Positions 1 to 37,366 of a DNA stretch of 37,366 bases are shown here, in pieces (within the stretch, counting starts at the first letter, position 1; every line of letters starts with the position of its first letter). The stretch comes from Polyangiaceae bacterium. GTDB lineage: Bacteria; Myxococcota_A; Polyangia; Polyangiales; Polyangiaceae. A model generated the notes under the pieces. The model was not told where the DNA came from, made no database searches, and saw only the letters and a program-made list of their open reading frames with translations. The position numbers were made by a program, and so were the translations under genes. The stretch lies in assembly GCA_029261965.1 (NCBI GenBank), contig JAJDAH010000437.1, positions 1 through 37,366 on the forward strand, written 5' to 3'.

Positions 1-582
1 ACAGAGCATCGACTGGGGGTCGCAAAGAAGGGGTGGCCGACACGTGCCGAGCGCACCCATGTCGTCCAAACAGCGATCGCCTTCGCCGAGCACCCCGCCA
101 CGCCCACCGCACTGATCCTCGCAGGTGCCCTGGCAGGCCAATCCCGGAGTGCAGTTGCTCGACCCGAAGGAGCCGTCGCAGCTCTCTCCTTCTGTCGCGC
201 TTCCGCTGTAGACGGCGCAAGCGTCTTGTGAGCACCTGAAACCCACATCGAACGGATCGAGCGGCGTGCACCCGCGCTCGAGCATCGCGTTGAGCTTTCG
301 GGTCAGGCATTCCCCGTCGAAGGCCAGGCCGAGCTCCTGAGCGTCCTCCTGCCAGGCCTGGAACGCGAATCTCATGCCTGTCTCGCAGTTGCTGAGCTGT
401 ACCCCGGCGGCCTCGCCGCAGTCGCACTCGCGCCACTGGCGGCAGAGGCGCTTCGACATCTCTGCCACCGCGTTTCCCTCGGCCACGGGTCCCGATAGCG
501 GCGCAAGCCCGCTCCCCCCGCAAGCCATGGGCCACGCCAAGACCATCGCCGCAGCGAGTCCGTGCCGCGCTAGTCGATTCAT
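1..582 (-). CDS. Cys-rich lipoprotein, 3' end outside window
   Basis: The frame opens with ATG at 582 and stays open to base 1 (194 codons), so the C-terminus is missing. The N-terminus is a signal peptide with a hydrophobic stretch (residues 8-20) ending in a Met-Ala-Cys21-Gly-Gly lipobox-like site, so the product is probably an outer-membrane lipoprotein. The mature part carries many Cys residues in a pattern common in myxobacterial secreted proteins (for example Cys-Arg-Gln-Trp-Arg-Glu-Cys-Asp-Cys near 50-60, then a Cys/Gly-rich stretch from about 130). No enzymatic motif is visible. Only 5 bp separate it from the Cys-rich lipoprotein gene upstream, so the two are probably co-transcribed. 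Function unknown. Confidence 0.75.
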   Translation of the reverse strand, partial: MNRLARHGLAAAMVLAWPMACGGSGLAPLSGPVAEGNAVAEMSKRLCRQWRECDCGEAAGVQLSNCETGMRFAFQAWQEDAQELGLAFDGECLTRKLNAMLERGCTPLDPFDVGFRCSQDACAVYSGSATEGESCDGSFGSSNCTPGLACQGTCEDQCGGRGGVLGEGDRCLDDMGALGTCRPPLLCDPQSMLC

Positions 583-587
583 GGCGC

Positions 588-956
588 CTACGACAACGAT
601 CCGATCAGGGTTTGGCAATCTGGGTCGTCGAGGTTGTCCAAGCAATACGCAGCCAGGCAGTTGGTCAGCGCGAGGTCCTCTGCGCCGCAATTCGTGTCGC
701 AAACCTGCGGGCGACTGTTCAAGCACGTCTGATAGTCGCTGTTCTGACCCGCGCAGCCGGCCGGGCTCTCCGTGGCTTCGAGCGCGTTGCAAAACTCCCC
801 GCAGTTGCCGCTGATGAACGTGCAGTCGCCTGCCTGGGCTTCTTGGCAGAGCGATGCGCAGCCTTTGCCGTCGCCTCCGGAAGACGAACACGCTCCCGCT
901 CCCAAAGTTGCGAACGCCATCGAGGCCAGCAACAAGCAAACGGATCGAATTTTCAT
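588..956 (-). CDS. small Cys-rich lipoprotein
   Basis: The product is 122 residues from an ATG at 956. The frame extends further upstream, but this ATG places a standard signal peptide at the very start (Met-Lys-Ile-Arg, then a hydrophobic run, then Ala-Gly-Ala-Cys23-Ser-Ser-Ser-Gly-Gly). The mature protein is about 100 residues with about a dozen Cys, spaced as in disulfide-stabilised secreted myxobacterial proteins (Cys-x3-Cys, Asn-Cys-x3-Cys-x-Ala). No known catalytic motif is present. It lies 64 bp downstream of the large membrane-protein gene and 5 bp upstream of the next lipoprotein gene, suggesting a three-gene minus-strand unit. Function unknown. Confidence 0.75.
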   Translation of the reverse strand: MKIRSVCLLLASMAFATLGAGACSSSGGDGKGCASLCQEAQAGDCTFISGNCGEFCNALEATESPAGCAGQNSDYQTCLNSRPQVCDTNCGAEDLALTNCLAAYCLDNLDDPDCQTLIGSLS

Positions 957-1020
957 GTTCGCTGAGTCTACGACAGCCGGAGGACGTCGACCACGGTCGG
1001 CTTCCGGCGCACGGGGCGTG

Positions 1021-2826
1021 TCAGCGCAGCGCTTCGGCAAGCAGGATCTGAACGAAGTCTTCTCTCGGCAGCTGGACTCGAGCACCGATCTCGGGGGCGG
1101 AGACGCGCACGTATTGGCCGTCTCGCCAGCTCATCCAGACGTAGCTCTCCGAGTCGATGGGGTCGTGAAAACGGAATTCGGTCGATGAAGGGCGGCCGTC
1201 GGCGGTCACCGCCGTGACCTTGGCCGTCAGTGTCCGAAGCTCGATCTCGTCTCCGTCACGCAGCGGGTGGCGTGCGGCGCGGAAGAGGCGCTCGGGTTCC
1301 GTATGGAGGTAGCCGCGTTCGGGCGTGACCCGGACGGTACGTTCACTCGGCCGAACGATCTCGACCGGCGAGGTCGACGTGCTCAGCCAGTAGATGTGCG
1401 CGGGGCGCGGGGCGCCACGTCTTTCGCGAGTCACGTGCAACCAGCTGGCGAATTGGTCGATCGGCACGTTGGTCAGAATCAGAGTTTTTCCTCGGATGGA
1501 ATTGTCATCGGGGATGCTCCGATCGGCGCGGTCGAGCGCGCGTCCGAGCACTTCGAGCGATCGGGCACGCAGAGGCAGCAACACTGGCGCTACGACCAGG
1601 TGCAGCAGGATGAAGCCTGAGCTCAGGAGCGCCGTCACGAATGGCACCTTTTCCCGAGCGGCCAGCCGTCGGACGAAGGTCGACACGACGACCGCGACCA
1701 GCGCAGACCCACCGATGCCGACGAGGAGTAACTGTCGGTCGCTCGAGAACGACGCGCACATCGGTATCGCGGCGAGCACTAGGCCGAGTGCCCAGAACTT
1801 CACGGTCTTTTCCTCGCGAAGCTCTCGTCGAAGCAACCACGTGAGGGAAACCACAGTGATCGTCGCCGCCAGGTACAAGACCCATTGCTCGTCCGGGGGA
1901 CCAAAAAACGCAGCGTCAGCTCCGGGCGCGCCGAACTGGCCCATCATCAACATCCCGAGGCGCTTGGGGAGCGCCAGCAAGTACGCTCCGGTCTCGCCCC
2001 CCGGGTCGATGTAAGCGTCGGATCCGTACGACCCGTACCCCATCGACGAGTAGATGGCGCGCCACCCAGCGACCACGAGACCGTACGGCAACAGAGAAAA
2101 AAGGCGTCCACGAAACGGCGCGCGATCGAGGAACAACGCGTAGCTCAAGACGTATCCGCAGGCGCCGATGGCGATCTCCCCGGCGAACAAGCCGATGCCG
2201 AGCGCCAGTGGTCCGAGAATGGCGGTGGCACGCTTGCCACCTCGGCGAAATTCGTCGTGGAACACGAGGGCGAGTACGGCGAAGAGTGAGCCAATCGCCG
2301 CGTTGCGGTTGGCGTTCCAGCCGATGGTTTGCCCGTGGGCGTCGTCAATCGCGTAGAGCAAGAACGCGACCCCACCGAGCCAGGCGTTTTCGTGCAGTCG
2401 TCGATAGAGCGCCGCGACGGCCGCGAGCAGCGCCGCGTACCACAGGATTGTGTGCACGTGCATCAAGCGCGCGGATCCAGGCCAGAGCACACCATCGAGC
2501 AAGTGAGTCAGCGCGGAGAGCGGTCGAAAAAACGCGTTCTTGAATTCGGGCAGCGTCCACCAGGCGAGCACGCCCTCGTCGACCATTTTTTTGACGTCCG
2601 ACGGGTTCCCGCTCGCGAACACAAAAAAGTGCAACGGCCCACTGCGGTGTCCGACGACTCCCGGGTCGGCGCGCTTGAGGATCTCGTGGGTATTGTCGTC
2701 GAACACGAATCGCTCGCCGATGGACGGTGCGACCAGAAGCACCGCGACCGCCATGATCGCCCAGTGGGCGCGACCGCTACCCAGGCGATGAAAGAGCTCG
2801 TGGAGGCGAACGCCGAGGTAACGCAT
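1021..2826 (-). CDS. multi-pass membrane protein, GT-C glycosyltransferase-like
   Basis: The product is 601 residues from ATG at 2826. A first membrane segment at about 22-38 is followed by Phe-Val-Phe-Asp-Asp-Asn (40-45), the loop-1 acidic motif typical of GT-C glycosyltransferases that use polyprenyl-phosphate sugars. A second typical block, Phe-Arg-Pro-Leu-Ser at about 100-104 followed by Leu-Leu-Asp-Gly and His-Val-His, also fits that superfamily (TMTC-like proteins). Some ten hydrophobic segments follow to about residue 420. The last 170 residues are soluble and unlike any domain I recognise. It may transfer a sugar to a surface protein or glycan, but the substrate is not deducible. It starts a minus-strand run with two lipoprotein genes. 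No clear ribosome binding site precedes the ATG. Confidence 0.7.
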   Translation of the reverse strand: MRYLGVRLHELFHRLGSGRAHWAIMAVAVLLVAPSIGERFVFDDNTHEILKRADPGVVGHRSGPLHFFVFASGNPSDVKKMVDEGVLAWWTLPEFKNAFFRPLSALTHLLDGVLWPGSARLMHVHTILWYAALLAAVAALYRRLHENAWLGGVAFLLYAIDDAHGQTIGWNANRNAAIGSLFAVLALVFHDEFRRGGKRATAILGPLALGIGLFAGEIAIGACGYVLSYALFLDRAPFRGRLFSLLPYGLVVAGWRAIYSSMGYGSYGSDAYIDPGGETGAYLLALPKRLGMLMMGQFGAPGADAAFFGPPDEQWVLYLAATITVVSLTWLLRRELREEKTVKFWALGLVLAAIPMCASFSSDRQLLLVGIGGSALVAVVVSTFVRRLAAREKVPFVTALLSSGFILLHLVVAPVLLPLRARSLEVLGRALDRADRSIPDDNSIRGKTLILTNVPIDQFASWLHVTRERRGAPRPAHIYWLSTSTSPVEIVRPSERTVRVTPERGYLHTEPERLFRAARHPLRDGDEIELRTLTAKVTAVTADGRPSSTEFRFHDPIDSESYVWMSWRDGQYVRVSAPEIGARVQLPREDFVQILLAEALR

Positions 2827-2954
2827 GGCGGACTAGCGTCGCGTCTCGAACGTAGCGAAGCGCACTCGCGCGTCGCGCCATTCTCGCAGGGTTCGCGATC
2901 TGGGCGGGAGAAGCGGCACTCGGGGTGCTAAGCACCGCACGGAAACAGGGAAAG

Positions 2955-3046
2955 GGTCTGTCTGGAGCAATGGCGACCCGTGACCGCTGGCGGCCCTCAC
3001 CCCAGGGGGCCGACGGCGGTTACGATTGTTACTTCTGAGACAGACC
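2955..3046. repeat. 92-bp block with perfect 9-bp terminal inverted repeats
   Basis: GGTCTGTCT at 2955-2963 is matched by its exact reverse complement AGACAGACC at 3038-3046, one base before the stop codon of the beta-barrel gene. A large imperfect hairpin lies between the arms. No matching target-site duplication is visible in the flanks (GAAAG on the left, ATTAG on the right). It could be a small non-autonomous element (MITE-like) or simply an outer stem around a terminator. Confidence 0.4.
2984..3019 (-). terminator. imperfect GC-rich hairpin, possible terminator
   Basis: CCGCTGGCGGCCCT (2984-2997) can pair with the segment 3004-3019 (AGGGGGCCGACGGCGG) with a few mismatches and a short loop. 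It sits 29 bases past the stop of the minus-strand beta-barrel gene and upstream of the next minus-strand gene. No clean T-run follows, so termination is only a suggestion. Confidence 0.35.
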
Positions 3047-3047
3047 A

Positions 3048-4694
3048 TTAGGGCAACCACTTCATCCCGAGGAAAACTTGATCGTTGCCGCGATAGATCC
3101 CTCCTATCGAAATGTTCGCGATTCCGAACTGACGGGGTGCTGGTCCGCCCAGGAGGAAGGCGCCGGCTTCGAGGGCGAGCTCGTCTACCACGCGCCACTC
3201 GATACGGGGTGCGGCGAGCCAAGTCTGTCCGGTGAAACCGAGTCCGGCGACCTCGAGTGACACCGGACCGTTGCCCGGCGCCCAGCGTACGAGCGCCGCG
3301 CCGCCGCTCCAGAACCGTCCGTCTTCGAGGGTTATCCACTCGAGCCGGGGGTCGCCTGGGCGATCGAGCGCGTAGGTGAAAAATGCTTCTCCACCGACGA
3401 GCCATTCGGTGCCGGACACGAAGTCGAACCTGACGGCGGTGTGCAACAGGTCGGTCTGTGCGGGGGTCGGGTTCGCGCCGAGCCCCGTGGCGACCAGCGT
3501 GCGGTTCACCATGTAGGCCCCCTCGATTCCGATCTGGACGGGCCCGACGTCGGTAGCAGCGTCCACGGAGGCGATGCCGAACCGGTTGTATTCGACTCGC
3601 AGCGGCCTTGGCTCCGCCAACAGCGCGAGGGCTGCGGTCGCGGTGGGATTGGTGAGGAAGTTGTCGAGAGCGGGGGTGATGATGACCGCCGGCAGTCGCT
3701 CGAGCGCGGTGCCTGCGGTGACGCTGATCTCGCCGGCGCCGGAGCGAGCGGTCGCCCGCATGGCGGCCTGGGGTTCCTCGAGGTTCGGTTCTGGGCCGAG
3801 AGTTCTGAGCGCGTCGTTGCTCAGGGTCGAAACTGCGGACCGCTCGACGGCGCGTTCGAGCAGCCGGCTCGCGCCGGCGCCGCCGACCGTTGCCGCTTGT
3901 CGCTCGGCCAGCTCGAAGAGCGAATAGTCGCTGCGCACGACTGACACGAGGTGAGGCTGGAAGAATGGCAGATAGATCGTCGTCAGGCTCAACCACGACC
4001 CGTCGAGATCGAGCCGCAGCGCCGGTTGCGCGATCTCCGACGGCACCGGCATGAGCGGGCCACTTCGAAAGTCGTTGACCGACAAGAAGCTCGTGGCGCC
4101 GAACACGTCGAATCGACCGAGCGGCACGCCCTGATACCCAGCGCGAAGGTGCACACCGGGGCAGAGCGTCGCGTCCGCGTACGCCGCCGTGGGTACGACG
4201 TCGAGCGCGTAGCGGTCTTGGTCGCCGAACTCGGCGTTCCTTCGCGCGGCCATCTCGAAGCGCGCGCGGAGTCCGAGTCCGAACCGAAGTTTTTCGCTCC
4301 GACGCACGGTCGCCTCGAACGACATGAGCTGCAGCCCCTCGAACACGTCTTCGCGCGAGTTATCGAAGGTGGTGTCCACCGCCAGACGCGTGTGCAGGGT
4401 CGGGACGAAATCTACGGTCGGCCCCGACTTTGCAATAGCGGTGGGTACAGTGCTCGTTTCCCCCCCAGTCCTCAGCTCCGGATCGTCGATGACCTCGCCG
4501 TCATCGTCGTTTTCCAGCAAAAAGACGGTGTTTTTCTCGTCTGTCTCCGCCGGGGGTGCGTCGGCCGACTCGTCGACGGGCTGGGCTTCTGTACGAGCCG
4601 CGAACAGCAAGGTTGTTTGCAACGCGCACACCAGTGTCCACCCCAGTCGAAAAATCCGGGCACGGTGGACGGTTCTGGTCGATTGCGGAGTCAT
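3048..4694 (-). CDS. outer-membrane beta-barrel protein, DUF1302-like
   Basis: The product is 548 residues from the ATG at 4694. A 30-codon extension is open upstream, but this Met begins a classical signal peptide (basic n-region, hydrophobic Leu-rich core to about residue 32, cleavage near Ala-Arg-Thr-Glu-Ala). After an acidic linker rich in Asp/Glu (40-65), the protein is made of alternating hydrophobic and aromatic strands typical of outer-membrane barrels. It includes a Gly-Tyr-Gln...Gly-Arg-Phe-Asp-Val and Leu-Ser-Val-Asn-Asp-Phe-Arg-Ser-Gly block like that of DUF1302 proteins, and ends in a hydrophobic strand with penultimate Leu. It is transcribed away from the regulator/LolA-like/prenyl-synthase run and shares its control region. 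Elsewhere, DUF1302-type proteins travel with lipid-handling periplasmic proteins, so a role as the outer-membrane partner of this locus is likely but inferred. Confidence 0.7.
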   Translation of the reverse strand: MTPQSTRTVHRARIFRLGWTLVCALQTTLLFAARTEAQPVDESADAPPAETDEKNTVFLLENDDDGEVIDDPELRTGGETSTVPTAIAKSGPTVDFVPTLHTRLAVDTTFDNSREDVFEGLQLMSFEATVRRSEKLRFGLGLRARFEMAARRNAEFGDQDRYALDVVPTAAYADATLCPGVHLRAGYQGVPLGRFDVFGATSFLSVNDFRSGPLMPVPSEIAQPALRLDLDGSWLSLTTIYLPFFQPHLVSVVRSDYSLFELAERQAATVGGAGASRLLERAVERSAVSTLSNDALRTLGPEPNLEEPQAAMRATARSGAGEISVTAGTALERLPAVIITPALDNFLTNPTATAALALLAEPRPLRVEYNRFGIASVDAATDVGPVQIGIEGAYMVNRTLVATGLGANPTPAQTDLLHTAVRFDFVSGTEWLVGGEAFFTYALDRPGDPRLEWITLEDGRFWSGGAALVRWAPGNGPVSLEVAGLGFTGQTWLAAPRIEWRVVDELALEAGAFLLGGPAPRQFGIANISIGGIYRGNDQVFLGMKWLP

Positions 4695-4769
4695 CTCGAG
4701 CGGTGTGGCCGCGAGCCACCCAATCACGAATTCAGGATCGGCGCCCACGTTAAGCGCGGCGCCCAACGA

Positions 4770-4785
4770 GGTGGAACTTTCCACC
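4770..4785. promoter_or_regulatory. candidate operator palindrome in divergent region
   Basis: GGTGGAACTTTCCACC is a perfect inverted repeat with 7-bp arms and a 2-bp centre. It lies in the 260-bp region between the beta-barrel gene (starting at 4694, minus) and the GbsR/MarR-type regulator (starting at 4955, plus). The size and symmetry fit a dimeric winged-helix repressor site. A second, looser pair (GCATCGG at 4801-4807 and CCGATGC at 4850-4856) lies just downstream. The link to the adjacent regulator is inference. Confidence 0.4.
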
Positions 4786-4954
4786 GTTGCAGCGTCCGCT
4801 GCATCGGTTCGCCCGAAAATTCAGTCAGAACGGGACATTGCATGCAGCGCCGATGCTTTTTGTCCCTCGTGGCGGAATGCCGCGCAAACCCAGTCTTTTT
4901 CCATGGTTCGACGTCCTTCCCTCGCCCAACAGTGAAGCTCAGAGGTCAATAGCA

Positions 4955-5617
4955 ATGAACGCAGCTCTCCGACTCGTTTCCCCCGCCGACCAGAACTCTT
5001 CTGCGGACCAGCCGCTCGAGAGTGGGATTCAAGAAATCCTTCGACCCGATGCCGACGCCACCGGTCAGCATGATCGGCTCATGCGCCTGCAGGATCTCTT
5101 CGTCGAGAACTGGGCGCGCATGGCTGGCGCGTTTGCCATGGACCGAACGATGGGTCGTGTGCACGCCTTGACCTACATCTCGATCGAGCCGCTTTCGGCA
5201 GTCCGCATCGCGGAGCGACTCGGGATGCCGATCGAGATCGTCAACACCCACCTGGGCACGCTGCTGTCCTACGGCTTGGTGCGAGAGGCGACGACCATCG
5301 ATGGCCACGCTTGCTACGCGGCAGAGCAAGACGGATGGACTTGGTTTCTCCGCACGCTTCGTGAACGTCGCAAGCGAGAGTTCGTTCCGATTCAGGAAGC
5401 GGTCGACAATGCCTGCGCCCTCGCCAAAGAGATGGCCGCGATGGGGGGACCGCAGGCGGCTGCGCTTCGCGCGACTACCGAGCGCATCGAGCGGTTCACC
5501 AAGTTTTTCAGCGAACTTTCGAACTTGCTCGACACGCTCGTGACGCTCGGTGCCGGTCCAATGATCAAGGTCCTCCGGACCTTTGCCCGCCTCATGCCGC
5601 GTTCGCGCGCGGTCTGA
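4955..5617 (+). CDS. GbsR/MarR-family transcriptional regulator
   Basis: The product is 220 residues from the ATG at 4955. GAGG at 4942-4945 is a fair ribosome binding site, and the upstream extension to 4787 covers the candidate operator, so it is rejected. Residues 45-125 form the winged helix-turn-helix: Phe-Val-Glu-Asn-Trp-Ala-Arg, then Met-Gly-Arg-Val-His-Ala, then Glu-Pro-Leu-Ser-Ala-Val-Arg-Ile-Ala-Glu-Arg-Leu-Gly. This order is diagnostic of GbsR-type MarR relatives. Residues 135-215 are helical and probably dimerise. No metal or obvious ligand site is seen. It heads the plus-strand run and is divergent from the beta-barrel gene, so it probably controls both, perhaps in response to a lipid or isoprenoid. 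The effector is unknown. Confidence 0.8.
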   Translation: MNAALRLVSPADQNSSADQPLESGIQEILRPDADATGQHDRLMRLQDLFVENWARMAGAFAMDRTMGRVHALTYISIEPLSAVRIAERLGMPIEIVNTHLGTLLSYGLVREATTIDGHACYAAEQDGWTWFLRTLRERRKREFVPIQEAVDNACALAKEMAAMGGPQAAALRATTERIERFTKFFSELSNLLDTLVTLGAGPMIKVLRTFARLMPRSRAV

Positions 5618-5649
5618 GCACCACGCTCCGCTTCAGCTTCAGGCTCCCG

Positions 5650-6480
5650 ATGAATCATTCACAAAAGAGCTTCCCGCCCTCGATGCCTCCGCGCGTCGGT
5701 CGCCGCCGTTTTGCGGTCGTTTCGATGGCGCTGGCCGCGGCGCTCGTCGCGTTGCCGGCGTTTGCCGGCGGCCCGAGCGCCGAGCACATCGCCAAGAGCA
5801 TTCTCGTCAGCAACGGCTTCAGCTGGGAAGGCGCCAAGACGCGGATGAAGATGGTGCTCATCGAAAAGGGCGGCAAGAAGCGCGAGCGCGCGATGGTCAT
5901 CGTGGGGCGCCGTCATCAGGGCCGCCTTCAGACCGTGGTTCGCTTCCGTTCGCCGAGCGATGTAGCCGGGACTGCATTCCTGATGCTCGAGAAAAAGAAC
6001 GGGAAGAGCGAGCAGCACATTTATCTCCCTGGACTCAAGCGCACGCGTCGCATCGTCGGGCGTGAGAGTCAGGGCAGCTTCATGGGAAGCGACTTTCTCT
6101 ACGTCGACATGCGACGCCCCGCGGTGGACGAAGGAATTCACAAGCGGCTGGCCGACGAGAAGCTCGGGGGAACCGCCGCCTATGTGATCGAGTCCCGTCC
6201 CAAGAAGCCCCGGAAGGCGCCGTATTCCAAAGTCGTGACTTGGGTTCGCCAAAACGACTCGGTTCCACTTCGGACGCGCTTCTACGACAAGTCGGGGAAG
6301 CTCCTGAAGACTCTGTACGCGCGCAAGATCAAGAAGCTGGAGGGGCGCCCGGTCGTCACTCACGCGCGCATGGAAAACCAGCAAACCGGTCACGCTACCG
6401 AGCTCGTCGTCGAGTCCGTCGAAAGACGGGACGACCTGCCCGACACGGCTTTCACTCCCACTGCGCTCGAGCACCAGTAG
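5650..6480 (+). CDS. periplasmic LolA-like outer-membrane lipoprotein-sorting protein
   Basis: The product is 276 residues from ATG at 5650, 32 bp after the regulator. The N-terminus has Gly-Arg-Arg-Arg-Phe-Ala (17-22), a hydrophobic core and an Ala-Phe-Ala cleavage site at about 39. The arginine pair allows Tat export, though Sec is equally possible. The mature part matches the LolA-like family (PF17131): a block with Arg-Ser-Pro-Ser-Asp-Val-Ala-Gly-Thr-Ala-Phe-Leu, then Tyr-Leu-Pro-Gly-Leu-Lys-Arg-Thr-Arg-Arg-Ile, then Gly-Ser-Phe-Met-Gly-Ser-Asp-Phe. The fold is an open hydrophobic half-barrel that carries lipids or lipoproteins across the periplasm. Such proteins are often found beside MMPL exporters; none is present here. 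With a beta-barrel and an isoprenoid enzyme as neighbours, its cargo may be a terpenoid lipid (inference). Confidence 0.8.
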   Translation: MNHSQKSFPPSMPPRVGRRRFAVVSMALAAALVALPAFAGGPSAEHIAKSILVSNGFSWEGAKTRMKMVLIEKGGKKRERAMVIVGRRHQGRLQTVVRFRSPSDVAGTAFLMLEKKNGKSEQHIYLPGLKRTRRIVGRESQGSFMGSDFLYVDMRRPAVDEGIHKRLADEKLGGTAAYVIESRPKKPRKAPYSKVVTWVRQNDSVPLRTRFYDKSGKLLKTLYARKIKKLEGRPVVTHARMENQQTGHATELVVESVERRDDLPDTAFTPTALEHQ

Positions 6481-6501
6481 ACCCCGTCCGAGAGGCCCCC
6501 C

Positions 6502-8877
6502 ATGTCCACCGCATTCGACCTGAAAGACCTCGACAGTGACATTCGCGCGCTCAAGCACGAGCCCGTGGACGTTGCGCAGTTCAGCCGGCCGGTGGATTGG
6601 CCGGCGCCGGGCGCGATCGACCTCGACGTGCACGACCTGCCGCACGCCTCCTCGACGACGGAGTGGTGGTACCAAAACACCCACCTCGTCGCCGAAGACG
6701 GGAAGCACTACTCGCTGTTCTGCGCGTTCTTCCGACAGATGAAGGGCTGGGACCCCGAAACGAAAGAGAAGCTTTACGCCCATTCGATCACGTGGGCGAT
6801 CACCGACGTCGACGCGAAGAAGTACGTGCATCACTCGGGCATCGATCAGAGCGCACCCGAGGAAGGTTTGAAGAGGATCACCCGCGGTCTAGGCGCGAAG
6901 GATCAGCGTCTGAACCGCGCCCTCGCCGAGGTTCTCGAACGCGGCAACGTGCCCTCGCCGGATCAGCTTTTCAAGGAGCGGGTTTTCGTGAACCTGCATC
7001 GCCTCGAGCTCGACTACGCGGGCGATACCTGGCGCAAGCAGGACGACGGGACCTATCGGCTTCATCTCTGGGACGAGGAGCGCAAGGCTGGTTGCGAGCT
7101 CGCGTTCGATCCGCTCAAGCCCCCGACGCGTCATGGCGACGACGGCGTGGTCCTCGGCGCCGACAGCGAGGTGATGTTCTACTATTTCATCCCGCGGTGC
7201 CAGGTGACGGGCCGTGTCACGTTCAATGGGGTCGAGTCTCCGATCAAAGTGGGCAGCGGTTGGATCGACCACGAGTTCGGGGTTGGCGACACGAGCATCC
7301 TCGAGGACGAGCTTCGGGACTCGCAGCGCACCGAGGAAGAGCTGAACGAGGTCCACGCCGAAAGGCGCGCTCAGAAGGAGGCGAGTGCCGTCGGCTGGGA
7401 CTGGTTGAGCTGTCAGCTCGACGACGGGACAGATGTCACGGTCTATCCGCTCAAGCACCTGCTGAGCAACGAGAGCGCGGGCGACCATTGCGTCGTCATC
7501 GATCCGCGTGGCCGGCGGAGCGTCCATCACGACATTACCTTCGAGGCGATCGAGTGGTGGCAGAGCACTCAGACGTTCTTCGAGTATCCGGTACGGTGGC
7601 GCGTGCACATTCCGAGCGCCGGCCTCGAGCTCGACGTCAAAGCGTCGTTCCCGGACCAGGAGTTCATCACGCTCATCAGTAAGCCGTCGTTCTGGGAAGG
7701 CCGCGTGCAGGTGGAGGGCACTCGCCGCGGCGCCGAGGTCAGTGGACCCGGATACATCGAGCGCAGCGGGTTCACGCCCTTCGAGGACCTCGACGGGTAC
7801 TTCAAAGCCGTAGGCAAGGTCATTCGCGCATCGATTGCCAAGGCGCTGCCTCTCGAGCCCGACTACGAGACCGCTCGGGACCTCATCGCGAGTGAGGAGC
7901 GCGACCACTACATGGACGGGCTCGACCTCGAGCAGCTCGGCCGTACGCTCATCGCCCCCATCCGGGAAATGACCGACCGCGGAGGCAAGGGTTGGCGCTC
8001 TTACGCGGCGATCACTTGTTGCGACATCGTTGGAGGAGATTCCCGCAACTTCGTCCAGTGGTTGTGCATGCCCGAGATGATGCACGTGGGCTCACTAATC
8101 GTGGACGACGTGCAAGACAAGTCGACCATCCGGCGCGGCGGACCCTGCGCCCACCTGATGTACGGCGAAGCTCAAGCGATCAACTCGGGCACTGCCGCCT
8201 ACTTCGCCACCCAAAAGATGCTCGTCAATTCGCCGCATCTATCCGACGCCAGCCGGCTTCGCATCTACGACCTCTACTTCGAGGCCATGCGCGCCGGGCA
8301 TGCCGGTCAGGCGATCGATCTCGACGGATTCGATGGCATGATGGATCACGTCGTCGCGAGCGGTGACGCTGCGGAGCTCGAGAAGCGAATCCTCTGCGTT
8401 CACCTTCTCAAGACGGCGGCTCCCGCCGGCGCGCTCAGCCGAATGGGCGCCATCGCCGGTGACGGGACGGATCAACAGGTCGAGGCGCTGGGGAACTTCT
8501 TCGAGAAGCTCGGCCTGTCCTTCCAGATCATCGACGACGTGCTCAATCTCCGAGGCTTCAAAGGGGACCTGAAGAGCAAGGGAGAAGACATCCAGCAGGG
8601 CAAGATCACATTGCCTGTCGCAAAAGCGTTTGGCCGGATGTGCCTGGACGACCGACGCTGGGTCCACGAGACTCTACGGACCAAGCCCGAGGATCCCGAG
8701 GTCGTTCAAGCCGTCATCGACAAACTCGAGGAATGCGGTGCGATCGAAGCTTGCCTGCAGGAAGCCAAGGACATGGTCGAGCAGGCCTGGCAACAACTCG
8801 AGCCCACGGTCGAAGACACGCTGGCCAAGCTGATGTTGCGGGCCTTCAGCTGGTTCATTCTCGAACGGCATTACTGA
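6502..8877 (+). CDS. CrtC/AttH-like lipocalin-fold enzyme fused to polyprenyl diphosphate synthase
   Basis: The product is 791 residues from ATG at 6502, with GAGG 6 bases upstream and 21 bp after the LolA-like gene. Residues 40-425 match the CrtC/AttH (hydroxyneurosporene synthase-like) double lipocalin: Glu-Trp-Trp-Tyr-Gln-Asn (54-59), Gly-Trp-Ile-Asp-His-Glu-Phe-Gly (253-260), Gly-Trp-Asp-Trp (298-301), Phe-Trp-Glu-Gly (397-400) and Gly-Tyr-Ile-Glu (417-420). Relatives hydrate or cyclise isoprenoids. Residues 480-791 are a trans-polyprenyl synthase: Gly-Lys-Gly-Trp-Arg (495-499), first Asp motif Asp-Asp-Val-Gln-Asp (535-539), Gly-Gln-Ala-Ile-Asp (602-606) and second motif Asp-Asp-Val-Leu-Asn (678-682), followed by a Lys-Gly-Glu-Asp...Gly-Lys segment. 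Gly530, the fifth residue before the first motif, leaves room for products longer than C15. The fusion would make a prenyl diphosphate and possibly tailor it. The codon bias matches the neighbours. Confidence 0.88.
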   Translation: MSTAFDLKDLDSDIRALKHEPVDVAQFSRPVDWPAPGAIDLDVHDLPHASSTTEWWYQNTHLVAEDGKHYSLFCAFFRQMKGWDPETKEKLYAHSITWAITDVDAKKYVHHSGIDQSAPEEGLKRITRGLGAKDQRLNRALAEVLERGNVPSPDQLFKERVFVNLHRLELDYAGDTWRKQDDGTYRLHLWDEERKAGCELAFDPLKPPTRHGDDGVVLGADSEVMFYYFIPRCQVTGRVTFNGVESPIKVGSGWIDHEFGVGDTSILEDELRDSQRTEEELNEVHAERRAQKEASAVGWDWLSCQLDDGTDVTVYPLKHLLSNESAGDHCVVIDPRGRRSVHHDITFEAIEWWQSTQTFFEYPVRWRVHIPSAGLELDVKASFPDQEFITLISKPSFWEGRVQVEGTRRGAEVSGPGYIERSGFTPFEDLDGYFKAVGKVIRASIAKALPLEPDYETARDLIASEERDHYMDGLDLEQLGRTLIAPIREMTDRGGKGWRSYAAITCCDIVGGDSRNFVQWLCMPEMMHVGSLIVDDVQDKSTIRRGGPCAHLMYGEAQAINSGTAAYFATQKMLVNSPHLSDASRLRIYDLYFEAMRAGHAGQAIDLDGFDGMMDHVVASGDAAELEKRILCVHLLKTAAPAGALSRMGAIAGDGTDQQVEALGNFFEKLGLSFQIIDDVLNLRGFKGDLKSKGEDIQQGKITLPVAKAFGRMCLDDRRWVHETLRTKPEDPEVVQAVIDKLEECGAIEACLQEAKDMVEQAWQQLEPTVEDTLAKLMLRAFSWFILERHY

Positions 8878-8970
8878 GCACCTCGCGCATCGCCGGGACT
8901 GAGCCGAGTAGCCGCAAACACCCGATAGCCACAAAAGGGGTGGACATCATCCGCGCCCTGGAGGACACCC

Positions 8971-10479
8971 GTGACCGGAAAGAACGGAATCAGCGTGACT
9001 AAACCTCGTGTCGGCGTCAGTGGACTGAGTCTTTACGTACCTCCTCTTCGAGTGGACCTCGAGAAGTGGTGCGAGTGGACGGGCAACCCTTGGGGCAAGA
9101 TCAACAAGGTCGTGGGGCGGAGCTTCCGCATGCCGTCACCGGACGAAAACGTCTACACGATGACGGCGAATGCCGCGCTTCGGCTGATCGTTCAGAACGA
9201 CGTCGATCCAGAGAGCATTGGCTTTCTCGCCCTCGGTACCGAGAGCTCGAAAGACAACTCTGCGGGAGCCGTCATCGTGAGAGGCATGCTGGACCGTGCG
9301 CTCGAGAAGCGGGGACTGTCGCGCCTGAGCCGCCACTGCGAAGTGCCGGAGTTCAAGCACGCCTGTCTCGGTGGCGTGTATGGGCTCAAGGGGGCCCTCC
9401 GCTACGTGACGACGGACGGATCCGGTCGGAAGGCACTCGTCGTATGCGGCGATGTTGCCGAGTACGAACGCGGTAGCACCGGCGAGCAGACTCAAGGAGC
9501 TGGCGCTGTCGGCATGCTCGTCGAAGAAGACGCCAAGCTCTTCCACGTCGACCTAAAGAACGCCGGTAGTGCGAGCGACTACCGCGGACCCGACTTCCGG
9601 AAACCGATGAGCCGCATGTTCAAGTCGGGTTATTCGGAAGGTACGACGCGCATGCACGACTTCCCCGTGTTCAGCGGGAAGTATTCGACGTTCGCCTACA
9701 TCGACGAAACCGTTCAAGCGATGAGCGGCATGCTCGACAAGCTCGGGGTTGGCGGAAAAGAGTTCTATCGCAACATTCGGGCAATCTTCTTTCATCGCCC
9801 CTACGCGATGATGCCGGTTCAGGGTCTGGCCTTTCTCTACGTCCGTGCCCTCGCCGGGGCGATGACCGACAGCGACGAGGACAAAGCCAAGCTCGCCAAG
9901 TTCTGCGAGGAGAGCGGAGCGTCGATCGACCAGGTACTCGCCGAGGGCGAGACCAAACCCGATCTCTACGGAGATCTGCTCGAAGGCAAACCGCTACAGG
10001 ATCCGTACCCGCACACGGCCATGGTCGCGGGGTATCTGCGAAAGACGGACTACTTCAAGGGGATCTTGGGTGACAAGATGAGCCTCGGCGCCGATGGCGC
10101 CATGGACCTCGGCAATCTCTACACCGCGGCGCTGCCAGCATGGCTCGCGAGCGGTTTCGAGGAAGCGCTCGACAAGAACGACGATCTAGCCGGCAAGAAG
10201 TTGCTCGCGGTGGGCTACGGCTCCGGCGATGCCGCCGAAGCTATTCCGCTGACGGTGGCTGACGAATGGAAAGAGGCGGCGTCGAGGATCGGGTTCAAGA
10301 AGGCATTCGAAGGTGCGCTCGACCTGACGAAAGAGCAGTACGAAGGCCTGCACGACAAACACGAATTGCCCGACCTCGAAGTTCCCAAGAGTGACCGCTT
10401 CGTCATCACGCACGTGGGCGAGAAGCACGAAGCGAGCTTTCAGGATCTCGGCGTCGAGTACTACGACTACGTGCAGTAA
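8971..10479 (+). CDS. hydroxymethylglutaryl-CoA synthase family protein
   Basis: The product is 502 residues from GTG at 8971, preceded by a strong GGAGG at 8960-8964. It is a thiolase-fold HMG-CoA synthase, which condenses acetyl-CoA with acetoacetyl-CoA to HMG-CoA, the entry to the mevalonate route. The catalytic triad is in place: Glu91 in Gly-Thr-Glu-Ser, the nucleophile Cys132 in His-Ala-Cys-Leu-Gly-Gly, and His275 in Phe-Phe-His-Arg-Pro-Tyr. At about 500 residues it is longer than the usual 380-400 of bacterial MvaS and nearer eukaryotic lengths. It is the last gene of the run, 93 bp after the prenyl synthase fusion. It could feed mevalonate synthesis for that enzyme. A beta-branching or isovaleryl-CoA-type role, as some myxobacterial homologues have, cannot be excluded. 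Confidence 0.85.
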   Translation: MTGKNGISVTKPRVGVSGLSLYVPPLRVDLEKWCEWTGNPWGKINKVVGRSFRMPSPDENVYTMTANAALRLIVQNDVDPESIGFLALGTESSKDNSAGAVIVRGMLDRALEKRGLSRLSRHCEVPEFKHACLGGVYGLKGALRYVTTDGSGRKALVVCGDVAEYERGSTGEQTQGAGAVGMLVEEDAKLFHVDLKNAGSASDYRGPDFRKPMSRMFKSGYSEGTTRMHDFPVFSGKYSTFAYIDETVQAMSGMLDKLGVGGKEFYRNIRAIFFHRPYAMMPVQGLAFLYVRALAGAMTDSDEDKAKLAKFCEESGASIDQVLAEGETKPDLYGDLLEGKPLQDPYPHTAMVAGYLRKTDYFKGILGDKMSLGADGAMDLGNLYTAALPAWLASGFEEALDKNDDLAGKKLLAVGYGSGDAAEAIPLTVADEWKEAASRIGFKKAFEGALDLTKEQYEGLHDKHELPDLEVPKSDRFVITHVGEKHEASFQDLGVEYYDYVQ

Positions 10480-10480
10480 G

Positions 10481-11392
10481 TCATCGACACTCGGCAATGC
10501 CGGGGGCGACGCCATCGCACGCGGCCATGCAATCGTCCATCGGCGCCGCAGTGCAGCTCGAGCTTTCCAGCTTTGCGCAGCACGCCAAGAGGCTTCCCCA
10601 GCCCTCGACGCAGGGCATCGTTGCGACGGCAGGGTCGTAGGCCGAGACGCCGAACCGTCGCTCGTCGCATTCGGCCACGCAGTCTTGCACCGAGCTACCG
10701 CAGAGCTTGGTCGTATTCTCGCAGGCGCGGCGACACGAGCCGACTTCGTACAGCTGGTCGAGCCGTGCGACGAGCTCGGTGGCGGCGGGACCGTCGTAGG
10801 TGAAGCCGATGCCGGAGCCGCTGTCGAGCCGCCCCCGTTCGCGGTCGCATAGCGCCACGAAGTCGGCAGAGCGGGATGCGGGATCCAACTCGCACGCGTC
10901 GATGATGTCGCCGGGTAGCGGGTGCGGCACCACTTGATTGATGTTCGGCGGAGCGTAGACGAACTCGAGTTGAGCGTGCAGCCAGCGAGTGAATGCGAAA
11001 GCGTGCTCGGGCAGCATGTCGTTGATCTTGGCGACGGTGTCGGGGTTCGACACGTCGCAGAGAGAGTATTCGTCGACTAGCGCGACGAGGCCCGGGTCAT
11101 CCGCGGAGTCGCGCTTGCACACCGGATGGAAGTACGCGGCGTCATCGATGCGCGGCAGCGTGTACGCGCTCTTTTCGTCGACGGCGTAGACCCGCCAGTA
11201 CTCGCGCGCGAGCGGGCTCCGGCAATCGTTCAACCACGGGTCGGTCGTCGAAAAGCCGGGGCGGGCCTCCGATGTGGAGCTCGAGCAATTCCCCGATGGG
11301 TTGTCGATGGTCGATGGCTCCGACGACGAGTCGGAGCAGCCCAACACGATCGCGAGACACGCGGTGGCGATGACGTATGTCGTTGAATCCAT
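10481..11392 (-). CDS. lipoprotein of unknown function, Cys-rich C-terminus
   Basis: The product is 303 residues from the ATG at 11392, chosen over the frame start at 11416 because it puts the signal peptide at the N-terminus. The lipobox Val-Leu-Gly-Cys19 is clear. A low-complexity Ser-rich stretch (20-45) follows. The middle contains Trp-x-Asn-Asp-Cys and Trp-Leu-His-Ala-Gln-Leu, and the last 90 residues hold about ten Cys, spaced Cys-x3-Cys and Cys-x3-Cys-Asp like the small lipoproteins near the left edge. It converges with the HMG-CoA synthase gene with a single base between stop codons. Function unknown. Confidence 0.75.
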   Translation of the reverse strand: MDSTTYVIATACLAIVLGCSDSSSEPSTIDNPSGNCSSSTSEARPGFSTTDPWLNDCRSPLAREYWRVYAVDEKSAYTLPRIDDAAYFHPVCKRDSADDPGLVALVDEYSLCDVSNPDTVAKINDMLPEHAFAFTRWLHAQLEFVYAPPNINQVVPHPLPGDIIDACELDPASRSADFVALCDRERGRLDSGSGIGFTYDGPAATELVARLDQLYEVGSCRRACENTTKLCGSSVQDCVAECDERRFGVSAYDPAVATMPCVEGWGSLLACCAKLESSSCTAAPMDDCMAACDGVAPGIAECR

Positions 11393-11525
11393 GGTAGAGG
11401 TCGGCTCTTCACCCACCGTCCGGTGAGACTCCGCGGTGGAACGCGCAGAGGCCAGCTGTTACGGTAAGCCCTCCAGTCGCGAAGTGCCAATGAGTTTGAC
11501 TGGAAACGTTGGACAAGGAACGCCG

Positions 11526-12227
11526 ATGCTTCATCTCTACGTGCCAGCGTCGCTTCGTCACTTCGCTCCTCGGCGTGCGGCAAAGGACCCGTGCGTCCCG
11601 CTGTACTACGACCTGACTCACGCCTTGCGGCCCCGCCTCGCCGTCGATCTCGGAGCGGGGCATTGTTCGGCGTTCTTCGCGATTTGCGACGCGGTGAAGG
11701 AGCACGATTTCGACTGCGCCTGCTACGCGTTCGAGCCGTGGGCAGAAAAGCCCGAGGGCGACGAGCCACGTTTCAATCCTCTGATCCTGCATGGTCGTCG
11801 CTACCACATGGGCATCTCGTACTTCGTCAAGCTGGAGCCGGTGAAAGCCCTCGCGCACTTCGATGACGGTATGATCGACCTCCTTCGTGTCGACGCCAGT
11901 CGCGGCTTGATACCCGCCGAGCAGCTCGAGCAATGGCGTCGCCGCGTTTCCCCGACCGGTGCGTTGGTCGTCGACGGACTCCACACTCCGGAGGGGCAGG
12001 AGTTTTGGCGGGCCGCAGGTCAGCCGGAGCAGGGGTTTCGCTATCGTCGGATCGTGGTGCTCGTCGGTGGCGAGGTCGACCGAAGCGCGCGTTTGCTCGA
12101 CCTACTGAGCGACTCTGGGGAACATGCCGACCTGCGTGGCTTCTACGAGCACGTCGCCGATCATCACCGGATGCGTCAGGACGTGGATGCGGTTGGTTTC
12201 GCCAGCGCGAAAAAGGCGAAACGTTGA
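11526..12227 (+). CDS. class I SAM-dependent methyltransferase-like protein
   Basis: The product is 233 residues from the ATG at 11526, which follows AAGGA at 11515-11519 with ideal spacing; ATG 11490 or 11436 would add up to 30 residues. It resembles the Methyltransf_24 group: Ala-Val-Asp-Leu-Gly-Ala-Gly-His (motif I, about 38-45), Tyr-Ala-Phe-Glu-Pro-Trp (post I) and Ile-Asp-Leu-Leu-Arg-Val-Asp-Ala with a downstream Gly-Ala-Leu-Val-Val-Asp-Gly-Leu-His. The usual Asp-Gly-x-His pair of the active relatives is here Asp-Ala-Ser, so catalysis is not assured. It overlaps the next gene by 4 bases and is its paralogue, so the two are translated together. It probably acts on a sugar or small molecule; the substrate is unknown. 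Confidence 0.7.
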   Translation: MLHLYVPASLRHFAPRRAAKDPCVPLYYDLTHALRPRLAVDLGAGHCSAFFAICDAVKEHDFDCACYAFEPWAEKPEGDEPRFNPLILHGRRYHMGISYFVKLEPVKALAHFDDGMIDLLRVDASRGLIPAEQLEQWRRRVSPTGALVVDGLHTPEGQEFWRAAGQPEQGFRYRRIVVLVGGEVDRSARLLDLLSDSGEHADLRGFYEHVADHHRMRQDVDAVGFASAKKAKR

Positions 12228-12949
12228 TCTTCTTGCCGCCGTCGGTTCGTGGGTTTCAAGCCCGATACATCGTGTTCAGCACCTGGATGGACCACCTGCC
12301 GTTCGGCTACGACCTCGTCGATGCGCTACGGCCGTCCGTCGTGGTCGAGCTGGGTACCCAAGCGGGGCTCTCCTACTTCGTACTGTGCCAATCCGTAGCG
12401 GAGAATCAGATCCCTGCGAAGTGTTTCGCCGTCGATACCTGGCGCGGCGATGGCCACACCGGGGCATACGACGACGCGACGTTTCGAAAGGTGGACGCAC
12501 ACAACTCCGAGCACTACTCGGAGTTCTCGACGTTGCTCAGGATGCTCTTCGAAGAGGCCGTGCCGCGCTTCGACGAGGAGTCCATCGACCTTCTCCACAT
12601 CGACGGGTTTCACTCGTACGAGGCCGTACGCGACGATTTCGAGACCTGGTATCCGAAGGTGCGCCCCGGGGGGGTCGTGATCTTTCACGATGTGATGGCT
12701 CGTCTGGCCGACTTCGGCGCCTGGCGCTTCTGGCGCGAGATCGCTGGCAAGCACGACTCTTTCATGTTCAACCACGGGTTCGGCCTCGGCGTTCTCCGGA
12801 AACCCGGCGGGCCAAGCATCGATGCGCCGCTTCTTCGGTTGATTTTCGACGGTACACCCGAAGAGCACGAGCGGCTGAGGGCGTTCTACATCCACGCGGC
12901 GGAGTATCAAGACCTGCTGCGGCGGGTCGCCCGCAACAACAAGAGCTGA
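12224..12949 (+). CDS. class I SAM-dependent methyltransferase (Methyltransf_24-like)
   Basis: The product is about 241 residues. The start is assigned to TTG 12224, which overlaps the preceding TGA in TTGA and lets the protein begin Leu-Ile-Phe-Leu-Pro-Pro-Ser, parallel to the paralogue's Leu-His-Leu-Tyr-Val-Pro-Ala-Ser. The next ATG (12287) would cut into the conserved region. Motifs are Val-Val-Glu-Leu-Gly-Thr-Gln-Ala-Gly-Leu-Ser-Tyr (SAM binding), Ala-Val-Asp-Thr-Trp, Asp-Leu-Leu-His-Ile-Asp-Gly-Phe-His-Ser-Tyr and Pro-Gly-Gly-Val-Val-Ile-Phe-His-Asp, which are textbook for this group. Genes of this type frequently sit in glycan or O-antigen-like decoration loci, as here beside glycosyltransferase and sulfotransferase genes. 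The substrate is unknown. Confidence 0.82.
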   Translation: MIFLPPSVRGFQARYIVFSTWMDHLPFGYDLVDALRPSVVVELGTQAGLSYFVLCQSVAENQIPAKCFAVDTWRGDGHTGAYDDATFRKVDAHNSEHYSEFSTLLRMLFEEAVPRFDEESIDLLHIDGFHSYEAVRDDFETWYPKVRPGGVVIFHDVMARLADFGAWRFWREIAGKHDSFMFNHGFGLGVLRKPGGPSIDAPLLRLIFDGTPEEHERLRAFYIHAAEYQDLLRRVARNNKS

Positions 12950-12951
12950 AC

Positions 12952-13788
12952 TCAGTCGCGTTCGGACGGCAGGTTCTGCCAGTCCGTGCCGAAGACGCGC
13001 TCGGTTGTCGGCGGGCGCTTGGCGGTGAAGTAGTAGGTGGCGATGGATTGCCGCATCGTTCCCGTCGGGCAAGTCAATGGATGCGGATGCCCGTGGTAGG
13101 AATCGTCCGTCGTATTGAAAATGACGCAGCGATTCGCGATCGGCAGGATGCGCTGAACGCATTCGCTCATATCGTCGTTCCACAGTTCGAGGTGCCCGCC
13201 GTAGTCTTCTTGCCAATCCTTGTTCATGTACAAGAGCAAGTTGACCTCGCGGTTCAAGTAGAGGTTCGGGTGCAAACGGTAGTCGGCATGCACTCGCAGT
13301 AGGCCACCGCGTTCGACCATGTGCACACCGCCCCCCTGCAGGAGGTTGTCCGCGACGAGGGCCTCGATGCCCGTCAGCTCTTGCAGCATCAACGTGAACG
13401 GACCGCAATTTATCTCGCCGAGGAAAAGCCGCAGATCGGGCTGCATAAACAGCAGGTTGTCCAGGTGGTGTTTGTTCGCTTGAGCCATGCGACCGTCGTC
13501 CAACTTGGTCGTCAGGTTCCCCCAGTGGATGCGCTCGTCGTGCACGTCGGGCAGCGCGGCATGAATGCGTTCGAAGCTCTCGGGCGGCAGAAAATCGTCG
13601 ATGACGACGTGTGGAAACGGTTTGGCGTTCTGGTATTCGGCGCTGCGTGACTTCGCGATGTCGAGAAAGCGCGGGAAATCCAGAAACGTGTCTCGCGCGG
13701 CCTCCGTGGGGAAGTGCTGAAGAAACCTCTTTTGAAGCATCACCCGCATGATGCGTTCTGCTTGAGTCAGTTCGTCTTCGGGCGGCAT
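12952..13788 (-). CDS. 2-oxoglutarate/Fe(II)-dependent oxygenase
   Basis: The product is 278 residues from ATG at 13788. The C-terminal half is a prolyl-4-hydroxylase-like jelly roll. Iron ligands are His167-Ala-Asp169 and His232 (in Ser-Tyr-His-Gly-His-Pro), and the 2-oxoglutarate-binding Arg246 lies in Thr-Met-Arg-Gln-Ser-Ile. The Tyr-Gly-Gly-His-Leu-Glu-Leu-Trp block (196-203) is the typical strand before the distal His. The family hydroxylates proteins, sugars or small molecules. It is convergent with the methyltransferase pair, with 2 bp between stops, and divergent from a TylF-type methyltransferase. It probably adds a hydroxyl that the neighbouring methyl- or sulfotransferases then modify (inference). 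Confidence 0.85.
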   Translation of the reverse strand: MPPEDELTQAERIMRVMLQKRFLQHFPTEAARDTFLDFPRFLDIAKSRSAEYQNAKPFPHVVIDDFLPPESFERIHAALPDVHDERIHWGNLTTKLDDGRMAQANKHHLDNLLFMQPDLRLFLGEINCGPFTLMLQELTGIEALVADNLLQGGGVHMVERGGLLRVHADYRLHPNLYLNREVNLLLYMNKDWQEDYGGHLELWNDDMSECVQRILPIANRCVIFNTTDDSYHGHPHPLTCPTGTMRQSIATYYFTAKRPPTTERVFGTDWQNLPSERD

Positions 13789-13873
13789 CGATGCAACCGT
13801 TCGCGCGGAAAGGCTAACACGGGCGGCGAGCTGTCGGCCACGGACTGGCGCGCGCCTGTGCTATCGTCGCAGG

Positions 13874-14767
13874 GTGCGCAACGAGCCCGTGAAGCTCAGC
13901 CTCGCCGCGCCGGAGGTACGCTGTCCACTCACCGGCGCGGCCGCTCGTTACGTCATGTTGCTCAAGCGGTCGGTGCTCGGCGAGCTGGACCCGGAGAAGC
14001 AGCTTCGCCTCGCCTATCTGAGGTGGTGCGCCGAAGGCAATGCCAGGTTCGAGCGTGGACGCCTGCATGACGTTCGCGCGCACGACGACCCCCGATTCGC
14101 CGAAGTTTTGGGTGCCATGAGGGAGGGCCGCCCCCCGGATTGGGACATCGATCAGCTGGGGTTTGCCTTGACCATGTCCGGCCGGCAGAGGATCGAGAAC
14201 GTAGAAAGCTGCGTCTACGACCTCATCGAGCGGCGGATCCCGGGAGACTTCATCGAATGCGGGGTGTGGCGCGGTGGCGTGGTGATTTTCATGCGTGGTT
14301 TGCTCGAGGCCCTGGGAGTTGGGGACCGCGTCGTTTGGGCGGCGGACTCCTTCGCGGGCCAGCCCCCGCCCCTCGCGAGTCCGGACTTGGACATGGGCGA
14401 GGACCTCACGAAGAACGTCACGCGATCACTCGCAGTGGACTTGGCGACGGTGAAAAGGAACCTCTCGGCCCACGAGTTGTTGGACGACCAGGTCGCGTTC
14501 CTCGAAGGATGGTTTCGATTGACGTTGCCCAAAGCGCCCATCGATCGACTCGCGCTTCTGCGGGTCGACGGAAACATGTACACGTCGACGGACCACGCGC
14601 TCGACGCCCTGTACGACCGGGTCAGCGAGGGCGGCTATGTCATCGTTGGGGACTATGGGCTGCCGAACAGCCGGCGGGCCGTCGACGACTTTCGAAGCCG
14701 ACGTGGCATTTTCGAGCCACTGTTCGCGATCGATTGGTCGGGCGCGCTGTGGCGTAAGGGCGGCTGA
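13874..14767 (+). CDS. TylF/MycF-family O-methyltransferase, divergent metal site
   Basis: The product is 297 residues from GTG 13874; a GTG at 13889 is an alternative, and neither has a strong ribosome binding site. Family landmarks are Met-Ser-Gly-Arg (101-104), Gly-Asp-Phe-Ile-Glu-Cys-Gly-Val-Trp-Arg-Gly-Gly (124-135, SAM loop), Ala-Asp-Ser-Phe (157-160) and Leu-Glu-Gly-Trp-Phe (210-214). TylF and MycF methylate deoxysugar hydroxyls using Mg2+. Here the metal-binding motif reads Asp232-Gly-Asn234 instead of Asp-Gly-Asp, and Gly259-Asp260-Tyr instead of Asp-Asp-Tyr, while the paralogue at 16605 keeps both. Activity may therefore be altered or lost. Its stop is one base from that of the convergent glycosyltransferase gene. 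Confidence 0.85.
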   Translation: MRNEPVKLSLAAPEVRCPLTGAAARYVMLLKRSVLGELDPEKQLRLAYLRWCAEGNARFERGRLHDVRAHDDPRFAEVLGAMREGRPPDWDIDQLGFALTMSGRQRIENVESCVYDLIERRIPGDFIECGVWRGGVVIFMRGLLEALGVGDRVVWAADSFAGQPPPLASPDLDMGEDLTKNVTRSLAVDLATVKRNLSAHELLDDQVAFLEGWFRLTLPKAPIDRLALLRVDGNMYTSTDHALDALYDRVSEGGYVIVGDYGLPNSRRAVDDFRSRRGIFEPLFAIDWSGALWRKGG

Positions 14768-14768
14768 G

Positions 14769-15737
14769 TCAGATCCGTTCGCCGTCGGGGCCCATCCATT
14801 CGCCGATGCCCCGCTTCTTGCAGATGTAGTGGTGTCGTTTGGCGTCCTCTGCGGAGGTGATCACGTACTTCTGAGCTTGACCAGCTAGCGTGCCGAGGAT
14901 CAGTGGCTCTCGGTGCATGCCACGAAACGGTCCACCGAACACGCCGGCGAGGTTCTCCTGGTGCGACTTGATGACTTCGTCGCGGTCGTCGATCTCCGCG
15001 GTGGTCACTCCGCCATGATATTGGTGAAACGTGCCTTCTCCCGCCAGCACGATGAGCCTGCTCTCGGGAAGTCGGGCAAGCGCGTGATAGATGTAGATGT
15101 TCACGCTGCCACCGCCGGGAAGGTTGAAGCGCTCGTCGGCGCAGCCAATCTTCTCGAAGCTCGTCGACTTGCAGAATAGGCAATTGGATTCGAGAAACCG
15201 ACCGAAGAACCCTTTCGGGTTCGCGCCGCTGAAGCAGCAGATGTCGAACAGATCGTAACCGTTGTTCTTCCAATCAATCGTCGCCAGCAGGATCTGCTCT
15301 GTTTTCTCGTCGTAGCCGGCGGTCTGGTTGAAGTGATGCTCTTTTTTGCCTAGGTGGTAGCCGGGCACGATCACGAGAGGGTTGTCCGCGAGTTTCTTCG
15401 CAAGTAGCGCGTGCTCGATGACTCGCGGCGAGACCATGCGCGCCCCATCGACGATGAGCCCTACGTAGTCGGCCGCACATTGTGCAAACCCGAAGTTCAG
15501 CGAGGGCACCGGGGAGGGGCTGGGCTCCTTACGGTAAAAGTAGCGAATGTTGCCCCCTGCTGCGGTCGCTCGTTCTTCGCCGAGCTCGTCGTCGGAATCG
15601 TTCTCGACGGCGATGATCTCGTAGTCCACCTCCTCCACGTTCCTTTGGAACTGGGTGGACAGGCTGTAGAGCGTGTTCTCGGCCTGGCGAGACATACGAT
15701 AGAAGGTCACGACGACCGAAAGCTTGGTTTGGCTCAT
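14769..15737 (-). CDS. family 2-type glycosyltransferase
   Basis: The product is 322 residues from ATG 15737. It starts Lys-Leu-Ser-Val-Val-Val-Thr-Phe-Tyr (5-13), the first beta strand of a GT-A Rossmann fold, then Ala-Val-Glu-Asn-Asp-Ser (about 43-48) and Tyr-Val-Gly-Leu-Ile-Val-Asp-Gly-Ala at about 90-98. There the usual Asp-x-Asp metal motif appears as Asp-Gly-Ala. The C-terminal part contains Cys-Cys-Phe-Ser-Gly-Ala-Asn-Pro and Phe-His-Gln-Tyr-His-Gly-Gly. It probably transfers a sugar to a glycan or lipid acceptor in the cytoplasm. Its ATG overlaps the TGA of the upstream sulfotransferase (ATGA), so the two are translationally coupled and probably act on the same product. Confidence 0.78.
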   Translation of the reverse strand: MSQTKLSVVVTFYRMSRQAENTLYSLSTQFQRNVEEVDYEIIAVENDSDDELGEERATAAGGNIRYFYRKEPSPSPVPSLNFGFAQCAADYVGLIVDGARMVSPRVIEHALLAKKLADNPLVIVPGYHLGKKEHHFNQTAGYDEKTEQILLATIDWKNNGYDLFDICCFSGANPKGFFGRFLESNCLFCKSTSFEKIGCADERFNLPGGGSVNIYIYHALARLPESRLIVLAGEGTFHQYHGGVTTAEIDDRDEVIKSHQENLAGVFGGPFRGMHREPLILGTLAGQAQKYVITSAEDAKRHHYICKKRGIGEWMGPDGERI

Positions 15738-16534
15738 CGGGCGGCGCCCCCATCAGGTGAGAGGTCGAAGACGGTCCGGTTCGCCGCTTTCTGGCGCGCT
15801 TCGAAAACGCGGGTCGCGTGCTCGAAGAAGCGAACGTCGTATTCGAGGTCGTTTCGCATTCGTTTACGCAGCGAGTCGGGGACTGCCGCCTGTTCCCGCG
15901 GCGCGTCGTGCCAGTGCACGACCCTCTTGAACTTCCAACCGAAGGCTCTCTCGAGATCGTGAGCGAACGTGGGGAACTCGCGGGTGAGACCAAGAACGTC
16001 GAGGGATTCCAGGTTCTCTTGGGCGCGCTTCAACCGTTCTTCGTCCCAGTCGAAGGTTCGATTCATCAGGCTCGGCGCGTCGTCGCTTTCATCGAACACG
16101 AAGGCGCGGGCCTGCAGATTGTACAAGTAGTCGTCGAAGATCTGCTTGTCCTCGTACAGCTCTTCGAAGGGACGATTGGGATGGTCGTCACGCTGGATGT
16201 GGCGCAAGTGAGACGCGGCACGATCCACCGGGTCCCGCAGCAGGCTGAACGTGATGAGGGGAGGTGGGTGAATCTGGTAGGCCAGGAACGGATAGTGTGC
16301 GGCGATGACCCGGATCGGGGCCAGATCTCGCGGGATCTTGTCCTTGAACCGATACGGATTGATCACGTGAAACACCAGGCGAGCCTGCTCGTCCGCGTCG
16401 GGCATGTACGGCGCCAACTCGTGCGGTTGCAGAACACTCTCGAGGAGCATTCCGCGGAGCGATGTGCCGCCCGTCTTCATGACGTGGCAGAACCAACCGA
16501 CGGGTTGCCGCTCCGATGGGTCCACTCCTCGCAT
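15734..16534 (-). CDS. sulfotransferase
   Basis: The product is 266 residues from ATG 16534; an in-frame GTG at 16543 adds three residues. The 5'-phosphosulfate-binding loop is His-Val-Met-Lys20-Thr-Gly-Gly-Thr-Ser (18-25), and the 3'-phosphate motif is Leu-Arg100-Asp-Pro-Val-Asp-Arg-Ala-Ala-Ser108. Both are diagnostic of PAPS-dependent sulfotransferases. No membrane segment is visible, so the enzyme is cytoplasmic. It would move sulfate from PAPS to a hydroxyl of a sugar or small molecule. It is coupled to the glycosyltransferase gene by a 4-bp overlap and paralogous to the sulfotransferase at 17503. No PAPS synthesis genes lie in the window. Confidence 0.85.
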   Translation of the reverse strand: MRGVDPSERQPVGWFCHVMKTGGTSLRGMLLESVLQPHELAPYMPDADEQARLVFHVINPYRFKDKIPRDLAPIRVIAAHYPFLAYQIHPPPLITFSLLRDPVDRAASHLRHIQRDDHPNRPFEELYEDKQIFDDYLYNLQARAFVFDESDDAPSLMNRTFDWDEERLKRAQENLESLDVLGLTREFPTFAHDLERAFGWKFKRVVHWHDAPREQAAVPDSLRKRMRNDLEYDVRFFEHATRVFEARQKAANRTVFDLSPDGGAAR

Positions 16535-16604
16535 ATACCACACGACTCGTGCACGCGAGCGCCGCTCGGCGGGCCCCCGGGGAGCCGCGTGTTAGGGTCT
16601 CGAA

Positions 16605-17438
16605 GTGGTTGGCGAGCGGTACGTCGAGCTCCTGAAGCGTTCGATCCTCGGGGCCCTCGACGAGGACAACCAGCTTCGGGTTTGGTACCTCCGGCGCTGC
16701 CTGACCGAACGGGCGTTCTACGATCCCCGGACGCTCTACGCCATCCGGCAGCACGCGCCGGATGCGGCCGCGCGGTTCCTGGGTTCCAACGAGAAGGGTA
16801 TGCCCTACGAGTGGGATCTGGACCAGCTGCCCTTCACGCTGAGCATGTCCGGTCGCGCACGCGTCGAGAGCTTGGAGCAGTGCGTGCGGGATGTGATTCG
16901 TGACGAAGTCCCCGGGGACTTCATCGAATGTGGAGTCTGGCGAGGCGGCATGGCGATTCTCATGCGCGGTTTGCTCGAGGTGCTGGGAGACGGGGGCCGC
17001 ACGGTGTGGGTGGCAGATTCCTTCGAGGGACTGCCGGCGCCGCGAGCGGAACCCGACAACGCGTCGGGCGTCGACCTGAGCAAGCAGGTCGTCCCGTCAT
17101 TGGCCGTCGACGCCGAAACGGTCCGTCGTAACTTCGCCAATCACGGGCTTCTGGACGATCGAGTTCGGTTTCTCGAAGGCTGGTTCGCGGATACGTTGCC
17201 CGCGGCACCCATCGACCAGCTAGCGCTGCTGCGTGCGGATGGCGACATGTACTCGTCCACGGTGGACATCTTGAGCTCGCTCTACGACAAGGTTTCGCCG
17301 GGTGGAGTGATCATCATCGACGACTATGCTCTGCCGGCTTGTCGCGTGGCGGTCGACGAGTTCCTTCAGCAGCGCGGGTTGAGACCTACGCTCGTCGAAG
17401 TCGATTGGGCGTGCGTCTACTGGCGCAAAGGAGCGTGA
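16605..17438 (+). CDS. TylF/MycF-family O-methyltransferase
   Basis: The product is 277 residues from GTG 16605, with AGGG at 16594-16597 as a plausible ribosome binding site. It is closely similar to the product at 13874 along its whole length: Leu-Leu-Lys-Arg-Ser-Ile-Leu-Gly near the start, Met-Ser-Gly-Arg, Gly-Asp-Phe-Ile-Glu-Cys-Gly-Val-Trp-Arg-Gly-Gly (104-115), Ala-Asp-Ser-Phe-Glu-Gly-Leu-Pro (137-144). Unlike that paralogue it has an intact metal site: Asp212-Gly-Asp214-Met-Tyr-Ser-Ser-Thr and Asp239-Asp240-Tyr. It is therefore the likely active sugar or small-molecule O-methyltransferase. It is followed after 64 bp by a sulfotransferase on the same strand and is divergent from the other sulfotransferase. 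Confidence 0.88.
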   Translation: MVGERYVELLKRSILGALDEDNQLRVWYLRRCLTERAFYDPRTLYAIRQHAPDAAARFLGSNEKGMPYEWDLDQLPFTLSMSGRARVESLEQCVRDVIRDEVPGDFIECGVWRGGMAILMRGLLEVLGDGGRTVWVADSFEGLPAPRAEPDNASGVDLSKQVVPSLAVDAETVRRNFANHGLLDDRVRFLEGWFADTLPAAPIDQLALLRADGDMYSSTVDILSSLYDKVSPGGVIIIDDYALPACRVAVDEFLQQRGLRPTLVEVDWACVYWRKGA

Positions 17439-17502
17439 TGGCCCGCAGTTTTCTTCGAAGCGGTCGGCGAATCATGACGATCTCCGGTTTGCGGACCAGC
17501 TA

Positions 17503-18219
17503 GTGGACTCGTCCGGCGAAAACCGACCGTATTTCTTCGTTCACATCATGAAAGTGGGAGGCGGGTCCTTCAAGCAGATGGTCCGGGAACGCATCTTCCC
17601 CGGGGTGGCGTTTTATCCCGGACCCCAGGACGAACCGCCGCTCGAGGCCAACTTGTCGCCAGATCTTCTCGCTTCACTCACACCCGAACGGCGGGCCCAG
17701 ATTCGTTTCTATTCTGGTCACTTCCCGCTCGCCGCCCGGTCGTTGATTACTCCCGCTCCCAGGGTGCTCACTCTGTTTCGCCACCCGGTCGATCGAGCGA
17801 TTTCGTACCTCAAGATGCATCGGCGAGATCGCGCCCTCCAGGCGCCGCTCGAAGCCATCTACGACGACCCCGTTCAGTTCCACGGGTTCATCAGCAACCA
17901 TCAGGTGAAGGTATTGTCGGCGGCGACTCTCGACGAGCTGCCGCGAAGCTTCGCGCGGCGAGACCAGGACCAGACTGACTTGGCTTTGGCGAAGGCGGCG
18001 GTCGAGACGCTCGAGTTTTTCGGTGTCCAGGAGCGATTCCAGGATTCGCTCCGTCGATGCGAGGCGATGTTCGGATGGGACCTCGGTGAGCCGGCACGAC
18101 GCAACCTCGGTGATGATTCGACCGCCACTCGAGCGTTGCGGAGCAGAATCGAATCCGACAACGCGCTCGACATGGACTTCTACGAGCATGTCCGGTCCGA
18201 GTTCGACGCCCGCGGTTAG
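17503..18219 (+). CDS. sulfotransferase
   Basis: The product is 238 residues from GTG 17503. Motifs are His-Ile-Met-Lys17-Val-Gly-Gly-Gly-Ser22 (5'-PSB loop) and Phe-Arg93-His-Pro-Val-Asp-Arg-Ala-Ile-Ser101 (3'-PB), plus a general base candidate in Ser-Gly-His73-Phe. It is shorter than, but clearly related to, the product at 15734. The two probably sulfate different positions of one compound, or related compounds. It follows the intact TylF-type methyltransferase gene and converges on the sulfatase gene with a 4-bp overlap of stop codons (TTAG). Confidence 0.82.
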   Translation: MDSSGENRPYFFVHIMKVGGGSFKQMVRERIFPGVAFYPGPQDEPPLEANLSPDLLASLTPERRAQIRFYSGHFPLAARSLITPAPRVLTLFRHPVDRAISYLKMHRRDRALQAPLEAIYDDPVQFHGFISNHQVKVLSAATLDELPRSFARRDQDQTDLALAKAAVETLEFFGVQERFQDSLRRCEAMFGWDLGEPARRNLGDDSTATRALRSRIESDNALDMDFYEHVRSEFDARG

Positions 18220-19631
18220 GTCGAGCCCATCGTGGGCTCAGCGGCGATCTCGACTCGGGGGCCCTGAAGGAGCTGAGCCATCATGGCGGCCCGCAGTTGC
18301 TCGAGCTCGACAATGAACCGTAGGTCTCCCGCTAGATTGTTCGTTTCTCTCGGATCTTCCGCCAGATTGAAGAGCATTTCCTCTTCGTGCTCGAGGTGCC
18401 GAAACAGCTTCCACTTCCCGCGCCTCACCATCGGGTACTCGGCGTTCGATGCCGTATGAACGAATCTCTCCGGAAGAACGTCGTCCCCGAAGTGTGGCAG
18501 GCAGCTCACCGTGTCGAAAACTGCATCGGGTGGCGCGACGCCCGCCAAATCCAAGCACGTGAGCGCGACGTCCGCGTTCTGGACCGGCGAATCGATGCGT
18601 CGCCCCGAAGGGATCCCGGCTCCATGGACGAAGAAGGGGACTCGCGCAAGCTCCTCGAAGGGGAGGAACGGTGTTTTCATCAACAAGCCTCGCCGCCCAT
18701 GAAAGTCGCCATGGTCGCTCGTGAAGAAGAAGACCGTCTTCTTCATGTCCAAGTGCGGTAGCAGCGCCCCGACACAATCGTCGATTTGGTGGATCAGGGC
18801 GCGCCGGTAGGTGAGAATTTTTCGGGTCAACGAGTCGCCGGCGCGCTCGACGGGAAGAAACCCGAATCCGCTTTCTATGAGTCTTGTCGCAACCGCAGGC
18901 AGGCCCACCGCACGATCGCGCTCGGTTTCGTAGGTGCAGTCGGCGGCGTCGTAGCGTTCGAGGTACTTTGGCGGGGGATCGAACGGCGCATGGGGCCGGG
19001 GAAAGGAGATCCACACCAGACGGGGTTTTTCCGTTCCGGCGGTCGACTGCAGGTACTCGACCGCTTCGCGCGTGATCCAAGAGAGCACGTGGGCCTCGAC
19101 CTCGTGCGGGAAGGGGTTGGCCGCCGGGACTCCTTGCCGTTCGCGAGATCGAAACAAGTGTGCTGATGGATCTTCGCCGATCTCGCGTCGGAACCACTCC
19201 GAGTAGTCGTCTTCGCCCCGCTGGGTGTGTAGCCCGAGGCCTTCGGCGAGACGCATGGTTTGGAAGCCGTGGTCCGCTCTGAGTGGGCTGAAGTGCCCCT
19301 TGCCGAACAACGCCGTGAGATACCCCGCGGCCCGGAGTGCACGAATGACCGTCCAGAATCCCTCGCGCAAAGGTCGTGCGGACGCCGAGGGATGCCGCGT
19401 GAGCTGCGGAGGTTTGTCACCGGGGAAATGTCCCGGAAGGAGTCCGGTCATGAGCGCACCGCGAGAAGGCGCGCAGGTGGTCGAGCAAGCGTAGGCGGTG
19501 TCGAAGATGGTCCCGGAGCGCGCCAACGCGTTCAGGTTCGGCGTGTCGTACTCGCGGTCATCGTACAGGCCGAGCTGGTCGTGCCGCTGCTGGTCCGTCA
19601 CGACCACGACGATGTCTGGTGTCGATGTCAC
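18216..19631 (-). CDS. type I sulfatase (formylglycine-dependent, C-x-P-x-R)
   Basis: The product is 471 residues from GTG 19631. The frame is open to 19910, but that would overlap the start of the glutaminase gene, and homology begins at Thr-Pro-Asp-Ile-Val-Val-Val-Val-Thr-Asp. The N-terminal Asp-x-Gln pair, the Cys-Ala-Pro-Ser-Arg formylglycine motif (about residue 51) and Ser-Asp-His-Gly-Asp-Phe (metal site, about 295) are all present. The Lys-Thr-Pro-Phe segment after them is like choline-sulfatase and phosphonate monoester hydrolase relatives. It hydrolyses a sulfate (or phosphonate) ester after Cys is converted to formylglycine by FGE or anSME, neither of which is in the window. No signal peptide is seen, so it appears cytoplasmic. 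It may reverse or edit the sulfation made by the two adjacent sulfotransferases. Confidence 0.87.
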   Translation of the reverse strand: MTSTPDIVVVVTDQQRHDQLGLYDDREYDTPNLNALARSGTIFDTAYACSTTCAPSRGALMTGLLPGHFPGDKPPQLTRHPSASARPLREGFWTVIRALRAAGYLTALFGKGHFSPLRADHGFQTMRLAEGLGLHTQRGEDDYSEWFRREIGEDPSAHLFRSRERQGVPAANPFPHEVEAHVLSWITREAVEYLQSTAGTEKPRLVWISFPRPHAPFDPPPKYLERYDAADCTYETERDRAVGLPAVATRLIESGFGFLPVERAGDSLTRKILTYRRALIHQIDDCVGALLPHLDMKKTVFFFTSDHGDFHGRRGLLMKTPFLPFEELARVPFFVHGAGIPSGRRIDSPVQNADVALTCLDLAGVAPPDAVFDTVSCLPHFGDDVLPERFVHTASNAEYPMVRRGKWKLFRHLEHEEEMLFNLAEDPRETNNLAGDLRFIVELEQLRAAMMAQLLQGPRVEIAAEPTMGST

Positions 19632-19727
19632 CCGAAGGGCCCCTGTTTCGTTCGTCTGTGCGTCGACTTCCGACGGTGTACCATGACCGGTTGAACCATG
19701 ACTTCCAAGCCCCGGACCTGAAAAAGA

Positions 19728-20681
19728 ATGTCCTCCCGAGAACGAATCCAAACGGTGCTCGACGAAGCGGTGAACGCGGCTCGCGACATCACGGACGGCG
19801 AGCCCGCGACCTACATTCCCGAACTTGCGAACGTTCCGTTGGAAAAGACGAGCGCGGCGGTACGGCTGGCGTCCGGTGGTGTGTTCGATTCGGGGGACGC
19901 GGGGGATCACGAGTTCACCCTTCAGAGCTCAGCGAAGCTACTGAGCTTGATCGGTTTGCTCGAAGAACTCGGACCGGACGAAGTGTTTCGGGTCGTGGGT
20001 CCCGAGCCGTCGGGTTCGAGCTTCGCTTCTTTGGCCCGCCTCGAAACCCACGGACCCTCGCCGGCGAATCCGCTCGTCAACGCCGGAGCCATCGCCCTTT
20101 GCGGTCGAATTCGCGGCACGCTGGAAGAGCGATTGAATTGGGTGCTGGCCTGGAGCGAGCAGCTCTACGGTCGCCGGCTTGGCGTCGACACGAAGGTGCT
20201 CGACTCGGAGCGGGCTACCGGTAATCGCAACCGCTCGATCGCGTACTTCCTCAAGAACAGCGAAGTGCTCACCGGGGACGTCGACGAGACTCTCGAGGTG
20301 TACTTCACGCTGTGCTCGCTTACCGCGACAGTGGTCGAAGCGTCGCACCTGCCCGCAGTCCTCGCCGCTCGTGGCATGAAGCCCGGCACCGACGAACGAG
20401 TGATCTCCGAAAGTACCGTCTCCGCGGTCGTCTCGCTGATGGCGACCTGCGGCATGTACGACGAGTCTGGCGCCTACCTTCTGGCCACCGGTCTTCCTGC
20501 AAAGAGCGGCGTCAGCGGTGTCATCGTGGCAGTGTCGCCGGGGCGTGCGGGCATCGCCGTCTCGAGCCCTCGCCTCAACGCCAAAGGGGGGAGCGTTCGC
20601 GGTCATGCAATGTTGCGCCACCTTTCCACGGTGCTTCGGTGGCACTTCGCGCTACGGACGACGGTAGCAAGCAACGGCTAG
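19728..20681 (+). CDS. glsA: glutaminase A-type glutaminase
   Basis: The product is 317 residues from ATG 19728, about the usual length of 300-320. It hydrolyses L-glutamine to glutamate and ammonia and belongs to the serine-dependent beta-lactamase-like glutaminase family. Motifs are Thr-Leu-Gln-Ser67-Ser-Ala-Lys70 (catalytic Ser-x-x-Lys; the canonical form is Gln-Ser-Ile-Ser-Lys), Asn-Pro-Leu-Val-Asn-Ala-Gly-Ala-Ile (about 116-124), an Arg/Asn-rich Asn-Arg-Asn-Arg-Ser block, and Gly-Leu-Pro-Ala-Lys-Ser-Gly-Val-Ser-Gly. The protein has no signal peptide and is cytoplasmic. It is divergent from the sulfatase and convergent with a PLP-dependent decarboxylase. The ribosome binding site is weak (AAAAAGA). 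Confidence 0.9.
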   Translation: MSSRERIQTVLDEAVNAARDITDGEPATYIPELANVPLEKTSAAVRLASGGVFDSGDAGDHEFTLQSSAKLLSLIGLLEELGPDEVFRVVGPEPSGSSFASLARLETHGPSPANPLVNAGAIALCGRIRGTLEERLNWVLAWSEQLYGRRLGVDTKVLDSERATGNRNRSIAYFLKNSEVLTGDVDETLEVYFTLCSLTATVVEASHLPAVLAARGMKPGTDERVISESTVSAVVSLMATCGMYDESGAYLLATGLPAKSGVSGVIVAVSPGRAGIAVSSPRLNAKGGSVRGHAMLRHLSTVLRWHFALRTTVASNG

Positions 20682-20695
20682 CTAGCTAGCTAGCT
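20677..20695. repeat. GCTA tetranucleotide repeat across the glutaminase stop
   Basis: GCTA is repeated four times and followed by GCT, covering the TAG stop of the glutaminase gene and the start of the 20-bp gap before the convergent decarboxylase gene. The tract is self-complementary (CTAG units) and CTAG is usually rare in such genomes. In-frame TAG appears at once, so slippage would barely change the glutaminase C-terminus. It may be a local fold or a replication artefact. Confidence 0.7.
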
Positions 20696-20701
20696 CGGTA
20701 T

Positions 20702-22117
20702 CTAGACGCGCTCGGCGTGGGCGCGGAGTATCGACTCGAGCGAGCGGTCGACGTCGGATTCGTCGGTCGACCAATTGGAGACGGAGATCCGCATGAGGTC
20801 CATGCCGTGCCACGTCGTTGCACTCATGAAACACGTGCCCTCGCGCTGCACGCGGGTGACGACTCGTCGGGTGTGAGCGTCGTCGTCTCCACCGTCGCTG
20901 AAGCGGACTAGCACCTGGTTCAGCACGACATCGTTCACCACGCTCACGCCGGGGGCGTCGTTCAGTCGGTCAGCGAAGCGAGATGCCATTCTGCAACACC
21001 GATCGACGAGTTCCTCCACCCCCTGGCGACCTAATTCGCGAATGGCGGCGTAGACCGCAAACCCCCGCGCGCGGCGCGACAGCTCTGGCGTCCAGTCCAC
21101 CGGGTTGCGATAGCCCTCGTCCGCGCCCTCCGGGAGGTAGGCCGCGCGAATCGACATCGAGGCGCGGTGCGCTTCGGGATGCGCAGTGAACGCGATTCCG
21201 CAGTCGTATGGCGTGTTGAGCCATTTGTGCGCGTCGGTCGCCCAAGAGTCCGCGCGCTCAATCCCCCTGCTGAGTGCTCTCTTGTCCGCGCTGGCCTGTG
21301 CCCACAGGCCGAAGGCTCCATCGACGTGAAGCCAAGTTCCCGAGCGTTGGTCGCGGTGCCGGTCGACGACGTCACAGATCTCGCTCATGGGGTCGATGGC
21401 GCCCGTGTTCACGTTCCCCGCTTGGGCGCAAACGATCGTAGGGCCCCGGGTTTCTTCGAGGAGCTGGGCGAGCGCGCCCGCTCGCATGCGACCCTGCTCG
21501 TCGGTATCGACGGCGACCGTCGAACGAGTGCCGAGGCCGATGTGACGAATCGACTTGGCCACGGTGTCATGCTGCTCCTGGCTCACGAGAACCGAGATCT
21601 TCGGTGCGCCTTGGAGACCGTCGACCTCCACGTCCCAGTCGTGGGCGGCGAGCACCGCGTGGCGCGCGGCGGTAAGGCAGACCGTGTTGGCGACCTGAGC
21701 TCCCGTGACGAGCGCGCCGGAGCAATGAGCGGGAAGCCCGAGCAGCTCGGTCAACCACCTCAACGCGACTTGCTCGACCATCGACGCGGCAGGGGTCGGT
21801 TCGGCCATGCCGGTGTTTTGCTCCCACGCGACGGTGAGCCAGTCCGCTGCGAGGGCCGCGGGATGGGAGCCGCCGATCACCCAGCCGAAGAACCGTCCAC
21901 TGGGCATGGCGGCAAGTCCGGGATCCGCGCCTCGCGCGAGCTCCTCGACGACCTTTAGAGCGGACAACCCCGTCTCGGGTACTGGACCGTCGAACGCGGC
22001 GAGCATTTGCTCGGGCGTGGCCCGTGCTCGGATGGGTCGATCCGCCAGGCTTTCCAGGTATTCCCGGGCCAATCGGCTCGTGAGATCCAAAAGTGGCTTC
22101 CAGTCGGTCTTGATCAT
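20702..22117 (-). CDS. PLP-dependent group II (aromatic L-amino acid-type) decarboxylase
   Basis: The product is 471 residues from ATG 22117. It is a fold-type I PLP enzyme of the pyridoxal-dependent decarboxylase family (aromatic amino acid, glutamate or histidine decarboxylases). Key residues are His183 (stacks on the cofactor), Asp266 in Leu-His-Val-Asp-Gly-Ala-Phe-Gly, and the Schiff-base Lys298 in Asp-Ala-His-Lys-Trp-Leu-Asn. N-terminal landmarks include Pro-Ser-Gly-Arg-Phe-Phe-Gly-Trp-Val and Trp-Glu-Gln-Asn-Thr. It resembles bacterial relatives of tryptophan/tyrosine decarboxylases. The substrate cannot be read from the sequence. It is convergent with glutaminase and divergent from the carotenoid oxygenase. 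Confidence 0.87.
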   Translation of the reverse strand: MIKTDWKPLLDLTSRLAREYLESLADRPIRARATPEQMLAAFDGPVPETGLSALKVVEELARGADPGLAAMPSGRFFGWVIGGSHPAALAADWLTVAWEQNTGMAEPTPAASMVEQVALRWLTELLGLPAHCSGALVTGAQVANTVCLTAARHAVLAAHDWDVEVDGLQGAPKISVLVSQEQHDTVAKSIRHIGLGTRSTVAVDTDEQGRMRAGALAQLLEETRGPTIVCAQAGNVNTGAIDPMSEICDVVDRHRDQRSGTWLHVDGAFGLWAQASADKRALSRGIERADSWATDAHKWLNTPYDCGIAFTAHPEAHRASMSIRAAYLPEGADEGYRNPVDWTPELSRRARGFAVYAAIRELGRQGVEELVDRCCRMASRFADRLNDAPGVSVVNDVVLNQVLVRFSDGGDDDAHTRRVVTRVQREGTCFMSATTWHGMDLMRISVSNWSTDESDVDRSLESILRAHAERV

Positions 22118-22220
22118 GCGGCTGGAGGAGCCTAGGGCCCGTTTGCGGGCGCGGGAAGCTGCGGCGGCGCGTGGCGCATCGCGTCTTGTCGAAAAGATAC
22201 CTACAGCGTATCGATCGGGG

Positions 22221-23696
22221 ATGCGCTTTTCACGACGTGACGCCCTCAGGGTCGGCGGACTCGGACTCGCCGGACTTCTTCATCCATCGATGCTCGCGGG
22301 CTGTTCGAGCAGAAAGGATCCCGGCCCAACGGGCCCGGGGGATGGTCTGCCGCTCGACGAGCTACCGCCGCTCGACTCCGGCACGCCGTGGTGGCTACAA
22401 CAGAACTTCGCGCCCGTTCCGGAGCAAGAGGCGTTCGATCTCGAGGTCATCGGATCGATCCCGCCGGAGCTCGATGGACTCTACGTTCGCAACGGCTCGA
22501 ACCCGTCGGGAGTCGAGACTTTCCATTGGTTCGTCGGCGACGGAATGCTGCACGGGGTGCGCATCCAGAACGGCAAGGCGCTCTGGTATCGCAGCCGGTA
22601 CATCCAGACGCCGCTACTGAACAACAGCGACGGCAACCTGCCGGTCCCCACCCTGACGAGCCACAACGCCAACGTCAGTGTGTTCGAGCATGGAGGAAAG
22701 CTTCTGACGTCCGGGGAAATCGGCATCCCCTACGAGGTGAGCGCAGAAGATCTGAGCACGATCGGTGCGTACGACTACGGCGGCTTGCTCCAGACTGCGA
22801 TGACGGCGCACCCGAAGATCGACGCGGTCAACGGCGAAATGCTCATGTTCGGATACGGCTTTCTCGAGCCTCCGTTCCTGACCTATCACCGCATCGGCGC
22901 CGACGGCACGCTCGTGCAGAGCGAGGAGATCGACGTCCCGGCTGCGGCAATGATGCACAACTTCGAAGCGACGGCCACGAAGGTCGTCTTCTTCGATCTC
23001 CCGATCGTGTTCGACCTCGAGATGGCGGTGCAAGGCCGCTTCCCGTTTCGCTGGTCCGACGATCACGTGGCTCGCCTCGGCGTCATGCCGCGTGACGGCA
23101 CGAACGCGGACGTGCACTGGTTCGAGATCGATCCGACCTACATCTTTCACACGTTCAACGCCTACGACGACGGCGACAACGTCGTGATGGAGACCATCAG
23201 CCACGAGCGTCTGTGGGAGGATGGGCCGGAAAACTTCAATTCGAACGCCACGACGCGTCGCTATACGCTCGACGTTGCCAACGATCGAGTGACTCAGGAG
23301 GACATCGACGAGGACTTCATCGAGTTTCCTCAGATCGATCGACGTCTCGTTGGTCAGAAGCACCGCATCGGCTATTCGGTGCTGATTCAGCCGCCGACCC
23401 CCGAACGCGACGTGCTCGGGTTCCGGGGATTTCAGAAGTACGACCGGCAGACAGGCGTGACCGTTCCCCACGAGCTTCCGCTCGGGCTCGAGCCGAACGA
23501 GGCGTATTTTGCGCCGGCGGGTCCCGGCGAGGACGACGGCTACATCATGAGCTACGTCTACAACTACGCGACGGACAAGACGGCGCTCTGGATCCTGGAT
23601 GCGAAGGACTTCTCCAAAGAGCCAGTCGCGAAGATCCAGCTCCCGTTTCGAGTCCCTCACGGCTTTCACGGCACGTGGGTGCCGATGGGCGCCTGA
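22221..23696 (+). CDS. carotenoid oxygenase (RPE65/CCD family), Tat-type lipoprotein
   Basis: The product is 491 residues from ATG 22221. The upstream extension runs into the divergent decarboxylase gene and is rejected. Residues 3-28 read as a Tat lipoprotein signal: Phe-Ser-Arg-Arg-Asp-Ala, a hydrophobic core, then Met-Leu-Ala-Gly-Cys28. Residues 60-491 are a seven-bladed-propeller carotenoid oxygenase with all four iron-ligand histidines: His197 (Ala-His-Pro-Lys), His246 (Met-His-Asn-Phe), His310 (Phe-His-Thr-Phe-Asn) and His483 (Gly-Phe-His-Gly-Thr-Trp). The family uses Fe(II) and O2 to cleave conjugated double bonds of carotenoids, apocarotenoids or stilbenes. Export through Tat as a lipoprotein is unusual, since most relatives are cytoplasmic. 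Its last 49 codons are repeated at 28067-28215. Confidence 0.9.
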   Translation: MRFSRRDALRVGGLGLAGLLHPSMLAGCSSRKDPGPTGPGDGLPLDELPPLDSGTPWWLQQNFAPVPEQEAFDLEVIGSIPPELDGLYVRNGSNPSGVETFHWFVGDGMLHGVRIQNGKALWYRSRYIQTPLLNNSDGNLPVPTLTSHNANVSVFEHGGKLLTSGEIGIPYEVSAEDLSTIGAYDYGGLLQTAMTAHPKIDAVNGEMLMFGYGFLEPPFLTYHRIGADGTLVQSEEIDVPAAAMMHNFEATATKVVFFDLPIVFDLEMAVQGRFPFRWSDDHVARLGVMPRDGTNADVHWFEIDPTYIFHTFNAYDDGDNVVMETISHERLWEDGPENFNSNATTRRYTLDVANDRVTQEDIDEDFIEFPQIDRRLVGQKHRIGYSVLIQPPTPERDVLGFRGFQKYDRQTGVTVPHELPLGLEPNEAYFAPAGPGEDDGYIMSYVYNYATDKTALWILDAKDFSKEPVAKIQLPFRVPHGFHGTWVPMGA

Positions 23697-23788
23697 CCGG
23701 AGGTAGGGACCCAGCTGAAGGGATCGTCAGTCGAGCGGCGCCTGCAGCACCGGTGTCAAAATGTCGTCTTCGACCGAGCTTTGTTGCG
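23548..23788. repeat. 241-bp direct repeat, left copy
   Basis: This block is repeated at 28067-28307 in the same orientation with no gaps and six differences (five in the oxygenase coding part, one two bases beyond the hydrolase stop), all transitions. It contains the oxygenase gene's last 49 codons, the 30-bp spacer, and the last 62 bases of a serine hydrolase gene whose intact copy is at 28246-29577. Similarity stops abruptly at both ends. Confidence 0.95.
23727..23788 (-). pseudogene. 3' fragment of the serine hydrolase gene
   Basis: This minus-strand fragment encodes the last 19-20 residues of the hydrolase at 28246-29577, ending Thr-Pro-Val-Leu-Gln-Ala-Pro-Leu-Asp-stop, with no base differences from the intact gene. 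Beyond 23788 the hydrolase sequence is lost, apart from a short Ala-rich stretch that could be drifted homology. It shows that the hydrolase gene once abutted the carotenoid oxygenase gene. Confidence 0.85.
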
Positions 23789-23909
23789 CAGCTGCCGCGG
23801 CGAGCATTTGGGAGTTTCGGCAACGCTATTACACATCACGAAATTCCTCGCTTTTCGCCGGTCGCAAGCTCGCCGACACTGACGGGATCGGTCGTGTTCT
23901 GCTTGCGGG

Positions 23910-24338
23910 ATGACCACTCGTTCACGCCGCTCGTACGACCACCGCATCAAGAAGCAGGTCATCTTCCCCGGGAACCCCAACCTATTTCCCGAGCTCGAGA
24001 GCCCGCCCTCCACGGCACGGGGCTGGATTCGACAAGGCATGGGCGACGTGGTGGCCCTCGACGACGAGCAAGAGGTCGAGGCAGAGCTTCGGAATCGGAT
24101 CATCAAGCTGGAATACCGGGTCGAGATACTCACGGCAGTGCTCAGGCTCGTCCTCGCGCTGCTGCGCATCTCCGGATTCAAGCTCGAGCTCCTTCGATTG
24201 CCTGATGCGGCTTCCAAGCGAGTCATCCTCGGAGCCGTCGAGCGCGCCAGGAAATCCATGCCCTTGTCCTCTGCGCTCCGCGTTCTCCGACTCTCGTCAG
24301 CTCGCTACCACGCCTGGATCGACGGTCCGCCCCGCTGA
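23910..24338 (+). pseudogene. truncated transposase, N-terminal (helix-turn-helix) part
   Basis: A 142-codon frame from ATG 23910. It starts with a basic segment (Arg-Ser-Tyr-Asp-His-Arg-Ile-Lys), then a Pro/Ser-Thr-Ala-Arg-Gly-Trp-Ile-Arg helix-turn-helix, then a long helical stretch. It ends Leu-Arg-Leu-Ser-Ser-Ala-Arg-Tyr-His-Ala-Trp, which in my recollection is where proteins of this integrase/transposase group (two-domain, DDE core) pass into the catalytic part. No DDE core follows: the frame stops and a lipoprotein gene begins 122 bp later. It may be an OrfA-like first frame or, more likely, an element remnant. It sits inside the segment bounded by the 241-bp direct repeats. Confidence 0.55.
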
Positions 24339-24350
24339 AACCCGGGGATG

Positions 24351-24380
24351 CCCCCCAATGCTGGGGGTGCGCGTCCCCCC
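24351..24380. other. two mutually exclusive G/C hairpins
   Basis: A run of six C (24351-24356), a run of five G (24363-24367) and a run of six C (24375-24380) allow the central G-run to pair with either side, with loops of six or seven bases. It lies after the transposase remnant stop and 81 bp before the lipoprotein gene at 24461. It could be a transcription barrier at an element end or a simple structured leader. Confidence 0.35.
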
Positions 24381-24460
24381 GAACTTCGTGCGACACCGAA
24401 CAGACGCCACTGGGGCCGCTTGGCTTCCAAGGGCACTGCCAAATCAATCGGGAGATCAAT

Positions 24461-25642
24461 ATGTTGCTCAAGCGCCTCACTCGCGGACTTCTCGCTCTAT
24501 TGATCATCCCACTCTCATGTGGCGGCTCCAGCGGTGACGACTCCGACCCTGACCGCTCCACCGAAGACGTGATTGTCATCCTTCCCGATGGATCGACTGC
24601 AACGGTCGAGGTGGTGGACGCGAGTGACTATCCCGACCAGGATTCTCTGGCCTCTCCGGTATTCGACATCGGCCCCTCCGGAACGACATTCGATGTCCCC
24701 GTCACGATCGGACTGCCCATAGATGAGGGCACCCCGGATGGCCCCGTTGTGGTGGCGCGATACAACGAGACGACAGACGAGTGGGATCATCTTCCCGGCA
24801 GTTTCATTGTGGCCACAACGGTGTTTGCCAAGACGGATCACTTCAGCATCTTCGCTGCTCTTTCTGCCCCCCAGGCGGCTGCGTGTGACAACTTGTGGAC
24901 CAATGGAGGCCCCGGAACAGTGGCCCCCCTCCTCGTCCCTGGCACGATCACAGTCACTCCGGGCACCAAGACCGAAGAAGTCATTCAGTTTTCAGGTCCT
25001 TCGAGTTTCGCTGCGAGCTCGACCTGGACGAGCCCGGGATGCACCGTGACGGTCGAAGGACTGTTTGGACCCGGGCAAACCGGAGATGGGATGTTGATCG
25101 ACTATTCCAATGGTGGAACGACCTACGCGGTTCCTCAGGTGGCCGGTGGTGCCTTTTCGGTGACGCTGAATGCTCCCATTGGACCTTTCTTTGGACTCGC
25201 GGATCCATGTCATGCCGCGATCGGCGGAGTGCCCTACCTGCTCAACGTGCACATGACGGGAGACTGCGGACCCGTAAATCCACCTCCAACTCCCGTTCCC
25301 TGCGGGTCCGGCAACAATGGAAAGATGATCCAGGGACGCTGCATGGTCGAGGTCACGCTGCCACAGAGCGGGAACGATGCGTGTGCCGCGGAGGGCATGA
25401 CGTGCATTGATATCCCCGTGCTGTCCCCTCCCGAAGAAGCCTGTGTCGCCTTCAATCCCACGGCAAGCGTCACTTCAACCGGGAGTGGATGGCAAACCGG
25501 TTTCTACTGCGACGGCGCCGGTGGCTCTGCTTGCGCGGGCAAGACTAACAACTGTCATAGCTGCCCGCCGTGTACTTCAAACATCACGTGTGCGAGTACT
25601 GATCCGACAAACATCAATCGCATTTACGCGAGTTGCCAATAA
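24461..25642 (+). CDS. lipoprotein with ZU5-like beta region and Cys-rich C-terminus
   Basis: The product is 393 residues from ATG 24461 (GGGAGA lies 8 bases upstream). The signal peptide ends Pro-Leu-Ser-Cys20-Gly-Gly. Residues 60-135 read Asp-Ile-Gly-Pro-Ser-Gly-Thr-Thr-Phe...Val-Thr-Ile-Gly-Leu-Pro, then Tyr-Asn-Glu-Thr-Thr-Asp-Glu-Trp and Asp-His-Phe-Ser-Ile-Phe-Ala, a layout I associate with ZU5-like domains of bacterial surface proteins. The middle is Thr/Gly-rich beta sequence. The last 120 residues carry many Cys, including a Cys-His-Ser-Cys-Pro-Pro-Cys cluster. Third codon positions look less GC-rich than in neighbouring genes (many Ser/Asn/Gly codons end in T or A), which fits arrival by transfer. 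It lies within the direct-repeat-bounded segment. Function unknown. Confidence 0.75.
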   Translation: MLLKRLTRGLLALLIIPLSCGGSSGDDSDPDRSTEDVIVILPDGSTATVEVVDASDYPDQDSLASPVFDIGPSGTTFDVPVTIGLPIDEGTPDGPVVVARYNETTDEWDHLPGSFIVATTVFAKTDHFSIFAALSAPQAAACDNLWTNGGPGTVAPLLVPGTITVTPGTKTEEVIQFSGPSSFAASSTWTSPGCTVTVEGLFGPGQTGDGMLIDYSNGGTTYAVPQVAGGAFSVTLNAPIGPFFGLADPCHAAIGGVPYLLNVHMTGDCGPVNPPPTPVPCGSGNNGKMIQGRCMVEVTLPQSGNDACAAEGMTCIDIPVLSPPEEACVAFNPTASVTSTGSGWQTGFYCDGAGGSACAGKTNNCHSCPPCTSNITCASTDPTNINRIYASCQ

Positions 25643-25749
25643 ATATGTTGAGCGCCACGCTCGAGCTCGAAACCTCGAGATGACGGTTCTCGACTGCCAG
25701 CAGTGTTGTACCGCCCGACGGTCAGGCCAGCCGCACTACCGAGACGCAA

Positions 25750-27279
25750 TCAGCGCTTCGCCAGCTCGCGCGCGACGCGTTCCAACAGTGCGTCCGGAGT
25801 ATACGGCTTTGCCAACAGCTCGACGCCCTCGGTGAGGCGTCCGTCGCTGATCAAGAGGTCTTCGGTGAATCCAGACACGAACAGCACCGGCAGCCCCGGT
25901 CGCAGGGTGGTCAATCGCTCTGCCAACTCCGAGCCGTTCATGCCCGGCATCAGGACGTCGGTGACCAGAAGGTCCAGATGATTCGACTCGACGGCCAAGT
26001 CCAGCGCTTGTTCACCGTCGGGGGCGCTGATGACGTCGTAGCCAGCCTGCGAAAGGACCGCCGTACCAAGTCGTCGGAGCATCGAGTCGTCTTCGACGAA
26101 CAGAATCTTGGCGCTGGGCGCAGGGTCCTCGGTGCGACCTGCGGGTACGAGTCCTCGGGCGATCGGGCCATCCGAGAGCGGCAACCGGACCGTGAACGTC
26201 GTGCCCCGACCAACCTCGCTCTCGACCTGAATGTCACCGCCGTTCTGGCGGACGATCCCGTAAACGGTGGCTAGGCCTAGGCCGGTTCCCTCGGACTCTT
26301 TCTTGGTCGTGAAGAACGGCTCGAACACCCGGTCGACGTTTTCCGGTGAGATCCCTTCGCCGGTGTCGACGATGTTGAACTCGACGTAGCGACCCGCCGC
26401 CAAAACGGAAGTCGGAGTCGCTTCCACATCCGATAGAGTGGTGGTGACCGTGAGCTGCCCTCCGTTCGGCATGGCGTCGCGAGCGTTGATGAGCAGATTG
26501 ACGATGACCTGGGACAGCTGCCCGGGATCGGCCATCGTCGGCAACGGTGAGACTTCGACGCTGAGCGAAACGTCGATGTTCTCGCCGATGACCCGACGCA
26601 GCATCCGCGTTGCACCTTCAACTACTTCGTTGAGGTCGACGACTTGCGGTTGATGAACCTGGCGTCTCGCGAACGCGAGTAGTTGGTTGGTGAGGTCCGA
26701 CGCGCGCTGTATTGCGAGGCGGACTGCATCGAGACTCTCCCGAGCAACCACCGGCTCACCGAGGTGCCGATCCGCCAACGTCGTGTGGCCGAGCATTGCG
26801 GTGAGTAGATTGTTGAAGTCATGTGCGATACCGCCGGCGAGTCTGCCGATGGATTCGAGTTGCTGCGACTCTCGGAGCTCTTCTTCCAGTCGGACGCGTT
26901 CGGTGACGTCCCGAGCGATGACCACGATTCCGACGACTTGGCCGCTGTCGTCTTTCAGTGGAAACTTGTCGGTCTCCACCGAGCGTTGTTCGCCGTCCCC
27001 GGTCGCAATGGTCTCCACAATCCCGGTCTTGGGGCGCCCGGAGCGAATGACGGTGAGGTCGTCTTCGTAGTACTGAGCCGCCAAGTCTGGGAACCAGCGT
27101 TCCGATGGGGTGTTCGCCATCTCGGCCGGCTCCACCCCCAAGCTGTCGCTGACTGCCTTGTTGACGGCGAGGATCTGGTTCTTCGTGTCCTTGTAGAAGA
27201 CAAAGATGGGGATGTTGTCGAGGACGAGCCGATCGCCAGCCAGAAGCCTCTCGAGTTGTCCCTCGCCGTTGGTCACCAC
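25750..27279 (-). CDS. hybrid histidine kinase (PAS-HisKA-HATPase-REC)
   Basis: The product is 509 residues from GTG 27279, preceded by GGGAG six bases upstream. The open frame continues to 27921 but reads through gene debris without recognisable domains. Order: PAS domain 15-125 (ending Val-Val-Ile-Ala-Arg-Asp-Val-Thr-Glu-Arg), HisKA with phospho-accepting His153 in Gly-Gly-Ile-Ala-His-Asp-Phe-Asn-Asn, HATPase with N-box Asn-Leu-Leu-Ile-Asn-Ala-Arg-Asp-Ala (261-269), Asp-Thr-Gly-Glu-Gly (305-309) and Gly-Thr-Gly-Leu-Gly-Leu (331-336), and receiver domain 390-505 with phospho-acceptor Asp441 and Lys491. There is no membrane segment, so it senses a cytoplasmic signal through PAS. No output regulator gene is adjacent. 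It lies inside the repeat-bounded segment. Confidence 0.9.
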   Translation of the reverse strand: MVTNGEGQLERLLAGDRLVLDNIPIFVFYKDTKNQILAVNKAVSDSLGVEPAEMANTPSERWFPDLAAQYYEDDLTVIRSGRPKTGIVETIATGDGEQRSVETDKFPLKDDSGQVVGIVVIARDVTERVRLEEELRESQQLESIGRLAGGIAHDFNNLLTAMLGHTTLADRHLGEPVVARESLDAVRLAIQRASDLTNQLLAFARRQVHQPQVVDLNEVVEGATRMLRRVIGENIDVSLSVEVSPLPTMADPGQLSQVIVNLLINARDAMPNGGQLTVTTTLSDVEATPTSVLAAGRYVEFNIVDTGEGISPENVDRVFEPFFTTKKESEGTGLGLATVYGIVRQNGGDIQVESEVGRGTTFTVRLPLSDGPIARGLVPAGRTEDPAPSAKILFVEDDSMLRRLGTAVLSQAGYDVISAPDGEQALDLAVESNHLDLLVTDVLMPGMNGSELAERLTTLRPGLPVLFVSGFTEDLLISDGRLTEGVELLAKPYTPDALLERVARELAKR

Positions 27280-27431
27280 CAGAAACTCCCGTGAAACGAC
27301 CGAGTCGCCCAAAGAGCCAGCGCGCACGCTACGCTTGCGAACGCAGCCTACCCGAGTTCGAGGGTGCCGCGACGTCGCACGAGTTTGACAACTGGTTCTG
27401 CCTTGTTTCAGCAACCTGCGCGTTGCTTCGA

Positions 27432-27656
27432 TCACGCGCGGCGGACGAACTTTCCGATCTCGCCCATCGCTGCGCTCGCCTCGGGCACGGAAGGCGCGAA
27501 GGCGTGCCAGGCGTGGATCATGCCCTCGGCGACGAAGAGCGTGACGTCGACGCCTGGCAAGCGTGGCGTGCCGAGCACCGGGTCGTCCTCGGCTTTGCTC
27601 CGGATCGAGTCGCCGGCGTGAGCCAGCCTCTCCCACGCTCCGCTCGACATCCCGAG
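27432..27656 (-). pseudogene. alpha/beta hydrolase (HSL-type esterase) fragment with internal deletion
   Basis: The frame ends with Val-Thr-Leu-Phe-Val-Ala-Glu-Gly-Met-Ile-His-Ala-Trp-His, a Phe-Ala-Pro and Pro-Glu-Ala segment, and Ile-Gly-Lys-Phe-Val, which is the C-terminus of HSL-family esterases including the catalytic His. Just upstream, Trp-Glu-Arg-Leu-Ala...Gly-Asp-Ser...Asp-Pro-Val-Leu matches a segment normally about 60 residues earlier. The stretch with the catalytic Asp (Val-Gly-x-x-Glu-x-Leu-x-Asp) therefore seems deleted. The N-terminal half with the Gly-Asp-Ser-Ala-Gly nucleophile is absent. It is a decayed remnant. Confidence 0.55.
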
Positions 27657-27693
27657 GTGGTGCACGAAGCGACGAATCCAGCGTGGCCTTGCC

Positions 27694-27798
27694 AGCCCGA
27701 TCCTCGACGACTGGCGCGCGTTGTTCCAAGCCCTCACCGGCATCGACTTGCGCCGGTGCCCGTGTTGCGGCGCTCCTCTCGTCCCACGACCGTTGCCT
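27694..27798 (+). pseudogene. C-terminal fragment of an IS91-type transposase
   Basis: The plus-strand frame reads Ile-Leu-Asp-Asp-Trp-Arg-Ala-Leu, then Leu-Thr-Gly-Ile-Asp, then Arg-Cys-Pro-Cys-Cys-Gly-Ala-Pro-Leu, then Pro-Leu-Pro. This is the pattern at the C-terminus of many IS91/IS801-family (Y2 rolling-circle) transposases. Nothing of the catalytic part remains. IS91 elements can carry neighbouring DNA in one-ended events, so the fragment may be connected with how this segment was assembled. Confidence 0.5.
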
Positions 27799-28066
27799 CG
27801 TCGTCCACCACGCCATTGCCATGTCGACTCGCCATCCGGAGTGCTTCCGTGGACCATCGACATCGCCGATGGACCCTTGTCCCTTCGGGGTCGACGCACC
27901 GGTCTGCTCGTCTGCCGCCACCCCGGCGAGCCTTCGCGTCCACGCCTCGACTCCTCGCTACCTCGGACCGGATTTCTGTTTCCCGCACCGCACTCGGCAT
28001 TGGCGCAGGGGGCTGCCCTAGATTCGGAGGGGGCATTTTTCCAGCTTCGATTGCCCTTCGCGCCGC

Positions 28067-28215
28067 TGAGCTACGTCTACAACTACGCGACGGACAAGAC
28101 GGCGCTCTGGATCCTGGACGCGAAGGACTTCTCCAAAGAGCCGATCGCGAAGATCCAGCTCCCGTTCCGAGTCCCTCACGGCTTCCACGGCACGTGGGTG
28201 CCGATGGGCGCCTGA
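28067..28215 (+). pseudogene. 3' fragment of the carotenoid oxygenase gene
   Basis: This fragment encodes the last 48 residues of the oxygenase at 22221-23696, including the His483-equivalent motif Gly-Phe-His-Gly-Thr-Trp and the same TGA. Of the five differences, four changes at third positions are silent and one gives Val to Ile. Upstream of 28067 the similarity ends. The reading frame happens to be continuous with the IS91-type fragment, giving a chimeric frame from about 27673 to 28215, but I see no start or function for it. Confidence 0.85.
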
Positions 28216-28307
28216 CCGGAGGTAGGGACCCAGCTGAAGGGACCGTCAGTCGAGCGGCGCCTGCAGCACCGGTGTCAAAATGTCGTCTTCGACCGAGCTT
28301 TGTTGCG
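28067..28307. repeat. 241-bp direct repeat, right copy
   Basis: The right copy of the repeat at 23548-23788 (235 of 241 bases identical, no gaps, offset 4519). It joins the debris region on the left to the intact serine hydrolase gene on the right. Differences from the left copy fall at 28119, 28143, 28144, 28167, 28185 and 28243. Confidence 0.95.
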
Positions 28308-29577
28308 AGGCGAGCAGCGCGCCGATGTCGAAGGACGACAATGGGTCCGGGCCGAAGCGCACGACGATGAGGTCGTCGTCGGGGAACATGGCGACCAGCT
28401 GGTTTCCGAACCCGCGAGCGGCGAAATGGTTCGTTGGCGCGTAGGTGACGAGCTGTCCTCCGTCGATGGGTGACATCAGGGCGCCGATCGCTGGCGGTCC
28501 CGGCTCGTTGACCCACCAGAGGTAGCCGTAGGCGCGGTTGAGCGGCGTTTGCGGGCTGATCGACTCCTGCACGTATTGAGCGGGCACGACCTGTTGCCCG
28601 GCCCAATTGCCCCCGTGCAGGTACAGGTAGCCGAATTTCGCGTGGTCGCGACACGAGGCCATGACCGATGCGTAGGCCGTCGCGTTACCCGAAGCATCTT
28701 TTGCCCAAAACGCGTCGATGCCCACTTTCGACCAGAGGTGCTGGGCCGCGTACTGCTCGATGGTCATGCCCGTCGCTGCTCGGAAAATCGGCTCGAACAG
28801 CTGAACGGCGCCGTTGTTGTACGTCCACTCTGCTCCCGGGGGGGCAATCGCGGAACGCTTGAGTGCCTCCACGGTTTGGTCGGCCGCGAGGGTGAGCGAC
28901 AAGTAGTCCTTGAGCAAATCCCAATCGAGCCCCGAGTCCATTCGGAGCAAGTGGCCGATGGTGATGGCGGCCCGCTCGGTCCCTTGCCACGCGGGGATGA
29001 AGTCGGCGACGCTCTGGCCGAGGCCGAGGATCTCGCCGCGCTCGATGGCGATGCCGACCAGAGCGCTCGTGTAGCTCTTCGCGATGGACCACGAGCGCTG
29101 CGGGGTCGTCGCGTCGTGGCCGCGCCAGTAGGTTTCGCTAACCAGCTTGCCGTGGCGAATGACGAGCAGGCAGTAGGAGCTTCCTGCGTCGGCGGCGGCT
29201 ACGGCTCGTTCGATGAGCGTCGGGTCGAGGCCAACCTCTGCCGGCGTGCCGACCTCCCAATTGGGAGAGGGGAAAAGGGTCCCGGATCCGGGACCGGCAG
29301 GCGGAGCGCCGCCGCTGCCGGGATCGGCAGGGGGAGCGCCGGCCGCGCCCGGGTCGGTCGGGGAGTCGATGGGCGGCGCTCCTGCGGAGCCGCCCGAGCC
29401 GCTTGGCGACGGAGCCGCACCGGGGTCGCTCGGCCCTGGCATGGGCGAGCCGGATGGGGCGCACATCGTTCCGCACGGCTCGGAGTCGTCGCGCGGGGTT
29501 TCAGCATCGGCGCCGCACGCGGCGAAAAACCAGGATGCCGCGACAAGTGCCCAACCGCTGGTTCTCGAAATGGTCAT
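28246..29577 (-). CDS. serine hydrolase, class C beta-lactamase-like lipoprotein
   Basis: The product is 443 residues from ATG 29577. The lipoprotein signal ends Phe-Ala-Ala-Cys21. Residues 36-100 are a Pro/Gly/Ser-rich linker. Residues 105-430 are the beta-lactamase/transpeptidase-like fold (PF00144): Ser164-Ile-Ala-Lys167 (nucleophile and base), Tyr252-Asn-Asn254, and a His-Phe-Ala-Ala-Arg-Gly-Phe-Gly block replacing the Lys-Thr-Gly triad late in the protein. Family members hydrolyse amides or esters (D-amino peptides, esters, rarely beta-lactams). The enzyme is anchored to a membrane facing the periplasm or outside. Its 3' end is duplicated 4.5 kb away, and the gene formerly abutted the carotenoid oxygenase gene. 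Confidence 0.88.
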   Translation of the reverse strand: MTISRTSGWALVAASWFFAACGADAETPRDDSEPCGTMCAPSGSPMPGPSDPGAAPSPSGSGGSAGAPPIDSPTDPGAAGAPPADPGSGGAPPAGPGSGTLFPSPNWEVGTPAEVGLDPTLIERAVAAADAGSSYCLLVIRHGKLVSETYWRGHDATTPQRSWSIAKSYTSALVGIAIERGEILGLGQSVADFIPAWQGTERAAITIGHLLRMDSGLDWDLLKDYLSLTLAADQTVEALKRSAIAPPGAEWTYNNGAVQLFEPIFRAATGMTIEQYAAQHLWSKVGIDAFWAKDASGNATAYASVMASCRDHAKFGYLYLHGGNWAGQQVVPAQYVQESISPQTPLNRAYGYLWWVNEPGPPAIGALMSPIDGGQLVTYAPTNHFAARGFGNQLVAMFPDDDLIVVRFGPDPLSSFDIGALLASQQSSVEDDILTPVLQAPLD

Positions 29578-29692
29578 CGGCTCACCCGTCGGAAAGGGCC
29601 ACGAGTGTGGCCCATTGACCCTACGGGGTACGGGCAGCGGTAAGGTTGAGGATCGGTTGATGACTCGCTGATCTGTGCCCGCTCGCGGGGGC

Positions 29693-31399
29693 TCAGCGAC
29701 CCTCGCGCAGGCTGTCTCGGTCCCTTTGGATCTCCGCGCGCTGCTCGCTCGTGCCGACGAGCCCGCGGTCCATGGCTTCGAGGGCGTCGTCGTAGTGTCG
29801 CGCGGCTTGCTCGTACGCCAGGCGGGCTTCAGCGTGTCTTGCCGCTCGAAGGCTGAAGTCGACGGCTTGCTCCGCAGCGCCGGATCCGGCGGCCCTCATG
29901 AAGTGGTGGGCAATCACGCCCAGCATTTCCGGGTCGTCGGTCGCCCGCTGGGAGAGGATCTCGGCGGCGGCGCGATGCCATTCGGCTCGGTGCTTGGCGG
30001 TGAGCGCCTCATAGAGCGTCTCTCGCACCAGCGCGTGGGCGAGCTCGAACCGCTCGGGCCGGGCTTCGCGGATCCACCCTTCTCGAACCGACCGATCCAA
30101 ATGTTCGAGGGCGTCGTCCACCGGGGTTTCGGTCAGTCGCGCCGCGAGGGCGGGGGTGAACTGGTCGCTCAGGACTGACACGGCGTCGAGCAGGTTGCGA
30201 CACTGCTCCGGCAGGCTCTCGAGACGGTGTTCGATCGCGTCTCGGACTCCAGCGGGGATCGGGATCCGCCCACCGTCGAGGTCGGGCCCTGGCAAGCGAC
30301 GCAAGACCTCGTCGACGAAAAAGGGGTTGCCCTCGGTCATGGCGTGCACTTGCTGCACCAGCTCGCTCTTGGCGGCCTGGCCCCACACGCGTTGCATCAA
30401 TTCGGCGACGTCATCCGTGCCGAGTCCTCCGAGCGAAATACGGCGAACCGCTGGGTTCCGTGCGAGCTCTTTGACGGTGCGAGCGAGTCGTTCGGGCATG
30501 GCGAGGTCGCGGTACGCGCCGATGATCAACAAGCGCGACGAGTCGATGTTTTGGGAAAGAAACTCGAGCACGCGAAGCGATGCCTCGTCCGCCCAATGCA
30601 AGTCGTCCAGGGTCAGAACGATCGTGCGAACCTTCCCCGACCGTCGGAGGAATCGAGCGACTTCGTCGAAAAGGCGGAACCGTCGTCGCTCGGGGCTCGG
30701 CGCTTGTTGGCCGCTGACTTCGGGCAGGCTCTGCGCGGTGCCGGCGACCCAGAGGGTGTGCTCGTGCGACAGATTCGGAGGTTCGCGGCGCTTCGCCAGC
30801 GTTCGGAAAATCTGCGTCCAAGGCCAGTAGGCGGGGGCGCCCTCGCCTTCGAAGCACCGGCCGCCGAGGACTGCGGCGCCGCGGGCCCCGGCTGCGCGGG
30901 TGAGCTCGCTGAGAATGCGGGTCTTGCCGATGCCAGCTTGGCCGCCAAGCAAGGCGATGGTGCCCCGACCGGCGTCGGCGTCGTCGAACGCGCCGAGCAG
31001 CTCGCTCATGACATCGCTCCGTCCGACGAGCCCGTCCGCAGGGGGCTGGGCCGCGACCGTGGAAGCGGCGCGGGGCTGGGCCGTTGCTCCACGCACTTCG
31101 GCCACGAACCGGTAGCCGCGCCCGCGAAGGGTTTGAACGAAACTTTGCTCGCTTGGGGTGTCACCGAGCAGCTTTCGCGCCTCTTTGATGCAGCGTGGAA
31201 GAGCCGTGGCGCTCACGGCGCCGCCCCATAGCTTGTCGATGAGCTCTTGCTGCGGGACGACGCGGTCCCGGTTCGTCACGAGGTGCGCGAGCACGTCGAA
31301 CACTCGAGGTTCCATCGCGATCTTGCTTCCGCTCTTTCGAAGCTCGAACAGCGTGGTGTCGAGCTCGAACTCGCCGAAGATGTAGATCGCGTCGCTCAT
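29693..31399 (-). CDS. winged-helix/AAA ATPase transcriptional regulator
   Basis: The product is 568 residues from ATG 31399 (the frame start at 31453 is rejected, as homology starts at Tyr-Ile-Phe-Gly-Glu-Phe-Glu-Leu-Asp). Residues 5-100 are an OmpR/CadC-type winged helix (Arg-Val-Phe-Asp-Val-Leu, Leu-Ile-Asp-Lys-Leu-Trp, Gly-Arg-Gly-Tyr-Arg-Phe). Residues 120-400 are a STAND-like AAA domain with Walker A Gly-Gly-Gln-Ala-Gly-Ile-Gly-Lys-Thr (152-160) and Walker B Leu-Thr-Leu-Asp-Asp-Leu-His-Trp-Ala-Asp. The C-terminus reaches only the first TPR-like helices (Ala-Tyr-Glu-Gln-Ala-Ala-Arg-His-Tyr), whereas most such regulators are 900 residues or more, so it is short for the family. The signal and targets are unknown. 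It lies upstream of the serine hydrolase gene in the same direction, with a 115-bp gap. Confidence 0.85.
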   Translation of the reverse strand: MSDAIYIFGEFELDTTLFELRKSGSKIAMEPRVFDVLAHLVTNRDRVVPQQELIDKLWGGAVSATALPRCIKEARKLLGDTPSEQSFVQTLRGRGYRFVAEVRGATAQPRAASTVAAQPPADGLVGRSDVMSELLGAFDDADAGRGTIALLGGQAGIGKTRILSELTRAAGARGAAVLGGRCFEGEGAPAYWPWTQIFRTLAKRREPPNLSHEHTLWVAGTAQSLPEVSGQQAPSPERRRFRLFDEVARFLRRSGKVRTIVLTLDDLHWADEASLRVLEFLSQNIDSSRLLIIGAYRDLAMPERLARTVKELARNPAVRRISLGGLGTDDVAELMQRVWGQAAKSELVQQVHAMTEGNPFFVDEVLRRLPGPDLDGGRIPIPAGVRDAIEHRLESLPEQCRNLLDAVSVLSDQFTPALAARLTETPVDDALEHLDRSVREGWIREARPERFELAHALVRETLYEALTAKHRAEWHRAAAEILSQRATDDPEMLGVIAHHFMRAAGSGAAEQAVDFSLRAARHAEARLAYEQAARHYDDALEAMDRGLVGTSEQRAEIQRDRDSLREGR

Positions 31400-31413
31400 G
31401 GTCGACCCACCGC

Positions 31414-31785
31414 TCAGCGCACACCACGGATTTCGTTGCAGCGGTCCACGCACTCGGTTTCGTACGGCATGCAGGGGGCATCGATTCGACCGGCGGCGAG
31501 CTGAACGCAGGAAGTGACGTCGCTTCGTGAAACGCCGGCGCAGGCGTTCGCGATCCGCTCGCAGCTCGCCGACTCCAAATCTTCCGGCTCGGATCCCGAG
31601 GCGTCCGAATTTTCGGTGAGTGGGCCTCCTTCGGGAGGATCTTCATCGGTCAGATGGTTGCTCTTTCGAAAATCCGACCGCATCCCTCCACAGGTCGCCG
31701 CGCAGCCGTGAGTGATCGCCGTCACCGCGAGCACGGTGAGCGCCAGGCGTGTTCGACGCTCTTTGCGGGGTCGTTGGACAGACAT
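31414..31785 (-). CDS. small Cys-containing lipoprotein-like protein
   Basis: The product is 123 residues from ATG 31785. A basic n-region (Arg-Pro-Arg-Lys-Glu-Arg-Arg), a hydrophobic core 14-24 and Thr-His-Gly-Cys28 suggest a secreted or lipidated protein, though the lipobox is imperfect. A short acidic, Pro-rich linker is followed by six Cys in about 50 residues (Cys-x5-Cys-Ala-Gly, Cys-x3-Cys-Asn near the end), matching the C-terminal Cys patterns of the lipoproteins at 588 and 10481. The gene ends 14 bp before the start of the AAA regulator gene on the same strand, so the two may be co-transcribed. Function unknown. Confidence 0.65.
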   Translation of the reverse strand: MSVQRPRKERRTRLALTVLAVTAITHGCAATCGGMRSDFRKSNHLTDEDPPEGGPLTENSDASGSEPEDLESASCERIANACAGVSRSDVTSCVQLAAGRIDAPCMPYETECVDRCNEIRGVR

Positions 31786-31958
31786 GGATTTCCGCGTCGC
31801 GAGGTCCCGCATGCCAGGGTACACCGGCCGCGGCGCCTCAGCCGCAGGCCGAAGGTATGAGCGAGGGCTTGGCGCGAGCCTTTGGTGTACGAGGCGGCGT
31901 TTCACCGGTTTTTGCGCAGCCCGAATACCGTGGGCTTCGACTCCGATAGAATGCCGCC

Positions 31959-33236
31959 ATGCGATTCGCGTCCCTTTTGGGTGTTCTACTCACCGGAGCC
32001 GTCTCGTGCTCGAGCAGCGGCGGCGAAGGCAGCACCATTGGCGGCGGCACCGGTGGTGCAACGGGCGTAGGCGGTGCCGGCGCTACCGGAGGAATCATCG
32101 GCGGCGGAGGTAGCTCGGCCACGCCGTGCGCAAGCGATGCGATGTGTACCGGGTCTTCGTTTTGCAGTGTCACGGGCGTCTGTGTGAGCACCGGCAATTG
32201 TGGCGCGGACGGTGACTGCACGGCGCCGCAGACTTGCGGGCTGGGTTCGCGACAGTGTTTCGATCCCGGTGGCTGCGCCGCGGACGGCGACTGCATGGCC
32301 GGCATGGTGTGCACGATGGGACAGTGCGAAATCGGCGGAGGCTGTGGCCAGACGGTCTTCGGCATCGAACGAATCAAGCCCAACATGATCATCTTGCTCG
32401 ACCGCAGCGGCAGCATGGAGGGCGACGCCGGTGGCGACAGCCGTTGGAACGTCGCAAAAAACGCGATCAACACCGTGACGGCATCGTTCGACGACGAGAT
32501 CCGCTTTGGCTTGGCGACGTACTCGGCGTGTCTGCCTGGTGGTTGCGCGGCCGGTAGCATCGTCGTGCCTATCACGGACAACAATGCCGCGGCGATCCAA
32601 GGTTTCCTTTCGGACAAGATCGATCGCGGCAGCAACGACGGAGCAAATGTCACCTCCCAAGGGGTGGAGTATCTCTGTGATAGCGGCGATCCGGAGACGA
32701 GCACCGGGCGCTCTCTTCACGCGCTCGTTGGCGAGCCGACTCTGCAAGAGCCGGGACGGCAGAACACCGTGTTGCTCCTGACGGATGGGAACGAGACCAG
32801 TCAGTGCGTGACCCAGGGGCAAGACGGGCCGAGTGGAGCGATGGCGCTCCTCGGACAAACGGTGTCGGTTCGCACCTTCGTCGTCGGATTGGGACTGAAT
32901 TCGGCGACCATCGATTCGATAGCGATGGCCGGTGGCACCGGCGCGTCGACACCGGCCAACAACCAAACGGAGCTCGTCAATGCTCTGTCGGCGATCGCAT
33001 CCAGCGTGGCCACCTGCGAATTCGCCGTGGATGCCGCGCCTCCCAACCTCGATGAGCTCAGCGTGTTTTTCAACGACGACCCGGCCGGGATTCCGAACGA
33101 CCCGGGTAACGGATGGTCCTTCGACACGACGGACAACAGCCTGACCTTCAACGGCAGCTCGTGTGACGAAATCATGAGCGGCTCGGTCAACGACATCGAC
33201 GTCGTTTTTGGCTGCCCGCGCCCCGTGCCGCAGTAG
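31959..33236 (+). CDS. vWA-domain lipoprotein
   Basis: The product is 425 residues from ATG 31959. Lipobox Ala-Val-Ser-Cys17 is followed by a Gly/Ser/Thr-rich tether (18-53) and three to four Cys-rich modules with Cys-x-x-Asp-x-x-Cys and Asp-Gly-Asp-Cys spacing (57-130). A von Willebrand factor A domain (140-355) carries a full MIDAS start, Leu-Asp148-Arg-Ser150-Gly-Ser152-Met, and Leu-Leu-Thr-Asp-Gly-Asn as the later acidic element. A short Cys-bonded beta region closes the protein. Such proteins sit on the outer surface and bind proteins or metals in myxobacteria; the ligand is unknown. It is first of three same-strand lipoprotein genes (30 and 90-bp gaps). Confidence 0.88.
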   Translation: MRFASLLGVLLTGAVSCSSSGGEGSTIGGGTGGATGVGGAGATGGIIGGGGSSATPCASDAMCTGSSFCSVTGVCVSTGNCGADGDCTAPQTCGLGSRQCFDPGGCAADGDCMAGMVCTMGQCEIGGGCGQTVFGIERIKPNMIILLDRSGSMEGDAGGDSRWNVAKNAINTVTASFDDEIRFGLATYSACLPGGCAAGSIVVPITDNNAAAIQGFLSDKIDRGSNDGANVTSQGVEYLCDSGDPETSTGRSLHALVGEPTLQEPGRQNTVLLLTDGNETSQCVTQGQDGPSGAMALLGQTVSVRTFVVGLGLNSATIDSIAMAGGTGASTPANNQTELVNALSAIASSVATCEFAVDAAPPNLDELSVFFNDDPAGIPNDPGNGWSFDTTDNSLTFNGSSCDEIMSGSVNDIDVVFGCPRPVPQ

Positions 33237-33265
33237 CCACCGCGAGTGCTAAGCTCTGGGGGCCC

Positions 33266-33742
33266 ATGAGAACCGAGCGAAGTCTTGGCTTTCCGTTGGT
33301 AGTGACGGTCGCCGCGCTACTCGGCTGCAAGAGCATGAGCTACGAGCTGGCGACGGAAGAGGCGCGGGACACGTTGTCGAGGATGGTCAAAGACGTCGAG
33401 ACCACGTTTCATCGCGAGGGCGCGACGGGGCCATCGCACGAGCTACCGGCGACGACGTCGCCCGTCCCGCCGGATCTGGAGGTGGTCGCGGGCCACAAGA
33501 CCCAGCCGAATTTAGCGGCCTGGGAGGCGTGGAGCGAGCTTGGGTTCTCGCTCGTCGACCCACAATGGTGCCAGTACCAGTGGGTGAAGCAGTCCGAGTC
33601 CGCTGGCAGGGCCATCGCGAAGTGCGACCCCGACGGAGACCACGAAGCGACCATTCATTACGAGTGGGCAGTCACGATCTCTAGCCAAGCGGGTTCGAAG
33701 ACCATCGAGATTGCGCCCGAGCTCACTGTCGTCGACGACTAG
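33266..33742 (+). CDS. lipoprotein with pilin-like C-terminal domain
   Basis: The product is 158 residues from ATG 33266, 30 bp after the vWA gene. The lipobox is Ala-Leu-Leu-Gly-Cys21. The mature part has Ala-Trp-Glu-Ala-Trp-Ser-Glu-Leu-Gly-Phe (about 87-96), Tyr-Gln-Trp-Val, and Cys-Asp-Pro-Asp-Gly-Asp, a pattern seen in the globular heads of myxobacterial pilin-like proteins (Leu-Gly-Phe...Asp-Leu-Asp-Gly-Asp). The prepilin peptidase site and the long N-terminal helix of true pilins are absent. It is likely a surface lipoprotein built on a pilin-head fold; that fold is inference. Confidence 0.65.
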   Translation: MRTERSLGFPLVVTVAALLGCKSMSYELATEEARDTLSRMVKDVETTFHREGATGPSHELPATTSPVPPDLEVVAGHKTQPNLAAWEAWSELGFSLVDPQWCQYQWVKQSESAGRAIAKCDPDGDHEATIHYEWAVTISSQAGSKTIEIAPELTVVDD

Positions 33743-33831
33743 CGGAACGTTTTTTGTCGCTTCCCGGAAGGCCCGCGGGGTCGCCGATGCCGTCGCCGTG
33801 ATAGGGTTCGCATCAGCGAATCGAGGTAGTC

Positions 33832-34812
33832 ATGCTGAAGAACATCATGCGTCGTGTCGCGCTCGTCGCGACGTTCGCGATGGGCACCGTCGGCACCGGT
33901 TGCGGTGGCTCGAGCGGAGACGAGCTGACCGGCACGCCGGGGTGCACGACAGCACCGGACTGCGCGAGTTGCGGCAGCTGCGTCGAGCGCTGCCTCTGCC
34001 AAACGGGTCAGCAGGTCGAGTGCGAGATGAGCTGCATGATGTCCGGCACCGGTGGTGTGCCAGGTACCGGTGGCAATCCTGCGACTGGCGGCGCAACAGC
34101 CACCGGCGGCACGCCCGGCACGGGCGGCGTACCCGGCACGGGCGGCATGCCTGGTACCGGCGGCATGCCCGGTACCGGCGGTGGCATGATGACTGGCGAC
34201 CTCGGGATGGGGGACGGCCAAGACGTCGTCGTCATCGGCGATTCGTACATGAGTCTGTTCGTGATTGGTGTCCAGGTGTCTCTCGACAACATTTCGGGTC
34301 AGAGCTACCGAAAGCACGCCGTTCCCGGCACTCGCATGGGCGACCAGGCGATTCCGAATCAGTACCGAGGCGCGCGAGCCCAGAATCCGAACATCACGAC
34401 CGTGGTGATGGATGGTGGAGGAAACGACGTCCTGCAAGGTCCGACGCAGGACTGCATCAACGGCATCGGAGCCACCTGCCGACAAGTCATCGACGACGTC
34501 ATCGCCGTCGCGAACGATTTTTTCGTCGAGATGGCCAACGACGGGGTTCAGGACGTCGTGTACTTCTTCTACCCGCACTTGCCGGGCTCGAATGCCGGCC
34601 TGAACCCCGCGCTCGACTACGCGCTGCCGCTCGTTCGCGACGCTTGCGAGAATGCGCCGGTGGACTGTCACTTCGTCGACACGATTCCGGCGTTCACGGG
34701 GCACGAGCAGGAGTGGAACATCGGGGACAACGTCCACCCGAATCCCACGGGGATGGACGTCATCGCTGGTCTCGTTTGGGACTCGATGGTGGCCAACGGG
34801 GTCCGACGCTGA
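33832..34812 (+). CDS. SGNH/GDSL-type hydrolase lipoprotein
   Basis: The product is 326 residues from ATG 33832. The lipobox is Gly-Thr-Gly-Cys24. A Cys-rich segment (38-68) precedes a Pro-Gly-Thr-Gly-Gly repeat linker (72-117). The SGNH domain (130-326) shows block I Val-Ile-Gly-Asp-Ser138-Tyr, block III Gly-Gly-Gly-Asn198-Asp, and block V Asp299-Asn-Val-His302-Pro, so the catalytic triad and oxyanion residues are intact. Family members are esterases or acetylesterases acting on lipids or polysaccharides. The linker suggests display away from the outer membrane. It is third in the run of surface lipoprotein genes. Confidence 0.88.
   Translation: MLKNIMRRVALVATFAMGTVGTGCGGSSGDELTGTPGCTTAPDCASCGSCVERCLCQTGQQVECEMSCMMSGTGGVPGTGGNPATGGATATGGTPGTGGVPGTGGMPGTGGMPGTGGGMMTGDLGMGDGQDVVVIGDSYMSLFVIGVQVSLDNISGQSYRKHAVPGTRMGDQAIPNQYRGARAQNPNITTVVMDGGGNDVLQGPTQDCINGIGATCRQVIDDVIAVANDFFVEMANDGVQDVVYFFYPHLPGSNAGLNPALDYALPLVRDACENAPVDCHFVDTIPAFTGHEQEWNIGDNVHPNPTGMDVIAGLVWDSMVANGVRR
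34045..34182 (+). repeat. in-frame 15/18-bp repeat encoding Pro-Gly-Thr-Gly-Gly units
   Basis: Nine or so imperfect repeats of a short unit encode Gly-Gly-x-Pro-Gly-Thr tracts inside the SGNH lipoprotein gene. The last four units, with Gly-Gly-Met-Pro-Gly-Thr, are nearly identical at the DNA level, pointing to recent expansion by slippage. Confidence 0.85.
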
Positions 34813-34837
34813 GGCGGATTCGCGAGCTCGCCCTGAG

Positions 34838-36310
34838 TCAGCCACGCAACTTGTAGATCGCCCGTAGCCTCGTGCTCATCACCGGTGAGCCGTTTGGCAA
34901 GAAGGCGGCAACCATCGCGTCGACGAATTCGTGCCCCTTCTTTTTGAAGAGGTCCACGATGGCGGCCTCGACGTACAAGTCGCTGCCTTTTGGCACCTCC
35001 GCAAAATGTTGGGAGTCGGTCTGCAAGTGAAGCCACGGTCCCAGCTTCACGTTGGCGGCGAGGATCCAGTTCGTGGTGCCGAGCAGAAACGACGAGTTGG
35101 CGTATCCGCCCTCGTCGATCCGTAGGAGCTTGGGCATGTTTCCGGGGTCACGGGTGTAGGTCTCCATCGGCGACCCCGCGCCCCACGGGATCTTGACCGC
35201 GCCGACGCCACGCTTTTTGAGCTCCAGCAGGCCCTCCGTCGTTGCTGGGACGGACTTGCCCTCTGCCGGCGCGTCTCCGCGGCGCTGGGGCGGCTCGGGA
35301 CGAGAGAGCGGGATGTCGACTCGTGCCGTCGCGCACTGGGTCCCGGTTTCGTCGACGAGCTCGGCCTCGTAGGCGGTTTCGCCGCGTTCGCGCACTTCGA
35401 CCCGAAACTTGCGACGGTCGTAAAGTGGTTTTTTCACCACGACACTCGCGCGACCGTGCCGCAGCCACTCGACGCCCCAAGCCTCTACGGCGGGGTGCAA
35501 CAAGTAGGCGGACACGGTCACGCCGGGCACGAGGGCACCTTCGAACCCGTGCTGCTGGGCCACTTCGTCCGAGTGGATTTCGTTCTCGGAGTCCGGGACT
35601 TGGTTGAACGACGTGCCTTCGAAAGAAGTGGGCCGGGGCGGAAGTCGCCCGAGCACACCTCGTAGCGTTTCCATCGCGGTCTGGAAGTCTCCGCGTAATT
35701 TCTTGGCGGCCCGGGTTTTTGCCGTCGTGTGCCACCACGGCGGCATCGGTGATCCGTCGTCGATGATCGCGACCCGGGCCGCCCCCTCCGCGAACAGGGG
35801 CGCGTAGTCCGAAGGTCGAGGATCCGCGCTCAGGGTCGAGACAACGACCGGGTCCGTTGCTGGCTCTGCCTGGAGGTCATGGCTTGCGCTGGCGGCTTGC
35901 ACCGCGCTGGGCTTCGGCGCGGATTCGAACGACGGTGATGCGCCGCCGCCGTCGAGCCCTTTGCCGGGCAGAACGGCGACTACCGGGACTTGCTCGGCGC
36001 GTGAACCCGCCAGCAAAACTCCGACGTAGCCGCCTAGTCCCACGCCGACGACGCACGCGTACCCGAGCGCGTCGAGCGCGGCGTCGGCGTCGGCTGTCAA
36101 CACCTCCGGGCTGTAGCCGCCTCCGAGGCATCTGCCCGATCGTCCGTGTCCGCTGAAGTCGAGCGCGTAGACGGGGCCGGGCCAGTCGACGTCCTGCTCC
36201 GTGAAGTCCGCGGACGAGCCTCCGAGTTCGTGCAACAGAAGCAGCGGCGTGCCGCTGCCCGAGCGAAGCTCCTCAAGCCACAGCGAAACACGGCCTGAGT
36301 CGATTTTCAT
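34838..36310 (-). CDS. alpha/beta hydrolase-fold domain (no nucleophile) fused to MaoC-like hot-dog protein
   Basis: The product is 490 residues from ATG 36310, whose A overlaps the stop of the upstream hydrolase gene (TGATG); the frame upstream of it is rejected. Residues 1-200 look like an alpha/beta hydrolase: Leu-Leu-Leu-Leu-His-Glu-Leu-Gly-Gly, Tyr-Ala-Leu-Asp-Phe-Ser-Gly-His-Gly-Arg-Ser, and the nucleophile elbow, which reads Gly-Val-Gly-Leu-Gly with Gly replacing the catalytic Ser. Residues 230-490 resemble MaoC-like acyl dehydratases: Asp-Ser-Glu-Asn-Glu-Ile-His-Ser-Asp, then Gly-Phe-Glu-Gly-Ala-Leu-Val-Pro-Gly-Val. The hydratase Asp is Ser here while the His is kept. A CoA- or acyl-related role is likely, but catalysis by either half is doubtful. 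Confidence 0.72.
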   Translation of the reverse strand: MKIDSGRVSLWLEELRSGSGTPLLLLHELGGSSADFTEQDVDWPGPVYALDFSGHGRSGRCLGGGYSPEVLTADADAALDALGYACVVGVGLGGYVGVLLAGSRAEQVPVVAVLPGKGLDGGGASPSFESAPKPSAVQAASASHDLQAEPATDPVVVSTLSADPRPSDYAPLFAEGAARVAIIDDGSPMPPWWHTTAKTRAAKKLRGDFQTAMETLRGVLGRLPPRPTSFEGTSFNQVPDSENEIHSDEVAQQHGFEGALVPGVTVSAYLLHPAVEAWGVEWLRHGRASVVVKKPLYDRRKFRVEVRERGETAYEAELVDETGTQCATARVDIPLSRPEPPQRRGDAPAEGKSVPATTEGLLELKKRGVGAVKIPWGAGSPMETYTRDPGNMPKLLRIDEGGYANSSFLLGTTNWILAANVKLGPWLHLQTDSQHFAEVPKGSDLYVEAAIVDLFKKKGHEFVDAMVAAFLPNGSPVMSTRLRAIYKLRG

Positions 36311-37209
36311 CACGCGTCCAAAAAATCGAGGATGAGGCTGGCGGTGTCCTCCGGTCGCTCCATGTGCACGAAGTGTCCCGTGCCCAAGACCTTCACGCGT
36401 TCGACGTTCTGCACGAGCTCGAGTCGCTCGTCGAGCAGGTCGTCGGAGGCCGGGCCCCAGAAGTCGGGTTCCGTTCCGACGATGGCGAGCATCGGAGGTT
36501 TCACCCATCGCCATGCCGGCGCGATCCAATCGGCGTTCCAGGGCCCGAAGGACGCGGACATCGTCGGATCCGCCTTCCATACCCAGTCATCGCCAGAGCG
36601 TCGGGCGGCGTGGAACACGAAGTAGCGTAGCCATGGTTCCGAGAGGCGCTGGTTGCTTCGTCCGCGACGCTTCATCAGAGCGTCGAGGCTCGAGGCGGCA
36701 CGGAAGGCCGTCGACGCTTTGCGACGAGCGCGCAGAAATTCACCGAGTTCTTTGCACACCTCCTCGGACGTGTCGCCGCGAAACTTGAAGCCGCTCGGTG
36801 GGCCGAAACCGTCGATGTTCACGAGTTTTTTGACGAGATCCGGCATTCTCGTCGTCGCGTCGGTGGCTTGCCCGCCGCCCTTGCTGTGGCCAAGCAACTT
36901 CACGGGTCGCTCGAGAGACTTCACGACGGCACAAATGTCGTTGATGTCGTCGTGCCATCGGTACGCATCCGCCCACGTCGAGTCCCCGTGGCCTCGGGCA
37001 TCGACGGCGACGACGCGGTATCGCACCGCGAGCAAGGGCGCGAGGACATCGAAGGCTCGCGCGTGATCGAACATGCCGTGACACAAGACCAAGGGTTCGG
37101 CCTTCGGATCTCCCCACTCGACGAGGTTGAGCTCGAGGGGGCCCACGGCGAGCTTTCGTGCTCGCTCCGGCGGTACGGCGCCGGGAAATGTGGGTTCTTC
37201 GTCGCTCAC
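36310..37209 (-). CDS. alpha/beta hydrolase
   Basis: The product is 299 residues from GTG 37209; ATG 37311 would add 34 residues of unconserved basic sequence, and neither start has a clear ribosome binding site. Landmarks are Leu-Val-Leu-Cys-His-Gly-Met-Phe-Asp-His (oxyanion), Val-Asp-Ala-Arg-Gly-His-Gly-Asp-Ser, the nucleophile elbow Gly-His-Ser-Lys-Gly-Gly, and Gly-Thr-Gly-His-Phe-Val-His near the end. A full Ser-His-Asp triad is therefore plausible. The enzyme is soluble and cytoplasmic; the substrate is unknown. Its stop codon overlaps the start of the nucleophile-less hydrolase/MaoC fusion, so the two are translated in step and may form a pair. Confidence 0.82.
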   Translation of the reverse strand: MSDEEPTFPGAVPPERARKLAVGPLELNLVEWGDPKAEPLVLCHGMFDHARAFDVLAPLLAVRYRVVAVDARGHGDSTWADAYRWHDDINDICAVVKSLERPVKLLGHSKGGGQATDATTRMPDLVKKLVNIDGFGPPSGFKFRGDTSEEVCKELGEFLRARRKASTAFRAASSLDALMKRRGRSNQRLSEPWLRYFVFHAARRSGDDWVWKADPTMSASFGPWNADWIAPAWRWVKPPMLAIVGTEPDFWGPASDDLLDERLELVQNVERVKVLGTGHFVHMERPEDTASLILDFLDA

Positions 37210-37366
37210 CGCGACGCGGAGCCTGCCCGTTCGCCGGTCCGGCTCAGGGACACGGTGGCGGGCCGGGAGGAGCGGGGTCGGCGACGTCGCCGACCATTTA
37301 CCCCAGCGCATCCAATACAAGGCCGAAGCAGATCGCCTCGCCTAACAAAACGGGATACACCGGACC

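Follow-up and report, generated by a model that had tools for sequence, protein, structure and literature searches.

An open reading frame from a Polyangiaceae bacterium (assembly GCA_029261965.1) seems to join a lipocalin of the CrtC/AttH superfamily to a prenyl diphosphate synthase, raising the question of whether such a protein is genuine and what its two halves could do together. The stretch of DNA analyzed here, hereafter the window, comprises 37,366 nucleotides (contig JAJDAH010000437.1); its features and those of related loci are listed in Table 1. The frame contains no internal stop codon and is matched by three Pfam profiles which score above the curated gathering cut-offs: CrtC (PF07143; E = 9.1e-19, 69.2 bits for a cut-off of 22.5), Lipocalin_9 (PF17186; E = 1.9e-26, 93.2 bits for a cut-off of 26.2) and polyprenyl_synt (PF00348; residues 483–741, E = 1.4e-46). 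The original prediction of a single uninterrupted frame of 791 codons encoding both domains is thus borne out by the translation, by the profile matches and by homologs that read through the same join. A frameshift or missed stop between residues 425 and 480 had been named as a concern; the join is uninterrupted in 23 further homologs from the phylum, which share 38 to 57% sequence identity with the window protein, and the conservation of the fusion in other genomes rules out an assembly artifact or a frameshift.

Table 1. Location of the fusion, its domains and neighboring genes in the window, and of selected genes in related loci
Feature	Location	Strand	Basis or remark
GT-C superfamily glycosyltransferase (P0003)	1021..2826	-	predicted structure, co-occurrence
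Protein without Pfam match, outer-membrane beta-barrel look	3048..4784	-	by inspection alone; homolog in the relative L060
LolA-like/DUF1329 protein	5650..6480	+	Pfam 6e-58; 21 nt upstream of the fusion
CrtC/AttH lipocalin–prenyl diphosphate synthase fusion protein, 791 aa	6502..8877	+	translation (ATG at 6502, stop at 8877), Pfam, homologs, predicted structure
CrtC N-terminal lipocalin domain (PF07143)	6658..7281	+	Pfam; residues 53–260
Second lipocalin domain, Lipocalin_9 (PF17186), with Trp299 and Trp301	7381..7770	+	Pfam; residues 294–423
Trans-prenyl diphosphate synthase domain	7783..8874	+	Pfam, structure, alignment; about residues 428–791
HMG-CoA synthase-like protein, 502 aa	8971..10479	+	divergent, far below curated cut-offs
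Four-part protein: sulfotransferase, glycosyltransferase, CrtC/Lipocalin_9, prenyl diphosphate synthase	L058:6542-11101		G121, myxobacterium
Four-part protein, same parts	L145:9646-14175		Tolypothrix PCC 7601 plasmid, cyanobacterium
Lipase maturation factor-like membrane protein, directly downstream of the fusion	L117:12246-14528		Spirosomaceae; PF06762
Lipase maturation factor-like membrane protein, directly downstream of the fusion	L118:7360-9654		Spirosomaceae
Lipase maturation factor-like membrane protein, directly downstream of the fusion	L119:12245-14539		Spirosomaceae

The fusion had been treated as a singular protein, a view that has to be abandoned, as a search for the same architecture elsewhere uncovered a family spread over several phyla. 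Within the phylum, it is encoded by 26 of the 189 genomes sampled, including that of the window, the others sharing 39 to 59% identity with it (rows were counted by hand, and a few matches are contig-end pieces). A scan of one genome per species with an alignment as query, a single-sequence query of the same kind having given no match, returned 158 loci encoding relatives. The best 80 of these 158, nearly all of which span both halves, come from Myxococcota, Bacteroidota, cyanobacteria and other groups. Their titles name Myxococcota, Spirosoma, Telluribacter, Saprospiraceae, Chitinophagales and the cyanobacterium Iningainema tapete, along with single MAGs ascribed to Acidobacteriota, to Schekmanbacteria and to an archaeon, although such MAG titles may be wrong. 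More distant fusions are carried by plasmids of Tolypothrix and Streptomyces canus, where the sole annotation is "polyprenyl synthetase family protein". Residue and divergence analyses were performed on 79 stop-free aligned fusion proteins, including that of the window, which in the tree clusters with myxobacterial MAGs, one of them from the Sandaracinaceae. Divergence in one half is matched by divergence in the other (Mantel r = 0.83, the best of 1000 permutations reaching 0.27), which suggests that a single old fusion was inherited as a unit. Such an old and conserved fusion supports the idea that chain building and tailoring may be functionally coupled. Two records have questionable titles: the fusion of L075, titled as a Klebsiella pneumoniae MAG, clusters with uncultured Myxococcales and probably comes from a mislabelled bin, and that of L138, titled as a Thermoplasmata archaeon (69% GC), lies on a long branch, which may reflect a transfer or mis-binning.

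The structure prediction called for at the outset was run with AlphaFold, with 24 family sequences in the input, and recovered two canonical folds with a mean pLDDT of 87.9 and a pTM of 0.86. The N-terminal half adopts the double lipocalin-like beta-barrel fold of the CrtC/AttH superfamily; in a fold search its closest solved structure is AttH NE1406 (2ICH, Z = 35.5, 24% identity), and it also matches kievitone hydratase (7A0Q, Z = 32.6). In the model, the second barrel is followed directly, from about residue 428, by the synthase fold, with no long or flexible linker between them; the top structural match of this C-terminal half is the archaeal GGPP synthase 1WY0 (Z = 37.6).

The original observation that both halves keep their hallmark motifs was also confirmed, these being near-invariant across the 79 fusions. 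For the synthase half, all the PF00348 hallmarks are present, namely DDxxD, the second Asp-rich motif, GGKxxR and the K and R diphosphate ligands. In the window protein the motifs are found at residues 494–499 (GGKxxR), 535–539 (DDVQD) and 678–682 (DDVLN), and K496, R499, D535, D536, D539, R544, R545, Q675, D678 and D679 are invariant or nearly so in the alignment, while T638 and K701 vary. The second Asp-rich motif reads DDxxN in 77 of the 79 proteins and DDxxD in the other two. Gly and Ser at positions -5 and -4 of the first Asp motif (78/79 and 77/79, respectively) resemble type III GGPP synthases, and the closest sequences to the FARM region come from the prenyltransferase domains of fungal copalyl diphosphate synthases, with human GGPP synthase next, hence our guess of a product of about C20. 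Unlike the fusion, the archaeal and type III (eukaryotic) GGPP synthases are stand-alone enzymes. As the genome of the window holds three further synthase-like loci, the copy in the fusion looks dedicated.

Assigning a reaction to the lipocalin half relies on comparison with characterized relatives. In the CrtC of Rubrivivax (RgCrtC), D268 protonates the terminal double bond of the substrate, and W110, W283 and W285 are required (PMC12402844). The CrtC encoded in the carotenoid cluster of R. litoralis has Trp residues at D+15 and D+17, the same spacing as residues 268, 283 and 285 of RgCrtC, and its Asp and W.W align with D256, W299 and W301 of the fusion. Counterparts of Asp268, Trp283 and Trp285 are thus present, the mapping having been made through the R. 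litoralis protein rather than RgCrtC itself and resting on spacing and on the multiple alignment. D256, which sits in a WxDHEFG motif of the CrtC domain, is an Asp in 78 of the 79 fusions and a Glu in one, and both Trp residues are present in all 79. As for W110, the N-terminal strands align unreliably and give no confident counterpart. The CrtC of Rubrivivax and Roseobacter belong to the same PF07143 family as the fusion and share the Asp and W-x-W spacing, but they are stand-alone proteins acting on a C40 carotene, and their sequence similarity to the fusion is very low: an hhalign comparison of the lipocalin half against the single R. litoralis sequence gave a probability of 1.3%, which is not significant. 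The profile of the lipocalin half matches kievitone hydratase at 1.6e-16, with the Asp and W.W positions aligned. This Nectria enzyme, which hydrates a prenylated isoflavonoid (PMC6013536), has the same fold; it differs in being fungal, secreted and unfused and in acting on the prenyl side chain of the isoflavonoid. Free farnesol and geranylgeraniol are hydrated by RgCrtC at the terminal double bond with 17% and 4% conversion, respectively (PMC12402844), making prenyl chains of this kind plausible substrates of the fusion.

The same Asp and W.W are kept in AttH-type proteins, including 2ICH, for which the reaction is unknown, so that these residues are no proof of hydration. The lipocalin half might then be a non-catalytic, AttH-like lipid-binding module that extracts the prenyl product, sets the chain length or hands the chain over to a membrane glycosyltransferase or an exporter. 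AttH NE1406 being the closest solved structure is consistent with such a role, as is the genomic context: several fusions have ABC exporter or LolA-like genes nearby, and an AttH-type homolog, a plasmid relative, adjoins an ABC/FtsX permease. NE1406 itself differs from the fusion in having no synthase domain. That Asp256, Trp299 and Trp301 are invariant from phylum to phylum, and that the half matches a proven hydratase, suggests chemistry instead, and we consider a purely binding role improbable, although it is, together with cyclization, the main rival to the reading that we favor.

Cyclization would make the lipocalin half a protonation-initiated, class II-like cyclase in which Asp256 starts ring closure, and the fusion a non-canonical bifunctional terpene synthase. 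The mechanism of CrtC has been likened to that of squalene-hopene cyclase, and the fungal CrtC-domain proteins PenF and AsqC carry out acid-driven epoxide rearrangements (PMC6013536). In addition, the copalyl diphosphate synthase whose prenyltransferase domain the FARM region most resembles is a class II cyclase fusion (PMC8190136), and two cytochrome P450s encoded near the Telluribacter fusion resemble pentalenene and albaflavenone oxygenases, with scores below cut-off, no other terpene cyclase having been seen in the Telluribacter and Spirosoma neighborhoods that were read. The characterized relatives that act on prenyl chains, CrtC and kievitone hydratase, hydrate and do not cyclize, however, and the fold of the lipocalin half differs from that of class II cyclases, which leaves cyclization as a doubtful main activity.

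The best functional clue is the repeated association of the fusion with glycosyltransferases, which occurs in three different forms: fused, GT28-like adjacent and GT-C adjacent. First, a frame of 1509–1520 residues in the myxobacterial genome G121 and in the Tolypothrix plasmid includes the fusion, in the order sulfotransferase, GT28/EryCIII-type glycosyltransferase, CrtC, Lipocalin_9 and polyprenyl synthetase. Second, the Telluribacter locus contains a GT28-like glycosyltransferase, the fusion, the lipase maturation factor-like protein, an FkbM methyltransferase and the two P450s, in this order; Spirosoma has a similar gene set, judged from its ORFs, and a glycosyltransferase is present in Iningainema. 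Third, homologs of the GT-C protein of the window are found near the fusion in 21 loci (that of the window included), many of them within 300 nt. This membrane protein has no Pfam match, and a PDB sequence search with its profile came back empty; only the fold search, run on a model with a pLDDT of 91, gave matches, which reached Z = 18.5, are to OST, PMT, ArnT and ALG enzymes and show the transmembrane fold of GT-C glycosyltransferases. Its family occurs in 20 of the 26 genomes with the fusion vs 31 of the 163 without it (Fisher p = 1e-8), bearing in mind that related genomes are not independent and that the profile was built from neighbors of the fusion. A protein of about 210 residues with no match in Pfam or NCBIfam is also found at or next to the fusion in 20 loci (e.g. 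L093:12183-12818).

These partners also bear on a possible carotenoid pathway, in which the synthase half would supply GGPP and the CrtC half would hydrate a finished carotene, so that each half would work on a different molecule of one pathway. Both the CrtC family and the supply of GGPP belong to carotenoid biosynthesis, and the genome has one SQS_PSY match; yet no phytoene synthase or desaturase was recognized among the annotated genes of the window and of the related loci, where the partners are glycosyltransferases, P450s and methyltransferases, and we regard this pathway as very unlikely.

On the basis of the observed fusion, its conservation, its motifs, the two folds and the association with glycosyltransferases, we lean toward a bifunctional terpenoid enzyme that would make a prenyl diphosphate, hydrate or cyclize it at its far end and deliver it for glycosylation, a scheme for which we infer the chain length, the substrate, the hydration and the channeling. 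The C-terminal domain would condense IPP with allylic diphosphates into an all-E prenyl diphosphate, probably of about C20, and the N-terminal lipocalin would accept this chain as the diphosphate or as the prenol. Asp256 would protonate the terminal isopropylidene double bond, yielding a tertiary cation that could be stabilized by Trp299, Trp301 and probably Trp56, and quenched either by water or by an internal double bond, the latter giving a ring. The resulting hydroxylated or cyclized terpenoid would serve as a dedicated precursor of a specialized metabolite or lipid. Its glycosylation would follow, together with sulfation or oxidation in some lineages.

Each half of the protein belongs to a known family, but their joining appears unstudied. 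No description of a fusion between CrtC/AttH and a prenyl synthase was found in the literature searched, most subscription papers lying outside it, and a paper on structure-based mining of non-canonical terpene synthases mentions neither lipocalin nor CrtC. Prenyltransferase fusions are known in fungi, where PvCPS carries a class II cyclase and PaFS a class I cyclase (PMC8190136). As in these proteins, a GGPP-type prenyltransferase is covalently joined to the next enzyme, and among them it is the prenyltransferase domain of PvCPS that the FARM region of the fusion resembles most. The fungal partner is a helical cyclase, whereas the bacterial fusion has an N-terminal beta-barrel lipocalin and differs also in having no long flexible linker. 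With regard to assembly-line terpene synthases, the fusion thus contains the prenyltransferase, and its fused partner is not a known cyclase. A bolder proposal, which we put forward as tentative, is that these proteins form a new class of bifunctional terpene synthase distributed over several bacterial phyla. The chain made by the synthase half would here be completed by a protonase with a lipocalin fold instead of a helical cyclase, and the class would give rise to glycosylated and sometimes sulfated terpenoids, a family that domain-based terpene genome mining would miss. If true, this would represent a third type of terpene assembly line, combining chain synthesis with Asp-driven hydration or cyclization in a lipocalin. 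It would also offer a cofactor-free route to terminally hydrated C15–C20 terpenoids, which are wanted by chemists (PMC12402844), and would draw attention to glycoside gene clusters of myxobacteria, Spirosoma and cyanobacteria that are still unexplored.

Other genes of the window were considered as partners. Homologs of the LolA-like/DUF1329 protein, a possible lipid carrier, adjoin the fusion in three of the nearest relatives of the window (L060, L063 and L123). In two close relatives, an AMP-binding enzyme of the acetyl/acetoacetyl-CoA synthetase type adjoins the LolA-like gene and the fusion (L060:126-2045, L063:7092-8999). The HMG-CoA synthase-like protein keeps the HACLGG and GTESS motifs, and its close homologs are confined to some members of the same family. 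As a pathway partner it is unsupported: close homologs exist in two genomes, G190 and G112, that gave no match to the CrtC domain, and the gene clusters that recur beside the fusion do not include it. Further downstream, positions 11933-19910 of the window hold decoration-type genes, encoding two TylF-like methyltransferases, a third methyltransferase, a 2OG-Fe(II) oxygenase, a family 2 glycosyltransferase and a sulfatase, and these are followed by a PLP decarboxylase at 20702-22117.

Follow-up and report, generated by a model that had tools for sequence, protein, structure and literature searches.

The window, which is the whole 37,366-nt stretch analysed here, makes up the entire contig C376 of a 9.59-Mb genome assembled in 480 contigs (96.4% complete, 3.5% contamination). 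A complete carotenoid oxygenase gene and a complete serine hydrolase gene lie on either side of a 4278-bp insert (Table 1). The insert is flanked by a direct repeat of 241 nt (98% identity, spacing 4519), the sole direct-repeat family detected in a search of positions 22000–30000; a whole-genome search found it at these two places and returned no third copy. The oxygenase gene runs to its end within copy 1, which closes with a stump of the hydrolase 3′ end; copy 2 opens with an oxygenase stump and supplies the true end of the hydrolase gene. Because each copy joins the 3′ end of one gene to the 3′ end of the other, the two genes abutted, tail to tail, before the insert came. The first-pass annotation had described a 4.3-kb segment between 241-bp direct repeats, had named both genes and had concluded that they were once adjacent. 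The segment and its repeats lie as described, both names hold against the protein family models, and the former adjacency is visible directly in both copies. In a non-random sample of 820,121 bases of the genome (64 sequences, the window among them, partly picked for element ends and with C308 partly counted twice), no more than three same-strand repeats reached 100 bp and 90% identity, and the 241-bp repeat is the longest of them. We take the insert structure with its flanking repeats to be real with high probability, and parts of known kinds account for it.

Table 1. Features of the insert and the adjoining genes, in window coordinates
Positions	Strand	Feature	Basis
22221–23696	+	Complete carotenoid oxygenase gene (RPE65 family); its 3′ end lies within repeat copy 1	PF03055, E 1.4e-113; start chosen by inspection
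23548–23788	+	Direct repeat copy 1: oxygenase 3′ end, spacer, hydrolase 3′ stump	Repeat search, alignment of the copies
23789–24317	+	5′ part of a putative IS3-like element, which has its left terminus (CAGCTG) at 23789, breaks off near 24317 and includes most of ORF 23910–24338	Homologous copies in C218, C55, C462 and C12; three-way alignment; C218 against C308
24461–25642	+	Carried gene for a putative lipoprotein, 393 aa	ORF; 'lipoprotein' read from the N-terminus
25750–27339	−	Carried gene for a hybrid PAS sensor histidine kinase with receiver domain; start approximate	PAS_4, HisKA, HATPase_c, Response_reg
27432–27700	−	3′ fragment of a probable alpha/beta hydrolase gene	82% DNA match of 27432–27554 to C63; name read from the translation, family match absent
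27700–27875	+	Fragment, possibly the C-terminus of an IS91/ISCR-like transposase, with a CPCCG motif	Translation; weak 75% DNA match to C104; family match absent
27875–28066	+	Origin end (oriIS-like) of a multi-copy ISCR/IS91-like element; terminus adjoins copy 2	16 places in the genome with differing flanks and near-invariant terminal bases; PF04986 transposases nearby
28067–28307	+	Direct repeat copy 2: oxygenase 3′ stump, spacer, true hydrolase 3′ end	Repeat search, alignment of the copies
28246–29577	−	Serine hydrolase (beta-lactamase-fold) gene, complete	PF00144, E 2e-29

The gene set between the element ends looks like carried DNA. The lipoprotein has one long relative outside its own genome among the 144 genomes searched, at 47–48%, in a member of another family of the order (G044). 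Matches occur in 131 plasmid records, none of which reaches 80% coverage; the matches in the 20 listed are confined to kinase-like stretches. The fragment next to the origin end may carry the C-terminus of an IS91/ISCR-like transposase. It is unlike the C-terminus found in copies with the same terminal sequence, so there may be shuffling of ends and transposase genes within this family.

The right border of the insert is formed by a sequence that recurs at 16 places in the genome, the window included, many of them at contig ends. Beyond the shared end, the fetched copies run on into unlike DNA. The last ∼28 bases are nearly invariant among 14 aligned copies (all but those in C94 and C300), leaving 1–3 uncertain bases at the very end, and repeat copy 2 begins with the base that directly follows this terminus. 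In C465 and C433 the conserved end lies downstream of a transposase gene. Transposases of the PF04986 type stand beside it in these two contigs and in C41, and one is also present in C300 (eight places counted). Those of C465 and C300 score above the PF04986 cut-off (Y2_Tnp family; E 8.5e-24 and 4.1e-23). The best model for the C465, C433 and C300 proteins is NCBI ISCR clade Ia, at E 6.5e-39 and 133.8 bits against a cut-off of 925, and the IS91 model gives 54.9 against a cut-off of 125. As both scores fall under the respective cut-offs, we term the element ISCR/IS91-like only. None of the six ends tested for folding folded clearly better than shuffled sequences (z from −0.06 to 0.93), and no shared target tetranucleotide was seen across the flanks of the origin ends. 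Seven contigs (C94, C225, C385, C351, C463, C219 and C220) start or stop within the ISCR/IS91-like end, and the element seems to be a main cause of breaks in the assembly.

The left border belongs to a different element. All or part of positions 23829–24317 recurs at 72–76% in C218, C55 and C462, with shorter matches in C12. When the window, C218 and C55 are aligned, the sequence is common from the CAGCTG motif onwards and unlike before it. C218 and C308 are in turn ∼95% identical over 421 bp up to the base preceding CAGCTG and then diverge. Alignments that depart at this one motif place the terminus of the second element at the first base of the insert. Its relationship appears weakly IS3-like: the IS3 transposase model matches at E 6e-5 and 22.5 bits, far under its cut-off of 160, and the longer copy in C218 matches IS481 only, at 0.0074. 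The pair formed by C308 (L056; 759–1179) and C218 (L058; 7849–8269) lies beside element ends in both contigs and comprises a small gene and, by reading, a nucleotidyltransferase-like gene. We used this pair only to place the left terminus and rejected it as a further repeat case, its match starting 203 bp from the origin end and its genes being paralogous. As judged from the alignments, both borders of the insert are transposon termini, and they derive from two unrelated element families. Since the left terminus comes from an unrelated element, the insert as a whole is not one element of either family.

The two copies of the repeat diverge by 2.5%. All six differences are transitions (23600/28119, 23624/28143, 23625/28144, 23648/28167, 23666/28185 and 23724/28243). 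Five of them fall in the oxygenase part, where four are silent and the translations differ by a single Val/Ile exchange, exactly as first reported. The chance of at least four silent changes in five is P 0.039 if only transitions are considered and 0.010 for all changes. At the exchanged site, 64 of 98 homologues have Val and 15 have Ile, which is the second commonest residue there. At the four silent sites copy 2 reads GAC, CCG, TTC and TTC, and copy 1 reads GAT, CCA, TTT and TTT; judged by the codon usage of 12 window genes, copy 2 has the commoner codon every time. Commoner codons would not be expected in a decaying stump such as copy 2. Together, the silent bias and the codon choice of copy 2, where decay should be seen, appear to favour descent from two living alleles, on the small numbers of five changes, two of them adjacent, with no outgroup allele to hand. 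The earlier proposal that the copies diverged under selection is thus supported by the probabilities, the acceptable Ile and the codon choice, and tempered by how few changes carry it.

An oxygenase relative is present in 29 of 59 genomes, our own counted, a set that holds no same-genus genome besides it, and the best foreign match is 51%. A scan of named genomes, with the best 80 of 392 kept, again reached 51% at best. No close allele was found in the 59 genomes or among these 80. The origin end was matched in 4 of 144 genomes, namely its own and three with weak matches of 30–45 bases.

Fifteen of the 16 origin ends have a flank past the terminus, and 260 nt from each of the 14 outside the window were searched against the genome itself. 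One gave an accepted second copy. Nucleotides 1–235 of the flank in C472 (L043; 3408–3642), counted from the origin end, recur at 99% identity (two differences) at positions 1–235 of C338 (L191). The C338 copy starts at the same point as the C472 flank and ends contig C338. C472 contains a whole gene ending 48 bp before its origin end, and C338 contains a stump of the same gene. The pair may be another instance of this architecture; alternatively, since the match stops at a contig end, C338 might be an allele without the element. For 12 of the 14 flanks no near-identical copy starting at nucleotide 1 was present, which indicates that duplications are not the rule for the ISCR/IS91-like family and speaks against a built-in target duplication. 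Several other candidates were dropped. A 139-bp direct repeat in C300 (L055; 884–1022 and 3490–3628; 98.6%) starts at flank nucleotide 35 and is multi-copy, occurring also in C182 and C439; by reading, it is a putative IS3-type end. The C351 flank matches C478 at 98% over nucleotides 1–47, beside a transposase that we take to be of the IS256 type. The flank matches of C433, C220, C225 and C465 (78–87%) are weaker and were taken as paralogues.

The repeats, the borders, the mixed contents and the element family are seen in the sequence; the integration route we consider probable, and we infer a circle, a donor and an order of events as follows. The donor, as this route requires, would be the chromosome of a close relative in which an IS3-like element already occupied the position of 23788, with captured genes and an ISCR/IS91-like origin end behind it. 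From that origin end, rolling-circle replication would proceed leftwards and, the terminator being missing, would copy the captured genes, the IS3-like end and another 241 bp before stopping within the oxygenase gene. Circularisation of this product would bring the origin end up against the oxygenase sequence that corresponds to 23548. By one crossover within the 241 bp, this circle would enter an intact oxygenase–hydrolase locus, leaving both genes whole with a repeat on each side. The same steps, namely replication from the origin end past a missing terminator, a circle, homologous recombination and duplication of neighbouring DNA, make up the ISCR1 model, proposed for the duplicated 3′-CS of complex class 1 integrons in parts of two reports (PMC13023784; PMC6834847). 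Applied here, the model predicts exactly the arrangement observed: oxygenase with copy 1, then the left element end, the cargo and the origin end, and finally copy 2 with the hydrolase.

Our tentative preference, at a probability a little short of even, is that a circle produced in this way by one-ended rolling-circle transposition brought in 241 bp of this locus in a slightly divergent allelic form, and that it entered through a single crossover between homologous sequences. It is preferred because copy 2 directly adjoins the conserved origin end of a family with 16 places in the genome. The carried genes and fragments form a chain, as one-ended transposition would give. Further support comes from the repetition of the C472 flank at the end of C338, from family transposases that match PF04986 and score best, below its cut-off, with the ISCR clade Ia model, and from the silent bias and commoner codons that point to two living alleles. 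Against it counts the insert itself, in which neither a full transposase nor a terminator was recognised. The 12 of 14 flanks lacking a near-identical copy from nucleotide 1, the contig end at which C338 stops, the origin ends with neither a folding signal nor a common tetranucleotide and the small number of changes weigh in the same direction, and no donor, circle or empty site was seen. The first-pass annotation had likewise proposed single-crossover integration of DNA bearing a related allele; that reading stands as the preferred one, and what it missed are the transposon termini at the borders, which supply both a vehicle and rival routes.

The same order could arise if two separate insertions, an IS3-like element at 23788 and, in another chromosome, an ISCR-like origin end at 23548, were joined by a crossover in homologous stretches within the inserts. 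Borders that are termini of different families agree with this scheme, which accounts equally well for two alleles and needs no circle. It requires, however, insertions 241 bp apart in two chromosomes and a common sequence inside them; none of these was seen, and the IS3-like part breaks off at 24317 without sign of the required homology. We regard this route as unlikely. A local tandem duplication of the gene ends, followed by the landing of elements and trimming by deletions, would suit the fragmentary contents, but the ends of the duplication would have to coincide with two element termini, and we give it very little credence. An assembly chimera of strains deserves thought for a metagenome-type assembly with this many contigs, this level of contamination and many contig ends at element copies. 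Contigs have 141-base ends in common, so assembly used overlaps of that size. The longest identical run between the two repeat copies is 64 bases and that between the window element end and other fetched contigs at most 75, both shorter than 141, so the structure is not on its face an assembly collapse. The junctions moreover coincide with biological termini found in other contigs, and a chimera is very unlikely.

It had also been argued that the repeats are far too long for a transposition target duplication. That is too strong a statement, since the long, variable direct repeats beside insertions of IS1549 and IS1634 are given as 8 to 514 bp in part of PMC2266710. Nicks far apart, filled in, could have left a 241-bp duplication that later acquired six changes, and the repeat does begin at the origin end in two cases, of 241 and at least 235 bp. 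IS1549 and IS1634 are, however, DDE-type elements, for 12 of the 14 flanks outside the window no near-identical copy from nucleotide 1 was found, the left border belongs to another element, and the changes look selected. A unit with ends from two families is a transposon of neither, and plain insertion with target duplication is accordingly not our first choice; we judge it distinctly improbable. More doubtful still is the idea that insertion by the rolling-circle (HUH) elements of this lineage in itself duplicates ∼240 bp of target (241 bp in the window and 235 bp or more at C472/C338), which would let them land in gene ends without breaking genes; we know of no such duplication for IS91 or ISCR.

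If the circle and single crossover are correct, the locus would be a chromosomal, non-clinical case of a step in the spread of ISCR1, in which a rolling-circle product with host DNA is rescued by homologous recombination. Such cases would move genes without breaking the target. They would be recognisable by a direct repeat that sets in at the origin end, a scar that could be searched for in any genome with such elements.

Long direct repeats beside an insertion recall IS1634 and IS1549, but those elements are IS4-family-related and none was found at these borders. The likeness to ISCR/IS91 (HUH) elements is closer in that copies in the genome encode PF04986 transposases, with an HFH or HLH motif as read, and have the conserved end downstream of the gene. 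The copy in the window differs in having at most a C-terminal transposase fragment; scores fall below the model cut-offs, there is no hairpin signal and a terminator end was not found. In complex class 1 integrons with ISCR1, as described in parts of PMC13023784 and PMC6834847, carried genes and an ISCR end likewise lie between two direct copies of a host segment. Here the genes are of chromosomal type from a Polyangia-like bacterium rather than an integron, the repeated segment is 241 bp of an ordinary gene junction, the transposase is at most a possible fragment, the copies differ by 2.5% and no resistance gene was recognised. What the locus has in common with rescue of an ISCR circle is a direct repeat of host DNA whose second copy starts at the origin end.
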